Shown: in pieces, positions 1 to 64,000 of the stretch
Numbering within the stretch: position 1 is the stretch's first letter
Layout of the letters: each line of letters opens with the position of its first letter
Origin: Ezakiella coagulans
GTDB lineage: Bacteria; Bacillota; Clostridia; Tissierellales; Peptoniphilaceae
Length of the DNA stretch: 64,000 nucleotides
Assembly (NCBI RefSeq): GCF_003096635.1
Contig: NZ_QEKV01000003.1
Location: forward strand, 124,001-188,000
Direction: 5' to 3'
The notes under the pieces: generated by a model
Database searches by the model: none
What the model was told of the DNA's origin: nothing
The model's input: only the letters and a program-made list of their open reading frames with translations
Translations under genes and position numbers: made by a program

Positions 1-1426
1 CAAGCACAACCGTAAGTGGTATCTCAACGTCATACATAAGATGCTCCATTTCAAGCATTTCGAGCTCCATATCGAGTTCTTCGTGTAGCACATTTAAAAT
101 ATACAAAGTGTTTGAGACTGCTGCATAAAAATCGTCCGTCAAAAGCTTGTCCACATCTTTTATTCTCTTATTCTTTTCCATATAGGTGTCGAAAGTCTCT
201 ATAGACTTATGCTTTCTCGCAAAATATTGCGAAAGCTTCGACGTGTCTGTGGTCGGATCCATAAGATACATTCCTAAAGAAACGTCGAACTTAAACGGCG
301 ACTCTAACGGATCGTCAAATAAAGTGTAAAGATCTTCTTTTATATCAAACCCGACAAGATCTTTCTGTTTCATCATAAAGTCATAAATCTTTTTATATTC
401 CGTCGGTTTATTTATAATATACGCTTTTTCGCCATCATAGAATGCAAACACAATCGGCTCATCGTGATGATAAGTATCCTTAAAAAACAATTTCAAAGAA
501 ACCGCTTTACCTTCGAATGTATCGAGATCGTCTTCTTTCATAATTGAATATTCTATAGGCTTAAAATCATCTTTTATATCAATTTCTTTTATAAAATCAT
601 TAAATTCAAGGGAACGATAAATTTTATTTAATTCTTCCAAATCCGGCTCTTTTATCTTAAACTCGTCTTCGTCCGGCATCTCAGCATCCGTCTTGATTTT
701 ACCAAGCTTGTAAGAAAGATATGCCAAATCCTTATTTTCTTCGAGCTTTTCCTTTCTGGACTTACCGCTTATCTTATCAATATTTTCATAAACACCGTCA
801 AGAGAGCCGTACTCGGCAATGAGAGACTTACCCGTCTTGATACCGATGCCCGGAACCCCCGGAATATTGTCCGACTGATCGCCCATAAGTGCCTTCAAAT
901 CTACAAGTTTCTCCGGACCAAATCCATACTCCTCTTCCACCTGAGCTACATCATATGTAACCGTGTCGGAAATCCCCTTCTTTGTATAGAGTACATTCAC
1001 CTTGTCATCGACCAGTTGCAAATAATCTCTGTCGCCGGTAACGAGCAAAACATTAAACTTATCCTTGAACTTATTCGCAAGTGAACCGGCGATATCGTCG
1101 GCTTCAAGTCCAACCTCCTCGTAGGTCTTGATGCCTCGAGTCTCCAAAAGATTTATAAGAAGTGTGATTTGAAGTGAAAGCTCCGTCGGAAAACTATCCC
1201 TCGTCCCCTTATAATCCTTATAAAGCTCCTTCCTGAAATTCGGTCCTTTAGCATCAAAAAGGACTGCAAGGCGTGCAGGTTTATAAGTATCTATTAATTT
1301 ATCGAGCATTCTCACAAAACCGAAAATAGCATTTGTTTGAATACCCTTTTTATTGGAAAGCGGTGGCATTGCGTAAAAAGCACGATTAACCAAACTTGAC
1401 CCATCTATTATTAAAAAATTATCCAT
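1..1426 (-). CDS. polA: DNA polymerase I, N-terminal part (cut by window edge)
   Basis: About 475 codons of DNA polymerase I are visible; the polymerase domain lies beyond base 1. The N-terminus (MDNFLIIDGSSLVNRAFYAM) and the acidic motifs of the flap/5'-3' exonuclease domain (LEADDIAG, VTGDRDYLQL, GDQSDNIPGVPGIG) are intact. The following 3'-5' exonuclease-like region lacks the DTE metal-binding motif, so proofreading is probably lost, as in many Firmicutes PolA proteins. The visible end (HEELDMELEMLEMEHLMYDV) matches the stretch just before the polymerase domain. The ATG at 1426 follows a GGGGG Shine-Dalgarno. The protein fills Okazaki-fragment gaps and acts in repair. Confidence 0.95.
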   Translation of the reverse strand, partial: MDNFLIIDGSSLVNRAFYAMPPLSNKKGIQTNAIFGFVRMLDKLIDTYKPARLAVLFDAKGPNFRKELYKDYKGTRDSFPTELSLQITLLINLLETRGIKTYEEVGLEADDIAGSLANKFKDKFNVLLVTGDRDYLQLVDDKVNVLYTKKGISDTVTYDVAQVEEEYGFGPEKLVDLKALMGDQSDNIPGVPGIGIKTGKSLIAEYGSLDGVYENIDKISGKSRKEKLEENKDLAYLSYKLGKIKTDAEMPDEDEFKIKEPDLEELNKIYRSLEFNDFIKEIDIKDDFKPIEYSIMKEDDLDTFEGKAVSLKLFFKDTYHHDEPIVFAFYDGEKAYIINKPTEYKKIYDFMMKQKDLVGFDIKEDLYTLFDDPLESPFKFDVSLGMYLMDPTTDTSKLSQYFARKHKSIETFDTYMEKNKRIKDVDKLLTDDFYAAVSNTLYILNVLHEELDMELEMLEMEHLMYDVEIPLTVVL

Positions 1427-1531
1427 AAAGTCCCCCTTACTGTCTATTATAAATGATAAGCGTCTCATTTTCAAGAAACGCAAAATTTATAAAACAAATT
1501 TAAAATAATTAAAAAAAAATATAAAAACCCC

Positions 1532-1560
1532 TTGCAATCGGGAAATTTATCTGTTATAAT
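1532..1560 (+). promoter_or_regulatory. Promoter of tRNA-Leu
   Basis: A -35 box TTGCAA (1532-1537) and a -10 box TATAAT (1555-1560) are separated by 17 bases and end 19 bases before the tRNA. Confidence 0.8.
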
Positions 1561-1579
1561 AAGAATGTTCACTTGATGA

Positions 1580-1666
1580 GCCGAAGTGGCGGAATTGGCA
1601 GACGCACTGGATTCAAAATCCAGCGATGGCAACATCGTAAGGGTTCAAGTCCCTTCTCCGGCACCA
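1580..1666 (+). tRNA. tRNA-Leu (anticodon CAA)
   Basis: The full cloverleaf can be folded by eye. The anticodon stem CTGGA/TCCAG encloses the loop TTCAAAA (anticodon CAA, reading UUG). There is a long class II variable arm (CGATGGCAACATCG), a T arm AAGGG-TTCAAGT-CCCTT, and an encoded CCA end. In the acceptor stem GCCGAAG/CTCCGGC, position 5 (A) faces position 68 (C), an A.C mismatch. Otherwise it is a normal 87-nt leucine tRNA. Confidence 0.95.
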
Positions 1667-1674
1667 AAGTATTT

Positions 1675-1702
1675 ATAGACCCTGTGTGGGTCTATTTTTT
1701 TA
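1675..1702 (+). terminator. Rho-independent terminator of tRNA-Leu
   Basis: The stem ATAGACCC/GGGTCTAT with a 5-base loop is followed directly by a run of T residues. Confidence 0.85.
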
Positions 1703-1710
1703 TAATTTTT

Positions 1711-1837
1711 TATTTGCGGATATTTTCGCGAGAAACACTTGATTCAATATTTCAGTCGCTGCGACGTACTTGCCAGTACGTCGCACTCCTAAAATATTTC
1801 ATCTAAGCGTTTCTCATCGAAAATTCCTCGCAAATTT
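1711..1837. repeat. Long imperfect palindrome of about 127 bp
   Basis: The two arms match almost from end to end. Outer blocks are ATTTGCG/CGCAAAT, then ATTTTCG/CGAAAAT, GAGAAAC/GTTTCTC, CTT/AAG, AATATTT/AAATATT, and the centre is GCGACGTACT/AGTACGTCGC around the 4-base loop TGCC. It lies outside any recognisable gene, after the tRNA terminator. It could be a miniature mobile element remnant or a transcribed hairpin; no target-site duplication was recognised. Confidence 0.75.
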
Positions 1838-2037
1838 GGGGGTGTTTGCGTTGATTTCAGCGATAAATCTTTTAAAATGTATGATATTACCAGCACCGTC
1901 CGTAACGGCAGGCATACGTTGTGACGTTAGGAACAACGATAGTACTGCCTGTGCCCAACCGCGTGAAAAAGAAATCTACGATTTCGTATTTGAACGCGGA
2001 AAGGGTACCGCCGTAAAAGAAAAACTTTACATAACCC
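1838..2037. other. Gene-free stretch with hairpins and a dispersed repeat copy
   Basis: No convincing gene is present. Bases 1911-1940 match 4050-4079 at 29 of 30 positions. Around this core GGCAG (from 1907) can pair with CTGCC, enclosing CGTTGT/ACAACG. A second hairpin CCGCGT/ACGCGG lies further downstream (about 1960-2002). The stretch behaves like a structured RNA or mobile hairpin element. Confidence 0.55.
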
Positions 2038-2067
2038 CAATAAAAAAGCACACAATTGCGTGTGCTT
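2038..2067 (-). terminator. Terminator of hicAB
   Basis: Read on the minus strand, AAGCACAC and GTGTGCTT form a stem followed by TTTTTTATT, a few bases after the hicB stop. Confidence 0.8.
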
Positions 2068-2073
2068 AAAACT

Positions 2074-2463
2074 TTATTTAATATTCAACTCTCTCTTGAG
2101 TCCCTCTTGCAACACTTGAGAAAAATTTATATCATGCTCCATCGCCATTTCATTCATCCAAGAGGGCAATGTCAATGTTTTCTTAACAGCCATATTGTTT
2201 ATCCTATCTTTAATAGCTCCAACAGGGGATTCAACTAAAATGAGAAATTCCCCTTCTTCTAACTTAATATTTTCGCTAGCATTCGGCAAATCCATTTTAT
2301 TTTTTAGCATAGTAAAAATAACGCCGTTTAAAACTTCTTTTGTATTCGCAAAAAGCTCATCAATGCTTTCTGCGTCTGTAAAGCAGGCGTTAAAATCCGG
2401 AAAATTTGCATAATAGATGTCATCTTCTTTTCGAACAACACAAGGATATATAAGCTTTTTCAT
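2074..2463 (-). CDS. hicB: HicB-family antitoxin
   Basis: This is a 129-residue protein. The N-terminal part (MKKLIYPCVVRKEDDIYYANFPDFNACFTDAESIDEL) is the partly degraded RNase H fold typical of HicB. The C-terminal part (LPSWMNEMAMEHDINFSQVLQEGLK) resembles a ribbon-helix-helix DNA-binding domain. It should neutralise the HicA RNase encoded 29 bases upstream and repress the shared promoter. A GGAGG sits five bases before the ATG. The order hicA then hicB is the usual one. Confidence 0.85.
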   Translation of the reverse strand: MKKLIYPCVVRKEDDIYYANFPDFNACFTDAESIDELFANTKEVLNGVIFTMLKNKMDLPNASENIKLEEGEFLILVESPVGAIKDRINNMAVKKTLTLPSWMNEMAMEHDINFSQVLQEGLKRELNIK

Positions 2464-2492
2464 AAAAACCTCCTTTTTTAAAGAGAGAGGGG

Positions 2493-2684
2493 CTAAAATT
2501 TTAGTCCCGTAATCCTCTCAATACTTGTTAAAGTTCCCGAAGGAATATCCTTCTTGTTGCATTTAACAGGACAAATGTAACCATCTTTGATGTAAATCTC
2601 GTGTGATCCCTCTGTATGGTCAAGCTTCCAGCCATTTGCTTTCATAACTTTAACAACTTTTCTGTAAGGCTTTGTTTTGGCCAT
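2493..2684 (-). CDS. hicA: HicA-family mRNA interferase toxin
   Basis: This is a 63-residue protein with the HicA pattern: a basic helix, NGW, then GSHEIY containing the catalytic histidine, then the KKDIPSGTLTSIERITGL tail. The family cleaves mRNA and is blocked by HicB. An in-frame ATG six bases upstream (2690) lies only two bases from GGAGG; the ATG at 2684 has eight-base spacing and is the better start. The pair is transcribed away from rpsF. Confidence 0.85.
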   Translation of the reverse strand: MAKTKPYRKVVKVMKANGWKLDHTEGSHEIYIKDGYICPVKCNKKDIPSGTLTSIERITGLKF

Positions 2685-2707
2685 AAACATTTCCTCCTTA
2701 CACGTAT

Positions 2708-2736
2708 ATTATACACGTATAAATAAATTGTGTCAA
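2708..2736 (-). promoter_or_regulatory. hicAB promoter with overlapping repeat operator
   Basis: On the minus strand there is TTGACA, 17 bases, TATAAT. The -10 box is embedded in two copies of TATACGTGTA (about 2702-2722), a likely operator for HicB or HicAB autoregulation. The predicted transcript has a very short leader containing only the ribosome-binding site. Confidence 0.8.
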
Positions 2737-2804
2737 ATACATTTTAAAAATATTTACTCTTACCTTTTTCCCGCAGACTTTCTAAAAAATCCCCACAAAA
2801 ACCG

Positions 2805-2834
2805 TTGACAAAACTTAACTCATTATGTTATAAT
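2805..2834 (+). promoter_or_regulatory. Promoter of rpsF-ssb-rpsR
   Basis: TTGACA (2805-2810) and TATAAT (2829-2834) are 18 bases apart and lie 71 bases before the rpsF start. Confidence 0.85.
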
Positions 2835-2855
2835 ATCTCGTGGACTTAATTGTTC

Positions 2856-2885
2856 CTTGCAAGGGTGAAACACTCTTGCCGTAAG
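2856..2885 (+). promoter_or_regulatory. S6:S18 ribosomal-protein leader motif
   Basis: A nine-base-pair hairpin GCAAGGGTG-AAA-CACTCTTGC is flanked by CTT and AAG that can extend the helix, with CCG left in the 3' internal loop. This is the layout of the known autoregulatory leader bound by the S6:S18 complex ahead of rpsF. Both encoded proteins belong to this operon, which supports feedback control. Confidence 0.75.
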
Positions 2886-2904
2886 ACCAAAAGGAGGTGT
2901 AATT

Positions 2905-3186
2905 ATGAACGATTACGAAACAATGCTTGTTTTTCGTCCTGACATTGAAGACGAAAAGCGTGAAGCACTCATCGAAAGATTGAAAAGTGTTATCGGCGAA
3001 GGCAGCCAATTCTCAGTTGACAATTGGGGATTAAGAAAGCTCGCTTATGAAATCAATGATTATCCTGAAGGATACTATTCATTAATTGAATTCAAATCTG
3101 AACCGGATGTAATCAAAGAAATAACACGTGTATGCCGTATTTCAGACATTCTATTACGTTACATGACAATCGCAAAGGAAAACTAG
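2905..3186 (+). CDS. rpsF: 30S ribosomal protein S6
   Basis: This 93-residue protein has the normal S6 length and opening (MNDYETMLVFRPDIEDEKRE), with conserved NWGLRKLAYEINDYPEGYY. S6 binds 16S rRNA as a dimer with S18 in the small subunit platform. An AGGAGG lies upstream of the ATG. It is first in a three-gene operon with ssb and rpsR. Confidence 0.97.
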   Translation: MNDYETMLVFRPDIEDEKREALIERLKSVIGEGSQFSVDNWGLRKLAYEINDYPEGYYSLIEFKSEPDVIKEITRVCRISDILLRYMTIAKEN

Positions 3187-3197
3187 AGGTGTAAGCT

Positions 3198-3662
3198 ATG
3201 AATAATGTAGTTTTGATTGGAAGATTAACAAGAGATCCTGAGTTAAGATATTTACCTAACACAAATACTGCAAACTGTACTTTTACAATTGCAGTTGATA
3301 AGGGACTCTCAAAAGACAAAAAACAAGAATATGAACAAAAAGGCTGGGCAACAGCTGACTTCATCAATATTGCCGTTTGGGGCAAAATGGCTGAAGTTGT
3401 CAACAATTTTGTTGGCAAGGGAAACCTTATTGCGATCAATGGCCGTTTGTCTGTAAGAAATTATGAAGACAAACAAGGCAACAAGAGAACGTGGACAGAA
3501 GTTGTAGCTTCGAATGTCGACTTTATCGAATGGAAGGACAGAGATCAAAATCATTCTTCCGGAAGTACAGGTTTCAATGCCCCGGCTGACGACGGCTTCG
3601 ATGGTGGATATGATGATTTCAAAGGTTTCGAACCTAGAAATGATGAAAATATTCCATTCTAA
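3198..3662 (+). CDS. ssb: Single-stranded DNA-binding protein
   Basis: This 154-residue SSB starts MNNVVLIGRLTRDPELRY and has an OB fold over about residues 1-105. A flexible Gly/Asp-rich linker leads to the acidic tail DENIPF, which recruits replication and repair partners. It coats single-stranded DNA. It lies 11 bases after rpsF and 19 before rpsR, the standard order in Firmicutes. Confidence 0.97.
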   Translation: MNNVVLIGRLTRDPELRYLPNTNTANCTFTIAVDKGLSKDKKQEYEQKGWATADFINIAVWGKMAEVVNNFVGKGNLIAINGRLSVRNYEDKQGNKRTWTEVVASNVDFIEWKDRDQNHSSGSTGFNAPADDGFDGGYDDFKGFEPRNDENIPF

Positions 3663-3681
3663 TTAAGGAAAGGAGAAAAAC

Positions 3682-3906
3682 ATGCAAAAGAGATTTCGTC
3701 CAAGAAAGAAAGTTTGCCAACAATGTGCAGACAAAAACGAAACAATCGATTATAAAGACGTGCAAAAGCTCAAGAAATATATCACAGAACGTGGTAAAAT
3801 TCTTCCACGCCGTGTAACAGGCGCATGTGCTAAGCACCAAAGAAAAATCTCACTTGCTATCAAGAGAGCAAGACAAGTGGCATTGTTGCCATATGTAGTA
3901 GACTAA
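3682..3906 (+). CDS. rpsR: 30S ribosomal protein S18
   Basis: This 74-residue S18 contains [38 protein letters not shown], the conserved core, with two Cys that may hold zinc. It pairs with S6 in the ribosome and probably in feedback on its own leader. The start follows GGAAAGGAG. A terminator follows directly. Confidence 0.97.
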
Positions 3907-3913
3907 TAAAAAA

Positions 3914-3944
3914 GGCTCCGGTTCGCCCGGAGCTTTATTTTTTT
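3914..3944 (+). terminator. Terminator of rpsF-ssb-rpsR
   Basis: GGCTCCGG and CCGGAGC pair around a TTCG-containing loop, followed by TTTATTTTTTT. Confidence 0.9.
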
Positions 3945-4007
3945 GTGTTTGTTGTGAATGTTTTTTGGAAATACATATAGTCATGTAAAATTTATATAAT
4001 TATTTTG

Positions 4008-4160
4008 TTTTTACAATTGTATACGTTCATGTACGCGTTGTAGCGGGACGGCATACGTTGTGACGTAAGGAACAACGATGTCCTCCCGCCATATATGACT
4101 TTCGTTGTTATAACAACATACAACTATCGGTGTGTCTGTAAAATATCTTTCTAAAAATGC
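4008..4160. repeat. Hairpin repeat unit 1
   Basis: The unit starts with TTTTACAATTGTATA, then GCGTTGTAGCGGGACGG, a stem GCGGGA/TCCCGC enclosing CGTTGT/ACAACG, and an AT-rich tail. Its core 4050-4079 matches 1911-1940. Confidence 0.55.
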
Positions 4161-4187
4161 AACGTGCAGATATTTTCCGCGCTGATA

Positions 4188-4310
4188 AATTTTATAATTG
4201 TATATATTCGCAAACGCATTGTAGCGCGACGGTTCTGTGAATCCTCGCGCCCATTTGTGTGTATATGTAATATATGTCACAACCAACAACGGTGTGTTCA
4301 TAGAATATAA
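4188..4310. repeat. Hairpin repeat unit 2
   Basis: TTTTATAATTGTATA and GCATTGTAGCGCGACGG align with unit 1. The stem here is GCGCGA/TCGCGC, so both arms changed together. The tail CCCATTTGTGTGTATATG, then ACCAACAACGG, aligns with unit 3. Confidence 0.55.
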
Positions 4311-4369
4311 AACCCATAAAACCCCATATAACACAAAAGCTTAAAATCGCTTTCGTATTTCTATCTCAT

Positions 4370-4511
4370 GCGTCGCAATGTTATAGACCTAACCCGTGCC
4401 TTTTGATTTGAATAATCAAAAGCACGATGGTAGGTCTTATACAAAGACGTCCGACGAAATTTCGACGAATAGGAGAAATGAGTAGAAGACGTCGACTGTG
4501 CATCGCGACGC
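4370..4511. other. Possible three-way-junction RNA element
   Basis: GCGTCGCAATG (4370-4380) pairs with CATCGCGACGC (4501-4511) at 10 of 11 positions. It encloses a strong hairpin 4382-4441 (arms contain GACCTA/TAGGTC and TTTTGATT/AATCAAAA) and a second arm GACGT/ACGTC starting at 4446. The function and the transcribed strand are unknown. Confidence 0.5.
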
Positions 4512-4579
4512 TACAAATTCTGTCATCTTATACAATACAAAAAGCCATACATATATTCATATTCACCTTGTTGTATTTA

Positions 4580-4740
4580 CGTCGTATAAAATCTATGCAA
4601 TATATAAATCCACCCATCATTGTGTGTCTCCCAAAACGTAACGGCGCATTACATTGCGCCGCCCATTTTTGTGTATATGGAATATATATTATTACCAACA
4701 ACGATATATTTTTAACGTTGTTTATCCTTCCCTTTTTAAC
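4580..4740. repeat. Hairpin repeat unit 3
   Basis: The stem CGGCGCA/TGCGCCG is followed by CCCATTTTTGTGTATATG and then TTATTACCAACAACGATA, aligning with the tail of unit 2. The front half is more diverged, so the left boundary is approximate. Confidence 0.5.
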
Positions 4741-4817
4741 GTTATATAATTTCCCCTCGCAACATATATTCCAAATTTGCGAGGATATTTTGATGAGATG
4801 CACCGTAAACTCAATTT

Positions 4818-4858
4818 TTGATTGCACAGGTGTGCTTACTTGCACTCCGAGCAATCAA
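4818..4858. other. Hairpin downstream of sortase operon
   Basis: TTGATTGC and GCAATCAA form an eight-base-pair stem with an inner GTG/CAC. It lies 53 bases past the last sortase stop, but no clear U-run follows on the minus strand. It may be a weak terminator or a 3'-end stabilising hairpin. Confidence 0.4.
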
Positions 4859-4910
4859 ATAATTGCAGTTTGCAAGCAGATTGCAAAATAGACCGCAAAT
4901 AAAACGTTCC

Positions 4911-5795
4911 CTATTCCTCTGCTTTTCTATTAATCTTCCCGTATTTCACAACTGTACTTACCAATACATATAAAAACAAAATCGACAAGAGTACTGTTCC
5001 CACATAAATCCATGTGTTCACGGTTTTGACTTCCCTTTTGACCGGAGTTGATTCAATCTTTAAAACCTCGTTTTCAATTCCCGCTTTTTTCGGTGGCTCA
5101 TATCTCTTCGCATTCACAATCAGACGATACGGGCTCGGTGGCCTTATCGGGTCACAAGTAAGCAGCGTCAATATATCTTCATTCTCAATCGGGTCAAGCT
5201 TGTCCCAATCATACGGATTTATAACCTCGCTGTCCGTTACCTTGTAAATAAGCGTTTCCGTGCCGCGACGAATAATAATCTCATCGCCCTTTTCAAGTTC
5301 GTGAAGATTCAAAAACATCGTGTCCTTGTAAAATCCCCTATGACCTGCAATAACAGAACGAGTTCCCTTACCTCCAACCGGAAGATTCGTGCCGTCAACG
5401 TGTGCTGCCCCCATCGCAAGATGTTTATAGCTCGCCCCGAGATAAACCGGCAGAGTTACATCGATTTTTGGAATTCTTATATAAGAAAATGCCTCTTTAT
5501 CTTCGCCTTCAATATTGTATCTCGCCTTGAAATCGTTTCCGGTAAATGGGTCGACCGCTCCGGCATCAAGATCTTTCACGCTCTTGTTGTATCTTTTAAT
5601 TTTTTTCTCTAATATTTGTTTTTCTTCGCGACTAAGCTTCGCCTCTTTTTCGATATACTCCTCATACTCATTTGCTTTTTTCAAATCATTTATAGTAATC
5701 GAAAGAAATGCATAAAGCGGAATCAAAATCCCGACAATCATCAAAAGTCGCCCGATTAAAAACCAATGCTTCTTTTCCAATTTTATTTTATTCAT
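4911..5795 (-). CDS. Class C (pilin) sortase 1
   Basis: This 294-residue membrane transpeptidase has a transmembrane helix near residues 12-33, the class C lid motif DPF at 82-84, catalytic His152 (IAGHRG), Cys214 (TLLTC) and Arg224 (YRL), and a second transmembrane helix near 262-284. Class C sortases cleave LPXTG-like signals of pilins and join pilin subunits. It is the last of three sortase genes and overlaps the previous one by 8 bases. Its lid and active site are complete. Which pilin it handles cannot be read from sequence. Confidence 0.93.
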   Translation of the reverse strand: MNKIKLEKKHWFLIGRLLMIVGILIPLYAFLSITINDLKKANEYEEYIEKEAKLSREEKQILEKKIKRYNKSVKDLDAGAVDPFTGNDFKARYNIEGEDKEAFSYIRIPKIDVTLPVYLGASYKHLAMGAAHVDGTNLPVGGKGTRSVIAGHRGFYKDTMFLNLHELEKGDEIIIRRGTETLIYKVTDSEVINPYDWDKLDPIENEDILTLLTCDPIRPPSPYRLIVNAKRYEPPKKAGIENEVLKIESTPVKREVKTVNTWIYVGTVLLSILFLYVLVSTVVKYGKINRKAEE

Positions 5796-6708
5796 CTTTA
5801 TCTCTCTTTTTCCTTAGTTCTCTGAAAATCTTCTTATACTTTCTTAAGCTCGAATACTCGATAAAAAGTACAAGCACAAGGAACAATATAATCGAAAGCG
5901 TAATCATAAAATACTCACGATAACTTGCATCGCTTGTTCCCGTCGCTCTCCTTGTGATTTCCACGTCAGGTTTGTACGGAATTCTATGTCCCCTCACCAA
6001 AAGTCTATGGCTGTTAATCATATAAGGCGTGCATGTGAGAAGTGTCATCAAATCCTTTCCTTCTTGAACGAGTACCGGCTCGAAATTCGTCGGCACAACC
6101 GTTAAAATTTGGTCGACTTCGTATGCAATGACCCCTTCGATGTTGTGATAGAAAAATACGTCGCCCTTTTGCAGCTTGTCGAGTTCGCGGAAAAGTTTCG
6201 CCGTCGGAAGCCCTCTGTGTGCAGTTATAACCGCATGTGTGCTCGTGCCACCGACCGGAAGACTCGAGCCCTCAAGGTGGCCTGCTCCCTTTTGCAAAAT
6301 TTCTTCACCCGTTCCGGCATACACCGGCAAGTCTTCGTTAATTTGGGGTATTTCAATATGCCCTATTTTTTCTCCGATTTCAAGCATCTTCGCATACTCA
6401 CGTCGTCCCGCTTCTTCCTTTTCTGTAAACGGGTCCGCCAACCTTGTCGGATCAAGCGTGCGATTGTACGCATGTGCAAGCTCGAGCCTTTCTTTCAGTT
6501 CCGCCTCGTCGAGTTCATTTCTCTTTGTATCGAAACTCTCGACTTCCCTGGTTGCAACCTGCCTATAATAGAGCTGCGAAATAACGGGATATATGGCAAT
6601 CAAAAATCCCAAAAGAAAGACACCGCCCAAAGCGAGATTACGCTTGCGTTTTTTCTTTTTCGAGTTTCCCTCGTCAACTATCAAGTTTTTTTCTTCTTTC
6701 TTCGCCAT
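5788..6708 (-). CDS. Class C (pilin) sortase 2
   Basis: This 306-residue sortase has a lysine-rich cytoplasmic N-terminus, a transmembrane helix at about 25-46, lid motif DPF at 92-94, catalytic His164 (ITAHRG), Cys226 (TLLTC) and Arg235 (SHRL), and a C-terminal transmembrane helix near 266-284. It is closely similar to sortase 3 (shared GAGHLEGSSLPVGG and TLLTCTPYMIN blocks), suggesting tandem duplication. It should polymerise pilin or attach accessory pilins. It lies 27 bases after sortase 3. Confidence 0.93.
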   Translation of the reverse strand: MAKKEEKNLIVDEGNSKKKKRKRNLALGGVFLLGFLIAIYPVISQLYYRQVATREVESFDTKRNELDEAELKERLELAHAYNRTLDPTRLADPFTEKEEAGRREYAKMLEIGEKIGHIEIPQINEDLPVYAGTGEEILQKGAGHLEGSSLPVGGTSTHAVITAHRGLPTAKLFRELDKLQKGDVFFYHNIEGVIAYEVDQILTVVPTNFEPVLVQEGKDLMTLLTCTPYMINSHRLLVRGHRIPYKPDVEITRRATGTSDASYREYFMITLSIILFLVLVLFIEYSSLRKYKKIFRELRKKRDKDE

Positions 6709-6735
6709 AATTTCCCCCGCTGTTCGAAAAATGCT

Positions 6736-9015
6736 CTATTGATTATCGTTTTCTCCTGTAAATAAATCAGCCAACTTTTGCAATTTTTCTTCTTCTTCGT
6801 TTAGCTTCATATCTATAATACTTTTGTCCGAAGTTCTGTTCTTTCTTCTTGCCGCCATCATTCTGTCGAATTCTTCAGCAGCAAGACGTGCTTGTTTTTG
6901 TGCCTCAGTTTCAACCTCACGAATAATATGATTTGGATTTATTTCGGACTCTTTTCTTTTTTCTTTCGAAACTTCTTTTTGAGAGCTTTCCCTTACCTTT
7001 TCAAAATTCATCGTCTCATCTGTTGACTTTTGAACTCGAACATTTGAAACAGAATCAAATTCTTGCTTTGTATCTTTAGTCTCCGTTTTAACAGGAGCTT
7101 TCTTTTTAGCTTCTTTCGAACTTTCGCTCAAATTCTTCACAGATATATCTTTGAGCTCTTTTGCACGTGAATTCTTGTCCACCTTTTTCGAATCCATATC
7201 AATCGAATCATGAACTTCCGCACTCTTTATATTCTTCTCCATCTTTTCGTTTTCGAGCCTTGCTTCCTCTCTCAAACGCTTATATTCAAGCTCAAGTGCC
7301 TTCGGATCTGCTGCATCTATTTTTGAAACCTTCTTTTTAGACTGCTTTTCATTCTCTTTTACAAGTTTCGAATGTGAAGCAATCTTCTTCAAGTGTTCCC
7401 TTTCGCTTTCAATCCTCTTTTCAGCTTCTTGTGCGAGACGTTTCGCCTTTCTTCGTCTTTCTTCCTGATTTATATTGAGGTCCTCGTCTGTGAAAATGCT
7501 TTCTTTTGCCTTCTTTTTACTGAATCTTTGGAAGAATGAACCCGACTTTTTGTCAGACTCAACCTTTTTAGGTTCATCCTTAAAAAGCTTCTTTTCAGTT
7601 TCCGCTTTCAAAGCTGCATCGTCAAACGCAGTCTTTCTTTCAATCACCGGCTCGCTGTCGATGTTAATCTCTTTCGGTTCATCATTTTCCGGTGACGTAT
7701 CGTCATCCCATCCCTTTATTCCGGACTTTTTGTCTGATTTTTTATTTTTTACTTCCTCAAACTCATCAAAATCTTCATCGTCAAAATCATCTTCATCCGG
7801 TTCAACCATAATATTTTTAAGCTTATTTAAAAAACTCACGTCTTCTCCTCCATTTTCTACATATTCATCGCTTTTTATATTGTCGCTTTTCTCTTGAAAG
7901 CTTTCCAAATCCAATTCATTATGCGGCTCTTTATTTTCATCAACCGTGTCTTCTTTTGGAATATCCGGCTCATCAATTGCTTCCTCCACAGGTGCAGTGC
8001 CGTTCGGTCCGTCCGGCGGCGGATTGTCATCGTCCCCGTCATCTCCTCCTTCGTCAGGCCCTTTGTCATCAGGCTTATCGTTTGAATCATCAGCCGTTTT
8101 CATAGCCGACAGCTTTTTGATTGCCTTCATATATCTCTTCTTCTTGTGCCTTGTCGTTAAAATTAATAATAGCAAGAATGCAATCACGCCAAGTGCAATA
8201 AAGAATCTGTTTTTGTATTTAAAAATCTCCTTGTTTTCCCTTGCCGTCACAATGTCCGCCACAGCGTCATAAGGAATTCTTTCTCCGCGAACCAACAGAC
8301 GATGCGTGTTTATCATATACGGCGTACATGTAAGAAGTGTCGCATAGTCGTGTCCCTTAACAACCAAAAGATCGTCGAACTCATCCGGATTAACAACCTT
8401 TATTTGCACAACCTTATATGCGAGAGTTTCCGCCAAATTGTGCACATAAAAAACATCGCCTTCTTTTAACTTTTCAAGATCCGTGAAAAGCTTTGCCGTC
8501 GGAAGTCCACAGTGTGCAGTGAGAACCGTGTGGGTGTCGATGCCGCCGACTGGAAGACTCGTGCCCTCAAGGTGTCCCACACCTTTTTGAAGCACCTCTT
8601 CATCCGTGCCCGCATACATCGGAATGTCCACATTTATCTTTGGAATTTCAACGTGACCCATTCTCTCGTTTATCTCGAGCATCCTTGCGTACTCTTTTCG
8701 ACCCGCAGCCTTTTGCTCGTCGGTGTATGGGTCCTTGTCTATATGGTTCACGAGTGAATCGTTAAATGCATGTGCAAGCTCAATTCTTCTCTTTACTTCC
8801 GCATCGTCAAGCTTTGCAGCCTCCTTGTCGAAATCGTCAATCTCATAACTCGACTCGACATTATAATATAGACGGGAAATAATTGGATACATCAAAACCA
8901 AAAGTCCCATCAAAAAAATTGCAATCAAAAGAAAAGTTGAAGCTCGTCTCTTCTTTTTTCTCGCAGCCTTTTTGTTTTCGATATTCACTTTTTCGTTCTT
9001 AATATCCTTATCCAT
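6736..9015 (-). CDS. Class C sortase 3 with long charged C-terminal extension
   Basis: The first 290 of 759 residues form a class C sortase: transmembrane helix about 27-47, lid-like DPY near 95, catalytic His168 in AHCG, Cys230 (TLLTC), Arg239 (THRL), and a second transmembrane helix about 271-288. Residues 289-759 have no match I recognise. They are rich in Asp, Glu and Lys, with a Pro/Gly/Asp linker and long helical, coiled-coil-like stretches (for example around 518-600 and 690-750). By normal class C topology the extension is cytoplasmic. The ATG at 9015 follows GGGAG; a TTG four codons earlier contains that Shine-Dalgarno and is unlikely. It is first in the three-sortase operon. Confidence 0.9.
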   Translation of the reverse strand: MDKDIKNEKVNIENKKAARKKKRRASTFLLIAIFLMGLLVLMYPIISRLYYNVESSYEIDDFDKEAAKLDDAEVKRRIELAHAFNDSLVNHIDKDPYTDEQKAAGRKEYARMLEINERMGHVEIPKINVDIPMYAGTDEEVLQKGVGHLEGTSLPVGGIDTHTVLTAHCGLPTAKLFTDLEKLKEGDVFYVHNLAETLAYKVVQIKVVNPDEFDDLLVVKGHDYATLLTCTPYMINTHRLLVRGERIPYDAVADIVTARENKEIFKYKNRFFIALGVIAFLLLLILTTRHKKKRYMKAIKKLSAMKTADDSNDKPDDKGPDEGGDDGDDDNPPPDGPNGTAPVEEAIDEPDIPKEDTVDENKEPHNELDLESFQEKSDNIKSDEYVENGGEDVSFLNKLKNIMVEPDEDDFDDEDFDEFEEVKNKKSDKKSGIKGWDDDTSPENDEPKEINIDSEPVIERKTAFDDAALKAETEKKLFKDEPKKVESDKKSGSFFQRFSKKKAKESIFTDEDLNINQEERRRKAKRLAQEAEKRIESEREHLKKIASHSKLVKENEKQSKKKVSKIDAADPKALELEYKRLREEARLENEKMEKNIKSAEVHDSIDMDSKKVDKNSRAKELKDISVKNLSESSKEAKKKAPVKTETKDTKQEFDSVSNVRVQKSTDETMNFEKVRESSQKEVSKEKRKESEINPNHIIREVETEAQKQARLAAEEFDRMMAARRKNRTSDKSIIDMKLNEEEEKLQKLADLFTGENDNQ

Positions 9016-9042
9016 ACAAACTCCCAAAAATAATCTAACTCT

Positions 9043-9071
9043 ATTATACCAACAACCGTGTAATTTGTCTA
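9043..9071 (-). promoter_or_regulatory. Promoter of the sortase operon
   Basis: On the minus strand TAGACA, 17 bases, TATAAT precede sortase 3, so the sortases can be transcribed separately from the pilins. Confidence 0.7.
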
Positions 9072-9078
9072 TAAAGAG

Positions 9079-9106
9079 AAAACACGAAACCGTGATTTCG
9101 TGTTTT
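9079..9106 (-). terminator. Hairpin/terminator after the basal pilin gene
   Basis: AAAACACGAAA and TTTCGTGTTTT pair around six bases; on the minus strand the stem ends in TTTT and a pyrimidine-rich stretch. A second GC-rich hairpin GGCGGG/CCCGCC (9112-9127) lies between it and the pilin stop. Confidence 0.6.
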
Positions 9107-9149
9107 ATGTACGGCGGGCGAACCCGCCAAATCTTTTATTGTCCAAAGG

Positions 9150-10178
9150 CTAATCTGCCTCTGTTGTTTTTTCATTTTTTCTTGCGACCGCAAAGCCTGT
9201 TATGAAAAGAATTGCTCCAAGTGCACAAAGCATCGGGAATACCAAATCCCCTGTCTTTGGAAGCGGCTTCCTTGTAAACGGCTTATTCTTAACCACAAGC
9301 CTCTTTGAACTATCGTCACCGTCAACTGTGAACTTGACACTTTGTGTCAACTGCTCAAAGCCCGGTGCTTGTTTCGTTTCCCATAATTCATAGTCGCCGA
9401 ATTGAAGCTCGACATCAAAATCCCCATTCTTGTCTGAAACAAGAGTAAAAATCTTCTCGCCTTGCATCAAATTTTGCGGCTTACCGTCTACCACCTTTGT
9501 GAGTCTGAACACAACGCCTTCAATCGGCTTACCGTCAACGGACACCTTCTTGAAGTAGAAATGTCCATACGGTGGTGGATTTTTCGGTTCTTCAGGCGGC
9601 ACATCCGGTGGATTTTCCGGCGGTGGCGTTTCCGGTGGTGGTGTTAGCGGCGGCGGTGTTTCAGGTGGAGGCGGAACCTCCGGCGGCGGCGTTCCCGGTT
9701 TTTCCGGTTGAGTGTGTTTTGGATTTATAATAATCTTGTCCTCATTCTTCTCTTTCAAGAAATCTGAAACTGAGAACACAAAATCGTTAAACTTGATACC
9801 GTTCTTTATGCCCTTAACACGTGCATAATAAGTTCCCGGTTTAAGCTTTACCGTAATTCTTCCGGTTCCGTTTGCTTCCTTGGAAGTCAAAACATGCTTG
9901 AAATCCTTCTCAAGATCCTTGTCCGACCACATACTGTGCTTGAAAATTGCTTCAAACTTATCGTCGGAACTCATAGAATCCTTGTCGGAAACCTTCCAAA
10001 TCTCAATGTGAGCATCTTCTAGCGACTCCTTAAGATCATCTCTATCATTTTCAAAATAAAGATTTACAACAATCTCAATCTCGTCACTTGCCGCTTGAAC
10101 CCTGAAAAAGGGAAAGAAAAGGCAAAATGCCAATATCAGATTCAGAATCTTAAATTGTTTTTGATTAAACTTCGGCAT
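9150..10178 (-). CDS. LPKTG-anchored basal-type pilin with SpaA/Cna-B domain
   Basis: This 342-residue secreted protein has a signal peptide (about 1-29, cut after VQA), an N-terminal domain with a Cna-B-like strand pattern (30-155), and a proline-rich linker of PPPE-type repeats (about 158-200). A SpaA-type Cna-B domain follows, with the E-box YELWETKQAPGFE. LPKTG at 306-310, a hydrophobic stretch and a positive tail form the wall-sorting signal. Small size, proline-rich segment and position after the backbone pilin suggest the cell-wall-proximal base subunit. Which sortase anchors it is unknown. Confidence 0.85.
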   Translation of the reverse strand: MPKFNQKQFKILNLILAFCLFFPFFRVQAASDEIEIVVNLYFENDRDDLKESLEDAHIEIWKVSDKDSMSSDDKFEAIFKHSMWSDKDLEKDFKHVLTSKEANGTGRITVKLKPGTYYARVKGIKNGIKFNDFVFSVSDFLKEKNEDKIIINPKHTQPEKPGTPPPEVPPPPETPPPLTPPPETPPPENPPDVPPEEPKNPPPYGHFYFKKVSVDGKPIEGVVFRLTKVVDGKPQNLMQGEKIFTLVSDKNGDFDVELQFGDYELWETKQAPGFEQLTQSVKFTVDGDDSSKRLVVKNKPFTRKPLPKTGDLVFPMLCALGAILFITGFAVARKNEKTTEAD

Positions 10179-10219
10179 CTCGACCCTCCTTTTCTTTGTA
10201 AATAGCTGTCGTTATATAT

Positions 10220-10248
10220 ATTATATAACTCTTTAAATCTTAATTCAA
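10220..10248 (-). promoter_or_regulatory. Promoter ahead of the basal pilin gene
   Basis: On the minus strand TTGAAT, 17 bases, TATAAT lie between the backbone and basal pilin genes and may supplement read-through. Confidence 0.6.
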
Positions 10249-10257
10249 TACTAAAAG

Positions 10258-12465
10258 TTATGCTAAACCTTCGAGTTCGTCTTCTTTACGTCTCTTGAGT
10301 GCAAATGCAGCACCAACCATCAACATAACACCGACTACAGTGAAGATAACAGTACCGATACCACCTGTTTGTGGGATGGAAACTTTCTTATTGGCAATAC
10401 ATTGAGCATCATTTTTACCTGATTCTTTTACATAGTCGATTGGGTCTTTTATGCCATTTGCGTATGAACCATTTGCAACTGTAAATTCAACAGGCGCATT
10501 TAATTTTGCATATCCTTCCGGAGCTGTTTTTTCTTCCAAATAATATGTGCCATATTTAAGACCAGTGATTTCGAATTGTCCATCTTTATTAGATGTTAAA
10601 ATAACAACATGTTTGTCATCTTTTGAGCCCCAAGTATAACTATCAGAATAATTATTTAATAATTCTTCATATTTTTCTTGAAGAGTTTTCATCTCTTCTT
10701 TCTTTTTCTTTCCTGCTTCGCCTTCTTGGTCCGCTTTTGTCATCTTGTTATATTCTTCATAAGCTTTATCACGTGCATCTTTTGCATCATCAAGCTCTTT
10801 TTTCTCTTTTTCAACTTCAACAATTGAAGAATGTACAAGATATTTTCCTTCTGCATTCTTTACATAGAATTCAGCGCCTGCTAGTCTTTCAGATTTGTCT
10901 TGGTTGGTCTTAACGAATTTCTTTCCGCCAGTTATAACCTTTGGATCTGTTGGTTCAAGTGGTTTAGGGTTATCGCTGTCAGTATTGTTGTTAATTGTTA
11001 CAACTCCACCTTCAAATGATTTATATTCAGGATCGTAACCTGAAACAGTTTCAACAACTCTATATGTTTTATTATCATCTAATCCTGTGAATGTGTGACT
11101 AAAATTAGTTCCAGTTTTTTCTACTGACTCTACATCTTTCCATTTATCGCCATCCTGTACTTGTAAAGTATAAACAACTCTTACACCGCTTGGTGCATTT
11201 GATTCTTTTCCGTCTACCGACCATGTTTTATTTACTGTTATTTGTTTATTTACCGGATTTCCTTCTTTCGGTTCACTGTGTTTGCCAGGTTTGTTGGAGT
11301 AATCAAGTTTAACGTTGTTCTTATCTACTACATCAGGTTCTGCACTTTTGTTTACAGTTGCTGTATAATTTAATGTGATTTCAATATCGGCTGTTTTAAC
11401 AGCATTTTCAATTTTTGTTAATCCTGTTTCTTTAATATTTAAAGTGAATCCCTTATCTGTTTCAATCAAAATATAATCATCTTTTGTCAATCCGGCTCCA
11501 TCAACTGTTAATGAACCTTTATTGTATGTTAAACCCTTAGTCATTTCATCTGTCCAAACTAAGTTCTTATATTTTGCATCTTTAGGAATTTTTGTTTTTA
11601 CTTCAAATGGAACTACATCTCCAACATTTACTTTTGCAGTTGCTTTGTCTTTACCAGAATTTTCATATTTTGCACCGTCTTTAATGTTTTTATTTGTATC
11701 TTCATATGCATCTGTATCTTTAAAGTGGTCTTTTTTAAAGTTTTTATCAATTTCCGGTTTATCCTTTGTATTCTTAGGATATACATGTGCGTGTTTAACA
11801 ACTCCTTCTTCATTTACAAGTGGAAGTGTAATTACAACAGGAACTGCTTTACTGCCGGATAATAGTTCTGCATCTTCCTTGTCGTATTTAGATTTTGTTC
11901 TGTCTTCAACAATTTGATAATTGCCAACTAGATTTACAGTATTAAATACAACTTTTCCAGTTTCATCTGTAAATCCTTTTAATGCTTGAGATTCATCATC
12001 TGTTTCTGTTCCGTCTTCTTTTATAAATTTGCTACCATCAGCATTTTTAACTACAAAATAAACTCCTTTTGCTGGTTTTTGTGAATCACCAAAATATGCT
12101 TGCATATTCTTAATTTCATTACCATCATAAATTGTTCCATCTATACCAATTTCACCTGGAAATAATTCGCTACCTTTTGTATATAAGTCTTTTAAAACAT
12201 TTGAATCTAGATTGTTTTTTGTTAATTCCTTATATACGTCATTGCCGTTAACTGTAGTTTTGGATATAACTACTCTAACATCTTTTTGTCCATTGTAATC
12301 GCCAGTCCAAACTTTAACATTTAAATCTGACTTATCCATCAAAACTTTGTGTAATGTTACTGTTTCCGTTCTTTCTTCTTCAGCTCTTGCACTGAATGGT
12401 GCAAAAGCACCGAGTGTCATGACAAGTGCAAGTAGCACTGTCAAAAATTTGAATTTTTTGTTCAT
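10258..12465 (-). CDS. Major (backbone) pilin, IPQTG-anchored
   Basis: This 735-residue protein has a signal peptide (about 1-28, cut after ARA). It has a pilin motif VYPKN whose Lys231 is the expected acceptor for sortase cross-linking, and an isopeptide-forming D2-type domain (about 270-395). Middle and C-terminal Cna-B domains follow, the last with E-box [12 protein letters not shown], then IPQTG at 697-701 and a membrane anchor. The last Cna-B domain is split by a Lys/Glu-rich helical insertion of about 60 residues ([19 protein letters not shown] onward). The start follows AAGGAG. It is the best candidate for the shaft subunit of the pilus. Confidence 0.92.
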
Positions 12466-12800
12466 AATCTTCTCCTTGTAAATTCATATAGTTACTCTGA
12501 TGTTTTGTTTTTGATTTTTTTGAAGTTTTTGTCTGTTCATTGTTCATTGTCGACTCATGCCTTTTTTGTATTCTTTTCCGCGACAATTCTCCGTGGATTG
12601 TTTTGCTCCACACCGTTCTCTTATATCTTGTTTTTGATTATTATAAAGTCGCTCTCGCGAACATTTAACTGTGTCAGTGTCGCAATATACCTTTCCGTAT
12701 ATCTGACGCGACAATCTCGTGGAAATCCGTTCCACATAATCTCCATACCGCAAATGCGTCTTCGCACTACGGATCGTGTAACCGTCTTTCGGTCATACTA
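12466..12800 (-). other. Structured intergenic region before the backbone pilin
   Basis: No gene was seen. On the minus strand, consecutive hairpins follow the adhesin stop: CCGTAGTGCG/CGCATTTGCGG, GTGGA/TCCAC, GTCGC-ATATAC/GTATAT-GCGAC (around 12680-12715), and CGC/GCG with CGAGAGCG. A TATAAT at about 12638-12643 could start a roughly 170-base leader for the pilin, but its -35 box is weak. The hairpins could terminate or trim the adhesin transcript. Confidence 0.5.
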
Positions 12801-15800
12801 TTATTCATAGAGGGCATCCCTCCTTTGAATAAACATATATGCTCCCGCCATCATAATCATCATACCGATGAATACAAATGGAAGTGCTCCAACCCCACCT
12901 GTGGCAGGATATTCAGCCTTGAAGTTTTCAATTTGAATTGGATTAACTTGTGCTTTACCGCTTTCAACATCCACCAACAAATTAGCTTGTGCTATATCAG
13001 TTACTTTTTTATTCTTGTCTACATAATTTCCGGCTTTATTTACCTCGTAAATCTTACCGCCTTCAACCTTGAATATCAAAGCATAATCAAGAAGCTTTGT
13101 ATAACCTGAAGGTGCGGTTGTTTCTTTTACTGCATAAATTCCATCCTTCAATTTCTCGAATTTAAAAGTGCCTTCTTCATTTGATGATTCGACAGTGTAG
13201 CCTTTGTCCGGATTATCCGGTAGTAAATTTCGTCTACTATCATATTCCTTAACAATGTTAAAATCTCTGTCAACCATCGCAAATTGCAGGTTTCCATCTT
13301 TCTTTATATACTCTTTACTAATATAATGCTTTTCAGCCATATATAAAGTGAACTTAGCACCTTTAAGCTTTACACTCTTGTTTTCTCCGTCAACCTTTTG
13401 GAATTCAATCTCCGGATTTTTGTAGTTCTTAATAATAGTAGTATTATCCTTGATATCTACAATCTCACCATTTTTATTGACTGTGAAGTGTGATACCTTT
13501 TCTTTAGGTGTTGGATATCCATCAGGAGCTTTTGTTTCCCAAACTTCGTAATATCCCGGTGCAAGTCCTTCCCAACTAAACTTACCGTCTTCACCGGATA
13601 CTCTTAATGATTCATCATCAAAAATTCCGTCTTTCTTAAGTTTAAATTCTGCTTTTGCAAGTGCCTTTCCATCACTTGAGAACACCGGTTTTGGAGTCTC
13701 TATAAGCCCATTCGAACCTTCTGCAGCTCCTTGCGGTTTCGTATCAACCGCAGTTCCGGCTATACTACCGTCAACCTTTGTATATTCGATTTTGTTTTTG
13801 TAGTTCTTAAAGGCTAATTCTATATCACCGTCGCCGTCTGAGCTCGTTTTTTTCAAGCTCTTATAAAGACCAACCATTTGATAGTATCGTTGATTTCTTT
13901 CATTGTAGTTAATATACTCACCATATAATGCAAATCTACTTTCATTTGGTTTTGTTACTTTTCCTTTAACTATAACACGATACGTCAAATTATCAAAGTA
14001 GTTGCCATTCAAGGACAATATCATCCCATCATTTGTTTTATTAACACTATAATATTCCGATCCCAGATCAGATAAATTTGGCTCACTATCTTTGATTCCA
14101 AATGACCATGGAAGATAACTATTTCTATTGTTCAAATACTCAACTTGAACATCTGTAAATTCGACCTCAGAATTTGAGGTAAATTGTATCTTTTTACCAT
14201 ATGTGTTTATATTTTTATGGTTAAGATAGAAATTTGCAATAAATTCATCTGTGTCTTCATCATATTTAACCAAACATGCATTTACCTGAACATCATCGCC
14301 ATAATTGTATTGAACATTAAAGTTTTTGCTTAACTTTGAAGTTCCAGCAGTTACTGAAACAGCTATGGTGTCTTTACCGTCTTTATGTCCCGGAACTTTA
14401 ATTCTATTTACTGCCATCAACATTCCAATATTAATATTTTTAATATCGTAGTGTTTTGCATATTCTGTAAATGTGTAAGTTATTTCTCTTCTGTTATCAT
14501 CATTTATTTCTGCTGTTGCAAGAAGACCTGCCGGGCCGTAGATATCATATTCATCATCATGAGACCTTCCAATTCCGTCCAAATCAACATTTTCACTTGC
14601 AACAACCTTGAAAGTATCACCTGGTTGAATATGTGCGTTTTCATCTACTTTATATTTTAGATTTGCTTGTATAACTTCTGAATTGTTAGGTGTTATATAG
14701 TAGTCATCATTTATGATAGAGGTCATTTTTGATTCTATAGAATTTAATATCAATTCATTCGAAACATCTCTACCTGTTGGAGTACCTTTTTCCCATTTCT
14801 TACCTATCAAAACAACTCTAACTTCACCGTCTACAATATATCCCGGTTTTGTCGAAATCTCTTTAACATAATACTTATCGTAAGGAAGATTTGTAAAATT
14901 AATTTCACCCTTTTCATCAGTTGTAAATTCTCCAACCAAATCTCCTCTCGAATTATATAAGTTAAATTTTACACCTTGAAGACCCTTGTTGTTTTCATCG
15001 GTTTTAAGAATTTTGAACTTTCCATCTCCCGGTTTACTGTTAAGAATCTTTATATTTTCGTCAGTTTGAGGTTTGTATTCCCCATTCTCCATTATAAACA
15101 CTTTTCCATCATCGTCGATTTTGAATAATTTTACATCCTTATTTAGCACATAATATCCTGCCGGTGGATCTGTTTCAACAACTTTATACTCTCCAGGCTT
15201 TAGACCGCTGAATTTAATTTTACCCTTAGCATCTGATATTGCTGTATACACCGGATTAAAGTCGACATAATTCTCGCCATTTTTTATTTGTAGGATAAAT
15301 TTAGCACCGGTTAATTTTATTTCATTTCCATTTTCTTCAGCTATTTTTTTAAATTCAACTTCGTAACCTTTGTACTTGTTGGAAATATTGAACGAGAATT
15401 CATTTCCATCTTTATTCGGTTCAACGTTGTTAGATTCTTTTTCTCCATCTAACCGATTTACATTAAATGTAGGAAGGAATTCATGACTCATCGGGAAGTT
15501 TACATACGTAATTCCGGTTATCGGTTTATAACTTCCCTTTTCTACATTTGCCTTAGGTTTAAATTTGAAAGAGTATGTGTTAGGAGCACTGTTAAAGTAA
15601 ACATATTTTCCAGACCAAGCTTTATCATTAACATTTTTATCTTCAAATTCAAAATGCTCAGTATCGAAATACATATTCAGTTGTGAGTATCTGTTATCAT
15701 TTGGATAAGAAGTACCCTTAGTGTTAACATTTACAACATATCCATCCCCGGATTTTTCTATAACCGGACTAACATCTAAAACATGTTTTTGATAATAAGT

Positions 15801-18800
15801 GAAATTCCAAGTTCCAATTGCTTTTGTATTCGGATTATCTATTCCAAACACAGTTTTAGAAACTGTTGAATTTTCTGTTACTTCAACTGTATTATCTTTT
15901 CCAACAACTACTGTCCAAGTTTTATTAGTTTTTTCATAACCTTTAGGTGCTTCAAGTTCTCTGATAATATAAGTTTTTCCAGGTTCGAGGTCTTTGAATG
16001 TTGCTTTTCCATCTTTTCCGGTTGTTACGGTGTATGGTTTATCATCTCTTTTAACTTCTTTACCGTTTTCATCAAATAGTCCGAATATAGCTCCAGCTAT
16101 TTTTTGATTGTTATTATCTTCGTCAACTTTTATGATTGTGACTTTTATCTTTTCTTTTTTATTGACAACTTGGATTATTTTCTTAGAGTCATTTATTTCA
16201 ACAACTCCATCTCCAATTGGTGTTGATGAGTCAACTTCTGTATTTGAAACTTTTAATTGTGTTCCAACTATACCCTTCATAAAAGTTCCGAAATCCGGGT
16301 CACAATACCAATTATAGTTTATATATCTGTCTTGTACAATTGTTTTTCCTATGTCCGGATTTGGTTCTTTGTATCTTGCATTAATCTCTATAACATAAGC
16401 AGCGCCGTTCCATCTTCCAGGTTCCCCTGCACTCATGAATTCAATCTTTTTATTTGATATAATATTCACTTCTTGGGTCGATGGAATTGTTTTATTTGTT
16501 CTTAAATATTGATCAATGTTTCCTTTTGATTCTCTCGGCACTTTGTAAACAGCTGTAGTTATATCTTGGTTTGTATTTGATGCAGATAGTTCTAACACAG
16601 TCTTCTTGTTTGGTCCATTTCCCAAATTCGGATTAGAATCAGGATTCAAATATATTCTCGTTTTTACATGATTGCCATCTTTTTCAATTACTTTTGAATA
16701 AATATTCATAAAAGCCGGATAACCACCATGGTGAGAAAGCATTTGCTCTTCATTCAATTGTTCAGAAGTCTTTCGTACCTTTCTACTTCGACCATTGGTT
16801 TGAACTTGGAAGATTTCATCGTCATTTTCTACTCCTGTGAAACTTACAACACCTTCAGCAGATACTGTTACATTTACCGTTCGTAAAGTTGCCTTATGCT
16901 TATCAGGTGGAACTGTTTCTTTGAGTGTATAAGTTCCTTCGCTTAACCCCTTAAACTCAACAATACCTTCTTTATTGGAAGAATTTCTTCTTATAACTCG
17001 TCCGTTTGAATCTAACAATATAAATTCAGCTCCAGATAATGGAATATTATTTCCATTGTTATCTTTTTCTTCGCTGACCTTTTTTACAATAAATTCACCA
17101 GGTTGTTTCTTGTTATAAACAGTTAAGTCATAATTTTTTGGTTGAGGTATTATAACATTTCCACCGATAGCTGCACCCTTATTCAATGTAGGTCTCATTT
17201 GAGCAATACCCATGCTGGAATAATTGCCTGCCTTGTGAGCCATAAATGTTTGCGTGTAGGTGTTTTCAAATTTCGTAGGATCCGTAATTTCGTAAAACTG
17301 CTCAATTACATATCCTTTACCTTCTTTTTTAGTTTCGACAGGTAATGTTACAAAAAATTGATATTGTTGAGTATCATATAATTGCGGGTGATATTTATCT
17401 TTTATATTAACTCTGCTTTTATCAAAGTCAATAGTTACCCCATGGTCACTAACCTTGCCGTTGCTTTTACCTTTAATGCCATCAAATGTTGCTAAAGGTT
17501 TATAAATGCCAGGATTTTCAGAAGGTCTTATACCACATGACAATGGCATATTGTCTGGATTTGGTGTTTCTAGAACTTCATATACTACCACTTTTGTTGG
17601 TTCAAAAGCAGGTTCTTGTTTGTCTCCAAACAAAATTTCTCTTCCATTATTTACACTTGAACCATAATATATTCTTGCAACTGTGTCGCCATTAGAATAT
17701 TTTTTTCCAAAAACATTGAATAACGCAATGTTTCTCATCATATATCTTTTTTCCGAACTATCCTTATATATGTCGACATTTTCAGTAATATACTTTACAT
17801 TTCCGTCTTGACCGTAGAATTGTTTTAAGTCGGCATTAACTTCTGTATCTATCCTCTTTTGATTTTCACCGACATTTATTATGTCTCTAAACTTGTATAT
17901 TCCGTTGTTTTTTACATAATACTTTGACGGTCTTATGCTATTTAATTCAAGTTTTACTTGAAAACTGTCATGATTATTTACATAATCTGTGTCGGACAGT
18001 GTATATTTGATTTGATTGTTTCTATAGTCAATCTCACCCTTTGCAACTTCTTGATCGTTAACTTTCAGTACAGGAAGCTCGCCAGACCATTGTGTGAAGT
18101 TCCAGTTATCATCAAAGTCCATGACCCACGAATCTCCAACCCCACAATTCTCAAGATTAAATTGAGCTTCAAACGAGTACGATTCATAAGCTGCTTCTTC
18201 CCAAACGCGCGGTCTCTTTCCATAATTATTGGACTCGTTAAGATACATTCTAGGCTCGCCAATAACAGTTATTCTTTTTGTTCCTTGTAAGCCTGATGTA
18301 CCACCTGTATTGTTTTCTCCAACTTTGTAGAGATCTCCTTCTTCAACTTGTTTTCCATTTTTATCAACGGCATCGTAAATAATTGAACCATCAGGATTTA
18401 CAAATACATTAAATGTTAATTCAGGATTATAGTATCCACCAGGTGACTTGGTTTCTTTCAAAGTATATTTCCCCGGTGCTAATTTGTCAAAAGTAAGCTT
18501 ACCACCAACTTCTGTTGTTCCGGTTCTTATTATTTGTCCAAATGAATTATATAAACTAAATTCAGCGCCTGAAAGTTGATTATTCTTATCATCAAGCTTT
18601 TGAATATTTAAAGTAGTTCTTTTAGCTTGTGTGTTTACAACAGTAAATGTCGGAGCAAATGCTGCATTTCTTTTATTTAATGCAGGAATAAGCGTATCGC
18701 TTTCTATTTTTGTTTGTTTCTCAATTTTAGCATTATCAAATTTAGTATTGAAAACATTTACATTAGGTTCTGACATTGTTAGCCATCTGTATGAAAATGT

Positions 18801-21800
18801 GCTGTTTAAATTTTGGTCGTTGATTTTACCTGTTATTTTTATTAAGAAAGCCCATCCTTTAAAGTTCTCAATAGGTTCTTTTGGATTAGGTACACCAAAT
18901 CTCTTATAAGGAATCATTATCGCGTGAACGTTTTTACCAAGAAATCCATCCGTATAATTTGCTTCTTTAACTATCTTTCCACTTTTATTGTCAATACCAC
19001 TAATGTCATTTCCGAGTGAAAGTTGATTTGCAGTCTTGCTATACATTGCATTTCTAACGTCTTCTCTTTTACTTGGACCTACGTCAAAGATTTGTACAGC
19101 CGTAATATTTAAATTATCGCCAAACATAGAAACTCTAGTACTTCTATCTGTGGAGCTATATTCTGTGCCACCCGGTCCGAAAGAATTTACATCTGGTTTT
19201 AACATGATATACGAAGTGATATTATTATTTTTGTCAACTTCTGTATATTCGAGTGTATTCATATATCCCGGCCATGAGAACGAGCCATTATAATATTTAA
19301 CATCACTTTTCCATGATGTACCTTGATTTGTATTCTCTGAAACAGCATTCGATATGAGGTTCTTTGTCCATTCAACACTGCCGTCATCTCTAACTGTAAT
19401 AGTGTCTGTTCTCGTGTTTTGTTCATATCCTTCAGGAGCTTTTGTCTCTTGTAAAGTATAAACTCCCGGTGGAATATTAGTGAATTTAATACTACCTGAT
19501 GAGTCAGATGTTCCTTCTATTTCAAAGTTGTCTGGAGAATTGTTTCCACCATTGTTTTTTAATCCATAAATCTTAAAAGTTGCACCCGGTAAAGGACGGC
19601 CATTTTCATCTTGTTTGTTAATATTTATTTCACCAGGCTTTAAATTTGTCTTTTCAGAAATATAGTTTTGAATTTCATATCTTCCTCTAGCAATTTCATA
19701 AGTTTTATAAACTTCTCCACATTGAAGATTTGTGCCGATTGTTTCATCAAATTTTTGACTTATACTATATTCAATTTTTTTAGGTTTTCCATTTGCATCA
19801 ATGTTCCATAATTTTACTGCTTTAATTTTTGTGTCAATTTCATTTCCTTTTACAGGATTATCTTCTTCCTTTAGAATTGTTGTTGAAAAAATTTTCGGCG
19901 GATTTTCATCTGAAGTTAAAGTAATTGTTTCTCCTGGATATTTTGAGTCAGTGACCCTTTTTGACCATTTAACATTTACATCAACATCTCTATATTTTGA
20001 AATAACTCCATCAGATAGTGTATAAGTTTGCAGTTCGTCTGATTTTAAAAGTTTTGTTTTGTATTCGTAAACCGCAATTGTTCCCGGAGTAAATGTTTTA
20101 TCTCCGTCTAATTTACCGGCTGCAATAGGGTTATTCTTTTCTATTTTTCCCTTTATTTGATGCATTTTACCGTCATCAGGACTGTCAGGACTATTGTAAA
20201 GACCGTAGTATGCAACATTTAAAGAATTAAGTTTTTGATTTTCACTTATATTTCTTTCAATAAGCGGTAGTGTCCCTTTGTCGCCCGACGAAACTTCTTC
20301 TGTCAAAATCCATTCAGCAGTATCTTCCGATGTAAACTTACCAGAAATTGTAGTTCTGTTTGAATAGGTCATGTCGTTAGGTGAAACCATTTCAAGTCTG
20401 GCACCTTCATAAGCCGGCATAATCAATCTTACAGCTCCGGTCTTCTTTACACCACGAAGCTTTGCGGCTATATCGAGAACATAAGCTTTTTGCTCAGAAT
20501 CTACCTTAGTTTTAAACTTAAATGTATAAACACTTTCTGAATTGTTATGACCGTCAAAATATTTTGAATCATTGATAAGGAACTTATCTCCCAAATCGTT
20601 GTCAGTTAAGGTTACTCCTTGCCCATTAAGATTTACTTCTTCTATTGCTTTAAGTCCTGAATTTCTAACTGCTGTAAAGTTTGTAATAAGATTTAGATTT
20701 TTACTATTTAAACTTTCTCCATTACCATCAAAAACTACAGTCCAATTTATAGATGTAACTTTTCCATTTTCAACAACCGGACTTGCATCTGCGTTGAACG
20801 AAACTTTATATGAAGGTCCATATTCAAAAAATTCGTATCCATCATTTAAATTCGGTTCCCCATTTTGATTAACATCTAAAGTAAAGAGTGACGGAATTTC
20901 TGTTCTCGGATCATCTTTTCTTACCGTTATAGTCGGCATTCTTTGTTCATGGTTATCTTTTGGTGTAACAGTTATATTTACATCAATTATCTTTTTATCG
21001 TCAATCGCTTTAGTGTCAAATGCCAAAAGCTGATCTATATCTATTTTCTTTGTTTTAAGAACATCTTTGACATATTTGTAAGTTATTGTGTGAGTTGCTT
21101 CATTGTAACTTGGTTCGGCAACTACCTCTCTTGGGTTATCCGGATCATATAGTGGTTTTAAAATCGGCTTTGAATTATTATCGTATTCCGGTTTTAAATA
21201 TGATCCGATATTAACATCAAATGTCCATCCTTTTGGAATCTTCCAAACCGGAATAGCTTTTGCAGTCATTGTTGTTTTCAATCTGAATTTCTTTGTTTCA
21301 AATGAAGCTCCACTATATTGAACCGGTGTATTTCCGAGTACCAATTTTATTGTGTTGTTGTCATCTTCCGGAGAAATTTCGAGTTCTTCCGAATTGCCTT
21401 CAGAATCTTCAATTCCTTCAGCGCCGCGAACTGCATCCGCTATCAAGTTTTCACTTACGTCGAGCATATTGAGTAAAGCTGCTTTTTCTTCTTTGATTTG
21501 TTTGAATTCTTGCTCGATTTCAACTTTATCCGTGTCGAGGTCTTCTACAAATGTGTAGACGATTTTGTGTTCTTCAGCAATGTATTCAGCTGTTGCAACA
21601 ACTTTTCCGTCGATTTGAATGTCGTTTGCACGTCCTTCTTCACCATTTAATATAGGAAGAGTTTTACTTAGGATTTCAACTTCGAATTTATCGCCCTTAA
21701 CGATTTTTCTAGAAGCTTTCATTGTTGCTTTAAGAAGAACGTCGAAGTCTCTCGGTTGACCGAAGCCCAACATGCTTGACGTTTCGAGGGTGTGATATAG

Positions 21801-23534
21801 ATTTTGGAATGAGTATTCAACTGCGTCAAATGTGACTTCTGTTGCAACTCTTTCAATAGAATCGATATCGCTTTCGCCGATTGTTACGAGGTCAGCATAT
21901 TGATTTTCAGTTTCTTCTATTATTATAGGTTCATAGATTTTTAAATCTTCGTCTTCGTTCTTAAGTTCAACTGCTTCCAAAGATGTGAGTTCTTTGTAGA
22001 GTTCATATTCTTCATCAGATAGTTCGATGTCATCATAAGGAACGTCAATTTCTTTTGCGTTAAAAACAATTTTATGAACTGAACTTTGAACCGGAGCTTT
22101 TTCTTCAATCTTTTCAGATTCTTTGTTTTCTTCAGTCTCAGCTTTTTCTTCAACTTTTTCTTCAGTTTTTATTTCGACTGTTTCGTCTTTTGTATCTTCA
22201 ACTTTCTCGTTTTCTTTTTCAATGTTTTCAGTTTCTTCTTCCGGAGTTGTTGGTTCAGTTATTTCGATTGGTTCATCTTTTTTGTCTTCTTCCGGATTTT
22301 CTTTTGTTTCCTCTGCCGGTTTTAATTCCGGAGCGATTTCCGTTGATTCAGAAACTGTTGCATCAATTTCTTCCGGAATGATGTTGGATGTTACATTCCA
22401 AATTGCGAGTTGAGTTATAAGTTTCTTTCTAATATTTTCAGTTTCTTTTGTTTCAGCACTTCTTTCAAGAATTGCCTTTACTTTTCCAATGGTTTCGATA
22501 TCATATCTATCCCATGTATATATATCCTTTAAATCGAAAAGAGGTCCATCTTTAAGCTTTTTGTCTACGCCGTTTCCAATAGGTGTTAATTTGTGTGGAT
22601 CAAGTGAATAGGCTACAACAGGATTTTCCTTTTCGCCTTTTTTGATTAAATAAAGTGAAAAATCCAAGCCATTACGGAATTCTTCTCTTATTAAATTTTG
22701 TTGGAAAGCTTCAAAAGCTTTTGCTTCGTCTTTGAGATTTTCATCTACAGTAAAATCAATTGTTAAATCTTGACATCCATCCATGTGGATTGTCATTGTT
22801 TCGTCTTCGTAAATCTTGTCGTCTAGTCTGACTTTTTGTCCATCAGACTTTCTCGTTCTCGTTATTATTGTAAATTCATCGTTGATTAAGTCTTCGATGT
22901 TGTACAAGCTTCCTGAGCGACCTGTTTTAATTTCAACCAATAGTTCTGTTAAGTCCAAGTCTTCTCCAGGTCTATAAACCGTTTTCGGTGCTCTGTAAAT
23001 GCTCCAAGGTTTTACAAGGTCTGTGCTCCATGGAAGAACGCCTGCATTTTCGTGATGTTCTTCATCTTCGAAAGATGCATCTTTCTTTTCTTCTTTTTCG
23101 TTTTCTTCAGGAATAATTATTTCTTCAGGAGAAATTTCAGAATTTTCATTTGTTTCTCCTTCTTCAATTTCATCTCCCCCGACTACAATCGTCGTTGTCG
23201 ATTTTTTCCCTTCTGCAGGAACGATATCGTCGCCCCTCGGTGTAATTGTGTCCACCGGTTTGTTTTCATTTTTTTCTATTATAGGTTTTTGTTGTTCAAT
23301 CGTTGCACTCGGTTGTTCCGGATTTAGTAGATCCACCGTTTTGGTGCTATCTTCCTCCGACGGGGTCAATAAGTCCACCGTATTGGTGTCATCTTCACCC
23401 GGTATTAAATCAACAGTTTTCGCTCCCAGTTCGGGGTTGAACAAGTCAACTGTTTGAGCTGCAAACATTACTTGTTGAAATAACATCAGAAGTGCAAAAA
23501 CCAATGATAGAATTCTCTTTGAATGGCTTTTCAC
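12801..23534 (-). CDS. Giant multi-domain Cna-B surface adhesin, YPATG-anchored
   Basis: This is a 3577-residue secreted protein with a signal peptide (1-26). Four tandem TVDL-type repeats (28-73) follow, then an acidic linker, and a domain at about 285-385 resembling bacterial thioester domains. That domain has TQLAIW (Gln375) but Ser310 where the thioester Cys is expected (AYSLDP). A second acidic linker (about 390-480) leads to alternating large beta-rich adhesin-like blocks and about eight SpaA/Cna-B domains marked by E-boxes such as YTLQETKAPEGY and YEVWETKAPDGY. The wall signal YPATG is at 3542-3546. The GTG start has GGAG nine bases upstream. First position in the pilus locus suggests a tip adhesin; a separate fibrillar adhesin is the alternative. 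Confidence 0.9.
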   Translation of the reverse strand: MKSHSKRILSLVFALLMLFQQVMFAAQTVDLFNPELGAKTVDLIPGEDDTNTVDLLTPSEEDSTKTVDLLNPEQPSATIEQQKPIIEKNENKPVDTITPRGDDIVPAEGKKSTTTIVVGGDEIEEGETNENSEISPEEIIIPEENEKEEKKDASFEDEEHHENAGVLPWSTDLVKPWSIYRAPKTVYRPGEDLDLTELLVEIKTGRSGSLYNIEDLINDEFTIITRTRKSDGQKVRLDDKIYEDETMTIHMDGCQDLTIDFTVDENLKDEAKAFEAFQQNLIREEFRNGLDFSLYLIKKGEKENPVVAYSLDPHKLTPIGNGVDKKLKDGPLFDLKDIYTWDRYDIETIGKVKAILERSAETKETENIRKKLITQLAIWNVTSNIIPEEIDATVSESTEIAPELKPAEETKENPEEDKKDEPIEITEPTTPEEETENIEKENEKVEDTKDETVEIKTEEKVEEKAETEENKESEKIEEKAPVQSSVHKIVFNAKEIDVPYDDIELSDEEYELYKELTSLEAVELKNEDEDLKIYEPIIIEETENQYADLVTIGESDIDSIERVATEVTFDAVEYSFQNLYHTLETSSMLGFGQPRDFDVLLKATMKASRKIVKGDKFEVEILSKTLPILNGEEGRANDIQIDGKVVATAEYIAEEHKIVYTFVEDLDTDKVEIEQEFKQIKEEKAALLNMLDVSENLIADAVRGAEGIEDSEGNSEELEISPEDDNNTIKLVLGNTPVQYSGASFETKKFRLKTTMTAKAIPVWKIPKGWTFDVNIGSYLKPEYDNNSKPILKPLYDPDNPREVVAEPSYNEATHTITYKYVKDVLKTKKIDIDQLLAFDTKAIDDKKIIDVNITVTPKDNHEQRMPTITVRKDDPRTEIPSLFTLDVNQNGEPNLNDGYEFFEYGPSYKVSFNADASPVVENGKVTSINWTVVFDGNGESLNSKNLNLITNFTAVRNSGLKAIEEVNLNGQGVTLTDNDLGDKFLINDSKYFDGHNNSESVYTFKFKTKVDSEQKAYVLDIAAKLRGVKKTGAVRLIMPAYEGARLEMVSPNDMTYSNRTTISGKFTSEDTAEWILTEEVSSGDKGTLPLIERNISENQKLNSLNVAYYGLYNSPDSPDDGKMHQIKGKIEKNNPIAAGKLDGDKTFTPGTIAVYEYKTKLLKSDELQTYTLSDGVISKYRDVDVNVKWSKRVTDSKYPGETITLTSDENPPKIFSTTILKEEDNPVKGNEIDTKIKAVKLWNIDANGKPKKIEYSISQKFDETIGTNLQCGEVYKTYEIARGRYEIQNYISEKTNLKPGEININKQDENGRPLPGATFKIYGLKNNGGNNSPDNFEIEGTSDSSGSIKFTNIPPGVYTLQETKAPEGYEQNTRTDTITVRDDGSVEWTKNLISNAVSENTNQGTSWKSDVKYYNGSFSWPGYMNTLEYTEVDKNNNITSYIMLKPDVNSFGPGGTEYSSTDRSTRVSMFGDNLNITAVQIFDVGPSKREDVRNAMYSKTANQLSLGNDISGIDNKSGKIVKEANYTDGFLGKNVHAIMIPYKRFGVPNPKEPIENFKGWAFLIKITGKINDQNLNSTFSYRWLTMSEPNVNVFNTKFDNAKIEKQTKIESDTLIPALNKRNAAFAPTFTVVNTQAKRTTLNIQKLDDKNNQLSGAEFSLYNSFGQIIRTGTTEVGGKLTFDKLAPGKYTLKETKSPGGYYNPELTFNVFVNPDGSIIYDAVDKNGKQVEEGDLYKVGENNTGGTSGLQGTKRITVIGEPRMYLNESNNYGKRPRVWEEAAYESYSFEAQFNLENCGVGDSWVMDFDDNWNFTQWSGELPVLKVNDQEVAKGEIDYRNNQIKYTLSDTDYVNNHDSFQVKLELNSIRPSKYYVKNNGIYKFRDIINVGENQKRIDTEVNADLKQFYGQDGNVKYITENVDIYKDSSEKRYMMRNIALFNVFGKKYSNGDTVARIYYGSSVNNGREILFGDKQEPAFEPTKVVVYEVLETPNPDNMPLSCGIRPSENPGIYKPLATFDGIKGKSNGKVSDHGVTIDFDKSRVNIKDKYHPQLYDTQQYQFFVTLPVETKKEGKGYVIEQFYEITDPTKFENTYTQTFMAHKAGNYSSMGIAQMRPTLNKGAAIGGNVIIPQPKNYDLTVYNKKQPGEFIVKKVSEEKDNNGNNIPLSGAEFILLDSNGRVIRRNSSNKEGIVEFKGLSEGTYTLKETVPPDKHKATLRTVNVTVSAEGVVSFTGVENDDEIFQVQTNGRSRKVRKTSEQLNEEQMLSHHGGYPAFMNIYSKVIEKDGNHVKTRIYLNPDSNPNLGNGPNKKTVLELSASNTNQDITTAVYKVPRESKGNIDQYLRTNKTIPSTQEVNIISNKKIEFMSAGEPGRWNGAAYVIEINARYKEPNPDIGKTIVQDRYINYNWYCDPDFGTFMKGIVGTQLKVSNTEVDSSTPIGDGVVEINDSKKIIQVVNKKEKIKVTIIKVDEDNNNQKIAGAIFGLFDENGKEVKRDDKPYTVTTGKDGKATFKDLEPGKTYIIRELEAPKGYEKTNKTWTVVVGKDNTVEVTENSTVSKTVFGIDNPNTKAIGTWNFTYYQKHVLDVSPVIEKSGDGYVVNVNTKGTSYPNDNRYSQLNMYFDTEHFEFEDKNVNDKAWSGKYVYFNSAPNTYSFKFKPKANVEKGSYKPITGITYVNFPMSHEFLPTFNVNRLDGEKESNNVEPNKDGNEFSFNISNKYKGYEVEFKKIAEENGNEIKLTGAKFILQIKNGENYVDFNPVYTAISDAKGKIKFSGLKPGEYKVVETDPPAGYYVLNKDVKLFKIDDDGKVFIMENGEYKPQTDENIKILNSKPGDGKFKILKTDENNKGLQGVKFNLYNSRGDLVGEFTTDEKGEINFTNLPYDKYYVKEISTKPGYIVDGEVRVVLIGKKWEKGTPTGRDVSNELILNSIESKMTSIINDDYYITPNNSEVIQANLKYKVDENAHIQPGDTFKVVASENVDLDGIGRSHDDEYDIYGPAGLLATAEINDDNRREITYTFTEYAKHYDIKNINIGMLMAVNRIKVPGHKDGKDTIAVSVTAGTSKLSKNFNVQYNYGDDVQVNACLVKYDEDTDEFIANFYLNHKNINTYGKKIQFTSNSEVEFTDVQVEYLNNRNSYLPWSFGIKDSEPNLSDLGSEYYSVNKTNDGMILSLNGNYFDNLTYRVIVKGKVTKPNESRFALYGEYINYNERNQRYYQMVGLYKSLKKTSSDGDGDIELAFKNYKNKIEYTKVDGSIAGTAVDTKPQGAAEGSNGLIETPKPVFSSDGKALAKAEFKLKKDGIFDDESLRVSGEDGKFSWEGLAPGYYEVWETKAPDGYPTPKEKVSHFTVNKNGEIVDIKDNTTIIKNYKNPEIEFQKVDGENKSVKLKGAKFTLYMAEKHYISKEYIKKDGNLQFAMVDRDFNIVKEYDSRRNLLPDNPDKGYTVESSNEEGTFKFEKLKDGIYAVKETTAPSGYTKLLDYALIFKVEGGKIYEVNKAGNYVDKNKKVTDIAQANLLVDVESGKAQVNPIQIENFKAEYPATGGVGALPFVFIGMMIMMAGAYMFIQRRDALYE

Positions 23535-23580
23535 TTGAATGATCTCCTTTCAACTTACAATCCATTTGTAAATTACATTT

Positions 23581-23609
23581 ATTATACAACTTATTGTGGT
23601 CAGTGTCAA
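23581..23609 (-). promoter_or_regulatory. Strong promoter of the giant adhesin
   Basis: On the minus strand there is a perfect TTGACA, 17 bases, TATAAT. A- and T-tracts directly upstream of the -35 box (23615-23655) look like an UP element. Confidence 0.85.
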
Positions 23610-24021
23610 CCTATTTTTAAAAAAAGTTTCAAAAAAATGAAAAAAAAATCGAAATAATAACATTTTCTATTTTTCTTAATTAAAATTTTGTTTTACTGTA
23701 TTTTATGTATTTTTATTTAATTTATTTTTCGTTCAATATATTTTTAAGTTGCGTTTTTCTTAAATAATTAGTATTAACGAGCATTTTTGTATTGTTTTTA
23801 TATCAAAATTCTCATCATCAAGAATAATATTTACTTTTTATTAACTATTCCTATTCAATTTCAGATTTTATATTACATGTGCCTAAGTGTGCTCAAAGTC
23901 ACTATACAACTCGAGTACACAAATTCTGACAAAATAGTTACAAAGAGTTGCTATTACTGTGACTGTGTTTTTTAAAGAATATATGACCACAATATATTGT
24001 ATCTATATTGATTTTTTACAC
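23610..24021. other. AT-rich intergenic region
   Basis: Very AT-rich sequence between the adhesin promoter and the alaS terminator. Apart from the A/T tracts next to the promoter, no gene, RNA or clear repeat was seen. Confidence 0.5.
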
Positions 24022-24060
24022 AAAAAAATACCCTCACGTCCTATTGGACTTTCGGGTATT
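24022..24060 (-). terminator. Terminator of alaS
   Basis: On the minus strand AATACCC/GGGTATT with an inner GTCC/GGAC is followed by TTTTTTT. Confidence 0.85.
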
Positions 24061-24096
24061 TTCTGTTAATTTTAGTATATTCGATTTATATTATCA

Positions 24097-26718
24097 TTAC
24101 TTTATATAGTCTGCTATTTTTTGGAAGACGTCATTGACTTTATCAACATCTTTTGCCCCTGCCATAGCCATGTCAGGACGTCCGCCGCCGTTTCCTCCAA
24201 GGGCTTTAGCAATATTTCTAACTATATTTCCGGAGTTTATTCCTTCCTTTACAAGTCCTTTTGACGCCGCAACAAGAAGGTTGAGTCCGCCGGCATTTTT
24301 GGCTGCAAGAATTACAAGTATCGAATCTTCCTTGTTTCTTATTTCATCGGCAATGTTTTTAAGTTCATTTGCTTCGACTCCTTCAAAAACTTTAGCCAAA
24401 ACTTTGACGCCGTTTATTTCCTTTATTTCTGATGTCATGTCAGAAGCAGCGTTACCAAGAAGTTTTGCTTTGATGGATTCAATTTCTTTTCTTTGTTCCT
24501 TCTCGATTTTTTCCATTTCGCCGAGACGTTGCTCAATATTTTCTCTCGTCGTCTTCATTCTGCCTTCAATCGACTTGATGAGTTCTTCATTTTTAAGCAC
24601 ATACTTATATGATGCGTGTCCTGTGATAGCTTCAATTCTTCTTACCCCGGCCGCAACTCCTGTTTCTGAAACTATTTTAAAAAGTCCGATTTCAGAGGTG
24701 TTTCTAACGTGTGTCCCACCGCAAAGTTCCATTGAGAATGGTCCCATTTTAAGAACTCTTACAACGTCTCCGTATTTATCTTCAAATAGTCCCATAACTC
24801 CTTCAGCTTTTGCTTCTTTGAGAGATTTTATTTCTGTTACAACCGGAATTGATTCCAAAACTTTTTCGTTTACAATTTTTTCAACTTCTTTAATTTCTTC
24901 TTCAGTCATTGCTTGATAGTGGCTAAAGTCAAAACGAAGTCTTTCAGGATCTACGAGAGAACCGGCTTGATGAACGTGTGTTCCCAAAACTTGACGAAGA
25001 GCAGCATGAAGAAGATGCGTTGCCGAGTGATTTCTTCTAATGTCATCACGTCTTTTTACATCGATTTTTGTCGAAACTTCTTCACCTTTTTTTGCAACAC
25101 CTTCAACCGTTTTACAAATTTGAAGATACAGTCCGTCTTTTGTCTTTTTTGTATCCAATACTTCAAGTCTAAAGTCGTCGCCTATGATTTCTCCAATATC
25201 TCCAACTTGTCCACCGGATTCACCATAGAACGGCGTGTCTTCGAGGATTACAATTCCTTCTTGATTGAGAGGAAGTTTATCTGTTTTTTTGCCGTCAACA
25301 TAAATATCTGTAATTTTTGTAGTTGTTTCGTTCAATTCATAACCGGAGAATTTTCCGATTTCCGAATCGAATTCCATTTTGGAATCTTTCTTCCAACCTG
25401 AGTCGGATTTGTCAAGTGCTTCTCTTGCACGAGTTCTTTGCTCGTCCATCGCTTCTTTAAATCCATCTTTATCGTAGCTTAAGCCCTCATCTTCCAAAAT
25501 TTCTTCGGTTAAATCTGCAGGGAATCCGTATGTGTCATAAAGAACGAATGCATCTTCGCCGGAAAGAACTTTTTTCATTTTTGCCTTCAAATCGGCAATT
25601 TTTTGTGTCAAAAGTTCTGTTCCTTGTACAATTGTTCTTTGGAATCTTTCTTCTTCTGTATTTAAAACTTCAAGTATAACTTTTTTATTTTCAATGAGTT
25701 CAGGATATGCCCTGCCCCAGCTTTCAATGACTTCCGTTACCGGTGCTTCGAGGAATCCTTTTTTGATACCGAGAAGCATTCCGTGACGGCTAGCACGTCT
25801 TATAAGTTTTCTAAGAACATATCCGCGTCCTTCATTTGAAGGAACAACACCGTCTGAAATCAGGAATGTGATTGCTCTTGAGTGGTCACCGATTATTCTG
25901 AAGTGAACATCATCGTTTTTATCATCGCCATATTTCTTTCCACAAATGTCTCCAACTTTGTCCATGATTTTTCTGATTGCTTTTATATCATAGACGGAGT
26001 CAACATTTTCCATTATACATGCGATTCTTTCAAGTCCCATGCCCGTGTCGATGTTCGGATGTGGAAGAGGATGGTATTCACCATGAACGTCTTTATCAAA
26101 CTGTGTGAAAACAAGGTTCCAAACTTCGAGGAATCTGTCACAGTCACAGCCCGGTTTACAATCAGGGCTGCCGCATCCGAATTCTTCACCTTTGTCATAG
26201 TGAATTTCCGAGTCCGGACCCGAAGGACCGACTTCTAGTTCCCAGAAGTTATCTTCTTTTCCAAGTTTTACAATTCTTTCAGCAGGAACACCGATTTCAT
26301 CATGCCAAATTCTATATGCTTCATCGTCTTTTTCATAAACCGAAACCCAAAGTCTTTCCTTAGGCAATTTCATAACTTCCGTCAAAAACTCCCATGCCCA
26401 ATGTATTGCTTCTGTTTTAAAATAGTCTCCAAAGCTGAAGTTTCCAAGCATCTCAAAGAATGTAAGGTGACGAAGCGTCTTTCCGACATTATCTATATCG
26501 CCTGTTCTTACGCATTTTTGAGATGTTGTCATTCTCTTTGCCGGCGGAGTTTCTTCGCCTGTAAAATACTTTTTAAGAGGTGCCATTCCTGCACCGATTA
26601 ATAATAGGGATTTGTCATTCTTTGGTATCAATGAGTATGAAGGATGGAGCAAATGTCCCTTGGATTCAAAAAATTTTAAAAATTTCTCACGTATATCGTG
26701 AAGCTCTATATTTTCCAT
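24097..26718 (-). CDS. alaS: Alanyl-tRNA synthetase
   Basis: This 873-residue enzyme has the full AlaRS layout. The class II catalytic domain starts at the N-terminus (MENIELHDIREKFLKFFESKGH; LLIGAGMAPLKKYFTG). The editing domain has HSATHLLHAAL and CGGTHV zinc/editing motifs. A coiled coil and a C-terminal DHHA1-type domain (GGRPDMAMAGAKD) follow. It charges tRNA-Ala and hydrolyses mischarged Ser/Gly. AAAGGAG precedes the ATG. A terminator-like hairpin of the upstream gene ends only about 20 bases before the start, so alaS may rely on read-through or an unseen promoter; no T-box was found. Confidence 0.97.
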   Translation of the reverse strand: MENIELHDIREKFLKFFESKGHLLHPSYSLIPKNDKSLLLIGAGMAPLKKYFTGEETPPAKRMTTSQKCVRTGDIDNVGKTLRHLTFFEMLGNFSFGDYFKTEAIHWAWEFLTEVMKLPKERLWVSVYEKDDEAYRIWHDEIGVPAERIVKLGKEDNFWELEVGPSGPDSEIHYDKGEEFGCGSPDCKPGCDCDRFLEVWNLVFTQFDKDVHGEYHPLPHPNIDTGMGLERIACIMENVDSVYDIKAIRKIMDKVGDICGKKYGDDKNDDVHFRIIGDHSRAITFLISDGVVPSNEGRGYVLRKLIRRASRHGMLLGIKKGFLEAPVTEVIESWGRAYPELIENKKVILEVLNTEEERFQRTIVQGTELLTQKIADLKAKMKKVLSGEDAFVLYDTYGFPADLTEEILEDEGLSYDKDGFKEAMDEQRTRAREALDKSDSGWKKDSKMEFDSEIGKFSGYELNETTTKITDIYVDGKKTDKLPLNQEGIVILEDTPFYGESGGQVGDIGEIIGDDFRLEVLDTKKTKDGLYLQICKTVEGVAKKGEEVSTKIDVKRRDDIRRNHSATHLLHAALRQVLGTHVHQAGSLVDPERLRFDFSHYQAMTEEEIKEVEKIVNEKVLESIPVVTEIKSLKEAKAEGVMGLFEDKYGDVVRVLKMGPFSMELCGGTHVRNTSEIGLFKIVSETGVAAGVRRIEAITGHASYKYVLKNEELIKSIEGRMKTTRENIEQRLGEMEKIEKEQRKEIESIKAKLLGNAASDMTSEIKEINGVKVLAKVFEGVEANELKNIADEIRNKEDSILVILAAKNAGGLNLLVAASKGLVKEGINSGNIVRNIAKALGGNGGGRPDMAMAGAKDVDKVNDVFQKIADYIK

Positions 26719-26736
26719 AAAAATTCTCCTTTAATA

Positions 26737-26772
26737 TATAAAAAGAGCCGTGATTTTCGTTTTAAACGGCTC
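26737..26772 (-). terminator. Terminator or attenuator between the permease gene and alaS
   Basis: On the minus strand GAGCCGT and ACGGCTC form a stem followed by TTTTTATATAT, immediately upstream of the alaS ribosome-binding site. Confidence 0.75.
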
Positions 26773-26782
26773 ATATTTTCTT

Positions 26783-28000
26783 TTAATCTAATTTTTTCTT
26801 AGCCTTTATATTTTCCATGTAGTATCTGTAGACAACTTCAATAGCAATAACAAGCGGAAGAGCGAATATCATGCCTATGAATCCGAAAAGGAATCCACCT
26901 GCAATCGTTATTATAAGAACAATCATCGGGTGATAGCCAAGCTGATCGCTCATGATTTTCGGCCCGACTATATTATTTTCGGTCCATTGCAAGAATAGAA
27001 ACATGATTATGACAAATATCGCTTTTGTCGGGCTGTCGAGAAGCGCGAACACCGTCGCGGGTGCAAGTCCCAAAAACGGTCCGATGTATGGGATTATGTC
27101 CGCAAACATCGTTATTATTCCGATTACGAGTGCGAAGTCGACCCCAATGATTCCGAGAAATATTCCGACTGCGACGCCTACATATACTGCCATGAGGATT
27201 TTACCTTTTACATATTTGAATACGCTCATGTCCATTTGCTTTCCAATTTCAATGGATTGTTCTCTATATTTATCCGGAATCAGTTCTTTAAGTTTTTTTA
27301 TAAAGATTTCCTTATCATTTAAGAGATAAAAAACAAAAATCGGAACCAAAATTGCAATGAAGATTTTACTAAATGTACTCTTTACACCGACCAGCATGGA
27401 ACTGAAATCGAAGTTTGACATGCCTAATTTCCCAAATATATCCCGCACTTGAAACTTTTCAAGATTTAGAACATCTCGCCCGAAGTGTTTGTGTGAAAGG
27501 TCAATGATTATTTTTTTCGCCTGTTCCAAATATATCGGAAAATTGTTTATCAGCTTTGAAAATTCGCTTATTGTACGAGGTAATAGGCTCACCATCATAA
27601 ATACGAGAATTAAAAACAGTGCAAGGAATATAATTAGTATCCACCACTGACGCTTAACCTTAGGATATCTTTTTTCTAGCCATTTCACAAGCGGATTTAG
27701 GACATACGCTATTACAACAGATGTCAAAAATGCGTTTAACAGATATCGTAGGCTGTTGTACGATTTAAAAATCGCAACAACTATTGTGATGCCGGCAAAA
27801 ATCAAAACATATTTTAAAATTTTTCTTAAATCCAGTCGCACTTTCCTTTTATCATCGACATAATTGTTTCCGATATTTACCATATAATATGTCGCAAACA
27901 TGACGAATATTAAAGAAAGTATCATGAGTGCAATTTTTATTCCGCTTTCAAGACTCATTCTCGGCAACTGAATTTTAAGCACTTGATTTAGTTTATCCAT
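26783..28000 (-). CDS. AI-2E family transporter (PerM/YtvI-like)
   Basis: This 405-residue polytopic membrane protein has about eight hydrophobic segments. The family block YIGPFLGLAPATVFALLDSP and the C-terminal pattern NNIVGPKIMSDQLGYHPMIVL are typical of the AI-2E/PerM family. Members have been linked to Na+/H+ exchange or small-molecule export, so the substrate cannot be named. It has its own promoter and a GGAGGTG Shine-Dalgarno, and ends in a hairpin just before alaS. Confidence 0.9.
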   Translation of the reverse strand: MDKLNQVLKIQLPRMSLESGIKIALMILSLIFVMFATYYMVNIGNNYVDDKRKVRLDLRKILKYVLIFAGITIVVAIFKSYNSLRYLLNAFLTSVVIAYVLNPLVKWLEKRYPKVKRQWWILIIFLALFLILVFMMVSLLPRTISEFSKLINNFPIYLEQAKKIIIDLSHKHFGRDVLNLEKFQVRDIFGKLGMSNFDFSSMLVGVKSTFSKIFIAILVPIFVFYLLNDKEIFIKKLKELIPDKYREQSIEIGKQMDMSVFKYVKGKILMAVYVGVAVGIFLGIIGVDFALVIGIITMFADIIPYIGPFLGLAPATVFALLDSPTKAIFVIIMFLFLQWTENNIVGPKIMSDQLGYHPMIVLIITIAGGFLFGFIGMIFALPLVIAIEVVYRYYMENIKAKKKLD

Positions 28001-28032
28001 TATTCACCTCCACCACAAAACATATTTATTAA

Positions 28033-28061
28033 ATTATACTACTTATTGAATTTTTTTGCAA
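28033..28061 (-). promoter_or_regulatory. Promoter of the AI-2E family transporter gene
   Basis: On the minus strand TTGCAA, 17 bases, TATAAT. Confidence 0.7.
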
Positions 28062-28073
28062 GATAAAGATTCT

Positions 28074-28121
28074 TAAAAAAATACCTCCCGAATTGAAATT
28101 TTAACATTTCAAACGAGAGGT
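28074..28121 (-). terminator. Terminator of the obg-ridA operon
   Basis: On the minus strand ACCTCtCG-TTGAAAT and ATTTCAA-CGgGAGGT pair, followed by TTTTTTT, nine bases after the ridA stop. Confidence 0.8.
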
Positions 28122-28129
28122 CTTCTATT

Positions 28130-28501
28130 TTATTTGTATGCGATTGCTTCGATTTCGATTACGCCGTCTTTCGGAAGTCTAGCTACTTCAACACAGCTTC
28201 TTGCCGGTTTGTGGCTACCGAAGAATTCTTCATAAACTTTGTTTACTTTTCCGAAGTCATTCATATCCTTTACATAGATATTTACTTTAATGATATTTTC
28301 AAGCTTACCGCCTGCTTCTTTAACAATTTCAAGAACATTTGTTAAAGATTGCTTTGCTGCAGCTTCGATATCCATTACGAGTTCGCCGTTTTCAGGATTG
28401 ATCGGAAGTTGTCCGCTTGTGAAAATTAATCCGTCATGTACCATTCCTTGTACATATGGTCCGACTGCTGCCGGAGCTTTTTTTGTGTTAATTGATTCCA
28501 T
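28130..28501 (-). CDS. ridA: RidA family 2-iminobutanoate/2-iminopropanoate deaminase
   Basis: This 123-residue protein contains APAAVGPYVQGMVHDGLIFTSGQLP and the C-terminal RSCVEVARLPKDGVIEIEAIAYK, with the conserved Arg of RidA. It hydrolyses reactive enamine/imine intermediates made by PLP enzymes. The ATG at 28501 has AAGGAGG five bases before it; an upstream ATG at 28525 has none. It is last in the obg operon. Confidence 0.93.
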   Translation of the reverse strand: MESINTKKAPAAVGPYVQGMVHDGLIFTSGQLPINPENGELVMDIEAAAKQSLTNVLEIVKEAGGKLENIIKVNIYVKDMNDFGKVNKVYEEFFGSHKPARSCVEVARLPKDGVIEIEAIAYK

Positions 28502-28534
28502 ATAATCCTCCTTATATAAAAGCACTTGGCTTTA

Positions 28535-28879
28535 TTAATTATTTGATTTTATATCGCGTTCCGTCCAAAGTCTTTCGAGATCATAGAACTTTCTAGCTTT
28601 GATATCGAATATGTGAACTATTACTTCGCCATAGTCTAGAAGAAGCCATTCATTGCTTTTTCCTGTACTATTGTTCAATTTTTCAAAGCCTTCCTTTTCC
28701 ATTTCATACTCAACATTGTCTGCAATCGCAAACATTTGAGTACTGTTTGTTGCAGATGTTATAACAAAATAATCCGCAAACGAAGCCTTGCCCCTGATAT
28801 CTATGACTTCGGTGTCATAACCGATTTTATTTTCAATTGCCTTTTTTATAATTTCAAGTTTTTTATCTGTGTTTTCCAA
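28535..28879 (-). CDS. rsfS: Ribosomal silencing factor RsfS
   Basis: This 114-residue protein has the DUF143 pattern: IIKKAIENKIGYDTEVIDIRG, ADYFVITSATNSTQ, and EWLLLDYGEVIVHIF. It binds L14 and blocks subunit joining in starvation. It follows yqeK with a three-base gap, the standard nadD-yqeK-rsfS arrangement. Confidence 0.95.
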   Translation of the reverse strand: MENTDKKLEIIKKAIENKIGYDTEVIDIRGKASFADYFVITSATNSTQMFAIADNVEYEMEKEGFEKLNNSTGKSNEWLLLDYGEVIVHIFDIKARKFYDLERLWTERDIKSNN

Positions 28880-28882
28880 TAT

Positions 28883-29449
28883 TTACTCCTTTAATAACAA
28901 CCAATTTCTCGCTTCTACAGTGTCGGTTGCGATGAACTCGCCCCTGTCTATCAAAAGCTTTACAGTGTCTCCAAAGACTGCAATAAGAGCTTTATCAATA
29001 TCATTCCTTGCCAATTCTCTAAACTCATCCACCCGCGGATAATCTCTGCCTTGTTCGAGTTTGTCCGCAAGATAGACGACTTTTTCAAGCATCGTCATAT
29101 TTCGTCTGCCTGTTATGTGATACCTTATCGCGTCAAGAACTTCGTGGTCATACACTCCAAACTCATTTTGAGCGATGTACATACCCAAAATTCCATGAAC
29201 CAGATTGTAGTCATATACAAGTTCATTTTCCAATATTATACCAAAATTTTCAATCTTTTTCAATGCATCTTCTTTCGATTGCCACTTACCGGAATCGTGT
29301 AGAAGCCCCGCAATCTCAGCTTTTGATTCATCGACTCCCCAAATTTTTGCAAGCTCCATCGACATCTTCATAACGCGAATCGAGTGCCCAACGCGACGTT
29401 CGCTCAAATGTGCTTTAAGATATTCAATAGCTTTATCTCTATCAAACAT
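28883..29449 (-). CDS. yqeK: HD-domain diadenosine tetraphosphatase (YqeK)
   Basis: This 188-residue HD hydrolase carries RVGHSIRVMKMSMELAKIWG, the metal-binding HDSGKW motif, and the VYLADKLEQGRDYP block. YqeK proteins cleave Ap4A symmetrically to ADP. It lies between nadD and rsfS as in other Firmicutes. Confidence 0.93.
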   Translation of the reverse strand: MFDRDKAIEYLKAHLSERRVGHSIRVMKMSMELAKIWGVDESKAEIAGLLHDSGKWQSKEDALKKIENFGIILENELVYDYNLVHGILGMYIAQNEFGVYDHEVLDAIRYHITGRRNMTMLEKVVYLADKLEQGRDYPRVDEFRELARNDIDKALIAVFGDTVKLLIDRGEFIATDTVEARNWLLLKE

Positions 29450-29456
29450 ATATTCC

Positions 29457-30038
29457 TCACCTTAAAATTTCATTAATATAATCGTAGGTCTTATCTGTTA
29501 CAAAAAATCTGACATCTTTTTCTGCATGAATTTGTTCTCTCACAAATGTACTCGACATTTCAAGCAGAGGGTTATTCAAAAAAATAAATTTATTCTTGTT
29601 TTTCTCATATAATTCATTTGACTTGAACTCGTAACCGCCTCGTTTTAAAACTATAATGTTTACAAGTTCCAAAATTCTTTCCGGCTTCACCCACTTCGGG
29701 AACGAAAGAAAGCTGTCCATCCCCATTACGAGATACAGTTCATCATATTTCTCTCTTAGCGTCTCGACAGTTTTATAAGTGTAACTTATGCCCTTCATCT
29801 TATATTCCACATCTGTAACATGAACTCCCGGAATTTCTTCAAAAGTTTCCTTTACCATGTCGAACTTTTCATAAACATTTATTCCTCCATCTTTCTTGTG
29901 TGGAGGATCATACGTCGGAACAACCAAAAGTTCCTTAGGTTCAAGTTCATTCATAAGATATTTTGCCATAATGACATGAGCAATTGTCGGCGGATTAAAA
30001 CTGCCGCCGTATATTAGGACTTTATTTTTCAAGTTCAT
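29457..30038 (-). CDS. nadD: Nicotinate-nucleotide adenylyltransferase
   Basis: This 193-residue enzyme has GGSFNPPTIAHVIMA (nucleotide-binding GxFxPxHxxH pattern, with Ile where the first His often lies) and the C-terminal SSTFVREQI motif (usual ISSTxIR). It adenylates nicotinate mononucleotide in NAD synthesis. The reading frame is open further upstream, but the ATG at 30038 (MNLKNKVLIYGGSF) fits the family length. It overlaps the end of yhbY by 17 bases; no strong Shine-Dalgarno is seen, suggesting translational coupling. Confidence 0.92.
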   Translation of the reverse strand: MNLKNKVLIYGGSFNPPTIAHVIMAKYLMNELEPKELLVVPTYDPPHKKDGGINVYEKFDMVKETFEEIPGVHVTDVEYKMKGISYTYKTVETLREKYDELYLVMGMDSFLSFPKWVKPERILELVNIIVLKRGGYEFKSNELYEKNKNKFIFLNNPLLEMSSTFVREQIHAEKDVRFFVTDKTYDYINEILR

Positions 30039-30318
30039 GCAACAATTTGTTCTTTTCGCTCTTTCTATAAATAGAAAGATTGCTGCCGAGTTTTGCCAAA
30101 AATTCAACTCCGAGCTTTTCTTCAAGTTCGCCGAAAAGCTCCATTACCTCAACGTCAGAATTGTTTAAAATTTGTATTTTCATTATTTCATTTTTATTCA
30201 AATATAAATCAATTGCTTTTAGAGTTTCCTCTTTTATGCCGTCTTTACCAATTCTCATCGACGGCTTCATTGTATTTAATTTTGATTTTAGAAATGCTCT
30301 TTCTTTTGATGTTATCAT
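30022..30318 (-). CDS. yhbY: YhbY-type RNA-binding (CRM domain) protein
   Basis: This 98-residue CRM-domain protein includes RAFLKSKLNTMKPSMRIGKDGIKEE and the GNNLSIYRKS-like end (GSNLSIYRKS). Family members associate with pre-50S ribosomal particles. It sits two bases after obg, consistent with a role in ribosome assembly. Confidence 0.92.
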   Translation of the reverse strand: MITSKERAFLKSKLNTMKPSMRIGKDGIKEETLKAIDLYLNKNEIMKIQILNNSDVEVMELFGELEEKLGVEFLAKLGSNLSIYRKSEKNKLLHELEK

Positions 30319-30320
30319 AT

Positions 30321-31580
30321 TTACTCCATGTGTGAAAATTCATACCCAAGAATGTCGACCGTATCTCCATCTTCAATTCCAAGATTTTGAAGCTCTTCAT
30401 TTATGCCTTCTCTTTCAAGGAATAAGTCAAAACGTCTTACTGAATCTGGCTCACTGAAATCTGTAGACCTGAAATAATATTCAACCTTGTCACCAGAAAC
30501 GTGAAATACTCCATCTTCAACCCAAACCTTTGTCGGATTTTCATTTTGAATGAGATGCGTTCTTTTCTCATCGAGAACAACATCTGGTATGTTCTTATTT
30601 ATATCATAAATTTTGTATTCAAGTTCTTTTACGCCCATTCGAGTTGCTGCAGAAACCACAAATGTCTTTCTGCCCGTTTTTTCCTCGATTTCTTTTCGTC
30701 TTTCGTTGAGCGTTTCTTCGTCAATAATATCTGACTTGTTTAATACAATTATTTCTTCTTTTTTCCCTATTTCTTTGCTGAACGACTCCATTTCATGTCT
30801 CAATTTCAAATAGTCCTCAAGTGGATCTCTACCTTCTGAGCCACTCACATCAAGCACATGAACCAAGAGTTTAACTCTTTCTATATGTTTCAAAAACTTA
30901 AAACCGAGTCCGGCACCTTCAGACGCACCTTCAATGATTCCCGGAATGTCTGCAATTACAAAAGATTTTCCCTCTTCAATCATGCAAACTCCAAGATTCG
31001 GCTCAAGCGTCGTAAAATGGTAGTTAGCAATCTTCGGTTTCGCTGCACTCATAATAGATAGGAGCGAACTTTTTCCTACATTTGGAAATCCAACAAGTCC
31101 AACGTCTGCAATGAGTTTCAGTTCAAGACGAATGCTCGCCTCTTCACCTTTTCTTCCCGGCTCCATGAATGTCGGAGCTTGTCTTGTTGAGGTTCTAAAA
31201 TGCCAATTCCCGCGACCACCACGGCCACCTTCAACGACAAGAAATTTTTCGCCGTCCTCTTTAAAATCATAGAGGATTCCTTCGTTGCCGACTTGCCTTA
31301 CTATGGTGCCGAGCGGAACATATAGAAAAAGATCTTCTCCGTCTTTTCCCGTTTTTAAATTGTTCATTCCGTTTTGCCCATTTGTCGCCTTAAATTTTGT
31401 CTTGTAGCGATAGTCAATGAGCGAATTTAAATTCGAGGAACCGACAAGATAAATCGAACCGCCTCTGCCACCATCACCGCCGTGTGGTCCGCCTTTCGGT
31501 TCATATTTTTCACGTCTCCAGCCAATGTGTCCATCGCCACCGTTTCCGGCCTTCAGCTCAAGAGTTACAATATCAAACAT
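30321..31580 (-). CDS. obg: GTPase Obg/CgtA
   Basis: This 419-residue GTPase has a glycine-rich Obg domain (MFDIVTLELKAGNGGDGHIG...), a G domain with GFPNVGKSS (G1), DIPGIIEGASEGAG (G3), NKSD (G4) and SAA (G5), and a C-terminal OCT domain. It acts in 50S subunit assembly and stress control. It heads the operon obg-yhbY-nadD-yqeK-rsfS-ridA. Confidence 0.97.
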   Translation of the reverse strand: MFDIVTLELKAGNGGDGHIGWRREKYEPKGGPHGGDGGRGGSIYLVGSSNLNSLIDYRYKTKFKATNGQNGMNNLKTGKDGEDLFLYVPLGTIVRQVGNEGILYDFKEDGEKFLVVEGGRGGRGNWHFRTSTRQAPTFMEPGRKGEEASIRLELKLIADVGLVGFPNVGKSSLLSIMSAAKPKIANYHFTTLEPNLGVCMIEEGKSFVIADIPGIIEGASEGAGLGFKFLKHIERVKLLVHVLDVSGSEGRDPLEDYLKLRHEMESFSKEIGKKEEIIVLNKSDIIDEETLNERRKEIEEKTGRKTFVVSAATRMGVKELEYKIYDINKNIPDVVLDEKRTHLIQNENPTKVWVEDGVFHVSGDKVEYYFRSTDFSEPDSVRRFDLFLEREGINEELQNLGIEDGDTVDILGYEFSHME

Positions 31581-31601
31581 TTCTTCACCTCTCTTACATA
31601 A

Positions 31602-31630
31602 ATTATATCAAATCAAAACTCCACTTTCAA
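31602..31630 (-). promoter_or_regulatory. Promoter of the obg operon
   Basis: On the minus strand TTGAAA, 17 bases, TATAAT, then GAGAGGTG before the ATG. Confidence 0.75.
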
Positions 31631-31647
31631 CAGCGGGTTCATTTTTA

Positions 31648-31675
31648 TAAAAAAAAGGTCACATATGTGACCTTG
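31648..31675 (-). terminator. Terminator of rplU-prp-rpmA
   Basis: A perfect palindrome AAGGTCACATATGTGACCTT is followed on the minus strand by a T run, 11 bases after the rpmA stop. Confidence 0.88.
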
Positions 31676-31685
31676 AGTTATCTAA

Positions 31686-31979
31686 TTAAGCATTAACAAC
31701 TTCGCGTGGATATACGCTTACCTGTTTGCGCTTTTTGTCTTTTCTTTCGAATTTAACAACACCATCAATCATTGCAAATAATGTGTCGTCTTTTCCTTTT
31801 CCAACATTTGTGCCCGGATGGATTTTTGTTCCACGTTGACGAACGATAATGTTGCCTGCCAAAACTGCTTGACCGTCACCTTTTTTGGCTCCAAGACGTT
31901 TTGATATAGAGTCTCTACCGTTCTTTGAACTTGCAGCACCTTTTTTGGATGAAAATAATTGCAAATTTAATTTTATCAT
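31686..31979 (-). CDS. rpmA: 50S ribosomal protein L27 (precursor form)
   Basis: This 97-residue L27 begins [23 protein letters not shown]. The LNLQLF segment ahead of SSKKG is the Firmicutes-type N-terminal extension removed by the Prp protease, exposing the tail that reaches the peptidyl-transferase centre. The core ([21 protein letters not shown]) is standard. It follows prp by two bases. Confidence 0.97.
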
Positions 31980-31981
31980 CT

Positions 31982-32299
31982 TTATTCCTCCTCTAATGTA
32001 AGTTTAATAAAATCTCCATAGCCTTCTTCAAGGCTCCTTATGCCTTCAATAAATGTGTCGAACAACAAGTCGACATCTTCTCCTCGCCTTGCAAGCGAAA
32101 GGGTCATGAATCCGTCTTTTATTTCAACATCAAGTTCATCCTCAAGGTCTAAATTGACCACAAGCGAGCGATAAATCGTATGACTTAAAATTGAAACCGC
32201 CGCACAAACTATATCATACCCATGATCGTCGTAGTCAGCATGTCCCTTTATTTCGAATCCAATGTGTTCCTTATTCCTGAAGGCCACTATCTTAATCAT
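31982..32299 (-). CDS. prp: Ribosomal-processing cysteine protease Prp
   Basis: This 105-residue protein (YsxB family) has the catalytic pair: His in the GHADYD motif and Cys in [13 protein letters not shown]. Prp cleaves the N-terminal extension of L27. It lies between rplU and rpmA, as usual, and its ATG overlaps the rplU stop (TAATG). Confidence 0.95.
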
Positions 32300-32613
32300 T
32301 AGATAGCCAATTCTTTGATTTCAACTCTCGTGAAAGGTTGTCTGTGACCTCTCTTTTTTCTTTGATTCTTCTTGGCCTTATATTTAAAAACGATGATTTT
32401 CTTTGATTTGCCATTCTTTAGAACGCTAGCCTTTACAGTAGCGCCCTTTACATATGGTTTACCAACAGTAATCGCCCCATCGTCACCAGATACAAGAAGA
32501 ACTTTGTCGAAAACAACTTCGCCGCCTTCTTCAATGTTTAAGTTTTCAACGTGAAGAATTTGGTCTTTTTCAACTTTGTATTGTTTTCCACCAGTTTCAA
32601 TTATTGCGTACAT
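32299..32613 (-). CDS. rplU: 50S ribosomal protein L21
   Basis: This 104-residue L21 starts [18 protein letters not shown] and ends with the basic [19 protein letters not shown]. The ATG at 32613 has GGAGGTG upstream; a longer in-frame start at 32667 would lie inside the leader and is rejected. It binds 23S rRNA near helix 61. Confidence 0.97.
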
Positions 32614-32637
32614 ATCTACACCTCCAAGTGATTTAGT

Positions 32638-32684
32638 CTCGCCGATGTCAAGGCTGACAGTTGTCATTCAAAGCCCGACTCGAG
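32638..32684 (-). promoter_or_regulatory. Probable L21 leader structure
   Basis: In the roughly 80-base leader before rplU, nested pairings CTCG/CGAG, GTC/GAC and GGCT/AGCC close a loop containing TGACA. Firmicutes rplU operons often carry an autoregulatory L21 leader; assignment here rests on position and foldability only. Confidence 0.5.
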
Positions 32685-32701
32685 CGGAAGATTACTCGTA
32701 T

Positions 32702-32730
32702 ATAATATCACATAAATTTTTGTTTGTCAA
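32702..32730 (-). promoter_or_regulatory. Promoter of rplU-prp-rpmA
   Basis: On the minus strand TTGACA, 17 bases, TATTAT. Confidence 0.8.
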
Positions 32731-32783
32731 GAAAAAATATACTTTTTATTTATTTTAATTTTATTTTTAATACTTTTAGAAAT

Positions 32784-32819
32784 AAAAACCACCTTTACCA
32801 ATTGTTCAGTAAAGATGGT
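32784..32819 (-). terminator. Terminator after the ParB-like gene
   Basis: On the minus strand ACCATCTTTAC pairs with GTAAAGGTGGT and is followed by TTTTATTT. It may also end the upstream elongation operon. Confidence 0.75.
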
Positions 32820-32834
32820 CTTCAGATTTAAAAA

Positions 32835-33449
32835 TCAGATTTTATTTTTATAGTAATCATCACAAAATGCGTGCCATTTTATTTCATACTCATCATGAGA
32901 TACCAAAGCCATATCCTTCGCTTTTTTTATTCCTCGTTTCTTTGTTTCTTCAACAAAAAATTCTTCTCCCTCAAATCCATCCGTTATATAGCCGTAAACA
33001 TGCGAAAATCCGAGCTTATATGCAAGAAAAAGTCTTGTATGTCCGTCAAGACAAACATATTCGCCGTCATATATATCAAGTGGAATAATAACATCTTCTT
33101 TTTTGCGAACAAATGTTTTTACTGCATTTAATTTATTTTCATCAACAAAGAATTGAAGCGGCTGAATTCTATCGATTTCAATTTTAAAAATCTCAATCCT
33201 GTCGAAACATCTTACAACATTTCCATCCTTATCATAGAAAGTTGTAATATGCTTTGAGTAAAAACGAAATTCTTCAATAACATCGTCATAAAATTCTTTA
33301 TTGCCCTTTATTATGGCCTCATAACTTGAAGTAATTTTTATTTCAACCGGATATTTATTTTGAACAATATAACAACCATGTTCATTAAGAACTTCTCTAT
33401 CAAAGCGTTCATCGTCATATGTGTCTATTCTTCTGATTTTTTCGTTCAT
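32835..33449 (-). CDS. ParB/sulfiredoxin-fold domain protein of unknown role
   Basis: This 204-residue protein has one recognisable block, VCLDGHTRLFLAYKLGF (about residues 132-148), the DGHxR signature of the ParB N-terminal/sulfiredoxin nucleotide-binding fold. The ParB helix-turn-helix and a partner ParA are absent, so chromosome partitioning is unlikely. It follows the RNase E/G-like gene by 17 bases and is probably co-transcribed. Stand-alone members of this fold include CTPases, kinases and nucleases; no function can be chosen. Confidence 0.7.
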   Translation of the reverse strand: MNEKIRRIDTYDDERFDREVLNEHGCYIVQNKYPVEIKITSSYEAIIKGNKEFYDDVIEEFRFYSKHITTFYDKDGNVVRCFDRIEIFKIEIDRIQPLQFFVDENKLNAVKTFVRKKEDVIIPLDIYDGEYVCLDGHTRLFLAYKLGFSHVYGYITDGFEGEEFFVEETKKRGIKKAKDMALVSHDEYEIKWHAFCDDYYKNKI

Positions 33450-33466
33450 GTCGATTCCCCATAAGT

Positions 33467-34507
33467 TTAAATATTTTCCAAAGTTCCTATCAACGACGAA
33501 ATTTTTTCGGCCGTTATTTTTTCGCCGCCTGTTTTTTTTATCGTCATCTCAAGCATTCCAAGTCTCGTTATGCCGTGAAAATTTATCTCGGTGTACTCAC
33601 TCTTTAGATATTCCAAAAATTCTCGATTCATATTGCCCGGAAGCTTTAAAATGTCCATTATTATAACTCCTTCGAGATTTCGAAGCTTTATTATCTCCAA
33701 GAGTTTTTTCATAGCATCTTTATTTACTTCCATACGGTTTAAAACGCTGTCAAAAAATTCCGAATAATCTCCGGAGTTTACATCGACAATCGTCATATAC
33801 GGAAGAGTGTCAACATAGAGATATCCCTTTTCCAAATCTACTCTTCTTTCGAAATTTTGTTTACCGTTTTTGAGTAGTGCTACCACTTCGTCTTTGTCAC
33901 TTGATAACTCCGCATTTTGTTCTTCTATAATCTTTTCGGATTTTGTCGGAGCTTTGCAGACAATTTTTGGAATCGGAAGAGTGTTTTTCATAGAAAAAAT
34001 CTGCTGCCACTTTTCGAGAAGTATTCTTTCATCTTTGAGATTTTTGTCAAATAAGTTTTTGTTAGTTTTAGCATCGCATGAATTTTCTTTCGTTTTAATA
34101 CCGCTATTTTTTTCGTCTTTCAAGCTACTCCCAATCGAGCTTTTTTCGAATTTTGTTTCGAATTCTCCGGATTTTTTCGGAATAATTCTGAGCAAGCTCG
34201 AGTTTTTCTCGAGTTTTAAATCCATGTCGACGGTATAGAACTTTTCTTCATCAGGAGTCTTTCGTATGTTAAAAAACGTATCATCTCCCGCCTTTAGTCC
34301 GGTCTTTTCCGCACAGAACGCATCTTCTTTCTCACCCATGTCCACAAATGTTAGTCTTGCTTTCTTGTCGATTTTCTTTACGCGTCCGTGTACAATTGAG
34401 CCAACCGGAATCTCATCATTTTTTTCTACAACTATTTGATAAAGACGGTCTAATTCATAAAGAATCGTGACCGTCTCAATTTCATTTTTAAGTCTATAGT
34501 ATTTCAT
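33467..34507 (-). CDS. Short ribonuclease E/G-like protein
   Basis: This 346-residue protein starts with an S1-like segment (VGSIVHGRVKKIDKKARLTFVDMGEKEDAF, about 37-66). A low-complexity Lys/Ser/Glu stretch (about 105-215) follows, then the RNase E/G catalytic core: TIVDVNSG, LRNLEGVIIMDI, and ITRLGMLEMTIKK. Both metal-binding Asp residues (VDVNSG and IMDI) are kept. It is about 110-150 residues shorter than usual RNase G and lacks the zinc-link and C-terminal regions. Its place after mreD/PBP2 recalls the mre-rng order of other bacteria. Confidence 0.8.
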   Translation of the reverse strand: MKYYRLKNEIETVTILYELDRLYQIVVEKNDEIPVGSIVHGRVKKIDKKARLTFVDMGEKEDAFCAEKTGLKAGDDTFFNIRKTPDEEKFYTVDMDLKLEKNSSLLRIIPKKSGEFETKFEKSSIGSSLKDEKNSGIKTKENSCDAKTNKNLFDKNLKDERILLEKWQQIFSMKNTLPIPKIVCKAPTKSEKIIEEQNAELSSDKDEVVALLKNGKQNFERRVDLEKGYLYVDTLPYMTIVDVNSGDYSEFFDSVLNRMEVNKDAMKKLLEIIKLRNLEGVIIMDILKLPGNMNREFLEYLKSEYTEINFHGITRLGMLEMTIKKTGGEKITAEKISSLIGTLENI

Positions 34508-37500
34508 TATTTTATCAACTCGTTTCTAAAAGGCATGACGTTTTTCGTGTCCACTCTATTAAGACCGAGATATTCCGCCATCAAATCTCTTGCCATCGGC
34601 CCGGCATTTGAACCCGTTCCACCTTGAAAGAGAACAGAAGCAATAACAATTTCCGGATCATCTGCAGGTGCATAAGAAACAAACCACGCAAAGTCATCAT
34701 AGGGCATATTTGTGTTCGGATTTATCCCCTCTCTTTGTGCAGTACCGGTTTTTGAGCCGGTCTTAATCGGAAAATCTTTGAACACACGTCTACTTGTACC
34801 GACTCGTGATACGAGTTCCATTCCATATTTGATTTGATTAAGTCCATCCGGATTTTTTACATCAATCTTAACCGGATTTTTTTCCGGAAGAAGTACATCC
34901 TGTTGTCCGTCGAATGACTTAACCGAGTCAAATATTGTTACCTTATTCCTTGTTCCACCATTTACTAACGTCGCAATATAATTTGCCATTTGAAGCGTTG
35001 TGAAGTTCGACTGGCCTTGACCGATTGTAACGTTTAATGTGTCGGCAAGACTCCATGGTGCTTGATTTATATAGTCAAATTTTAATACATCGCTCAAGCT
35101 GCGTCTCTCACCTTTCACAGGTGTGCTGCCGTTATATCCCATGTTTTCAAGACGTTTTATAAGTTCCGCACTGGAAAGAGATCTTCCTTCTTCGGCCCAA
35201 TTTGCAATTTCTTTTATATCCTTTTCAACTTCCTCGTCAGTCTTGTCCGTTTCTAAGAAGTTTTTTATATTAGCTCTTAGCCATTTTGCAATATAAAATT
35301 TTGTTGTAAAAACCTTTTGCTCCGCCTCAGGAACCGAACCAACAGTTTCCGGCGGAATATTTATTTCGATGCCTGTCTTTTCATTAAGCCCAAATTCTTC
35401 GGCCGCATTTCTAATATCTTCAATTGAAATATGCGTGCTTATCGGCTTTTCACCTTGTCTTTGATTGTTTCCAAGTGCAAGCGTATAAAAATAGTAGTTG
35501 CACGAATGCTCAATCGCGTGAGCAAGGTCAACATTGCCATGCGATGCCTTTGAAAGCGTGTAAACAAGACACCTGAACTTTGTGTCACCAACCTCAACAT
35601 ATCCGCCATCCCAAATTTTTTCGTATGGATCCAGTCCTTTTTGAAGTCCTGCAAATCCGGTAACCATTTTGAATGTTGAGCCCGGTTGAACTGCTGTTTG
35701 AGTTGCGATGTTGTAAAGAGGTCTTGCTGCAAGCGGATCATTATCATTTTCAGGGAAAAAGTTTTTCCAATCCGACTCATTTATTCCCGTTGCAAAAAGG
35801 TTAGGGTCGTATCCCGGATAACTTGCCATTGCGAGCACTTCACCTGTCTTCGCATTCATTGCGACAACGGCCCCTGCATTACAATTAGAGAACGGTCTCT
35901 TAGTTCCGATCTCTCCATCCATTTGATAGTCGCCCCATTCGCTTTCATAAACTGCACGCCTTCTCACGCGGTCGATTGTCTTTTGGAGATATTCCTCCGC
36001 AAGCGAATTTAGTTTCGAATCGATTGAAAGATAAAGGGTGTTTCCCGGAACGCTTTTGGTTTCGTTTAAAACAGAAGTCGTGTTTCCTATATAGTCGACA
36101 GCGACAGTTTTTTCACCGCTCTTCCCGTGAAGATATTCCTCAAAACTTTCCTCGACTCCCGTCTTTCCGATAAATTCATTTCTATCATATTTTTTATCTT
36201 CTACATATTTTTCAATTTCTTTGTCGGTAGCAATTCTTCCCATATATCCAAGTATATGAGATGCAGTTTGCCCAAGCGGATAGTATCTCACAGGTTCCAA
36301 TGAAACTCTGATCCCGCTTTTTTCTCCGATTTTTTCTTCGATTTTTGCAACCGTATCATCTTTTAGACCGTATGCAAGGTTTACCGGCTTATACGCCCTT
36401 TCACCGAGCTTATAAACAAGGTCATATATGTTTAATATATCCTTCGCCTCATAGTTTGAGATGTCCGGTGAAATAGCATAATAATCTTTTGCCGCCGCTA
36501 AGAGCTCTTCCGCATCAGGAAGATTTGTATCATCATCTCGGTCTTTAAAATATGCTTTAAATCTTGAGTAAAGGTTCTTTGTATTTTTGTCATTAACAAA
36601 CTCAACTTCTTTTGAAACCGAAATTTTTGCATTTATATTTTTCTTTAGAAGCTCGCGTTGAACAATAGGTCTGATTTCTTCTTTTAGTAAAAAATCATCG
36701 ATGACCGTGTCACTTGCCATATTAATTAAGTCTTCAAGCGGATTTTTTGAATCCGTTCCATCATTATATTTGTAAAAAACTCCAGTTTCGTCCTCTGAAA
36801 GATAAATTTCAATATTCTTTGCCTTTCCGCTTTTTTGAACTATTTCAAGAAAAGCTTCGCCCGGAACCATTTTCCCTTCATCGTACAGCGAACTTAAAAT
36901 TTCCTTTAATGCATAACGTTTACCGAGAAATGTAAAAAATGTCTTTGCATCATCTTTTATGCTGAGCTCCGGATAATTTTTGATTAGATTTAACTTGTCG
37001 ATTAAAAGCTCATTTTGATAGCTTATTGAAACCGGCTTCATTCTTATATTTGATATCGTTCCACTTTTCGCTGCGATTTCAAAAAGAATCGCCCTTGCAA
37101 TAGGGTGGTTTAAAATCTTTCTTTTTATTGTCATGTCTGACTTTATGATTTCAAATACAAGTTCTTCCGGCGATAATCCCGCCTTCATTGACTTATCTTT
37201 TATAAATGTGCCGAGTTTAATATCATCAGCCACAAAAACATTGTCCTTTAAAGTAACCGGAAAATCTATATATTTCTCACGAACCGCATTAAGTGCACGT
37301 TGCTTGACATTGAATGAAAAGTGATTTGGAAATCTGTCAAGATTCATTGACGACTCGACAAATTGTCTCAAAACATCTTCATTTTCAAGCTTTTTAACCA
37401 TTATTTCCTGTGGCGATTCCTCACTTGTTTCATACATTTCTTCCTTTGCAAATGTATAATAGTTTAAGTCAAGCGGAAACTCTCCTTGGAAAAATACGCC

Positions 37501-37845
37501 GTCCTCCTCAAGAAGTCTTATAAGTGTCAAAAGTCTTTGATTTCTATTTTTTATTTCCTCTTTGGTCTGGTTAGGACGCATGAGTTCATCTTTTAAAACT
37601 TGAACCGTAAAAGAAGGAATATTCCCGGCAAGAAGTCTCCCATGCCTGTCTCTTATTTCTCCTCTCGGTGCCGTATCATAAATGGTTTTTATTCTTCTAT
37701 TATCCGCAATTTCACGATATTTATCCCCTTCTACAATTGTCATGAAAAAAAGTCGTACAATAAGCACAACAAAAAGAATGGCTGTTCCAATAAAAACAAT
37801 ATCCATTCTCAGTGGAATATTCGCATTGTCGTTTTTATTATTCAT
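34507..37845 (-). CDS. mrdA: Oversized penicillin-binding protein 2 (elongasome transpeptidase)
   Basis: This 1112-residue class B PBP has a transmembrane helix at about 14-36, a pedestal with RGEIRDRHGRLLAGN (61-75), and the transpeptidase motifs STFK (723-726), SCN (781-783) and KTGTAQ (1032-1037). E. coli PBP2 has 633 residues with its active Ser near 330. Here roughly 390 extra residues lie between the N-terminal pedestal part and the catalytic domain (about 80-520). It cross-links lateral-wall peptidoglycan with MreC/MreD, encoded directly upstream. Start and stop share one base with its neighbours. Confidence 0.93.
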   Translation of the reverse strand: MNNKNDNANIPLRMDIVFIGTAILFVVLIVRLFFMTIVEGDKYREIADNRRIKTIYDTAPRGEIRDRHGRLLAGNIPSFTVQVLKDELMRPNQTKEEIKNRNQRLLTLIRLLEEDGVFFQGEFPLDLNYYTFAKEEMYETSEESPQEIMVKKLENEDVLRQFVESSMNLDRFPNHFSFNVKQRALNAVREKYIDFPVTLKDNVFVADDIKLGTFIKDKSMKAGLSPEELVFEIIKSDMTIKRKILNHPIARAILFEIAAKSGTISNIRMKPVSISYQNELLIDKLNLIKNYPELSIKDDAKTFFTFLGKRYALKEILSSLYDEGKMVPGEAFLEIVQKSGKAKNIEIYLSEDETGVFYKYNDGTDSKNPLEDLINMASDTVIDDFLLKEEIRPIVQRELLKKNINAKISVSKEVEFVNDKNTKNLYSRFKAYFKDRDDDTNLPDAEELLAAAKDYYAISPDISNYEAKDILNIYDLVYKLGERAYKPVNLAYGLKDDTVAKIEEKIGEKSGIRVSLEPVRYYPLGQTASHILGYMGRIATDKEIEKYVEDKKYDRNEFIGKTGVEESFEEYLHGKSGEKTVAVDYIGNTTSVLNETKSVPGNTLYLSIDSKLNSLAEEYLQKTIDRVRRRAVYESEWGDYQMDGEIGTKRPFSNCNAGAVVAMNAKTGEVLAMASYPGYDPNLFATGINESDWKNFFPENDNDPLAARPLYNIATQTAVQPGSTFKMVTGFAGLQKGLDPYEKIWDGGYVEVGDTKFRCLVYTLSKASHGNVDLAHAIEHSCNYYFYTLALGNNQRQGEKPISTHISIEDIRNAAEEFGLNEKTGIEINIPPETVGSVPEAEQKVFTTKFYIAKWLRANIKNFLETDKTDEEVEKDIKEIANWAEEGRSLSSAELIKRLENMGYNGSTPVKGERRSLSDVLKFDYINQAPWSLADTLNVTIGQGQSNFTTLQMANYIATLVNGGTRNKVTIFDSVKSFDGQQDVLLPEKNPVKIDVKNPDGLNQIKYGMELVSRVGTSRRVFKDFPIKTGSKTGTAQREGINPNTNMPYDDFAWFVSYAPADDPEIVIASVLFQGGTGSNAGPMARDLMAEYLGLNRVDTKNVMPFRNELIK

Positions 37846-38330
37846 TAATACTCCACCTTTCTGTGTCTTTTACGCATAAAAATCATATAGTAAATTATGG
37901 CTAGAACTATTTGAATCGGGATTTGAAACGAGAATAAATTAAAAAATACCGCTCCCGTTTTTGTTGCAATACCCAAAAACATAAGCCCAAGTCCGTATGA
38001 CAATATATATAAAATTCCTGTCACTGCCGTTACAACTGAAATAACAAATATCGATCTTCTCGTAAATTTTTCTCTCATAGATCCAAGAACAAATGCAATA
38101 GCAACAAAAAGAAGGATTCTAAGTCCAAACGCACGTCTAAAATAGATATCCAAAACAAAGCCTGAAATCGCCGCAAGTGTTATCGCTTCTTTCTTGCCAA
38201 TCGCAAGTGCCATAACAATAATCATAGGCACAAAAAATTCAGGCATCGTCACTTCAGGGAGAAGTCCTGAGAAAAATCCTATTTGCATAAAAAGTGAAAC
38301 CAAACTCACCAGTAAAATTCTTGCAAACAT
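37845..38330 (-). CDS. mreD: Rod shape-determining protein MreD
   Basis: This 161-residue membrane protein has about five hydrophobic segments and the ISGFVLDIYFRRAFGLR pattern of MreD. It lies between mreC and mrdA, sharing one base with each (TAATG-type coupling). It supports the elongasome. No mreB is present in the window. Confidence 0.9.
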   Translation of the reverse strand: MFARILLVSLVSLFMQIGFFSGLLPEVTMPEFFVPMIIVMALAIGKKEAITLAAISGFVLDIYFRRAFGLRILLFVAIAFVLGSMREKFTRRSIFVISVVTAVTGILYILSYGLGLMFLGIATKTGAVFFNLFSFQIPIQIVLAIIYYMIFMRKRHRKVEY

Positions 38331-39154
38331 TATTTCACCACATAAACTCTTCTTAGATGTTTAAAATCTACACCCGGCTTAATATAAACTAGCTTTTTCA
38401 TTTCAGTGTCATCCGTTTCAACTTTTGAAACTTCTCCCACAAAAATATCTTTCTTTATAACTCCACCAAGTCCCGATGTTATAATTTCGTCGCCTACAAT
38501 AACATCACTGTTTTGATCGAACATATAAGCTTTAAGTTCGCCCGACTTCATTCCACTTAAAATTCCGCCATCGCCGCTTCTTAAAGCACGTATGCTCACA
38601 CGAACAGTATCGTCTGTTATTGCAGTAATCTCACTATAATCGCTGTAAACACCCGTTACACGCCCTACAAGTCCCTCCAGAGCATCCGATGTGTTGTCGC
38701 CGGACATAACCACGCTGTCACCCATTTCGACTCCGTCCTTTAGACCCCTGTTTATAGTGAAAACATCGTACCATGAGTTGTTGTTTAAAGACGTTATATC
38801 AGCTGCAATAAGCTCAAAATTTGAAGACTTTATCATGTCATATTCATTTTGAAGTGCCTCGCTTCTTATGACAACTTCTCTAAGCTTTCGATTTTCTTCC
38901 TCGAGTTTTTTCACCTTCAAATTAAGCTCGTCAATATCCTTAATTTCTTCGTCCGAAAGTCCTCCCATCTTCTCTCTTAGAGAACTTCCAATATTTCTGA
39001 AAAATCCCGAAATGGGATTCACAACAGTCGATATCCCTTTACTAATAATGTTATCCTTAGATACATTTTTGTCTACTATAAAAACAAACACAACAAGTGC
39101 AACAAAAATAAGGAATATTATTACATTTTTAAAATATTTATTGTTAAAATTCAT
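38330..39154 (-). CDS. mreC: Rod shape-determining protein MreC
   Basis: This 274-residue protein has an N-terminal transmembrane helix (about 10-27), a coiled coil (DIDELNLKVKKLEEENRKLRE, about 71-91), and a beta-rich domain with NNSWYDVFTINRGLKDGVEMG, VVMSGDN, GLVGRVTGV and IITSGLGGV. It scaffolds PBP2 outside the membrane. Confidence 0.95.
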   Translation of the reverse strand: MNFNNKYFKNVIIFLIFVALVVFVFIVDKNVSKDNIISKGISTVVNPISGFFRNIGSSLREKMGGLSDEEIKDIDELNLKVKKLEEENRKLREVVIRSEALQNEYDMIKSSNFELIAADITSLNNNSWYDVFTINRGLKDGVEMGDSVVMSGDNTSDALEGLVGRVTGVYSDYSEITAITDDTVRVSIRALRSGDGGILSGMKSGELKAYMFDQNSDVIVGDEIITSGLGGVIKKDIFVGEVSKVETDDTEMKKLVYIKPGVDFKHLRRVYVVK

Positions 39155-39171
39155 TGATTTCCTCTTCTAAA

Positions 39172-39984
39172 TTACATATCCCCATGTTGTCTCAGAGAAT
39201 AATAGTTTCCATTTCCAACGACTATATGATCGACAACTTCGATACCGAGAACTTTCCCACACTCGACCATTCTTGAAGTGAGCCTTATGTCATCGCCCGA
39301 AGGAGTTGGATCGCCGCTTGGATGATTGTGTGCAAGCATAATCGATGTCGCTCCTAGTTTTACAGCACGTCTGAATACTTCTCTTGGCATTGCAATGGTT
39401 TGATTTACAGTGCCCTTCGATATTATTTCCTCGTCTAAAAATTTAAAGGTTGAAGTCTTTTTCGCATCATTTTTTAAAATTTCATCGCCATCAAAAATAA
39501 ATCCGTCCTCTGAAACTCTTGCTATATCTTCATTAATTAGACAGTTTTTGTTATTTAAAACAAGCACCATAAAATGTTCTTCTGTGTAGTTTTCAAGCTT
39601 TCGCATGATGTAGTCTGCAGCACTTTTTACAGAGGTCAGTTCTAACATTCCGTCTTTTGCCCTTTCGAGTGCAACTCTGTTTGAAAGCTCAAAAGCCGCC
39701 ATCATGGTAGTAATTTTTTGCTCGCCGAACCCCTTTATATTTTGCAGATCCTGTGCTTCAAGTTGAACGAGTGAAGAAAGTGTTCCACCACCATATTTAA
39801 GAAGCCCTTTACTAAGTTCCAATACATTTAAACCCACTGTTCCCGTTCTTAAAAGAATAGCAAGCAGTTCCCATGGCTCGAGACTCTTTGCTCCCATCTT
39901 CATCATTTTTTCACGTGGCATAAGTTTTTCTGAGTCGACCACAAACTCTGTTAAATCAGTCTTTTCATTACTGTTTTTTGTCAT
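39172..39984 (-). CDS. radC: RadC-family JAB domain protein
   Basis: This 270-residue protein has a helix-hairpin-helix part (QLEAQDLQNIKGFGEQKITTMMAAFEL) and a C-terminal JAB/MPN metalloprotease-like domain with the metal ligands in LAHNHPSGDPTPSGDD. The molecular role of RadC is unsettled. It commonly precedes mreB/C in Firmicutes, as here, and overlaps the preceding gene by 17 bases. Confidence 0.93.
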   Translation of the reverse strand: MTKNSNEKTDLTEFVVDSEKLMPREKMMKMGAKSLEPWELLAILLRTGTVGLNVLELSKGLLKYGGGTLSSLVQLEAQDLQNIKGFGEQKITTMMAAFELSNRVALERAKDGMLELTSVKSAADYIMRKLENYTEEHFMVLVLNNKNCLINEDIARVSEDGFIFDGDEILKNDAKKTSTFKFLDEEIISKGTVNQTIAMPREVFRRAVKLGATSIMLAHNHPSGDPTPSGDDIRLTSRMVECGKVLGIEVVDHIVVGNGNYYSLRQHGDM

Positions 39985-40480
39985 TTAGAATAACTCCCAA
40001 AGTGTTTTTTCTTACGAGTTCATTTACAATAAACCCATTAAGCGTACCTGTAAAAGTTCCTACAATTTCAATCCACGGTAAATAGTGGAAATAAATAAAA
40101 CTGTTTAGTACAAGATATGAAACGGTTACTTGTGAAAAGTTAAAAAAGAAAGCTCCAACCACAGAAACTCCTATATAACTGACACGCGGTTTTAATTTCA
40201 TCGCAATTATCATACCTATAAGTGCAAAAATTCCCGATGGCAAACTATACATTATGCTTGTGAACGAGCCGCCCATAAGTGCTTGCAAAATACTTTTCAT
40301 AAGTACAATAAAAAACACTTCTTTTTTCGAAAAGTATATTAGCCCAACCAAAAGAACTATATTTGAAAACCCAAGTTTCATACCTGGAATCGGAATAAGT
40401 GGCGTAAAAAAATTTTCCAAAAAAGAAATCATACCAGCAATGAGTGCGAAGAGTGCGATTTTTGTAATATTTGTCTTCAT
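39968..40480 (-). CDS. Gx transporter family protein
   Basis: This 170-residue polytopic protein has five to six hydrophobic segments and PIPGMKLGFSNIVLLVGLIYFS. It matches the Gx transporter family, once annotated as heptaprenyl diphosphate synthase component I. It directly follows a NusG-II protein by one base, a common pairing. An ECF-type substrate-binding role is plausible; the substrate is unknown. Confidence 0.85.
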   Translation of the reverse strand: MKTNITKIALFALIAGMISFLENFFTPLIPIPGMKLGFSNIVLLVGLIYFSKKEVFFIVLMKSILQALMGGSFTSIMYSLPSGIFALIGMIIAMKLKPRVSYIGVSVVGAFFFNFSQVTVSYLVLNSFIYFHYLPWIEIVGTFTGTLNGFIVNELVRKNTLGVILNDKKQ

Positions 40481-40481
40481 T

Positions 40482-40841
40482 TTACTTCACCATCATATCT
40501 ATCTTATCCTCATCATCGCCGACAATAGTAACAGTCATGTGATGTGGAATGCAGATGAGACTTGAACCCGACGACTTAATCTTGCCTTGCTTTACAGCGA
40601 GTTGTCTCGGACAGTTCGACTCAAGCATAACAACATAATCCGGTCCTATTTCAATTAAATTTATCCCATATTTCGTTTGAAAAAGTTTCTTTATAGGTTT
40701 ACTTTGAAAATCTTTTCTATATATAACTTCACCATCAACTTTTACTTCGATGCCCGACGCTTCAATCTTTGGGAGCGTAAAAATGGCAGTAACCGAAACA
40801 ACAATGATAGCAAATATAATTATAAAATCTAGTTTTGTCAA
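40482..40841 (-). CDS. NusG domain II-containing protein
   Basis: This is a 119-residue protein with an N-terminal membrane helix (MTKLDFIIIFAIIVVSV...) and a NusG domain II-like beta fold (YVVMLESNCPRQLAVKQGKI; LICIPHHMTVTI). The reading frame is open to a TTG at 40886, but promoter boxes cover that stretch. The TTG at 40841, preceded by GGTGATTG, is preferred. It heads a long operon through the mre genes to the RNase E/G-like gene. Confidence 0.8.
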   Translation of the reverse strand: MTKLDFIIIFAIIVVSVTAIFTLPKIEASGIEVKVDGEVIYRKDFQSKPIKKLFQTKYGINLIEIGPDYVVMLESNCPRQLAVKQGKIKSSGSSLICIPHHMTVTIVGDDEDKIDMMVK

Positions 40842-40857
40842 TACAATCACCGTCTTT

Positions 40858-40886
40858 ATTTTATCATTAATCGAAAGTTTATTCAA
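40858..40886 (-). promoter_or_regulatory. Promoter of the NusG-II/radC/mre operon
   Basis: On the minus strand TTGAAT, 17 bases, TAAAAT, just after the upstream terminator. Confidence 0.65.
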
Positions 40887-40902
40887 GATTATTATGTAAA
40901 TT

Positions 40903-40936
40903 AAAAGTCTTCTCCATTTTACAAGAGAAGACTTTT
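40903..40936 (-). terminator. Terminator of the uracil permease gene
   Basis: AAAAGTCTTCTC and GAGAAGACTTTT form a 12-base-pair stem. Confidence 0.85.
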
Positions 40937-40942
40937 ATTTTG

Positions 40943-42199
40943 CTATTCATTTAATAAATTTAATTTTTTACACATGTAGAAGACGAGTGATAAAACTACT
41001 GCTACAACTGATGCAAGCACCATACCCGAAAGATTTATCGCACCGAATTTCACTGTGAGTCCTGAAAGACCCGTTGTGAAGATTACAGATGTTAAAATTA
41101 GATTTCTTGACACACTGTAGTCAACTTTTTGGTCAACAAGTAGTCTAATTCCGCTTGTGCCAATCATTCCATAGAGGAGGAATGTAACGCCACCGATGAC
41201 GTCTCCCGGAATTGTCGATATGAAAGCACTCAAAGGTCCAATAAATGCCATTATAATAGATATTATCGCAGCTCCTCCGATAACTTCTACAGAATAAACC
41301 CCTGTGATTGCCATAACTCCGATATTTTCACCGTATGTTGTCGTAGGAACTCCACCTACAAGACCGGAGAGTGCAGTTGAAAAGTTATCGGCAAAGATTG
41401 AGCGGTGAAGACCAGGATCTTTAATAAGATCTCGACCGATAATATTTGATGTTACTACTTGGTGTGAAATGTGCTCCGACAAAATTACCAAAACTACCGG
41501 AAGCATTGTTAATATTGATTCAATGTTGAATTTTGCAAAATGGAAATCCGGCATTGTAAAAAGTTTTGCTTCATAAACCGGTGTGAAGTCCACCATGCCC
41601 AGAGCAACTGCCGTGATATATCCTGCAATTATCGCAATGAGGATTGGAACCGTTGCAAGGAGCTTTCTAAATAAAACTGAACCGAATACTGCGACAAGCA
41701 CAGTTACCAAAAATACAACCAAGTGTTTAGTGCTGTAGTTATCGGTCAAGATTTCTGCTCCTATAGCTCCACCCCTTATTGTTAGTCCTACAAGTTCGAA
41801 ACCTATAAGTGCAACAACGGAACCCATTGCTGCAGGTGGAAGAACAATATCAATCCAACTCGTGCCGTATTTGTAAATAATCGCCGCTATAATCATACCT
41901 ATAATTCCGACCGCCACAAAGGCACCTCCGGCGTATTCAAAACCCATTTGATTAATTATTACTGCACCCGGTGCCAAAAATGCAAAACTACTTCCAAGAT
42001 ATGCCGGTGCTTTTCCCTTTGTAACCGCAATAAAAATCAGAGTGCCAATTCCGTTCATAAAAAGAACAATTGCCGGATTTATTCCGAAAATAATCGGAAC
42101 CAAAACCGATGCTCCGAACATAGCAAAAGTGTGCTGAATTGATAACGGAACCAATAATTTCCCCGGGACTCTTTCGTCTACTTGATAAACCTTTCTCAT
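40943..42199 (-). CDS. uraA: Uracil/xanthine permease (NCS2 family)
   Basis: This 418-residue membrane protein has about 14 hydrophobic segments, LVPLSIQHTFAMFGASVLVP, the VGGVPTTTYGENIGVMAITGVYS block, and GMIGTSGIRLL, closest to UraA/PyrP uracil permeases. It imports uracil by proton symport; xanthine is an alternative substrate. The ATG at 42199 (MRKVYQVDERV) has AAAGGAG five bases upstream; an ATG at 42214 precedes that site and is less likely. A 22-codon ORF lies in its leader. Confidence 0.93.
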   Translation of the reverse strand: MRKVYQVDERVPGKLLVPLSIQHTFAMFGASVLVPIIFGINPAIVLFMNGIGTLIFIAVTKGKAPAYLGSSFAFLAPGAVIINQMGFEYAGGAFVAVGIIGMIIAAIIYKYGTSWIDIVLPPAAMGSVVALIGFELVGLTIRGGAIGAEILTDNYSTKHLVVFLVTVLVAVFGSVLFRKLLATVPILIAIIAGYITAVALGMVDFTPVYEAKLFTMPDFHFAKFNIESILTMLPVVLVILSEHISHQVVTSNIIGRDLIKDPGLHRSIFADNFSTALSGLVGGVPTTTYGENIGVMAITGVYSVEVIGGAAIISIIMAFIGPLSAFISTIPGDVIGGVTFLLYGMIGTSGIRLLVDQKVDYSVSRNLILTSVIFTTGLSGLTVKFGAINLSGMVLASVVAVVLSLVFYMCKKLNLLNE

Positions 42200-42220
42200 A
42201 TTTTCTCCTTTCATCTCGCT

Positions 42221-42289
42221 TTATCTTAGTAAAGCTTCGATATCAAAATTTTTTTGTTCCAACGGAACTCTCCCGAATGCTTCGGGCAT
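42221..42289 (-). CDS. Possible leaderless 22-codon leader peptide before uraA
   Basis: The ORF reads MPEAFGRVPL...DIEALLR and stops 21 bases before the uraA start. Its ATG lies seven bases after the -10 box, so the mRNA would start almost at the ATG. The same bases form two hairpins, CCCGAA-GCA-TTCGGG and GTTCC-GTT-GGAAC, followed by AAAAAAATTTT. It may be a regulatory peptide, a protein-like coincidence within a structured leader, or both. Confidence 0.4.
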   Translation of the reverse strand: MPEAFGRVPLEQKNFDIEALLR

Positions 42290-42296
42290 TTTTTCT

Positions 42297-42325
42297 ATTA
42301 TACTCGAAATAAATTCTAATGTCAA
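42297..42325 (-). promoter_or_regulatory. Promoter of uraA
   Basis: On the minus strand a perfect TTGACA, 17 bases, TATAAT. Confidence 0.85.
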
Positions 42326-42344
42326 TAAAAATCTAAAAATTTTT

Positions 42345-42372
42345 TTTAAAAAAATAGAGCCATAAGGCTCTA
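42345..42372 (-). terminator. Terminator of the cvfB operon
   Basis: On the minus strand TAGAGCC/GGCTCTA with a four-base loop is followed by TTTTTTT; it overlaps nothing coding. Confidence 0.85.
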
Positions 42373-42375
42373 AAA

Positions 42376-42897
42376 TTACATGGTTTTAATTTTATCTTCA
42401 ATCGCTTCTTTCAAAGTTTTTCCGTCAAATGTAACTTCACCGGTGCCGCCGAAAATATCAACTGCGATTTTAAAGAAGTTTACAACAAGATTGTTGCCCA
42501 CAACTTTAAAGAAGTCTGTTGTTCCGGGAACAAAAATAACGTTCACTTCGTCATATCCGGATTTCGTCGAAAGATTAGCTTCATCTTCTTGAAGATTAAG
42601 TTGCTTCATAGGGGCAATCATGGCCTCCATAACTCCCAAGTCTTCCATCATCCACATATTATTGTTCCAAAAACGTTTGTCTCTTTTGCTTCCGCCGTTT
42701 AAAAGTTCTCTGTTGGAAATAGCAGACAAAACACTTCTTACCCCTTCTTCTTTGAATTCATCGTCATAAATGAGTTTCATTTCAGGTCTTTCTGCAACCG
42801 AAATAATATAAGGTTCTGCAACCTTTTCCTTTTCCGCTACCGATGACCAAAAGAAGATCATCATTTCAACTACTTCCGTATTAATATTAATCTTCAT
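42376..42897 (-). CDS. Conserved-looking hypothetical protein
   Basis: About 173 residues, family not recognised. It lacks a signal peptide or membrane helix. Notable segments are RFWNNNMWMMEDLGVMEAMIAPMKQLN and the C-terminal GTGEVTFDGKTLKEAIEDKIKTM. The start is uncertain: a TTG overlapping the cvfB stop is two bases from AGGAG, while the ATG at 42897 is about 14 bases from it. The frame is closed by a strong terminator and shares a promoter with cvfB, so it is very likely real. Confidence 0.7.
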   Translation of the reverse strand: MKININTEVVEMMIFFWSSVAEKEKVAEPYIISVAERPEMKLIYDDEFKEEGVRSVLSAISNRELLNGGSKRDKRFWNNNMWMMEDLGVMEAMIAPMKQLNLQEDEANLSTKSGYDEVNVIFVPGTTDFFKVVGNNLVVNFFKIAVDIFGGTGEVTFDGKTLKEAIEDKIKTM

Positions 42898-42898
42898 A

Positions 42899-43699
42899 TT
42901 AATCTTCAACTCTCCTAACTTCTACCGGGCCAACCTCTATGAGCCCTTGTTTTAATAATCTTCCGCAAGCTCTCTTGAATGCTTGCTTGGACAAACCGGT
43001 AACTTCAAAAATTTCTTCCGGTGACGACTTATCACCGATTGAAAGCCTCCCGGTTTTCATCAGTCCATCCATTATAATAACACTATCTTTGTCAATTTGC
43101 AAATGCGAGCGCTCTCTTTTTGTGAGCGAGATTTTTCCGTCAGGAAGCACATATTTCACTCGAAATTTCTCCTTATCTCCGACTTCATAACCCCTTGTCA
43201 TTTCATTTGCATCAAGTCTTGCATCGATGTCTTCATCGACAACTCCGAAAACTCCAAGTCCTTGTCGCACGCTGTAAATCGTGGCAATAACCTCGTCATT
43301 TTCAACATAGTTGTGGCTGTTTGAAACATGATCACTTATCCTCATTGAGCCGAAAAGCCTGTCTTTTCTGTCGCGCATTACTTTTACGACAACTCTGTCC
43401 CCAGGCTTAACTTTTCCTGTAGTTTCAGCAAATGGCATAAATAAATCGTCTGCACCGAATGTGTCTAGGAAAAATCCCACACGTGATTTTTCTTTTACTC
43501 TTAAAGTTAAAACTCGACCATCCTCAACCTTATTTTCGCTCAAAATAGCGATATTATTTTTCTTGTCCACTACGGTTATTTCAATTTTATCTCCGATTTT
43601 TATATCACGTGAGAAACCGCCTCTTAAAATACTATATGTTTTGGAATCGCAAGTTACAACCATTCCTTCGTTTGTAAAACGACTTACTTCTGCTATCAT
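42899..43699 (-). CDS. cvfB: CvfB-type S1 RNA-binding protein
   Basis: This 266-residue protein has tandem S1-like domains (GVFGVVDEDIDARLDANEMT; KVKPGDRVVVKVMRDRKDRLFGSMRIS) and a C-terminal winged-helix part (SPEEIFEVTGLSKQAFKRACGRLLKQGLI). This is the CvfB/YitL layout, known to affect virulence genes in Staphylococcus. The start follows GAGGTGG. A TATAAT lies about 20 bases upstream. Confidence 0.9.
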   Translation of the reverse strand: MIAEVSRFTNEGMVVTCDSKTYSILRGGFSRDIKIGDKIEITVVDKKNNIAILSENKVEDGRVLTLRVKEKSRVGFFLDTFGADDLFMPFAETTGKVKPGDRVVVKVMRDRKDRLFGSMRISDHVSNSHNYVENDEVIATIYSVRQGLGVFGVVDEDIDARLDANEMTRGYEVGDKEKFRVKYVLPDGKISLTKRERSHLQIDKDSVIIMDGLMKTGRLSIGDKSSPEEIFEVTGLSKQAFKRACGRLLKQGLIEVGPVEVRRVED

Positions 43700-43753
43700 T
43701 TAACCACCTCGTATATATTATAACATTTAAAATTTGAAAATAAAAGAGTAAAT

Positions 43754-43778
43754 GAAAAGAACCGATAAAAATCGGTTC
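43754..43778 (-). terminator. Terminator of the alkaline phosphatase gene
   Basis: GAACCGAT/ATCGGTTC with a four-base loop is followed by TTTTC on the minus strand. Confidence 0.85.
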
Positions 43779-43804
43779 CTTCCTGAGGCTAATTGAGATT
43801 AAAG

Positions 43805-45247
43805 TTATTTAGCTAACATTTTTTCATAAATTTTTGTATCGTGGAATGTTCCGGTAAAAAGTTCTGCATGTTTACCAATTGCATATACCGGAATTGGGAC
43901 AGCTGTGTGATCATTTGTTCCAAAAGTTATTCCGCTCTTATTTGCAACAAGTTTTGTTATGGTAATTGCGATTGGATTATATCCGCCGTATTGGAGAGTA
44001 TAATCATCATCCTTTTCAACTTTTTCACCCTTGTTATATTGTTCTATTGATTTTTTTATAAGATTTATTTCTCTTTCACTCAAAACAAATTTATCATCTT
44101 TATCTCCGCTGAATTTAAGTGAAGTATTTTCAGTTATAATCTTTTTGATTTGTTCAAACTTAACCTTTTCGCCTAAGGCTTTTATTTTGTTGTCAAATTC
44201 AACTTGGCTGATTTTTTGACCTCTTAAGATTTCTAGGTTTGTGTTGTAGTGTGTAAGATAATAGCCGAGACTCATGCCGCCGGTTTCGTGGTCTGCTGTA
44301 ACCAAAATCAAAGTTTCCTTAGGGTGTTTGTTGTAGAATTTAATTGCTTCATCAACAGCAAGTTCCAAATCCAAAACATCTCCGTAAGCTGCTCTTGCAT
44401 CGTTTGCGTGGCATGCCCAGTCTATCTTTCCACCTTCTGCCATCATGAAAAATCCCTTTTCATTGTCGAGCACTTCAATGCCTTTTTTGACCATTTCATG
44501 AAGAGTCATATCGCCCTTCTTTTGGTCCATCATATAAGGCATAGCTCCACTGTCTTGAAGTCTTTCAGAAACAGCGTATACTTTTTCTCCCTTTTTAATA
44601 TTTTCAAAATCTTTTCTTGTTTCAGTGATTTTGTATCCTTTATCTTTTAAAATTTGATATAAATCCTTACTCTTTCCGTCTTTTCCCGTTCTTTGACCTA
44701 AGGAGCCCCCTGCGAAATAATCAAAGTTTGAGTCAGCCATTTGCTTTCCGATTTCGTAGTAGTTCTTTCTCGAGTCGACACTTGCATAAAATGCTGCAGG
44801 TGTTGCGTGGTTGAGTGTAACACTGGATAAAATACCAACTTTTCTTCCCGCCTCCTTATACTTTTGTGCAATTGTTTTGAATGATTTCATTAAATCTGTA
44901 TCTTTACAAATAACTCCACTATGGATTTTGTTTCCTGTCGACATTGCTGATGCAGTTGATGCAGAGTCAGGAATAAGACTTGTCTTATCGTGTGTATTTA
45001 CAATTCCGGTGTATGGAAATTTAGAAAAACTAAGTTCTCTTATGGCTGTTTCGCCTTTCTTTTCATTTCCTTCCATCATTTGCGCCAAATTGATTTGTGA
45101 ATATCCCATACCGTCACCGATAAATAAGAAAATATATTTAAGTGGTAACTCTTCTTCTGTTTTTGCTTGTCCGAATGGAGCAAAAATAAGTGCAATTGAT
45201 ATAATAGCAAGTACAATTGCAATTCTTCTAGTAGTTTCTTTTAACAT
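43805..45247 (-). CDS. phoA: Secreted alkaline phosphatase
   Basis: This 480-residue protein has a signal peptide (about 1-28, ending GQA). It has the metal motif FIGDGMGYSQ, the catalytic Ser in PDSASTASAMSTG, and later ligands in GGKIDWACHANDA, TADHETGG and NDHTAVPIPVYAIG. It releases phosphate from esters outside the membrane. A TATAAT lies about 30 bases upstream. No lipobox or LPXTG is seen, so it may be released or held by the signal peptide. It is a single-gene unit. Confidence 0.93.
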   Translation of the reverse strand: MLKETTRRIAIVLAIISIALIFAPFGQAKTEEELPLKYIFLFIGDGMGYSQINLAQMMEGNEKKGETAIRELSFSKFPYTGIVNTHDKTSLIPDSASTASAMSTGNKIHSGVICKDTDLMKSFKTIAQKYKEAGRKVGILSSVTLNHATPAAFYASVDSRKNYYEIGKQMADSNFDYFAGGSLGQRTGKDGKSKDLYQILKDKGYKITETRKDFENIKKGEKVYAVSERLQDSGAMPYMMDQKKGDMTLHEMVKKGIEVLDNEKGFFMMAEGGKIDWACHANDARAAYGDVLDLELAVDEAIKFYNKHPKETLILVTADHETGGMSLGYYLTHYNTNLEILRGQKISQVEFDNKIKALGEKVKFEQIKKIITENTSLKFSGDKDDKFVLSEREINLIKKSIEQYNKGEKVEKDDDYTLQYGGYNPIAITITKLVANKSGITFGTNDHTAVPIPVYAIGKHAELFTGTFHDTKIYEKMLAK

Positions 45248-45321
45248 AACTTCCTCCTCTTTACAACCTTATTATATCCGCAACATGTAAAAAGGGTTTG
45301 ATCAAAGTATTAATTATATGT

Positions 45322-45350
45322 AAAAAATCCCGGGATTTTTCTCCCGGGAT
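45322..45350 (-). terminator. Terminator of the glutamate fermentation operon
   Basis: ATCCCGGGA and TCCCGGGAT pair, followed on the minus strand by a T run, five bases after the last gene. Confidence 0.9.
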
Positions 45351-45354
45351 CATA

Positions 45355-46812
45355 TTATGCTTTATAGATTTTATCCAAGACTTGACCGTCTCTATATTCC
45401 ATATATCCAATTACGCGTTTTGATTCATCGCGTTTCTTTTGTGGAACGCCTGTGAGTGAATCTGAAAGTTCTTTTAATTCTTTTATAGTCATAACTTCAA
45501 TATTATGAGCCTTTAGAGCTTCAATGATGTCTGTTCTGTTTTCATTAACAGCGACCCCTCTTTCAGTTACAAGCACGTCAACTGTACTTCCCGGAGTTGA
45601 GATAACTCCAACTCTGTCAACGATAAGAGGAATTCTCGATTGGAAAAGTTTTGATACGATAATCGAAACTTTTGCTCCGTATGCCGTGTCTTGGTGGCCA
45701 CCTGAGCCGCCCATTATAACACCGTCGTGACCCGTGGTTACGTTTACATTAAAATCGGTATCAACTTCAGTTGCTCCCAAAATTACAAAGTCAAGACTGT
45801 TTACAATTGCATCTTTGTACGGTGATGCATATTTTTCAGCGGACATTGTAATATGTCTCGGATCATTTTTGATATCTTCGGCACTCTTTAGGTCGAAACA
45901 TTGAACGTCATAGATTCTGTCAAAGAGTCCTCTGTTTTTCATATCGCAAAGGTCTCCGGTAACTCCGCCTGATGCAAATTTACCTTTAATGCCTTCTCTT
46001 TCCATATAATCGCCCAAAAATTTCGTTACTGCGAGGCTCACTCCGCCTGCTCCCGATTGATAGCACATGCCTTCTTTAACAAGTCCTGTTGCAACCATAA
46101 CTTCAACAGCTTTTTGTGCAATTCTAAGTCCAACAGGGTCTTTTGTGATTCTCGTAGTTCCCGAAATAATTCCGTTCGGATCGCCAATTGAGTCAACTTT
46201 TAAAATATAATCGATTCTTTCGCTAGGGATTTCTGTCTTTCCTTCGAGCGGAAGAATTGTATCTGTAATTGCAACAGTCTTTTCAGCCATTATCGAATCG
46301 GCAATTGCATAACCCAAAGTTCCACAGAAAGCTTTTCCTTCAGTTGCGGAAATATTTCCGTGAATATCTGTTGAAGGTGCTCCTATAAATGCTACGTCAA
46401 TTTTTATGGAGCCTTCCATAATTGCTCTTGCACGACCGCCGTGTGATTGCATTACGAGAGTTCCCTTTAAATCTCCGTGTGAAATTGCCTCAGCAACCGG
46501 TCCAGACATATATGAAACGATAACGTTTTTGATTGTACCGTCTTTTATTAGAGGGACAATCGGTTCGTGGCATGGGAAAATTGAGGAAGCAACCAAAGTG
46601 ATATCTTTGATGCCTCTTCTTTTAACTTCTTCAAAAACCATATTTAGTACATAGTCACCGTTTCTCAAGTGATGGTGGAAACTTAAAGTTGCTCCGTCTT
46701 TTATTTCGAGCTTATCAAAAAGTTCAGAAATATTTTGAACCATCTTGTTTTCTTTTTCAAGTTTATTTACAGGCTTAAATTCAGCGCTCATATCTTTATT
46801 TAATAAGTCCAT
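45355..46812 (-). CDS. citF: Citrate/citramalate lyase alpha subunit (CoA transferase)
   Basis: This 485-residue CitF-family protein has the family blocks LSFHHHLRNGDYVLN, MSGPVAEAISHGDLKG, SHGGRARAI and GGSGGHQDTAYGAK. It swaps the acyl group on the acyl-carrier subunit. In this operon, next to glutamate mutase and methylaspartase, citramalate is the likely substrate rather than citrate. It overlaps the beta-subunit gene by 17 bases. Confidence 0.9.
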   Translation of the reverse strand: MDLLNKDMSAEFKPVNKLEKENKMVQNISELFDKLEIKDGATLSFHHHLRNGDYVLNMVFEEVKRRGIKDITLVASSIFPCHEPIVPLIKDGTIKNVIVSYMSGPVAEAISHGDLKGTLVMQSHGGRARAIMEGSIKIDVAFIGAPSTDIHGNISATEGKAFCGTLGYAIADSIMAEKTVAITDTILPLEGKTEIPSERIDYILKVDSIGDPNGIISGTTRITKDPVGLRIAQKAVEVMVATGLVKEGMCYQSGAGGVSLAVTKFLGDYMEREGIKGKFASGGVTGDLCDMKNRGLFDRIYDVQCFDLKSAEDIKNDPRHITMSAEKYASPYKDAIVNSLDFVILGATEVDTDFNVNVTTGHDGVIMGGSGGHQDTAYGAKVSIIVSKLFQSRIPLIVDRVGVISTPGSTVDVLVTERGVAVNENRTDIIEALKAHNIEVMTIKELKELSDSLTGVPQKKRDESKRVIGYMEYRDGQVLDKIYKA

Positions 46813-47656
46813 TTAATTCCTCCGTAAATTCTCCGGCTTGTTTTAAAACATCCGTAGCTCTTAGAATAATAGGCTTGTCGACCATCTTTCCGTCGAGACT
46901 GAATGCACCTTTACCTTCTTTTTTAGCTTCTTCGAGTGCTTTAAATACACGCTTTGCATAGTTAATATCTTCTTTTGACGGAGAAAATAACTCATTTACA
47001 TCGTCAACATGTCTAGGTGAGATGAGAGCTTTACCGGTCATTCCCATCGCTTTTGCAAGTTCAGTGTCTTGTCTTAGTCCCGGAATGTCGTCGGTGTCTG
47101 TCCAAGGTGTGTCGACCGCTTGAACGCCTGCAGCTTTTGCAGCTGAAACAATTTTTGCTCTGGCATATTTTATTTCGTCAGATGCCTTTGTTCTCTTTGC
47201 ACCCAAATCGAGTGTAAGGTCTTCAGCACCCAATAGAACTCCTTCCGTTCTCTTAACTTTTGAGAGAATTTCGTAAGCGAGTTCAAGACTTCTTGCAGTT
47301 TCAATAAGTGCAAAAATTCTTAAATCCGTGCCTTCAAGTTTTTTATCCAAAAGTACGATATTGTCCGGATCGGCCTTTGCAAGCATAAGTCCGTTTATCT
47401 TTGCATCTTTTAATGCTTCGACATCGTCGTTAAAAAACGGAGTGTCCGGGGGATTTATTCTCACATAAACATCATATGGTCTATCTTTTTGAAAAGTATT
47501 CAAATAACTTTTTACCATATCCCTTGCCGCATCTTTGTTATCGAGGCTAACAGCGTCTTCGAGGTCAACAATATATGCATCTGCTCCCAAAACATCCATG
47601 CTCATAAGCATGCCCGGATTGTTTCCCGGTATAAAAAGCATCGTCTTATAATTCAT
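46796..47656 (-). CDS. citE: Citrate/citramalate lyase beta subunit
   Basis: This 286-residue CitE-family protein has MLFIPGNNPGMLMSMDVLGADAYIVDLEDAV, with the acidic Mg2+ ligands, and LLGAEDLTLDLGAKRTK. It cleaves the acyl intermediate, citramalyl or citryl, into pyruvate or oxaloacetate and the acetyl carrier. The context favours citramalate. Confidence 0.9.
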   Translation of the reverse strand: MNYKTMLFIPGNNPGMLMSMDVLGADAYIVDLEDAVSLDNKDAARDMVKSYLNTFQKDRPYDVYVRINPPDTPFFNDDVEALKDAKINGLMLAKADPDNIVLLDKKLEGTDLRIFALIETARSLELAYEILSKVKRTEGVLLGAEDLTLDLGAKRTKASDEIKYARAKIVSAAKAAGVQAVDTPWTDTDDIPGLRQDTELAKAMGMTGKALISPRHVDDVNELFSPSKEDINYAKRVFKALEEAKKEGKGAFSLDGKMVDKPIILRATDVLKQAGEFTEELNGLIK

Positions 47657-47924
47657 TTTGTGCCCCCCTCATAACAGCCGTTCTCACTCTTGCTTTGATT
47701 GCAAAAGGAAGTGCTCCTCTGTCATCAATCGAAATATCGCAAGACTTAACTCCGAGTTCTTCGAGTTCTTCCATTACAGATTTTTCAATCGAATCGTAAA
47801 ACATATCCGAAACAACACTTCTTATTTCCAAATTTATTTTTTCGTTATTCGGCTTTATTGAAACCAACAAATCGTTGCTTTCGTAAGAACCTGCTCTCGC
47901 TTCGGTTACTATTTTTCTTTCCAT
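47646..47924 (-). CDS. citD: Citrate/citramalate lyase acyl carrier (gamma) subunit
   Basis: This 92-residue protein has ARAGSYESNDLLVSIKP, where Ser13 is the expected attachment site of the phosphoribosyl-dephospho-CoA group. It carries the acetyl group between the alpha and beta subunits. It overlaps both neighbours. No citC, citX or citG maturation gene is in the window, so activation enzymes must be elsewhere. Confidence 0.9.
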   Translation of the reverse strand: MERKIVTEARAGSYESNDLLVSIKPNNEKINLEIRSVVSDMFYDSIEKSVMEELEELGVKSCDISIDDRGALPFAIKARVRTAVMRGAQNEL

Positions 47925-48466
47925 TTAAGATACTCCTCCACACCTTCTTCATAAAGGTTGTTTCCATTTGAATCTATAATTACGGTTGCCGGAAAATCTT
48001 CAACTTCAAGTCTTCTGAATGCTTCGGCACCCAAATCTTCGTATGCGATGATATCGCATTTTTTTATTCTATCTTTTATAATTGCCGCTGCTCCGCCGAT
48101 TGCTGCAAAATAAACAGAACCTGTTTCTTTAATCTTGTCGATAACTTCTTGATTTCTTCTGCCCTTTCCGATCATGCCGAGTACGCCCCAGTCCATGAGT
48201 GTAGGAGAAAATGGATCCATACGGTAGCTGGATGTTGGTCCTGCACTACCGATTACATCTCCAGGTGCTGTCGGTGTCGGTCCGACATAATAAATACATG
48301 CTCCCTTAGGATCGAACGGAAGCTCGCGTCCTGCTTTATAATCTTCAACAAGTCTTGCGTGACCTGCGTCTCTTGCTGTATAAATAACGCCCGAAATAGT
48401 AACGTTATCTCCGGACTTCAAATCTTTTAAGTCTTCTTTAGTAAATGGAGTGGTCAAATGTTTCAT
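47909..48466 (-). CDS. Fumarase-type hydro-lyase beta subunit, probable mesaconase
   Basis: This 185-residue protein matches the C-terminal part of class I fumarases (SGVIYTARDAGHARL, YYVGPTPTAPGDVIGSAGPTSSYRMD). It pairs with the alpha subunit encoded nine bases upstream. Between methylaspartase and citramalate lyase genes, hydration of mesaconate to citramalate is the most likely job; fumarate hydration may also occur. Confidence 0.85.
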   Translation of the reverse strand: MKHLTTPFTKEDLKDLKSGDNVTISGVIYTARDAGHARLVEDYKAGRELPFDPKGACIYYVGPTPTAPGDVIGSAGPTSSYRMDPFSPTLMDWGVLGMIGKGRRNQEVIDKIKETGSVYFAAIGGAAAIIKDRIKKCDIIAYEDLGAEAFRRLEVEDFPATVIIDSNGNNLYEEGVEEYLKWKEK

Positions 48467-48475
48467 AATACACCT

Positions 48476-49318
48476 CTAAAACTTCCTTGATTCGTGACGA
48501 GTTGCATGACAGTTGATATTAACAGCAACAGGCAAACCCGCAATGTGCGTTGGATACTTTTCAATTAAAACTCTCAAACAAGTTGTCTTTCCTCCGAAAC
48601 CTTGAGGTCCGATACCAAGATTGTTAATCATTTCTTCAAGTTTTATTTCAAGGTCCTTATAAAATGGATCTTCATTGTAAGATTCAAGATTTCTCATAAG
48701 AGCTTTTTTTGCAAGAAGTGTTGATCTGTCAAAACTTCCACCGATACCTACGCCCACAACAATAGGCGGACATGCATTAGGTCCTGCGAGCTTTGCGGTT
48801 TCAACCACAAAATCTATAACACCTTGAAGTCCGTCTGCCGGTCTTAACATCTTTTGTCTTGACATGTTTTCAGAGCCGAATCCTTTAGCTGCAACCGTTA
48901 TTTCAAAAGTATCTCCCGGCACAATTTCATAGTTTATAAGTCCCGGTGTATTGTCATTTGTGTTTACTCTTTGAATCGGGTCCTTAACTACGGACTTTCT
49001 CAAATATCCATCTGTATATCCTTGACGGATTCCTTCGTTTATAGCATCTTCAATATATCCGCCTTCAAACTTTACATCTTGTCCCATCTTTACAAAAACA
49101 ACAACCATTCCCGTGTCTTGGCACATAGGAATCTTCTTTTCGAATGCAAGTTCGTCATTTGCAATAATTGTATCGAGAGTTTCTCTTGCGAGTTGCCAAT
49201 CTTCATGTGATCTCTTGTCTTTAAGAGATTTCATAACGTCACTAGGAAGATTGTGACTCATGGAAATGCACATTTCCTTTACAGCTTCAGTAATATCTTT
49301 TGTATTAATCGTCTTCAT
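48476..49318 (-). CDS. Fumarase-type hydro-lyase alpha subunit, probable mesaconase
   Basis: This 280-residue protein matches the N-terminal part of class I Fe-S fumarases. It has candidate [4Fe-4S] ligands in MCQDTGM, NACPP and KTTCL, and GVGIGGSFDRSTLLAKKAL. A GGGGGG Shine-Dalgarno precedes the ATG. Two hairpins in the 153-base gap upstream may set its expression relative to methylaspartase. Confidence 0.87.
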   Translation of the reverse strand: MKTINTKDITEAVKEMCISMSHNLPSDVMKSLKDKRSHEDWQLARETLDTIIANDELAFEKKIPMCQDTGMVVVFVKMGQDVKFEGGYIEDAINEGIRQGYTDGYLRKSVVKDPIQRVNTNDNTPGLINYEIVPGDTFEITVAAKGFGSENMSRQKMLRPADGLQGVIDFVVETAKLAGPNACPPIVVGVGIGGSFDRSTLLAKKALMRNLESYNEDPFYKDLEIKLEEMINNLGIGPQGFGGKTTCLRVLIEKYPTHIAGLPVAVNINCHATRHESRKF

Positions 49319-49337
49319 TATTTCCCCCCTATGTAGG

Positions 49338-49400
49338 AAAAAGATTTAATCTTTTTAATTTTAGTTTTCGCTCGGAGCGACAAACGACGCTCCAAGCGAA
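49338..49400 (-). promoter_or_regulatory. Two intercistronic hairpins
   Basis: TTCGCTcGGAGCG (49367-49379) pairs with CGCTCCaAGCGAA (49388-49400). A smaller AAAAGATT/AATCTTTTT stem (49338-49356) follows on the minus strand. They lie inside the operon. They may stabilise the glm-mal part of the mRNA, or partly terminate. Confidence 0.5.
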
Positions 49401-49471
49401 TATAAATACATAAATCACGAACTATATATTTAAGCAACCAAAACTATCGAAACTAAATCTTTAGTGTTATC

Positions 49472-50725
49472 TTATTTCTTTAAATTTTTTCTCATTTCAA
49501 CAAGTCTTACAACACGGTTCATTTCGTTGTTTACAAGCATAATACCTTCGTCAACGCCCATGCCCGGTTTTGCAAGTTGTTGTAAAGCACCTGCTGCCAT
49601 TGCGATGTCAGTAATGATTTCAGCTGATCTTGAAGTTTCATTACATGTTCCGCCGCAGTATGCTCCGACTTTATTGTCGCGGCAATATTTGATTGCCTTG
49701 ATTGTATTGTTGATACCGCCTAAGTCAGGTGTCTTAATTTGGATAACATGTCCTGCACCTGCGTCTACGAAGTCAACTACGTCTTCGTATGTGTTGCACC
49801 ATTCGTCAGCTACAAGTTCAACATGTGTTCCGTCTTCATCGAGTTTCTTTGTAAGAGCTGCCAAAACGTCAATTTGTTTTTGTCTTTCGCCACAATCCAT
49901 AGGTCCTTCGATTCTAACCTTAAATGGAGCAGCAGCTTTTTCAACTTTCTTCATATATTCAGCCATTTTTTCTACATCGTTATTAAATACGTCACCGATT
50001 GTTCCATAAACGTCGATGTGGAAAATTGGATTGTAGTCAGGATTTTGACGCATTGTCTTAATTCTGTCTCTTAACCATTCAATATATTCAAGAAGGAGTT
50101 CACCGTTCTTACCTGTCTTTTCTTCAACGTTGTTGAACAATCCGTGAGGTAAAACATCAGCTTCTTTGATAATCATCTTGTCTGCGTTTGAGTATCTGTC
50201 ATCGCCTGATTGTGCGAAAATTGGAACACGCTTGATTTCAATACCTGTATTGTATTCATCTCTAACGATTTCAGCACGTGTAACATGTTTAGCTTTTGCA
50301 GTTGCATCGAGTAAAGCTTGTGTAATACCGTATCTGATTGCTGTGTGTAGTCTGTGTCCATCAATTTGGAGGTGATCCATTTCTTCAGCTAATTCTTTGA
50401 ATGAATCTACGTCACGTCCAACCAAATTTTCTTTGATCGGTCCTTCAATAAGAGGGATATAATCCTTTGCAAGGAAAAGTGGATCACGTCCGCCTGCTCC
50501 TGAATATTGAACAGCTGCACAGTCTCCCCATGCGATTTGTCCGTCTTCCAAAACAAGTAGAACACTGATTGCTTCACCCGGCATTCTAATGCTTGTGAAT
50601 CCTTCTGTTACAGGGTCTCCGACATAGAACATTCCGTCGTGTTTTGCACCCATCTTAATTGCCTTTTGGTCATCAAAGTAAAATCCGGTTTTGCCCGCAC
50701 TTGCTACTACATCTACAATTTTCAT
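49472..50725 (-). CDS. mal: Methylaspartate ammonia-lyase
   Basis: This 417-residue enolase-superfamily enzyme (about 413 in Clostridium tetanomorphum) has the catalytic Lys in IQIKTPDLGGINNTI and the His in NPIFHIDVYGTIGD. It also has the metal-binding region HVELVADEWCNT. It removes ammonia from 3-methylaspartate to give mesaconate. GGAGAAT precedes the ATG. It follows glutamate mutase genes directly. Confidence 0.95.
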   Translation of the reverse strand: MKIVDVVASAGKTGFYFDDQKAIKMGAKHDGMFYVGDPVTEGFTSIRMPGEAISVLLVLEDGQIAWGDCAAVQYSGAGGRDPLFLAKDYIPLIEGPIKENLVGRDVDSFKELAEEMDHLQIDGHRLHTAIRYGITQALLDATAKAKHVTRAEIVRDEYNTGIEIKRVPIFAQSGDDRYSNADKMIIKEADVLPHGLFNNVEEKTGKNGELLLEYIEWLRDRIKTMRQNPDYNPIFHIDVYGTIGDVFNNDVEKMAEYMKKVEKAAAPFKVRIEGPMDCGERQKQIDVLAALTKKLDEDGTHVELVADEWCNTYEDVVDFVDAGAGHVIQIKTPDLGGINNTIKAIKYCRDNKVGAYCGGTCNETSRSAEIITDIAMAAGALQQLAKPGMGVDEGIMLVNNEMNRVVRLVEMRKNLKK

Positions 50726-50791
50726 AGTATAATTCTCCTTTTTAAATAAATATTGTAACTCGAAAATATAATCGGCATTTTGCCAACTAAA

Positions 50792-52246
50792 CTACTTTTG
50801 AGGTCTGCCTATGAGCTTACCAAGTCCAACAGCAAATATATCATCAACAGTCATTTGGAAACTTGGCTCACGACCTTCGTCTTTACCACGTTTTTCCAAT
50901 TTTTCCCTGTTAATATCTTTAACTTCCTTACTAAATGGAACATTTCCGAAATCCAAATATCTTACGCAACCTTCAAAGTCACGAGCCGGCATAACAAGGC
51001 CCTTGTTATATCTTGACGGTGCGAACGGAACGTCGAGAACACCTGCTTCGAAAGCTTTGATTGTTCCGACTGCCAAGTCGCCGTTTCCAAGTTTGAAAAC
51101 AGTATCCATGATTTCTTTTGTTTCAAGTTTAATAAGATCAATTTCATCTTGAAGTCTCTTGCATGTAAGAAGTCTTTGTCCTTCAAGCATATTTAAAACC
51201 ATCTTTGTGGTTCTGATACCTTGTGCGTTTGCTTCCTTCGTAGGAATACCGAAAGCTTCGTGCGGCGTCTTTACAATAACTTTTGTTGCACCTGCGAGAG
51301 CTGCCGTAGCACTACCCCATGCGATAACTCCGAATGCCTTTGCTTCATCTTGCGGGAATCCACCCATCCATTGGTGGAAAACCGTTGTAACACAACAGTC
51401 GTCATATCCGTATTCTTTAAGATAAGCTTCGGTTTGTTCTTCAAGAGCTCTTATAGCTGCAACGTCTTGATAGAGGTTGCCGCATTGTCCGTATCCGACT
51501 GTGATACTCTTTACACCTTGTTCAGCAGCTAAAAGTGCTTCGATTATTCCGATTGTGTTTGAATTGCTCGGTGGAACAAGTGTACCTGTCAATGGTCCGA
51601 ACGGTTCACGGTTAATTTCAACGCCGTTTTCTTCATAGAATCCGACAAGTCTGTCGCAATATTGCCAGTCAATCAATGACTTTTCAATTGAAACACTCTT
51701 TGCGTAAGGAACATTGTATGAAATACATCCGCCTTCGTTTGAAGTATATCCTCCGGCATGCATAACTTCTGCAAGAAGTCTTGCGTCAGGTGTACCATGT
51801 CTCATTTGAACAGGTAAGTCAACTGCTTCAACAACTTGTCTTGCTCCGTGAACGCCGTGGTTAACTCCAGGGAAGCCGTTTAATAAAGATCTACCGGCAG
51901 CTTTAGATTGGTCGATACCTCTTTGGCATTCTTCGTATCTGTTTTGACGTGAGTATGCGTCAATTGTTGACGGCAAGAAGTCTGCTCCACCTTCGTTTTG
52001 TAAGTGAAGAAGAAGCTTTATATGTTCATCTATAAGAGCAACCCCCGCTCTCGGTTCGGCTGTCGTAATACCTTTTTCTTTTGCTTTTCTTATTTTCTTT
52101 GCAAAGTTTTTGTGGTCCGGCAATCTCTTTAAATAATCAACTGCCTCTTTTAAATCTACATCTTTTCCTGTGGGCCATCCACGAAGAACTTCTTCTCTCG
52201 TTTCAAAGAATTCTGCATCGGACCATTTTTTATTTTGAACTTTCAT
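50792..52246 (-). CDS. glmE: Glutamate mutase epsilon (large) subunit
   Basis: This 484-residue TIM-barrel subunit of adenosylcobalamin-dependent glutamate mutase has [59 protein letters not shown] and [14 protein letters not shown]. It rearranges L-glutamate to (2S,3S)-3-methylaspartate together with GlmS. Length matches the family (483 in C. tetanomorphum and C. cochlearium). Confidence 0.96.
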
Positions 52247-52254
52247 TTATCCTC

Positions 52255-53685
52255 CTAGATCATTGCCGGTTCATCTTCTTCCGGCATGCTCGTATTTTTT
52301 ACCTTTGTATCTAAAATATATTTCTTCATAATTCTTATCGCCATATCAGGGTCAATCATTGTTAAAAGTCCCATTGCGGAAAGAATATATCTCTTATCTA
52401 CATAATAATCAGGAAATCTCGGTTTTAAACTGTTTAAGTCGTCCGGTCTGAAACTTGCGGCGCTTAAAATTTCGTCGAAATTGTCGGAGTTTACAATAAC
52501 TCCTCCGGTTCCAATCAAAATTTTTACATCGGAGAGGTCCTTGCCCCTTTGAGAATAAACAACTCCGGTCGTGCTGTAGACAGGTTCTACAACCCCTGCG
52601 TGCCTCTTTACACTGAGGTCGACACAAATTTTTGCCATAGCTTCGTCAAACGCAATATCTTCAGGTGTTGTACTTACAAAAGATGTATTCTCATATCTCT
52701 TTAAATATTCTTCTTCAGGGTTATATTTTGAAACGTCCAAATATTTTCTGAGCATTCTCATACCGCTTGCTTCATAAACACTCATCGAGCTATATCTCAT
52801 GCCGAGGTCGCCCTCAACAGTTCTCTTTGCAAACGGTTCCTCAAGACCTACTGTGAAAACTCCCGGCTTTGTCGGGTCTCCCCAACCGACGGTGTGAATG
52901 TCGGTTGTAGCTCCACCGACGTCGACAACGATAAGATCGCCGACCCCTTCTTCATTTGTTGTGCCTTTTGAAAGAACTTCCGCAGCTTTCAATACTGATT
53001 GCGGTGTCGGCATTGCAACGCTCGAAATTTCACTTTCAACGTTTTTCATGCCCTTTGCTTTTGTGATATTTCCCATAAAGATTTCACGAATTGTTTCTCT
53101 CGCAGGTTCAACGTTGATTTCATTGATTTTAGGCATTACATTTTCTGTAAAATAAAGATTGTCCTTGCCTTCAAAAATTTTCTTTATGTCATCTTCAGCC
53201 GATTTGTTTCCGGCAACAACAATAGGAATTTTTATGTCGTGCTCAAGAAGACCCTTTGCGTTGTGAATAATTGTTTCAGTGTTTCCTCCGTCCGTGCCCC
53301 CTGCAAGCAAAATTATGTCAGCATTTGAAATGGCAATTTTTTCAAATTCACTTGAGTTTAATTTGAATGCATAGTTTGCAATAACTCTTGCACCCGCTCC
53401 AAGAGCGGCTCTTTTTGCAGCTTCCGCTGTCAAATCCGGAACAAGACCGATTGAAATCATCTTGAGTCCACCCGCTGCGGAAGAACATGCCAAAGTCTTA
53501 ACAACTTCATAGTCCCCTCCGACTTTCTCGTTCAATTCGTTAATTGCTTTTTCATAACCGTATTTTACATCCGTGCCGACAGTAGTATAACTTTTTGCCG
53601 TTGCTACAATCTCTTCTTTTTCAATGTCTATCAACGTAAGCTTTGTAAATGTGCTTCCAAAATCGATAAATTTATAAGTTTTCAT
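52255..53685 (-). CDS. glmL: Glutamate mutase-associated MutL/GlmL protein
   Basis: This 476-residue actin/Hsp70-fold ATPase-like protein has FIDFGSTFTKLTLIDIE, LLAGGTDGGNTETI and IVVDVGGATTDIHTVG. It lies between the two mutase subunits as usual, probably acting as a reactivase or chaperone for the B12 enzyme. Eight bases separate it from glmE. Confidence 0.93.
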   Translation of the reverse strand: MKTYKFIDFGSTFTKLTLIDIEKEEIVATAKSYTTVGTDVKYGYEKAINELNEKVGGDYEVVKTLACSSAAGGLKMISIGLVPDLTAEAAKRAALGAGARVIANYAFKLNSSEFEKIAISNADIILLAGGTDGGNTETIIHNAKGLLEHDIKIPIVVAGNKSAEDDIKKIFEGKDNLYFTENVMPKINEINVEPARETIREIFMGNITKAKGMKNVESEISSVAMPTPQSVLKAAEVLSKGTTNEEGVGDLIVVDVGGATTDIHTVGWGDPTKPGVFTVGLEEPFAKRTVEGDLGMRYSSMSVYEASGMRMLRKYLDVSKYNPEEEYLKRYENTSFVSTTPEDIAFDEAMAKICVDLSVKRHAGVVEPVYSTTGVVYSQRGKDLSDVKILIGTGGVIVNSDNFDEILSAASFRPDDLNSLKPRFPDYYVDKRYILSAMGLLTMIDPDMAIRIMKKYILDTKVKNTSMPEEDEPAMI

Positions 53686-53713
53686 AAACCTCTGTCCTAA
53701 TTAATTTTGATAA

Positions 53714-54136
53714 CTAATCCGTTATATTTAAATCGTGTTTTAAATCTTTTATAGTGGTTTCAGGTGATGTTCCCGGTGGGTAACATTGATTGAATCCCAT
53801 ATCATAGAAACGCTTTTTGACCTCGTCAAAGTCTTGTTTACCTACAACTACGTTTCCGCCTATGTAAAGCAAAACGTCATCCAAACCTGCTTCATTCATC
53901 TTGTCTCTCATACCTTGAACGTCAAGTTCTCCTTGACCATAAAGTGAGCTTACACAAATGGCAGCCGCATTTGTTTCAATTGCAGCGTTTATGAAGTCTT
54001 CTTGCGGTGATAACACCCCAATGTTAACTACATTAAAACCCGCTTGCTCAAATGCGTGGTCCAAAATTCTTAAACCGACTGCATGACAGTCTGAACCGAT
54101 AACACCAACTACCAGTGTTTTCTTGTCTCTAGCCAT
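53714..54136 (-). CDS. glmS: Glutamate mutase sigma (B12-binding) subunit
   Basis: This 140-residue cobalamin-binding subunit has the DxHxxG motif in GSDCHAVG (His ligates cobalt) and the later SLYGQGE and [11 protein letters not shown] blocks. It is the first gene of the nine-gene operon and follows AAGGAGG. The symbol is the glutamate mutase one, not glucosamine synthase. Confidence 0.96.
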
Positions 54137-54168
54137 ATTAAATCCTCCTTAATAATATCGTCAACTCC

Positions 54169-54197
54169 ATTATACTCAATGCAGAAATGCTTTGCAA
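54169..54197 (-). promoter_or_regulatory. Promoter of the glutamate fermentation operon
   Basis: On the minus strand TTGCAA, 17 bases, TATAAT. The spacer contains ATGCAGAA (54179-54186), related to the palindromes upstream. Confidence 0.8.
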
Positions 54198-54239
54198 GTC
54201 ACAATATACAGTTGAAAACCATAATAACCGCGTAAATCA

Positions 54240-54270
54240 TTCTGCAATATTTTTAAAAAAAATTGCAGAA
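54240..54270. promoter_or_regulatory. Palindromic operator candidate 1
   Basis: TTCTGCAA, 15 A/T-rich bases, TTGCAGAA. Confidence 0.65.
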
Positions 54271-54310
54271 TTTTACGCTTTAAGCGTTTATAAGTGATAT
54301 AAATCACCAT

Positions 54311-54341
54311 TTCTGCAAGATTTTGAAAAAAAGTTGCAGAA
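54311..54341. promoter_or_regulatory. Palindromic operator candidate 2
   Basis: The same TTCTGCAA, 15 bases, TTGCAGAA layout as candidate 1, centred 71 bases from it; the spacers are also alike (GATTTTGAAAAAAAG against TATTTTTAAAAAAAA). Confidence 0.65.
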
Positions 54342-54510
54342 CTTGCAAGTTTTAAATTTATTATCGTGATAAAATATTTAGTAAGAGCACCATATATGGT
54401 ACTATTCCTATAACATTCTTACTTTTAATACAAAAAAATTTTTTTCAAAGTCATATTTTTGTAGTTTTTATTTTCATTCTGCAAGTTTGTCGAACATTTT
54501 ATCAAACACA

Positions 54511-54542
54511 AAAAAATAAAACATCGTTCAGTTAGATGTTTT
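54511..54542 (-). terminator. Terminator of the metallopeptidase gene
   Basis: AAAACATC/GATGTTTT overlaps the stop codon and is followed by TATTTTTTT on the minus strand. Confidence 0.75.
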
Positions 54543-55260
54543 ATAATCTCTTATTTAAAATTTCATCACATTCTTTTCTCATAGAAAAAGAATTATCAAG
54601 GAGTTTATAAAATTTTTTTGTATGATTTTTCTCTTTTAAATGTGTAAATTCGTGTATTAAAATATATAAAAGACAAATCTCATCGTATTTTGCAAGATTC
54701 AAACTCACCCAAACTCTCCTGTCTCGAATGTTGCATGAGCCCCATCTTGTTTTCATGTTTTTTATTCGGACTTCGTTTGGAGAAACTCCGGTCATATTTT
54801 TCGCCATATCGACAAAAGTCGCAAGCTTAATTTTTATCTCTTCACGATAATACTCATTTAATTTTCTCTTTATTTCCTCTGAATCATCAGCTTTTTTTAC
54901 ATAAATAAAAATCTCGTCATCGCCCTTTGACAAATGTTTTTTAGAATCGAGAATACGAAGTGTATAAGGCCGTCCCCATAGAAAATGTGTCTCACCATCA
55001 ATATATTTTTTGTCAGTATCTAAATTTCTTTTCTTTAAATCCTCTATGTGTTTTTTCAAGACGTCTATATTCTTTTCAATGAATTTCATTATATATTCAT
55101 CGGAAACTTTGGGAGCAGTCAAAACAATTTCACCGCTCCCCTGTTTCACTCGCAAATATAGATTTTTCATACTTGTTTTTTTAATGACTTTTATTTTAAT
55201 GCCATCAAAAGTTATTACTGTTGCCGAAATAACCCTTTGCTTTTTCAATTGATCCTCCAA
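54541..55260 (-). CDS. YgjP-like (DUF45/M48-type) metallopeptidase
   Basis: This 239-residue protein has the zinc motif HEFTHLKEKNHTKKFY near residues 200-215, RWGSC and LNLAKYD, typical of the YgjP/SprT-like group. It lacks a signal peptide, so it is likely cytoplasmic. The family's substrates are unclear. It follows the S41 protease gene by one base and may be co-transcribed with it. Confidence 0.88.
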   Translation of the reverse strand: MEDQLKKQRVISATVITFDGIKIKVIKKTSMKNLYLRVKQGSGEIVLTAPKVSDEYIMKFIEKNIDVLKKHIEDLKKRNLDTDKKYIDGETHFLWGRPYTLRILDSKKHLSKGDDEIFIYVKKADDSEEIKRKLNEYYREEIKIKLATFVDMAKNMTGVSPNEVRIKNMKTRWGSCNIRDRRVWVSLNLAKYDEICLLYILIHEFTHLKEKNHTKKFYKLLDNSFSMRKECDEILNKRL

Positions 55261-55261
55261 A

Positions 55262-56563
55262 CTAAGATGCCTTATTCATATATTTTTCAGCGTTCTCATC
55301 TTCTATTTCAAGTACCTTTTTCTTTGAATCCTCGTTTATATTTTCTTCATTTGAAATAATCTTAATGTCAGGCGTTGTTTTTTCAAGTTCATCAATCACA
55401 CCTCTTTCAGTGATTCCAAGTTCTTTCGGAAAACGCATCACAAAACCGGTCTTCGGAAGGTCAACTTGATACGGGTCTGTGCCTATACCGTCGCCACCTG
55501 TTTTTTCACCTACAAGTGTAGCAAACCCCGTTTCCTTTGCAAATGAGGCAAGTGCTTCAGCAGACGAAAAAACATCTCTATCTACCAAAAGATAAATATT
55601 TCCACCAAAATTTATTGACTTTTCCGACGGCTCAACTGTAATCGCTTCAAAAGAATACTTGTCGAATTTCTTAGCAATCTCAGAAGTGACTTCCGGAAAA
55701 TCCAGCTCTTCCATCACATCTTCCGTCACATCTTCATAGCCGTAAAGTTCAAAAATATCTTCAAAAATTTTTCCTTTTTTCATAAATGAATATACGTTTT
55801 GTGTTAACGGTCTATTTGTAATTTTGGGAATCAAATAATCCTGCCAATAGGTTGAATCTCCTCCCGGATTTCCTTGAATGTCGATGATAAGTGCATCATA
55901 ATTTTTTATTTTGTCCAGGTATTTATTTAAAACCTCGATATCTTTGTCTCTTTTAATTCGCATTTCTTTGACTTTAATATATGCGATTCGTCCGTCAACA
56001 TAATCTTTAGCGATTACATTTGAAGTTTCCTTTTCGCCTGACCCTTCATGTGCATCGTTTTCAAGTTTATAGTCCGCTACAATTTTATACCTTTCTTTAA
56101 CCAATGGATTTTCATAAGTTTCAGAAATTCTCTTTAGCTCAGGATTAAATGTTGAATCAAAATAAATCGTGTGAAAAAAATTTCCTTCTTCAATCGGGAC
56201 CATGTTTGTGTGTCCATTATTTGCATAAGAAAGAATTTCATCCATCGTGTCAAAAAATTCATCGTCATTTTTACACTCTGAAATCCACGACTTAAATTCA
56301 TCGTGCATTGACAAAAAATCTATGTCATTTAACTTTTTGTTCACATCAAAAAACGGATAATAAGTCTTTAGCGTGTCAAATGCGAATTCAAAATCACTTA
56401 AATAATCAGCTTGCTTCGAGTTTGCATTTGAATCCTCTGCGACTTTATTTTCATTTTTATCGTTCGAATTTATATCAGTTTTTTTATTTTTGCATCCGGA
56501 AATTGTGAGCATGAAAATTAATCCGATAAGGACTAATCCGTTTTTAAAACTATTTATTCTCAT
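55262..56563 (-). CDS. S41 family peptidase lipoprotein
   Basis: This 433-residue protein has a lipoprotein signal (lipobox TISGC, Cys at about 24) and a Ser/Asn-rich linker. The tail-specific protease-like domain has ALIIDIQGNPGGDS and VFSSAEALASFAKETGFATLVGEKTGGDG, where the Ser of SSAEAL is the likely nucleophile. There is no PDZ domain. It should act outside the membrane. Confidence 0.88.
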   Translation of the reverse strand: MRINSFKNGLVLIGLIFMLTISGCKNKKTDINSNDKNENKVAEDSNANSKQADYLSDFEFAFDTLKTYYPFFDVNKKLNDIDFLSMHDEFKSWISECKNDDEFFDTMDEILSYANNGHTNMVPIEEGNFFHTIYFDSTFNPELKRISETYENPLVKERYKIVADYKLENDAHEGSGEKETSNVIAKDYVDGRIAYIKVKEMRIKRDKDIEVLNKYLDKIKNYDALIIDIQGNPGGDSTYWQDYLIPKITNRPLTQNVYSFMKKGKIFEDIFELYGYEDVTEDVMEELDFPEVTSEIAKKFDKYSFEAITVEPSEKSINFGGNIYLLVDRDVFSSAEALASFAKETGFATLVGEKTGGDGIGTDPYQVDLPKTGFVMRFPKELGITERGVIDELEKTTPDIKIISNEENINEDSKKKVLEIEDENAEKYMNKAS

Positions 56564-56893
56564 CTACTCCACACTTCTTAATTTCACGGCTGTGCCTGAA
56601 ACAGTAACCATGAGCATGGAACCCGCTTGACCCAAAACTTCATAATCCATTTTGCATCCAACTACAGCGTCTGCACCCATTCTCGTTGCTCGTTCTTTCA
56701 TTTCTTCAATTGCTTCTTCTCTCGCCTCCAAGAGTTCTTTCTCATAGCCTTTGCTACGTCCTCCGAAAAAATCTCGAAGCCCCGCACCTATATCTCTTAT
56801 AAAGTCTACCCCAGACACGACTTCTCCGAATACAATGTCCATATATTCATCTATGACTTTGCCTTCAATACTGTTTGTTGTTGTTATAATCAT
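56564..56893 (-). CDS. YbjQ/UPF0145 family protein
   Basis: This 109-residue protein starts [31 protein letters not shown] and has [17 protein letters not shown], the UPF0145 signature; the family forms pentamers and its role is unknown. It ends where the S41 gene begins, so they form an operon. It is divergent from the patatin-like gene. Confidence 0.9.
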
Positions 56894-57006
56894 TTGTTAC
56901 CTCCAACCATTGAAAATTAATAAATAATATAGTATATTTAAAATATAGATATATTACCATAAATATACCCAAATTAATATAAACATATATCAGAAAGGAT
57001 CAATAC

Positions 57007-58128
57007 ATGAAAAAGAAATATGGTCTAGCACTAGAAGGTGGTGGAGCCAAAGGCTCATATCAAATCGGTGCGTACTTGGGACTTAAAGAAATGGGCTTTG
57101 AGTTTGAAGCTGTTGCCGGCACTTCTATAGGAGCTATTAACGGAGCATTCATCGCTTCAGGCGAAGTTGAAAAATGTGTAAAAATATGGACAAATCAAAC
57201 TTTGAAAGAACCTGTAAGAACTGATTCGATGTCTATAATGCCGGAAATAAAAGAAGATGCTGACTTTTTGACGGTTTTAAAAGAGCTTGTTAAAGTTATG
57301 CACAAGGGCACAATTCCTTTGACACCTTTAAGAGAACTCGTCTACAACGGACTCAACGAGAAAAAAATAAGAAATTCGAAAATGAAATTTGGACTCGTCA
57401 CTGTAAATGTGACTGATAAAAAAGGTGAAGAACTCTTTTCTGAGGATATTCCGAATGGACAACTTTTAGATTATATAATTGCAAGTGCATATCTTCCGGT
57501 TTTTAAAATGGAACCGCTTAACGGAAAATATTTTTTAGACGGCGGCTTTTACAACAAGATTCCATACAGCATGATTGAGTCTTTGGGCCTCACTCCGGTG
57601 ATTATAAGGGTGAATCCGAAAGACTACAGAGATGGAAAATTTCCGAAAAATTCAATAGTTATTGAGCCGCGCGAAAAAGTAAACTCAACTCTCAATTTTG
57701 ACTCCGAAAAAGCAGACAAACTGATAAACCTTGGATTCTACGATGCAATTAGAGTTGTTAAAAAGTTAATTGGCAAGGAATATTATTTTGAATCTATTAC
57801 AGAAAATGAAGCCCTAACAATTTTCAAAAAACATCTATTCAAATATTTTGAAAAGAATAAATCAGAATACAAAAAAAGTTCGATTTACAGAATCTTTTTT
57901 GAAGAATATCTTCCAAAAGCTGCAAGTGATCTTTCGCTTGACTCAAATTATACGATTACAGATGTATTGGTCGCTATTGTAGAAGAAGCAGCAAAAAAAT
58001 ATAAAATAGAACGCTTTGCGGTTCATTCTCTTCACGATGTCACAGAGCAAATGAATGTAGATGATTTTTTAACCACAAGTTTTACCGAAGCTGTGCTCAA
58101 TAAAATTAAAGAATATAGAAATTTGTAG
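57007..58128 (+). CDS. Patatin-like phospholipase
   Basis: This 373-residue cytoplasmic protein has the patatin oxyanion loop GGGAKGSYQIG (11-21), the nucleophile Ser40 in GTSIG, and the catalytic Asp178 in DGG. It should hydrolyse acyl esters of lipids. The C-terminal 150 residues are helical and not recognised. AGAAAGG precedes the ATG. It is followed after nine bases by ybaK. Confidence 0.92.
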   Translation: MKKKYGLALEGGGAKGSYQIGAYLGLKEMGFEFEAVAGTSIGAINGAFIASGEVEKCVKIWTNQTLKEPVRTDSMSIMPEIKEDADFLTVLKELVKVMHKGTIPLTPLRELVYNGLNEKKIRNSKMKFGLVTVNVTDKKGEELFSEDIPNGQLLDYIIASAYLPVFKMEPLNGKYFLDGGFYNKIPYSMIESLGLTPVIIRVNPKDYRDGKFPKNSIVIEPREKVNSTLNFDSEKADKLINLGFYDAIRVVKKLIGKEYYFESITENEALTIFKKHLFKYFEKNKSEYKKSSIYRIFFEEYLPKAASDLSLDSNYTITDVLVAIVEEAAKKYKIERFAVHSLHDVTEQMNVDDFLTTSFTEAVLNKIKEYRNL

Positions 58129-58137
58129 AGGTAGAAA

Positions 58138-58614
58138 ATGAAAAAGACAAACGCCATGAGAATTCTCGACAGCAAAAAAATAAATTATAACGAAATTGAA
58201 TATGACGCATCGAGTGGAATTTCAGCACTTGACGTTGCAAAATCGACCGGAGAAGATCCATCAAGAATTTATAAAACCTTAGTTACCGTTTCGAGAGAAA
58301 AGGAACATTTCGTTTTTGTTGTGCCCGCTGAAAAGGAACTGGATTTAAAAAAAGCTGCATCTGCAGCCGGAACAAAAAATATTGAAATGATTCCTCAAAA
58401 GGAGCTCCTTCCTTTGACCGGATATGTTCATGGCGGTTGTTCACCTGTCGGTATGAAGAAAGAATTTAAAACATTTCTCGATTCAAGTGCAAGTGGCAAG
58501 GATTATATTTTTATAAGCGGCGGAAAAATTGGTGTTCAGATAAAAATCAATCCTGACGACCTTGTGAATGCAATTGATTGTAAATACTGTGAAATTTCAA
58601 AAGACAAAGATTAA
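58138..58614 (+). CDS. ybaK: Cys-tRNA(Pro) deacylase YbaK/EbsC
   Basis: This 158-residue editing-domain protein has YKTLVTVSREKEHFVFVVPAEKELDLKKAA and GYVHGGCSPVGMKK, the YbaK signature. It clears mischarged Cys-tRNA-Pro. It is co-transcribed with the patatin-like gene and closed by a strong terminator. Confidence 0.94.
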   Translation: MKKTNAMRILDSKKINYNEIEYDASSGISALDVAKSTGEDPSRIYKTLVTVSREKEHFVFVVPAEKELDLKKAASAAGTKNIEMIPQKELLPLTGYVHGGCSPVGMKKEFKTFLDSSASGKDYIFISGGKIGVQIKINPDDLVNAIDCKYCEISKDKD

Positions 58615-58618
58615 TTCC

Positions 58619-58653
58619 AACTGTCGAGACAAAAATGCCTCGACAGTTTTTAT
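58619..58653 (+). terminator. Terminator after ybaK
   Basis: AACTGTCGAG/CTCGACAGTT forms a ten-base-pair stem followed by TTTATTT. Confidence 0.9.
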
Positions 58654-58695
58654 TTGCTTATAAGTAAATTATTTTTATAAAACTACTTTTAAATG

Positions 58696-58724
58696 TTGCC
58701 GAAATCACAATAAAATGTTAGAAT
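58696..58724 (+). promoter_or_regulatory. Promoter of the cysteine desulfidase-like gene
   Basis: TTGCCG, 17 bases, TAGAAT. Confidence 0.6.
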
Positions 58725-58747
58725 AATGTTTGGGAGGATTGTTTATA

Positions 58748-60025
58748 ATGAACAGTGAAATTTATAGTACTTATATCGAAATTCTTGAAAGCGAATTAAA
58801 ACCTGCTATGGGTTGTACGGAGCCAATTGCCATTGCACTCGCTTCAGCAAAGTGCAGAGAAATTTTGGGGAAGCTCCCGCAAAAAATTACAGCAACTTGT
58901 AGCGGAAACATAATAAAAAATGTAAAAGCAGTGCTTGTCCCGAATTCGAACGGACAAAAAGGTGTCGAAGCCGCTGCAGTTTTGGGTGCGGTTGCCGGCG
59001 ACAGTTCGCTCGGTCTTGAAGTTATTTCAAAAGCGTCAAAAGAAGATGCTGAACTGACAAGAAAGCTTGTGAACGACGGAATTTGCAATGTAAAACTCAA
59101 AGAAGGCGTAGACAATCTTTATATTGAAATTGAGCAAATTGCTGACAATGACAGAGCCGTTGTTGAAGTCATTTCAAAGCACGACAATATTACTTATATA
59201 GAAAAAAATGGAGATATAATTTTTAAGGGAGAAAATATTCTCAAAAAAGAAAATTCCAAAAAAGAGCTTTTGAATCTCGATGAAATTTATGAATTTGCAA
59301 ATACGGTTAAGATTGACGACATAAAAACTGTTATAAAAAGGCAAATAGACTACAATACAGCCATCTCCAAAGAAGGTATGACTCACGATTGGGGCGAATG
59401 TGTCGGAAAGACAACTTTGGAAATCGGAGACAACAGTGTACGTACAAGAGCCATCGCAATGGCAGCCGCAGGTTCGGATGCAAGAATGAACGGATGTGCA
59501 CTTCCTGTTGTTATAAACTCCGGTAGCGGCAATCAAGGTATGACCTGCACACTGCCGATTGTCGTTTATGCAAAAGAACTTGGAGTGAGTGAAGAAAAAC
59601 TTATGAGAGCACTTGTCTTCACAAATCTTATAGCAATCCACCAAAAAAGATATATCGGTGATCTATCCGCATATTGCGGTGCTGTGTCCGCAGGTGCAGC
59701 AGCAGGTTGTGGTATTGCTTATCTATATGATGAGTCTTTTGACATTATTAAAAACACACTTACAAATACACTTGCAACCACAAGCGGCATTGTGTGCGAC
59801 GGTGCAAAGTCTTCATGTGCTTCAAAAATTGCGACTTCTGTAAATGCTTCCATCCTCGCTTATGAGATGGCAAAAAGAGGTAGACACTTCCGTCCCGGCG
59901 AAGGCATAGTTGCAAATGAAGCAGAAGAAACCGTTAAAAACGTCGGCCACGTCGCAAAGGAAGGTATGCGAGAAACCGATATCGAAATTTTACACCTTAT
60001 GAACAACAATATTCCAAAAGCATAG
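58748..60025 (+). CDS. cyuA: L-cysteine desulfidase-like protein (CyuA/YhaM, UPF0597)
   Basis: This 425-residue protein has ELKPAMGCTEPIAIALASAK, TCSGNIIKNVKAV, MNGCALPVVINSGSGNQGMTCTLPI and IVCDGAKSSCASKIATSV. Its Cys residues likely hold a [4Fe-4S] cluster, as in L-cysteine desulfidase. It would convert cysteine to pyruvate, ammonia and sulfide; a serine dehydratase-like activity is an alternative. The ATG at 58748 is used because the TTG at 58730 includes the GGGAGG ribosome-binding site. Confidence 0.88.
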   Translation: MNSEIYSTYIEILESELKPAMGCTEPIAIALASAKCREILGKLPQKITATCSGNIIKNVKAVLVPNSNGQKGVEAAAVLGAVAGDSSLGLEVISKASKEDAELTRKLVNDGICNVKLKEGVDNLYIEIEQIADNDRAVVEVISKHDNITYIEKNGDIIFKGENILKKENSKKELLNLDEIYEFANTVKIDDIKTVIKRQIDYNTAISKEGMTHDWGECVGKTTLEIGDNSVRTRAIAMAAAGSDARMNGCALPVVINSGSGNQGMTCTLPIVVYAKELGVSEEKLMRALVFTNLIAIHQKRYIGDLSAYCGAVSAGAAAGCGIAYLYDESFDIIKNTLTNTLATTSGIVCDGAKSSCASKIATSVNASILAYEMAKRGRHFRPGEGIVANEAEETVKNVGHVAKEGMRETDIEILHLMNNNIPKA

Positions 60026-60038
60026 TATAATAAATATA

Positions 60039-60071
60039 AAAAAGATGCAGCCAATTTCGGTTGCATCTTTT
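60039..60071. terminator. Bidirectional terminator
   Basis: AAAGATGCAgCC/GGtTGCATCTTT has A and T runs on both sides and serves the converging genes. Confidence 0.8.
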
Positions 60072-60345
60072 ATCTTAATTTTGAAATTGTCCCATCCACT
60101 TTGAAATAGCCTATAAAATACACCATAAAAATTAAAATGACAATTGATATTGCGACTATTAAAGCCGCAGCCTTTTTACTATATTTACATTTTAAATTTT
60201 CATAAAAATTTGCTATAAGAGCGACGTTTAACACACGCACAAAAACTTTTAGAACGCTTTGAAACGAAATCGAAAAACATGTCACTACATAAAATGTAAG
60301 CGTGACTGTTAACGTTTCAAAGAAATAATCAATAACTTTTTTCAT
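60070..60345 (-). CDS. Small integral membrane protein
   Basis: This 91-residue protein starts MKKVIDYFFETLTVTLTFYVV and has two to three hydrophobic segments; the family is not recognised. The ATG at 60345 has AGGAGGGG upstream; a longer frame to 60375 lacks one. It is a single gene convergent with the cysteine desulfidase-like gene. Confidence 0.7.
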   Translation of the reverse strand: MKKVIDYFFETLTVTLTFYVVTCFSISFQSVLKVFVRVLNVALIANFYENLKCKYSKKAAALIVAISIVILIFMVYFIGYFKVDGTISKLR

Positions 60346-60423
60346 TGAACCCCTCCTTTTTATACTGTACCACAAATAAATACGTATGTAAATTATCCAT
60401 TTTAAATATTTTATTTTTTGTAT

Positions 60424-60429
60424 TATAAT
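60424..60429 (+). promoter_or_regulatory. -10 box of thiC
   Basis: TATAAT lies about 15 bases before the riboswitch; the -35 region (TTTAAA at 60401-60406) is weak. Confidence 0.6.
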
Positions 60430-60442
60430 GATGTTACGAATA

Positions 60443-60522
60443 TTGTGGGAGCTTTTTGCTGAGAGTAACTTTGAGTTAGACCATTTGAACCTGTAGGATA
60501 ATGCCTGCGTAGGGATGCAAGA
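60443..60522 (+). promoter_or_regulatory. TPP riboswitch (THI element)
   Basis: The conserved blocks GGGAGC, GCTGAGAG, ACCATTTGAACCTG, GGATAATGCC and GCGTAGGGA occur in order, as in the thiamine pyrophosphate aptamer. The downstream AACCCC/GGAGGTT stem with its T run includes the thiC ribosome-binding site (60540-60544). Ligand binding could therefore affect termination, translation start or both. Confidence 0.95.
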
Positions 60523-60555
60523 GGAACCCCTGTATTATTGGAGGTTTTTTTATTT

Positions 60556-61854
60556 ATGAAATATAAGACACAAATGGAAGCTGCTAAACATGGCTTTGTA
60601 ACTGACGAAATGAAAATTGTAGCCGAAAAAGAAGGCGTTTCAACAGATTATTTGTTAGAAAAAATAGCAATCGGCGAAGTAATTATTCCAAGAAATAAGA
60701 ATCACAACTCCATTTCTCCTGAAGGAATCGGTACAGGATTAAAGACAAAAATAAATGTAAATCTCGGTATTTCTAAGGATATAAATGATATGGACCTGGA
60801 GATGAAAAAAGTCGACATGGCTCTCAGTCTCGGTGCCGAAGCGATAATGGATCTTTCGAATTACGGAAAGACTCAAGAGTTTAGAAAGAAACTCCTCGAA
60901 AAATCAACCGCTATGATTGGAACTGTGCCAATGTACGATGCCGTCGGTTTTCTCGACAAGGGGCTAAGTTTTATTAAAGCTGAAGAATTTCTTGATGTTG
61001 TCAGAAATCATGCCGAAAACGGAGTCGATTTCGTGACCATTCACGCCGGAATTAACAGACAAAATTCAGAAATATATTTAAGAAACAGGCGTGTAAACGA
61101 AATTGTTTCGAGGGGCGGTTCCCTTCTTTTCGGATGGATGAAGATGAACGATAGAGAGAATCCATTTTATGAATATTATGATGAACTCTTGGAAATTTGT
61201 AGAGAATATGACGTGACACTCTCACTCGGCGACTCGCTTCGCCCTGGTGGTATTGCCGATGCGACTGACCCTGGACAAATTTCAGAACTTATCACTCTCG
61301 GAGAGCTTACAAAAAGAGCTTGGGAAAAGGATGTGCAAGTTATGATTGAAGGACCGGGCCATGTTCCGATTGGAGATATTGAAATGAATGTAAAACTTGA
61401 AAAAAAACTCTGCCACAATGCCCCTTTCTATGTGTTGGGACCGCTTGTAACCGATATTGCTCCCGGATATGATCACATAACATCTGCCATAGGTGGTGCA
61501 ATCGCCGCAGCGCACGGAGCCGACTTCCTTTGCTATGTAACTCCTGCGGAGCATTTGAGACTCCCTGATGTTGACGATGTTAAAGAAGGTATCATCGCTG
61601 CAAAAATTGCAGCACACGCCGGTGATATTAACAAAATTAAAAGTGCTAAAGAATGGGATCTCGAGATGAGTAAACGTCGCCAAAAACTTGATTGGGAAGG
61701 CATGTTCGAGCTCGCAATTGACCCCGTAAAAGCCAGACGATACAGAGCGGAGTCACAACCGACCGACGAACATACTTGCACAATGTGCGGTGCAATGTGC
61801 TCTATGAAAAATATGAATTTAATTCTCGAAGGCAAAGATATAAAAATAGACTAA
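60556..61854 (+). CDS. thiC: Phosphomethylpyrimidine synthase
   Basis: This 432-residue radical-SAM enzyme converts aminoimidazole ribotide to hydroxymethylpyrimidine phosphate. It has [45 protein letters not shown] and the C-terminal cluster motif CTMCGAMC. The ATG at 60556 is used since the in-frame TTG at 60538 overlaps GGAGG. It is the only thiamine gene in the window. Confidence 0.97.
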
Positions 61855-61856
61855 TT

Positions 61857-61896
61857 AAAAGAGCTTGTATTTCCAATTGGAAACAAGCTCTTTTTT
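61857..61896. terminator. Bidirectional terminator between thiC and the zinc-ribbon gene
   Basis: AAAAGAGCTTGT and ACAAGCTCTTTT form a long stem with T runs on both strands. Confidence 0.88.
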
Positions 61897-61902
61897 GTAT
61901 AA

Positions 61903-63003
61903 TTATTTTTCGTCACCTGATTTGAAAATTTTCCAAATATCGCTCGACGTACTTTTTAAAAAGTCAAATACATTTATATTTTTTAAATATTCTTCCGCTT
62001 CTTTCAGAAAATTTTGCATCGCAATCTTTCCCATCTCGTAACCGTTCCCGATTTTTTCGTAGCTCTTCTTTGAAAAATCCGTTGTAGCTTCAACGCTCTT
62101 CGAGAACATTTCCTCAAACTTTTCCTTTCCCATGTATTCGCTCAGCTTCTTCATGTTTTCACTTTTGAAAAACTTATTTATAGAATCCATGTTTTTCTTG
62201 TACGCATCATTTAAATATTCCCAACTTTTTTCGGCGCCGTTCTTTACATTTTTCGCCTGTTCATTCGAATAATCAAAAATCGCCTTTGTCGCCTTTTTAC
62301 CATAGTCGTTTATCGAATCGTAGACATTGTTTATAGTCCTTTTCATCGCCTCAAGCTCAGTATTTTCAGAAATTTCTTTTTCAATATTGTCAACCATCTC
62401 ATTGAAATCTATTTTATTATAATTTTCAGTGACATAGTTTACCAATTTATCCGGATTCATTTTTTCAAACATTTCTAAGATTTCTTTTCTTCCTTTGTCC
62501 AAAACTTCGTTCTCTTGAAACGGTTTTGCAAGAAATTTAAATGGCTCCCTGAAATCAAAATCGTCAATCTCATTTTTTAAATAAGCGATATATAGCCTTG
62601 CTTCAAGCGGCGTTTTAAAATCAAGCACTGACTTCTCTTTAAATATTTCTTTTAATTCATCGTGTACTTCGTCTCCTCTGCCCGCTTTGATATATGAGTC
62701 GATAATTTTTAGCCTTTTTTCATAATCCATATCTCGAGTTTTTGTCACCGGATATTTTTCCGCAATTTTCTCAAAGTTTCCTTTTTTGTATTCATAGCCG
62801 AAGTCAAAAAAGAAATAACTTGCAACTAACACAATCGCAATTATTGCAACGGTCATAAGAAGTGCTTTTGAAAAATACCCAAGTTCGGATTTCTTTCGAT
62901 TGTGAATGTTAGTAAAATTTTCTTGAGCATCCGTCTTCTCACCGCAAAATCTACAGAACTTTGAATCGTCATCTATTTTCTTTCCACAATTTTTACAATA
63001 CAT
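61903..63003 (-). CDS. Zinc-ribbon membrane protein with helical tail
   Basis: This 366-residue protein has an N-terminal zinc ribbon (YCKNCG at 2-7, FCRFCG at 16-21), a membrane helix at about 47-66, and a long Lys/Glu-rich helical part with amphipathic repeats (NGYEMGKIAMQNFLKEAEEYL near the end). The function is unknown. Zinc-ribbon proteins with one membrane helix are common in Firmicutes and often envelope-stress related, but nothing here specifies that. It lies 11 bases after the flavoprotein gene. Confidence 0.75.
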   Translation of the reverse strand: MYCKNCGKKIDDDSKFCRFCGEKTDAQENFTNIHNRKKSELGYFSKALLMTVAIIAIVLVASYFFFDFGYEYKKGNFEKIAEKYPVTKTRDMDYEKRLKIIDSYIKAGRGDEVHDELKEIFKEKSVLDFKTPLEARLYIAYLKNEIDDFDFREPFKFLAKPFQENEVLDKGRKEILEMFEKMNPDKLVNYVTENYNKIDFNEMVDNIEKEISENTELEAMKRTINNVYDSINDYGKKATKAIFDYSNEQAKNVKNGAEKSWEYLNDAYKKNMDSINKFFKSENMKKLSEYMGKEKFEEMFSKSVEATTDFSKKSYEKIGNGYEMGKIAMQNFLKEAEEYLKNINVFDFLKSTSSDIWKIFKSGDEK

Positions 63004-63014
63004 ATTCCCTCCAG

Positions 63015-64000
63015 CTATATTTCCATATATTTTCTGTCAATCTTATCCTTGAGCCACCACGAAAGTCTTCCATAAAACGAAAATTTTCCATAGTTCATGA
63101 TTGCCTTCTTGCCACCGCAATTTAAAATTTGCAAATATTTAAGCTGCGGCTCATAACTCTTCTTGTCTCCACTGTTTTTTAGTGCACTCATTAAATTCTC
63201 AAGTAGAAATGGTGCTTCTCTTATTGCAAAAACTCCTGCTTTTGTAAGATTAGGATACTTGTAAATATTCGCCGAGTCGCCCATTGAAAAAGTGCTTTCA
63301 TCGACCATAAGTCTCTCGTCGACCGTTACATAATTCCTGTTGTCAACATCAAAATCGATATATTTAACATCCACACCTTTAAAGCCTGAGGTGAGAAATA
63401 CATAGTCAAATTCGTAGTTCACGCTTTCAGTTATAATGGTGTGGTTTTTAATTTCTGTAACAAAGCTGCCTTCAACCAAATTTATATTTTTCTTGTTTAA
63501 CAACTTTCTAACTTTCTTTCTTGATTTCTCGTTAAAATTCTCCAAAATTTCACCCGAGGTTATAATTGTGATGTCGAAGTTTTTAAACGCCTCTCTGAAA
63601 GAAAATGCAAGTTCAACCCCCGACGCTCCGCCGCCTATAAAATAAATCTTTTTCACTTCATCTTTAAACCCTTTTTTTAGAAAACTCTCTTTTGTTTCAA
63701 TAAGTTCCGAAATCGGCTTCACATTTAAAACTCCGTTATCATCCACCGGAAAATTTACATTTGCCATACTCCCTAAATTGATTGACAAAAAATCATAACT
63801 GTATTCATCATTTTCTGTCGTGACCACTTTTTTATTTTTGTCAATCGATATAATCTCCTCTTCCACATAATTCACATTAGCCCGTTTGGAAAGCTCTCTA
63901 ACATCAAAAGAAATTTCATCTTCCGTATAAATCCCTTCGACAAAACCGGAGAGCATGCCCGAATAATATTGTCTTCCATAATCTGTTATAAGAGTTATAT
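63015..64000 (-). CDS. NADH dehydrogenase-like FAD oxidoreductase (cut by window edge)
   Basis: About 328 residues are visible. The frame stays open to base 64000, so the N-terminal FAD-binding GxGxxG lies outside. YYSGMLSGFVEGIYTEDEISFDV is typical of type II NADH dehydrogenase relatives, including those fused to SelD. IYFIGGGASGVELAFSF is the NAD(P)H-binding motif and FSMGDSAN the C-terminal FAD contact. It should oxidise NAD(P)H with a quinone or unknown acceptor. It heads a unit with the zinc-ribbon gene. Confidence 0.85.
   Translation of the reverse strand, partial: ITLITDYGRQYYSGMLSGFVEGIYTEDEISFDVRELSKRANVNYVEEEIISIDKNKKVVTTENDEYSYDFLSINLGSMANVNFPVDDNGVLNVKPISELIETKESFLKKGFKDEVKKIYFIGGGASGVELAFSFREAFKNFDITIITSGEILENFNEKSRKKVRKLLNKKNINLVEGSFVTEIKNHTIITESVNYEFDYVFLTSGFKGVDVKYIDFDVDNRNYVTVDERLMVDESTFSMGDSANIYKYPNLTKAGVFAIREAPFLLENLMSALKNSGDKKSYEPQLKYLQILNCGGKKAIMNYGKFSFYGRLSWWLKDKIDRKYMEI

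Follow-up and report, generated by a model that had tools for sequence, protein, structure and literature searches.

A class C pilus sortase of Ezakiella coagulans with a long, probably cytosolic tail and a SepF-like island

Background

Class C sortases, known from the streptococcal pilus islands and as SrtC of Enterococcus faecalis, have two membrane helices, a sortase fold with its His, Cys and Arg residues, and genes that lie in an operon with those of the pilins. The charged element to which sortase localisation in E. faecalis has been ascribed is short. A brief cytosolic C-terminus is customary in this class but does not define it.

The positioning of sortases in the cell has been described as largely unknown (PMC12445088). 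In E. faecalis, SrtC is enriched at the septum (PMC10107303), and the focal placement of sortases reportedly requires a charged domain next to a membrane helix (Kline et al. 2009, as cited in PMC3516528). Two other systems bear on the gene described here. The first is SepF, the membrane anchor of the Z ring, which is known to attach to the membrane by a helix at its N-terminus (PMC5717166) and also has a core domain (PF04472) and an FtsZ-binding part. The second is the endolysin CTP1L, a phage lysin in which an internal GTG with a GGAGG-type site was shown to yield a second product (PMC4777826).

Here we describe srtC1, a sortase gene in a 64,000-nt stretch of E. coagulans DNA (the window; contig NZ_QEKV01000003.1, positions 124,001 to 188,000). 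Its product shares the helices, fold, catalytic residues and operon setting of the class C sortases. Whereas those enzymes end soon after the second membrane helix, this one goes on for 471 residues. Like the cytosolic charged stretch beside the membrane helix of the E. faecalis enzymes, it has a basic stretch (residues 289-306) next to its second helix. However, the E. faecalis element is basic, while srtC1 adds about 450 residues with acidic, SepF-like and helical parts.

Results and discussion

The enzyme and its membrane topology

The srtC1 gene is a single uninterrupted open reading frame of 759 codons counted from its ATG; an alternative TTG start 12 nt upstream would give 763 aa. The class C profile NF033745 matches residues 31-246 with 283.7 bits (E 9.8e-85), above its curated cut-off of 160 bits, and the nearest solved structures are class C pilus sortases, with 2w1j at the top (phmmer, E 1.1e-90). 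In the alignment with the ortholog described below, the columns of catalytic H168, C230 and R239 are invariant. The N-terminal lid recognised by sequence carries a DP-aromatic motif (D95-P96-Y97) that is also kept there. The protein thus belongs to the class C sortases; its tail is unusual but does not make it a SepF. The first-pass annotation, which claimed a sortase running past its second helix (about residue 288) to residue 759, is confirmed on this point.

Hydropathy peaks fall within residues 23-51 and 267-291, and the inner side of both helices is flanked by strongly basic stretches. On this basis, residues 289-759 should be cytosolic, which supports the location proposed earlier. Features are collected in Table 1. 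As a side observation, srtC1 has Cys directly after its catalytic His (TAHCG; window positions 8509-8511), where Arg stands in the ortholog and in both neighbouring sortases (AHRG or GHRG).

Table 1. Features of srtC1 and of the surrounding pilus genes (positions in the window)
Feature	Position	Strand	Basis
srtC3, class C sortase, 294 aa	4911..5795	(-)	NF033745, E 1.6e-61
srtC2, class C sortase with ordinary tail, 306 aa	5788..6708	(-)	NF033745, E 3.4e-80
srtC1, class C (pilin-polymerising) sortase with long, probably cytosolic tail	6736..9015	(-)	ORF, NF033745, phmmer
Third conserved island ETEAQKQARLAAEEFDRMMAARRKNRT, residues 702-728	6832..6912	(-)	ortholog alignment
Predicted charged helical segment (coiled coil or single helix), residues 517-600	7216..7467	(-)	AlphaFold2, block pLDDT up to 83
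Second conserved island SGSFFQRFSKKKAKESIFTDED, residues 491-512	7480..7545	(-)	ortholog alignment
SepF-N-terminus-like island VSFLNKLKNIMVEPDEDDFDDEDFDEF, residues 393-419	7759..7839	(-)	tail-profile and SepF-model searches, shuffles
In-frame GTG (V393), aligned with the SepF initiator Met	7837..7839	(-)	sequence; ortholog equivalent is codon 418
Gly/Pro/Asp-rich linker, residues 305-392	7840..8103	(-)	sequence, composition
GGAGGA resembling a Shine-Dalgarno sequence, 6 nt upstream of the GTG (V393)	7846..7851	(-)	sequence; synonymous-codon test
Second membrane helix, about residues 268-288, then basic RHKKKRYMKAIKK	8152..8214	(-)	Kyte-Doolittle scan
Class C sortase domain match, residues 31-246	8278..8925	(-)	NF033745
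First membrane helix, about residues 27-47, preceded by basic N-terminus	8875..8937	(-)	Kyte-Doolittle scan
Terminator-like hairpin (9106-9079), then promoter-like TAGACA-17-TATAAT (9071-9043)	9043..9106	(-)	consensus scan only
Minor pilin, SpaA domain, LPKTGD sorting signal	9150..10178	(-)	domain search and sequence
Major pilin, GramPos_pilinBB/D1/D3, IPQTGG sorting signal	10258..12465	(-)	domain search and sequence
Giant tip adhesin, 3577 aa, SpaA domains, YPATGG sorting signal	12801..23534	(-)	domain search and sequence

A real and rare tail

An ortholog of 872 aa is encoded in Ezakiella sp. SUG955, an independent metagenome-assembled genome. It lies in the same pilus operon, with the same gene order, and adjoins the same rpsF-ssb pair. 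The two proteins are 78% identical over the sortase domain and 38% over the tail. Finding the long gene again, within the same operon of an independent genome, excludes a frame error, and the frame and tail of srtC1 are real. The notion that a frameshift or an assembly artefact has joined a sortase to another gene is hardly credible: it is already refuted by the ortholog of another species with the same architecture, and a tail profile found no standalone tail gene in 130 genomes of the family. No split gene was found that would separate the tail from the sortase, which the first-pass annotation had named as evidence against its reading. Moreover, both genes read through the tail in a single frame, although they have diverged so far that an unused extension would be expected to break.

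This was the one ortholog found by a tail search within the genus. The long tail is present in two of the six Ezakiella genomes, and no further occurrence was found. Among the class C sortases listed from 249 genomes of the order, all measure 262-392 aa stop-to-stop except srtC1 (799) and its ortholog (880), and in a phylum-wide sample of 398 genomes the next longest of those listed has 363 aa; both surveys cover genomes of the Bacillota, and so only part of bacterial diversity. The earlier claim that normal class C sortases stop soon after the helix therefore holds for the others listed from the order (at most 392 aa), and no described sortase with the same tail was found. The enzyme is a lineage-specific variation on a known one, and not a new kind of system.

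Composition and conserved islands of the tail

The tail contains 16.3% K, 14.6% E and 11.5% D. Its AlphaFold2 model, computed from a two-row alignment, is poor overall (mean pLDDT 41.6) and was used for local helices only. Helices are predicted at residues 517-600 and 704-753, with short ones at 393-402 and 494-503, and the rest is mostly coil. Of the tail's earlier description as charged and helical, the charge stands, but the helices account for parts of it only.

The tail is mostly disordered with three conserved islands. Identity to the ortholog reaches 53% at residues 391-420, 73% at 496-510 and 87% at 706-720, against 13-27% in several spacers, and the conservation in related genomes that was to be checked is found in these islands. 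The proposed search of residues 289-759 against profile databases (Pfam, NCBIfam and PHROGs) recognised no family or known domain; AhpC and YxzE were rejected as tail families with weak scores far under their cut-offs. The tail profile found a chance match only among solved structures (E 0.46), and the second and third islands, searched singly across the genus, gave no further relatives. No repeats were found that would point to tandem-repeat expansion as the origin of the tail. An overlapping gene within the tail, antisense or in a shifted frame, is not supported either: the other two sense frames hold 24 and 61 stops, and in antisense no stretch stays open for more than 142 codons.

Many Ser and Thr residues, charged linear segments and the three islands would also suit a sensor or regulator that gates the activity or stability of the sortase from the cytosol, for example through phosphorylation or proteolysis, rather than its position. 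We regard this as very improbable. No known regulatory or protease-tag domain was recognised in the tail by the same three profile collections, and the gate of class C sortases, the lid, acts from the outer side.

Likeness of the first island to Ezakiella SepF

When the two-row tail profile was searched against the 130 family genomes, the sole consistent matches outside the sortases were the N-termini of SepF from all six Ezakiella genomes. All of them fall at the same island, with E values from 7.7e-4 to 0.27. Other weak matches (L039, L041 and L044) are unrelated frames. The annotation of Ezakiella SepF is confirmed by PF04472, and the genuine SepF is encoded elsewhere in the genome. The island reads VSFLNKLKNIMVEPDEDDFDDED and VKFFNKIKKVLIEPDEDDYDEYD in the two tails, and its counterpart in Ezakiella SepF is MSFLDKMKNLIIAPDEEEEYE and variants.

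In the reverse direction, a 28-residue model of the SepF N-terminus retrieves the srtC1 tail as the second match in its own genome (E 0.023, 16.6 bits), with the next, chance match at E 2.56. The ortholog island was not found by this model in its own genome at E 10. For each of two shuffles and two models, 0 of 3000 shuffled srtC1 tails reach the real score; for the ortholog, 17 of 3000 do so (28-aa model). The tails score 16.3 and 11.9 bits against Ezakiella SepF, compared with -4.5 and -2.3 bits against SepF of other genera. The hydrophobic moment of the island resembles that of SepF, and in the ortholog, where it is 0.71, no other tail window exceeds it once windows of too high polarity are set aside.

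By sequence, the tail appears to share with SepF an N-terminal-type amphipathic helix and a PDE-type acidic linker like that of Ezakiella SepF. However, the helix is N-terminal in SepF and internal to a membrane protein in srtC1. The Pfam search gave no PF04472 match in the tail, and a counterpart of the FtsZ-binding part was not recognised there either. Since it is without the SepF core domain, FtsZ binding by the tail is unlikely. Mimicry of the FtsZ C-terminal peptide was rejected as well: Ezakiella FtsZ ends in PW.LDIPPFL, and this peptide is absent from the tail. We read the island as a segment probably derived from Ezakiella sepF or matched to it, the alternative being plain convergence.

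Convergence belongs to a broader, unlikely but serious explanation: a disordered tail under weak constraint that plays no part in positioning, with a likeness that reflects an amphipathic helix which happens to lie beside an acidic stretch. The low-complexity, K/E/D-rich sequence and mostly unpredicted structure are consistent with it, as is the restriction of the tail to two of six congeners. Three observations argue against it. First, the islands are kept at a divergence at which spacers drop to 13-20% identity. Second, the likeness is specific to the SepF of the same genus, PDE part included, and does not extend to other SepF. Third, a SepF model without most of its acidic part gives 11.0 bits for the srtC1 tail, more than any shuffle (at most 6.5 bits).

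As a separate observation, the N-terminus of Ezakiella SepF (MSFLDKMKNLIIAPDEEE) is unlike the MADF.DK.K..FGFG.D of its Peptoniphilaceae relatives (L038-L078).

A possible membrane tether

Our leading but tentative reading, for which the chances are somewhat below even, is that the tail works as a tether in the cytosol: through it the pilus polymerase would touch the membrane a second time, in the manner of SepF, and this would help to place pilus assembly. The catalytic part would link pilins outside the membrane, as is usual for class C sortases, while the 471-residue tail would run as a flexible tether along the inner membrane face and be pinned to it a second time by island 393-419. Islands 491-512 and 702-728, together with the charged helix between them, would be candidate sites for a partner or for self-association. 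The polymerase would in this way be concentrated or positioned, plausibly where SepF sits, at the division site. Membrane contact by the island is reasonably argued from the sequence comparisons; its actual membrane binding, the positioning and the septal address are what we infer from there. Several points weigh against the tether: the likeness to SepF spans about 25 residues, the reverse E value is modest, the ortholog island is missed in the reverse direction, and the tail sequences number two.

The septal address is attractive because SepF sits at the septum and E. faecalis SrtC is enriched there. However, the part of SepF in question binds the membrane, not FtsZ, and therefore the likeness need not mean the septum. 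The first-pass annotation suggested that the tail docks secretion, division or ribosome components and places pili. The SepF-like island gives division and placement a concrete basis, but nothing resembling secretion or ribosomal proteins turned up in the searches. Nor is docking to the divisome borne out, because the SepF part concerned is the membrane-binding one and the tail is without the FtsZ C-terminal peptide.

On this reading, a pilus sortase has its own module on the cytosolic side, and in it a sequence that looks like a membrane anchor and was taken from a division protein or matched to one. If true, this would be a rare reuse of a division-protein anchor by a surface-assembly enzyme, and sortase placement would become testable by cutting or point-changing a single tail.

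A possible internal start

At the beginning of the SepF-like island the gene reads GGAGGAGAAGAC-GTG in E. coagulans, and the ortholog has GGGGAGGAAGAC-GTG; the codon phase of the Shine-Dalgarno differs between the two genes. If the internal GTG is used, it may yield a tail-only protein of 367 aa (455 aa in the ortholog) with the SepF-like helix at its N-terminus. The gene might then make two proteins, the full sortase with its tail and a separate peripheral membrane protein from V393 that would be the main functional form of the tail, for example as a scaffold assembling together with the sortase-borne tail. We consider this unlikely, though several features fit it. A GGAGG with a GTG at the position of the SepF initiator Met occurs in both species. 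In a scan for in-frame sites of such strength, it is the only one in srtC1 and one of two in the ortholog, and in the predicted minimum-energy fold of srtC1 the Shine-Dalgarno is largely unpaired. CTP1L (PMC4777826) offers a precedent with the same combination of internal in-frame GTG and GGAGG-type Shine-Dalgarno, but its second product is proven, while srtC1 has a sequence signature only. On the other side, when codons were randomised synonymously with protein and codon usage fixed, a site arose there in 20% (srtC1) and 26% (ortholog) of cases, and 2.6 and 3.8 such sites are expected per gene, respectively. Since the synonymous-codon test yields the site often by chance, the signature is merely suggestive, and dual products are plausible but statistically weak.

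A more specific version is less probable still: the 5′ end of Ezakiella sepF, ribosome-binding site included, would have been captured into the pilus sortase gene, which would now make an anchored sortase and a SepF-headed tail protein that ties pilus assembly to the division site.

The pilus operon and its neighbourhood

The operon runs from the adhesin through the major pilin, the minor pilin and srtC1 to two ordinary class C sortases. Promoter-like and terminator-like sites lie just upstream of srtC1, and for this reason the three sortase genes may be expressed from their own promoter. The 3577-aa adhesin has a GTG start, Big_8 domains, eight SpaA domains and a weak match to the thioester domain PF08341 (20.3 bits, against a cut-off of 22).

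In another Ezakiella genome (G003), the interval from ssb to alaS measures about 5 kb and contains no pilus genes; presence of the pilus locus therefore varies from species to species. The place of the locus is taken there by two genes that sequence inspection suggests are lipoprotein-like and by one that looks MurC-like. Farther along the window, at 45355-54136, inspection of the sequence points to an apparent methylaspartate-type glutamate fermentation cluster with glutamate mutase, methylaspartate ammonia-lyase and their neighbours.
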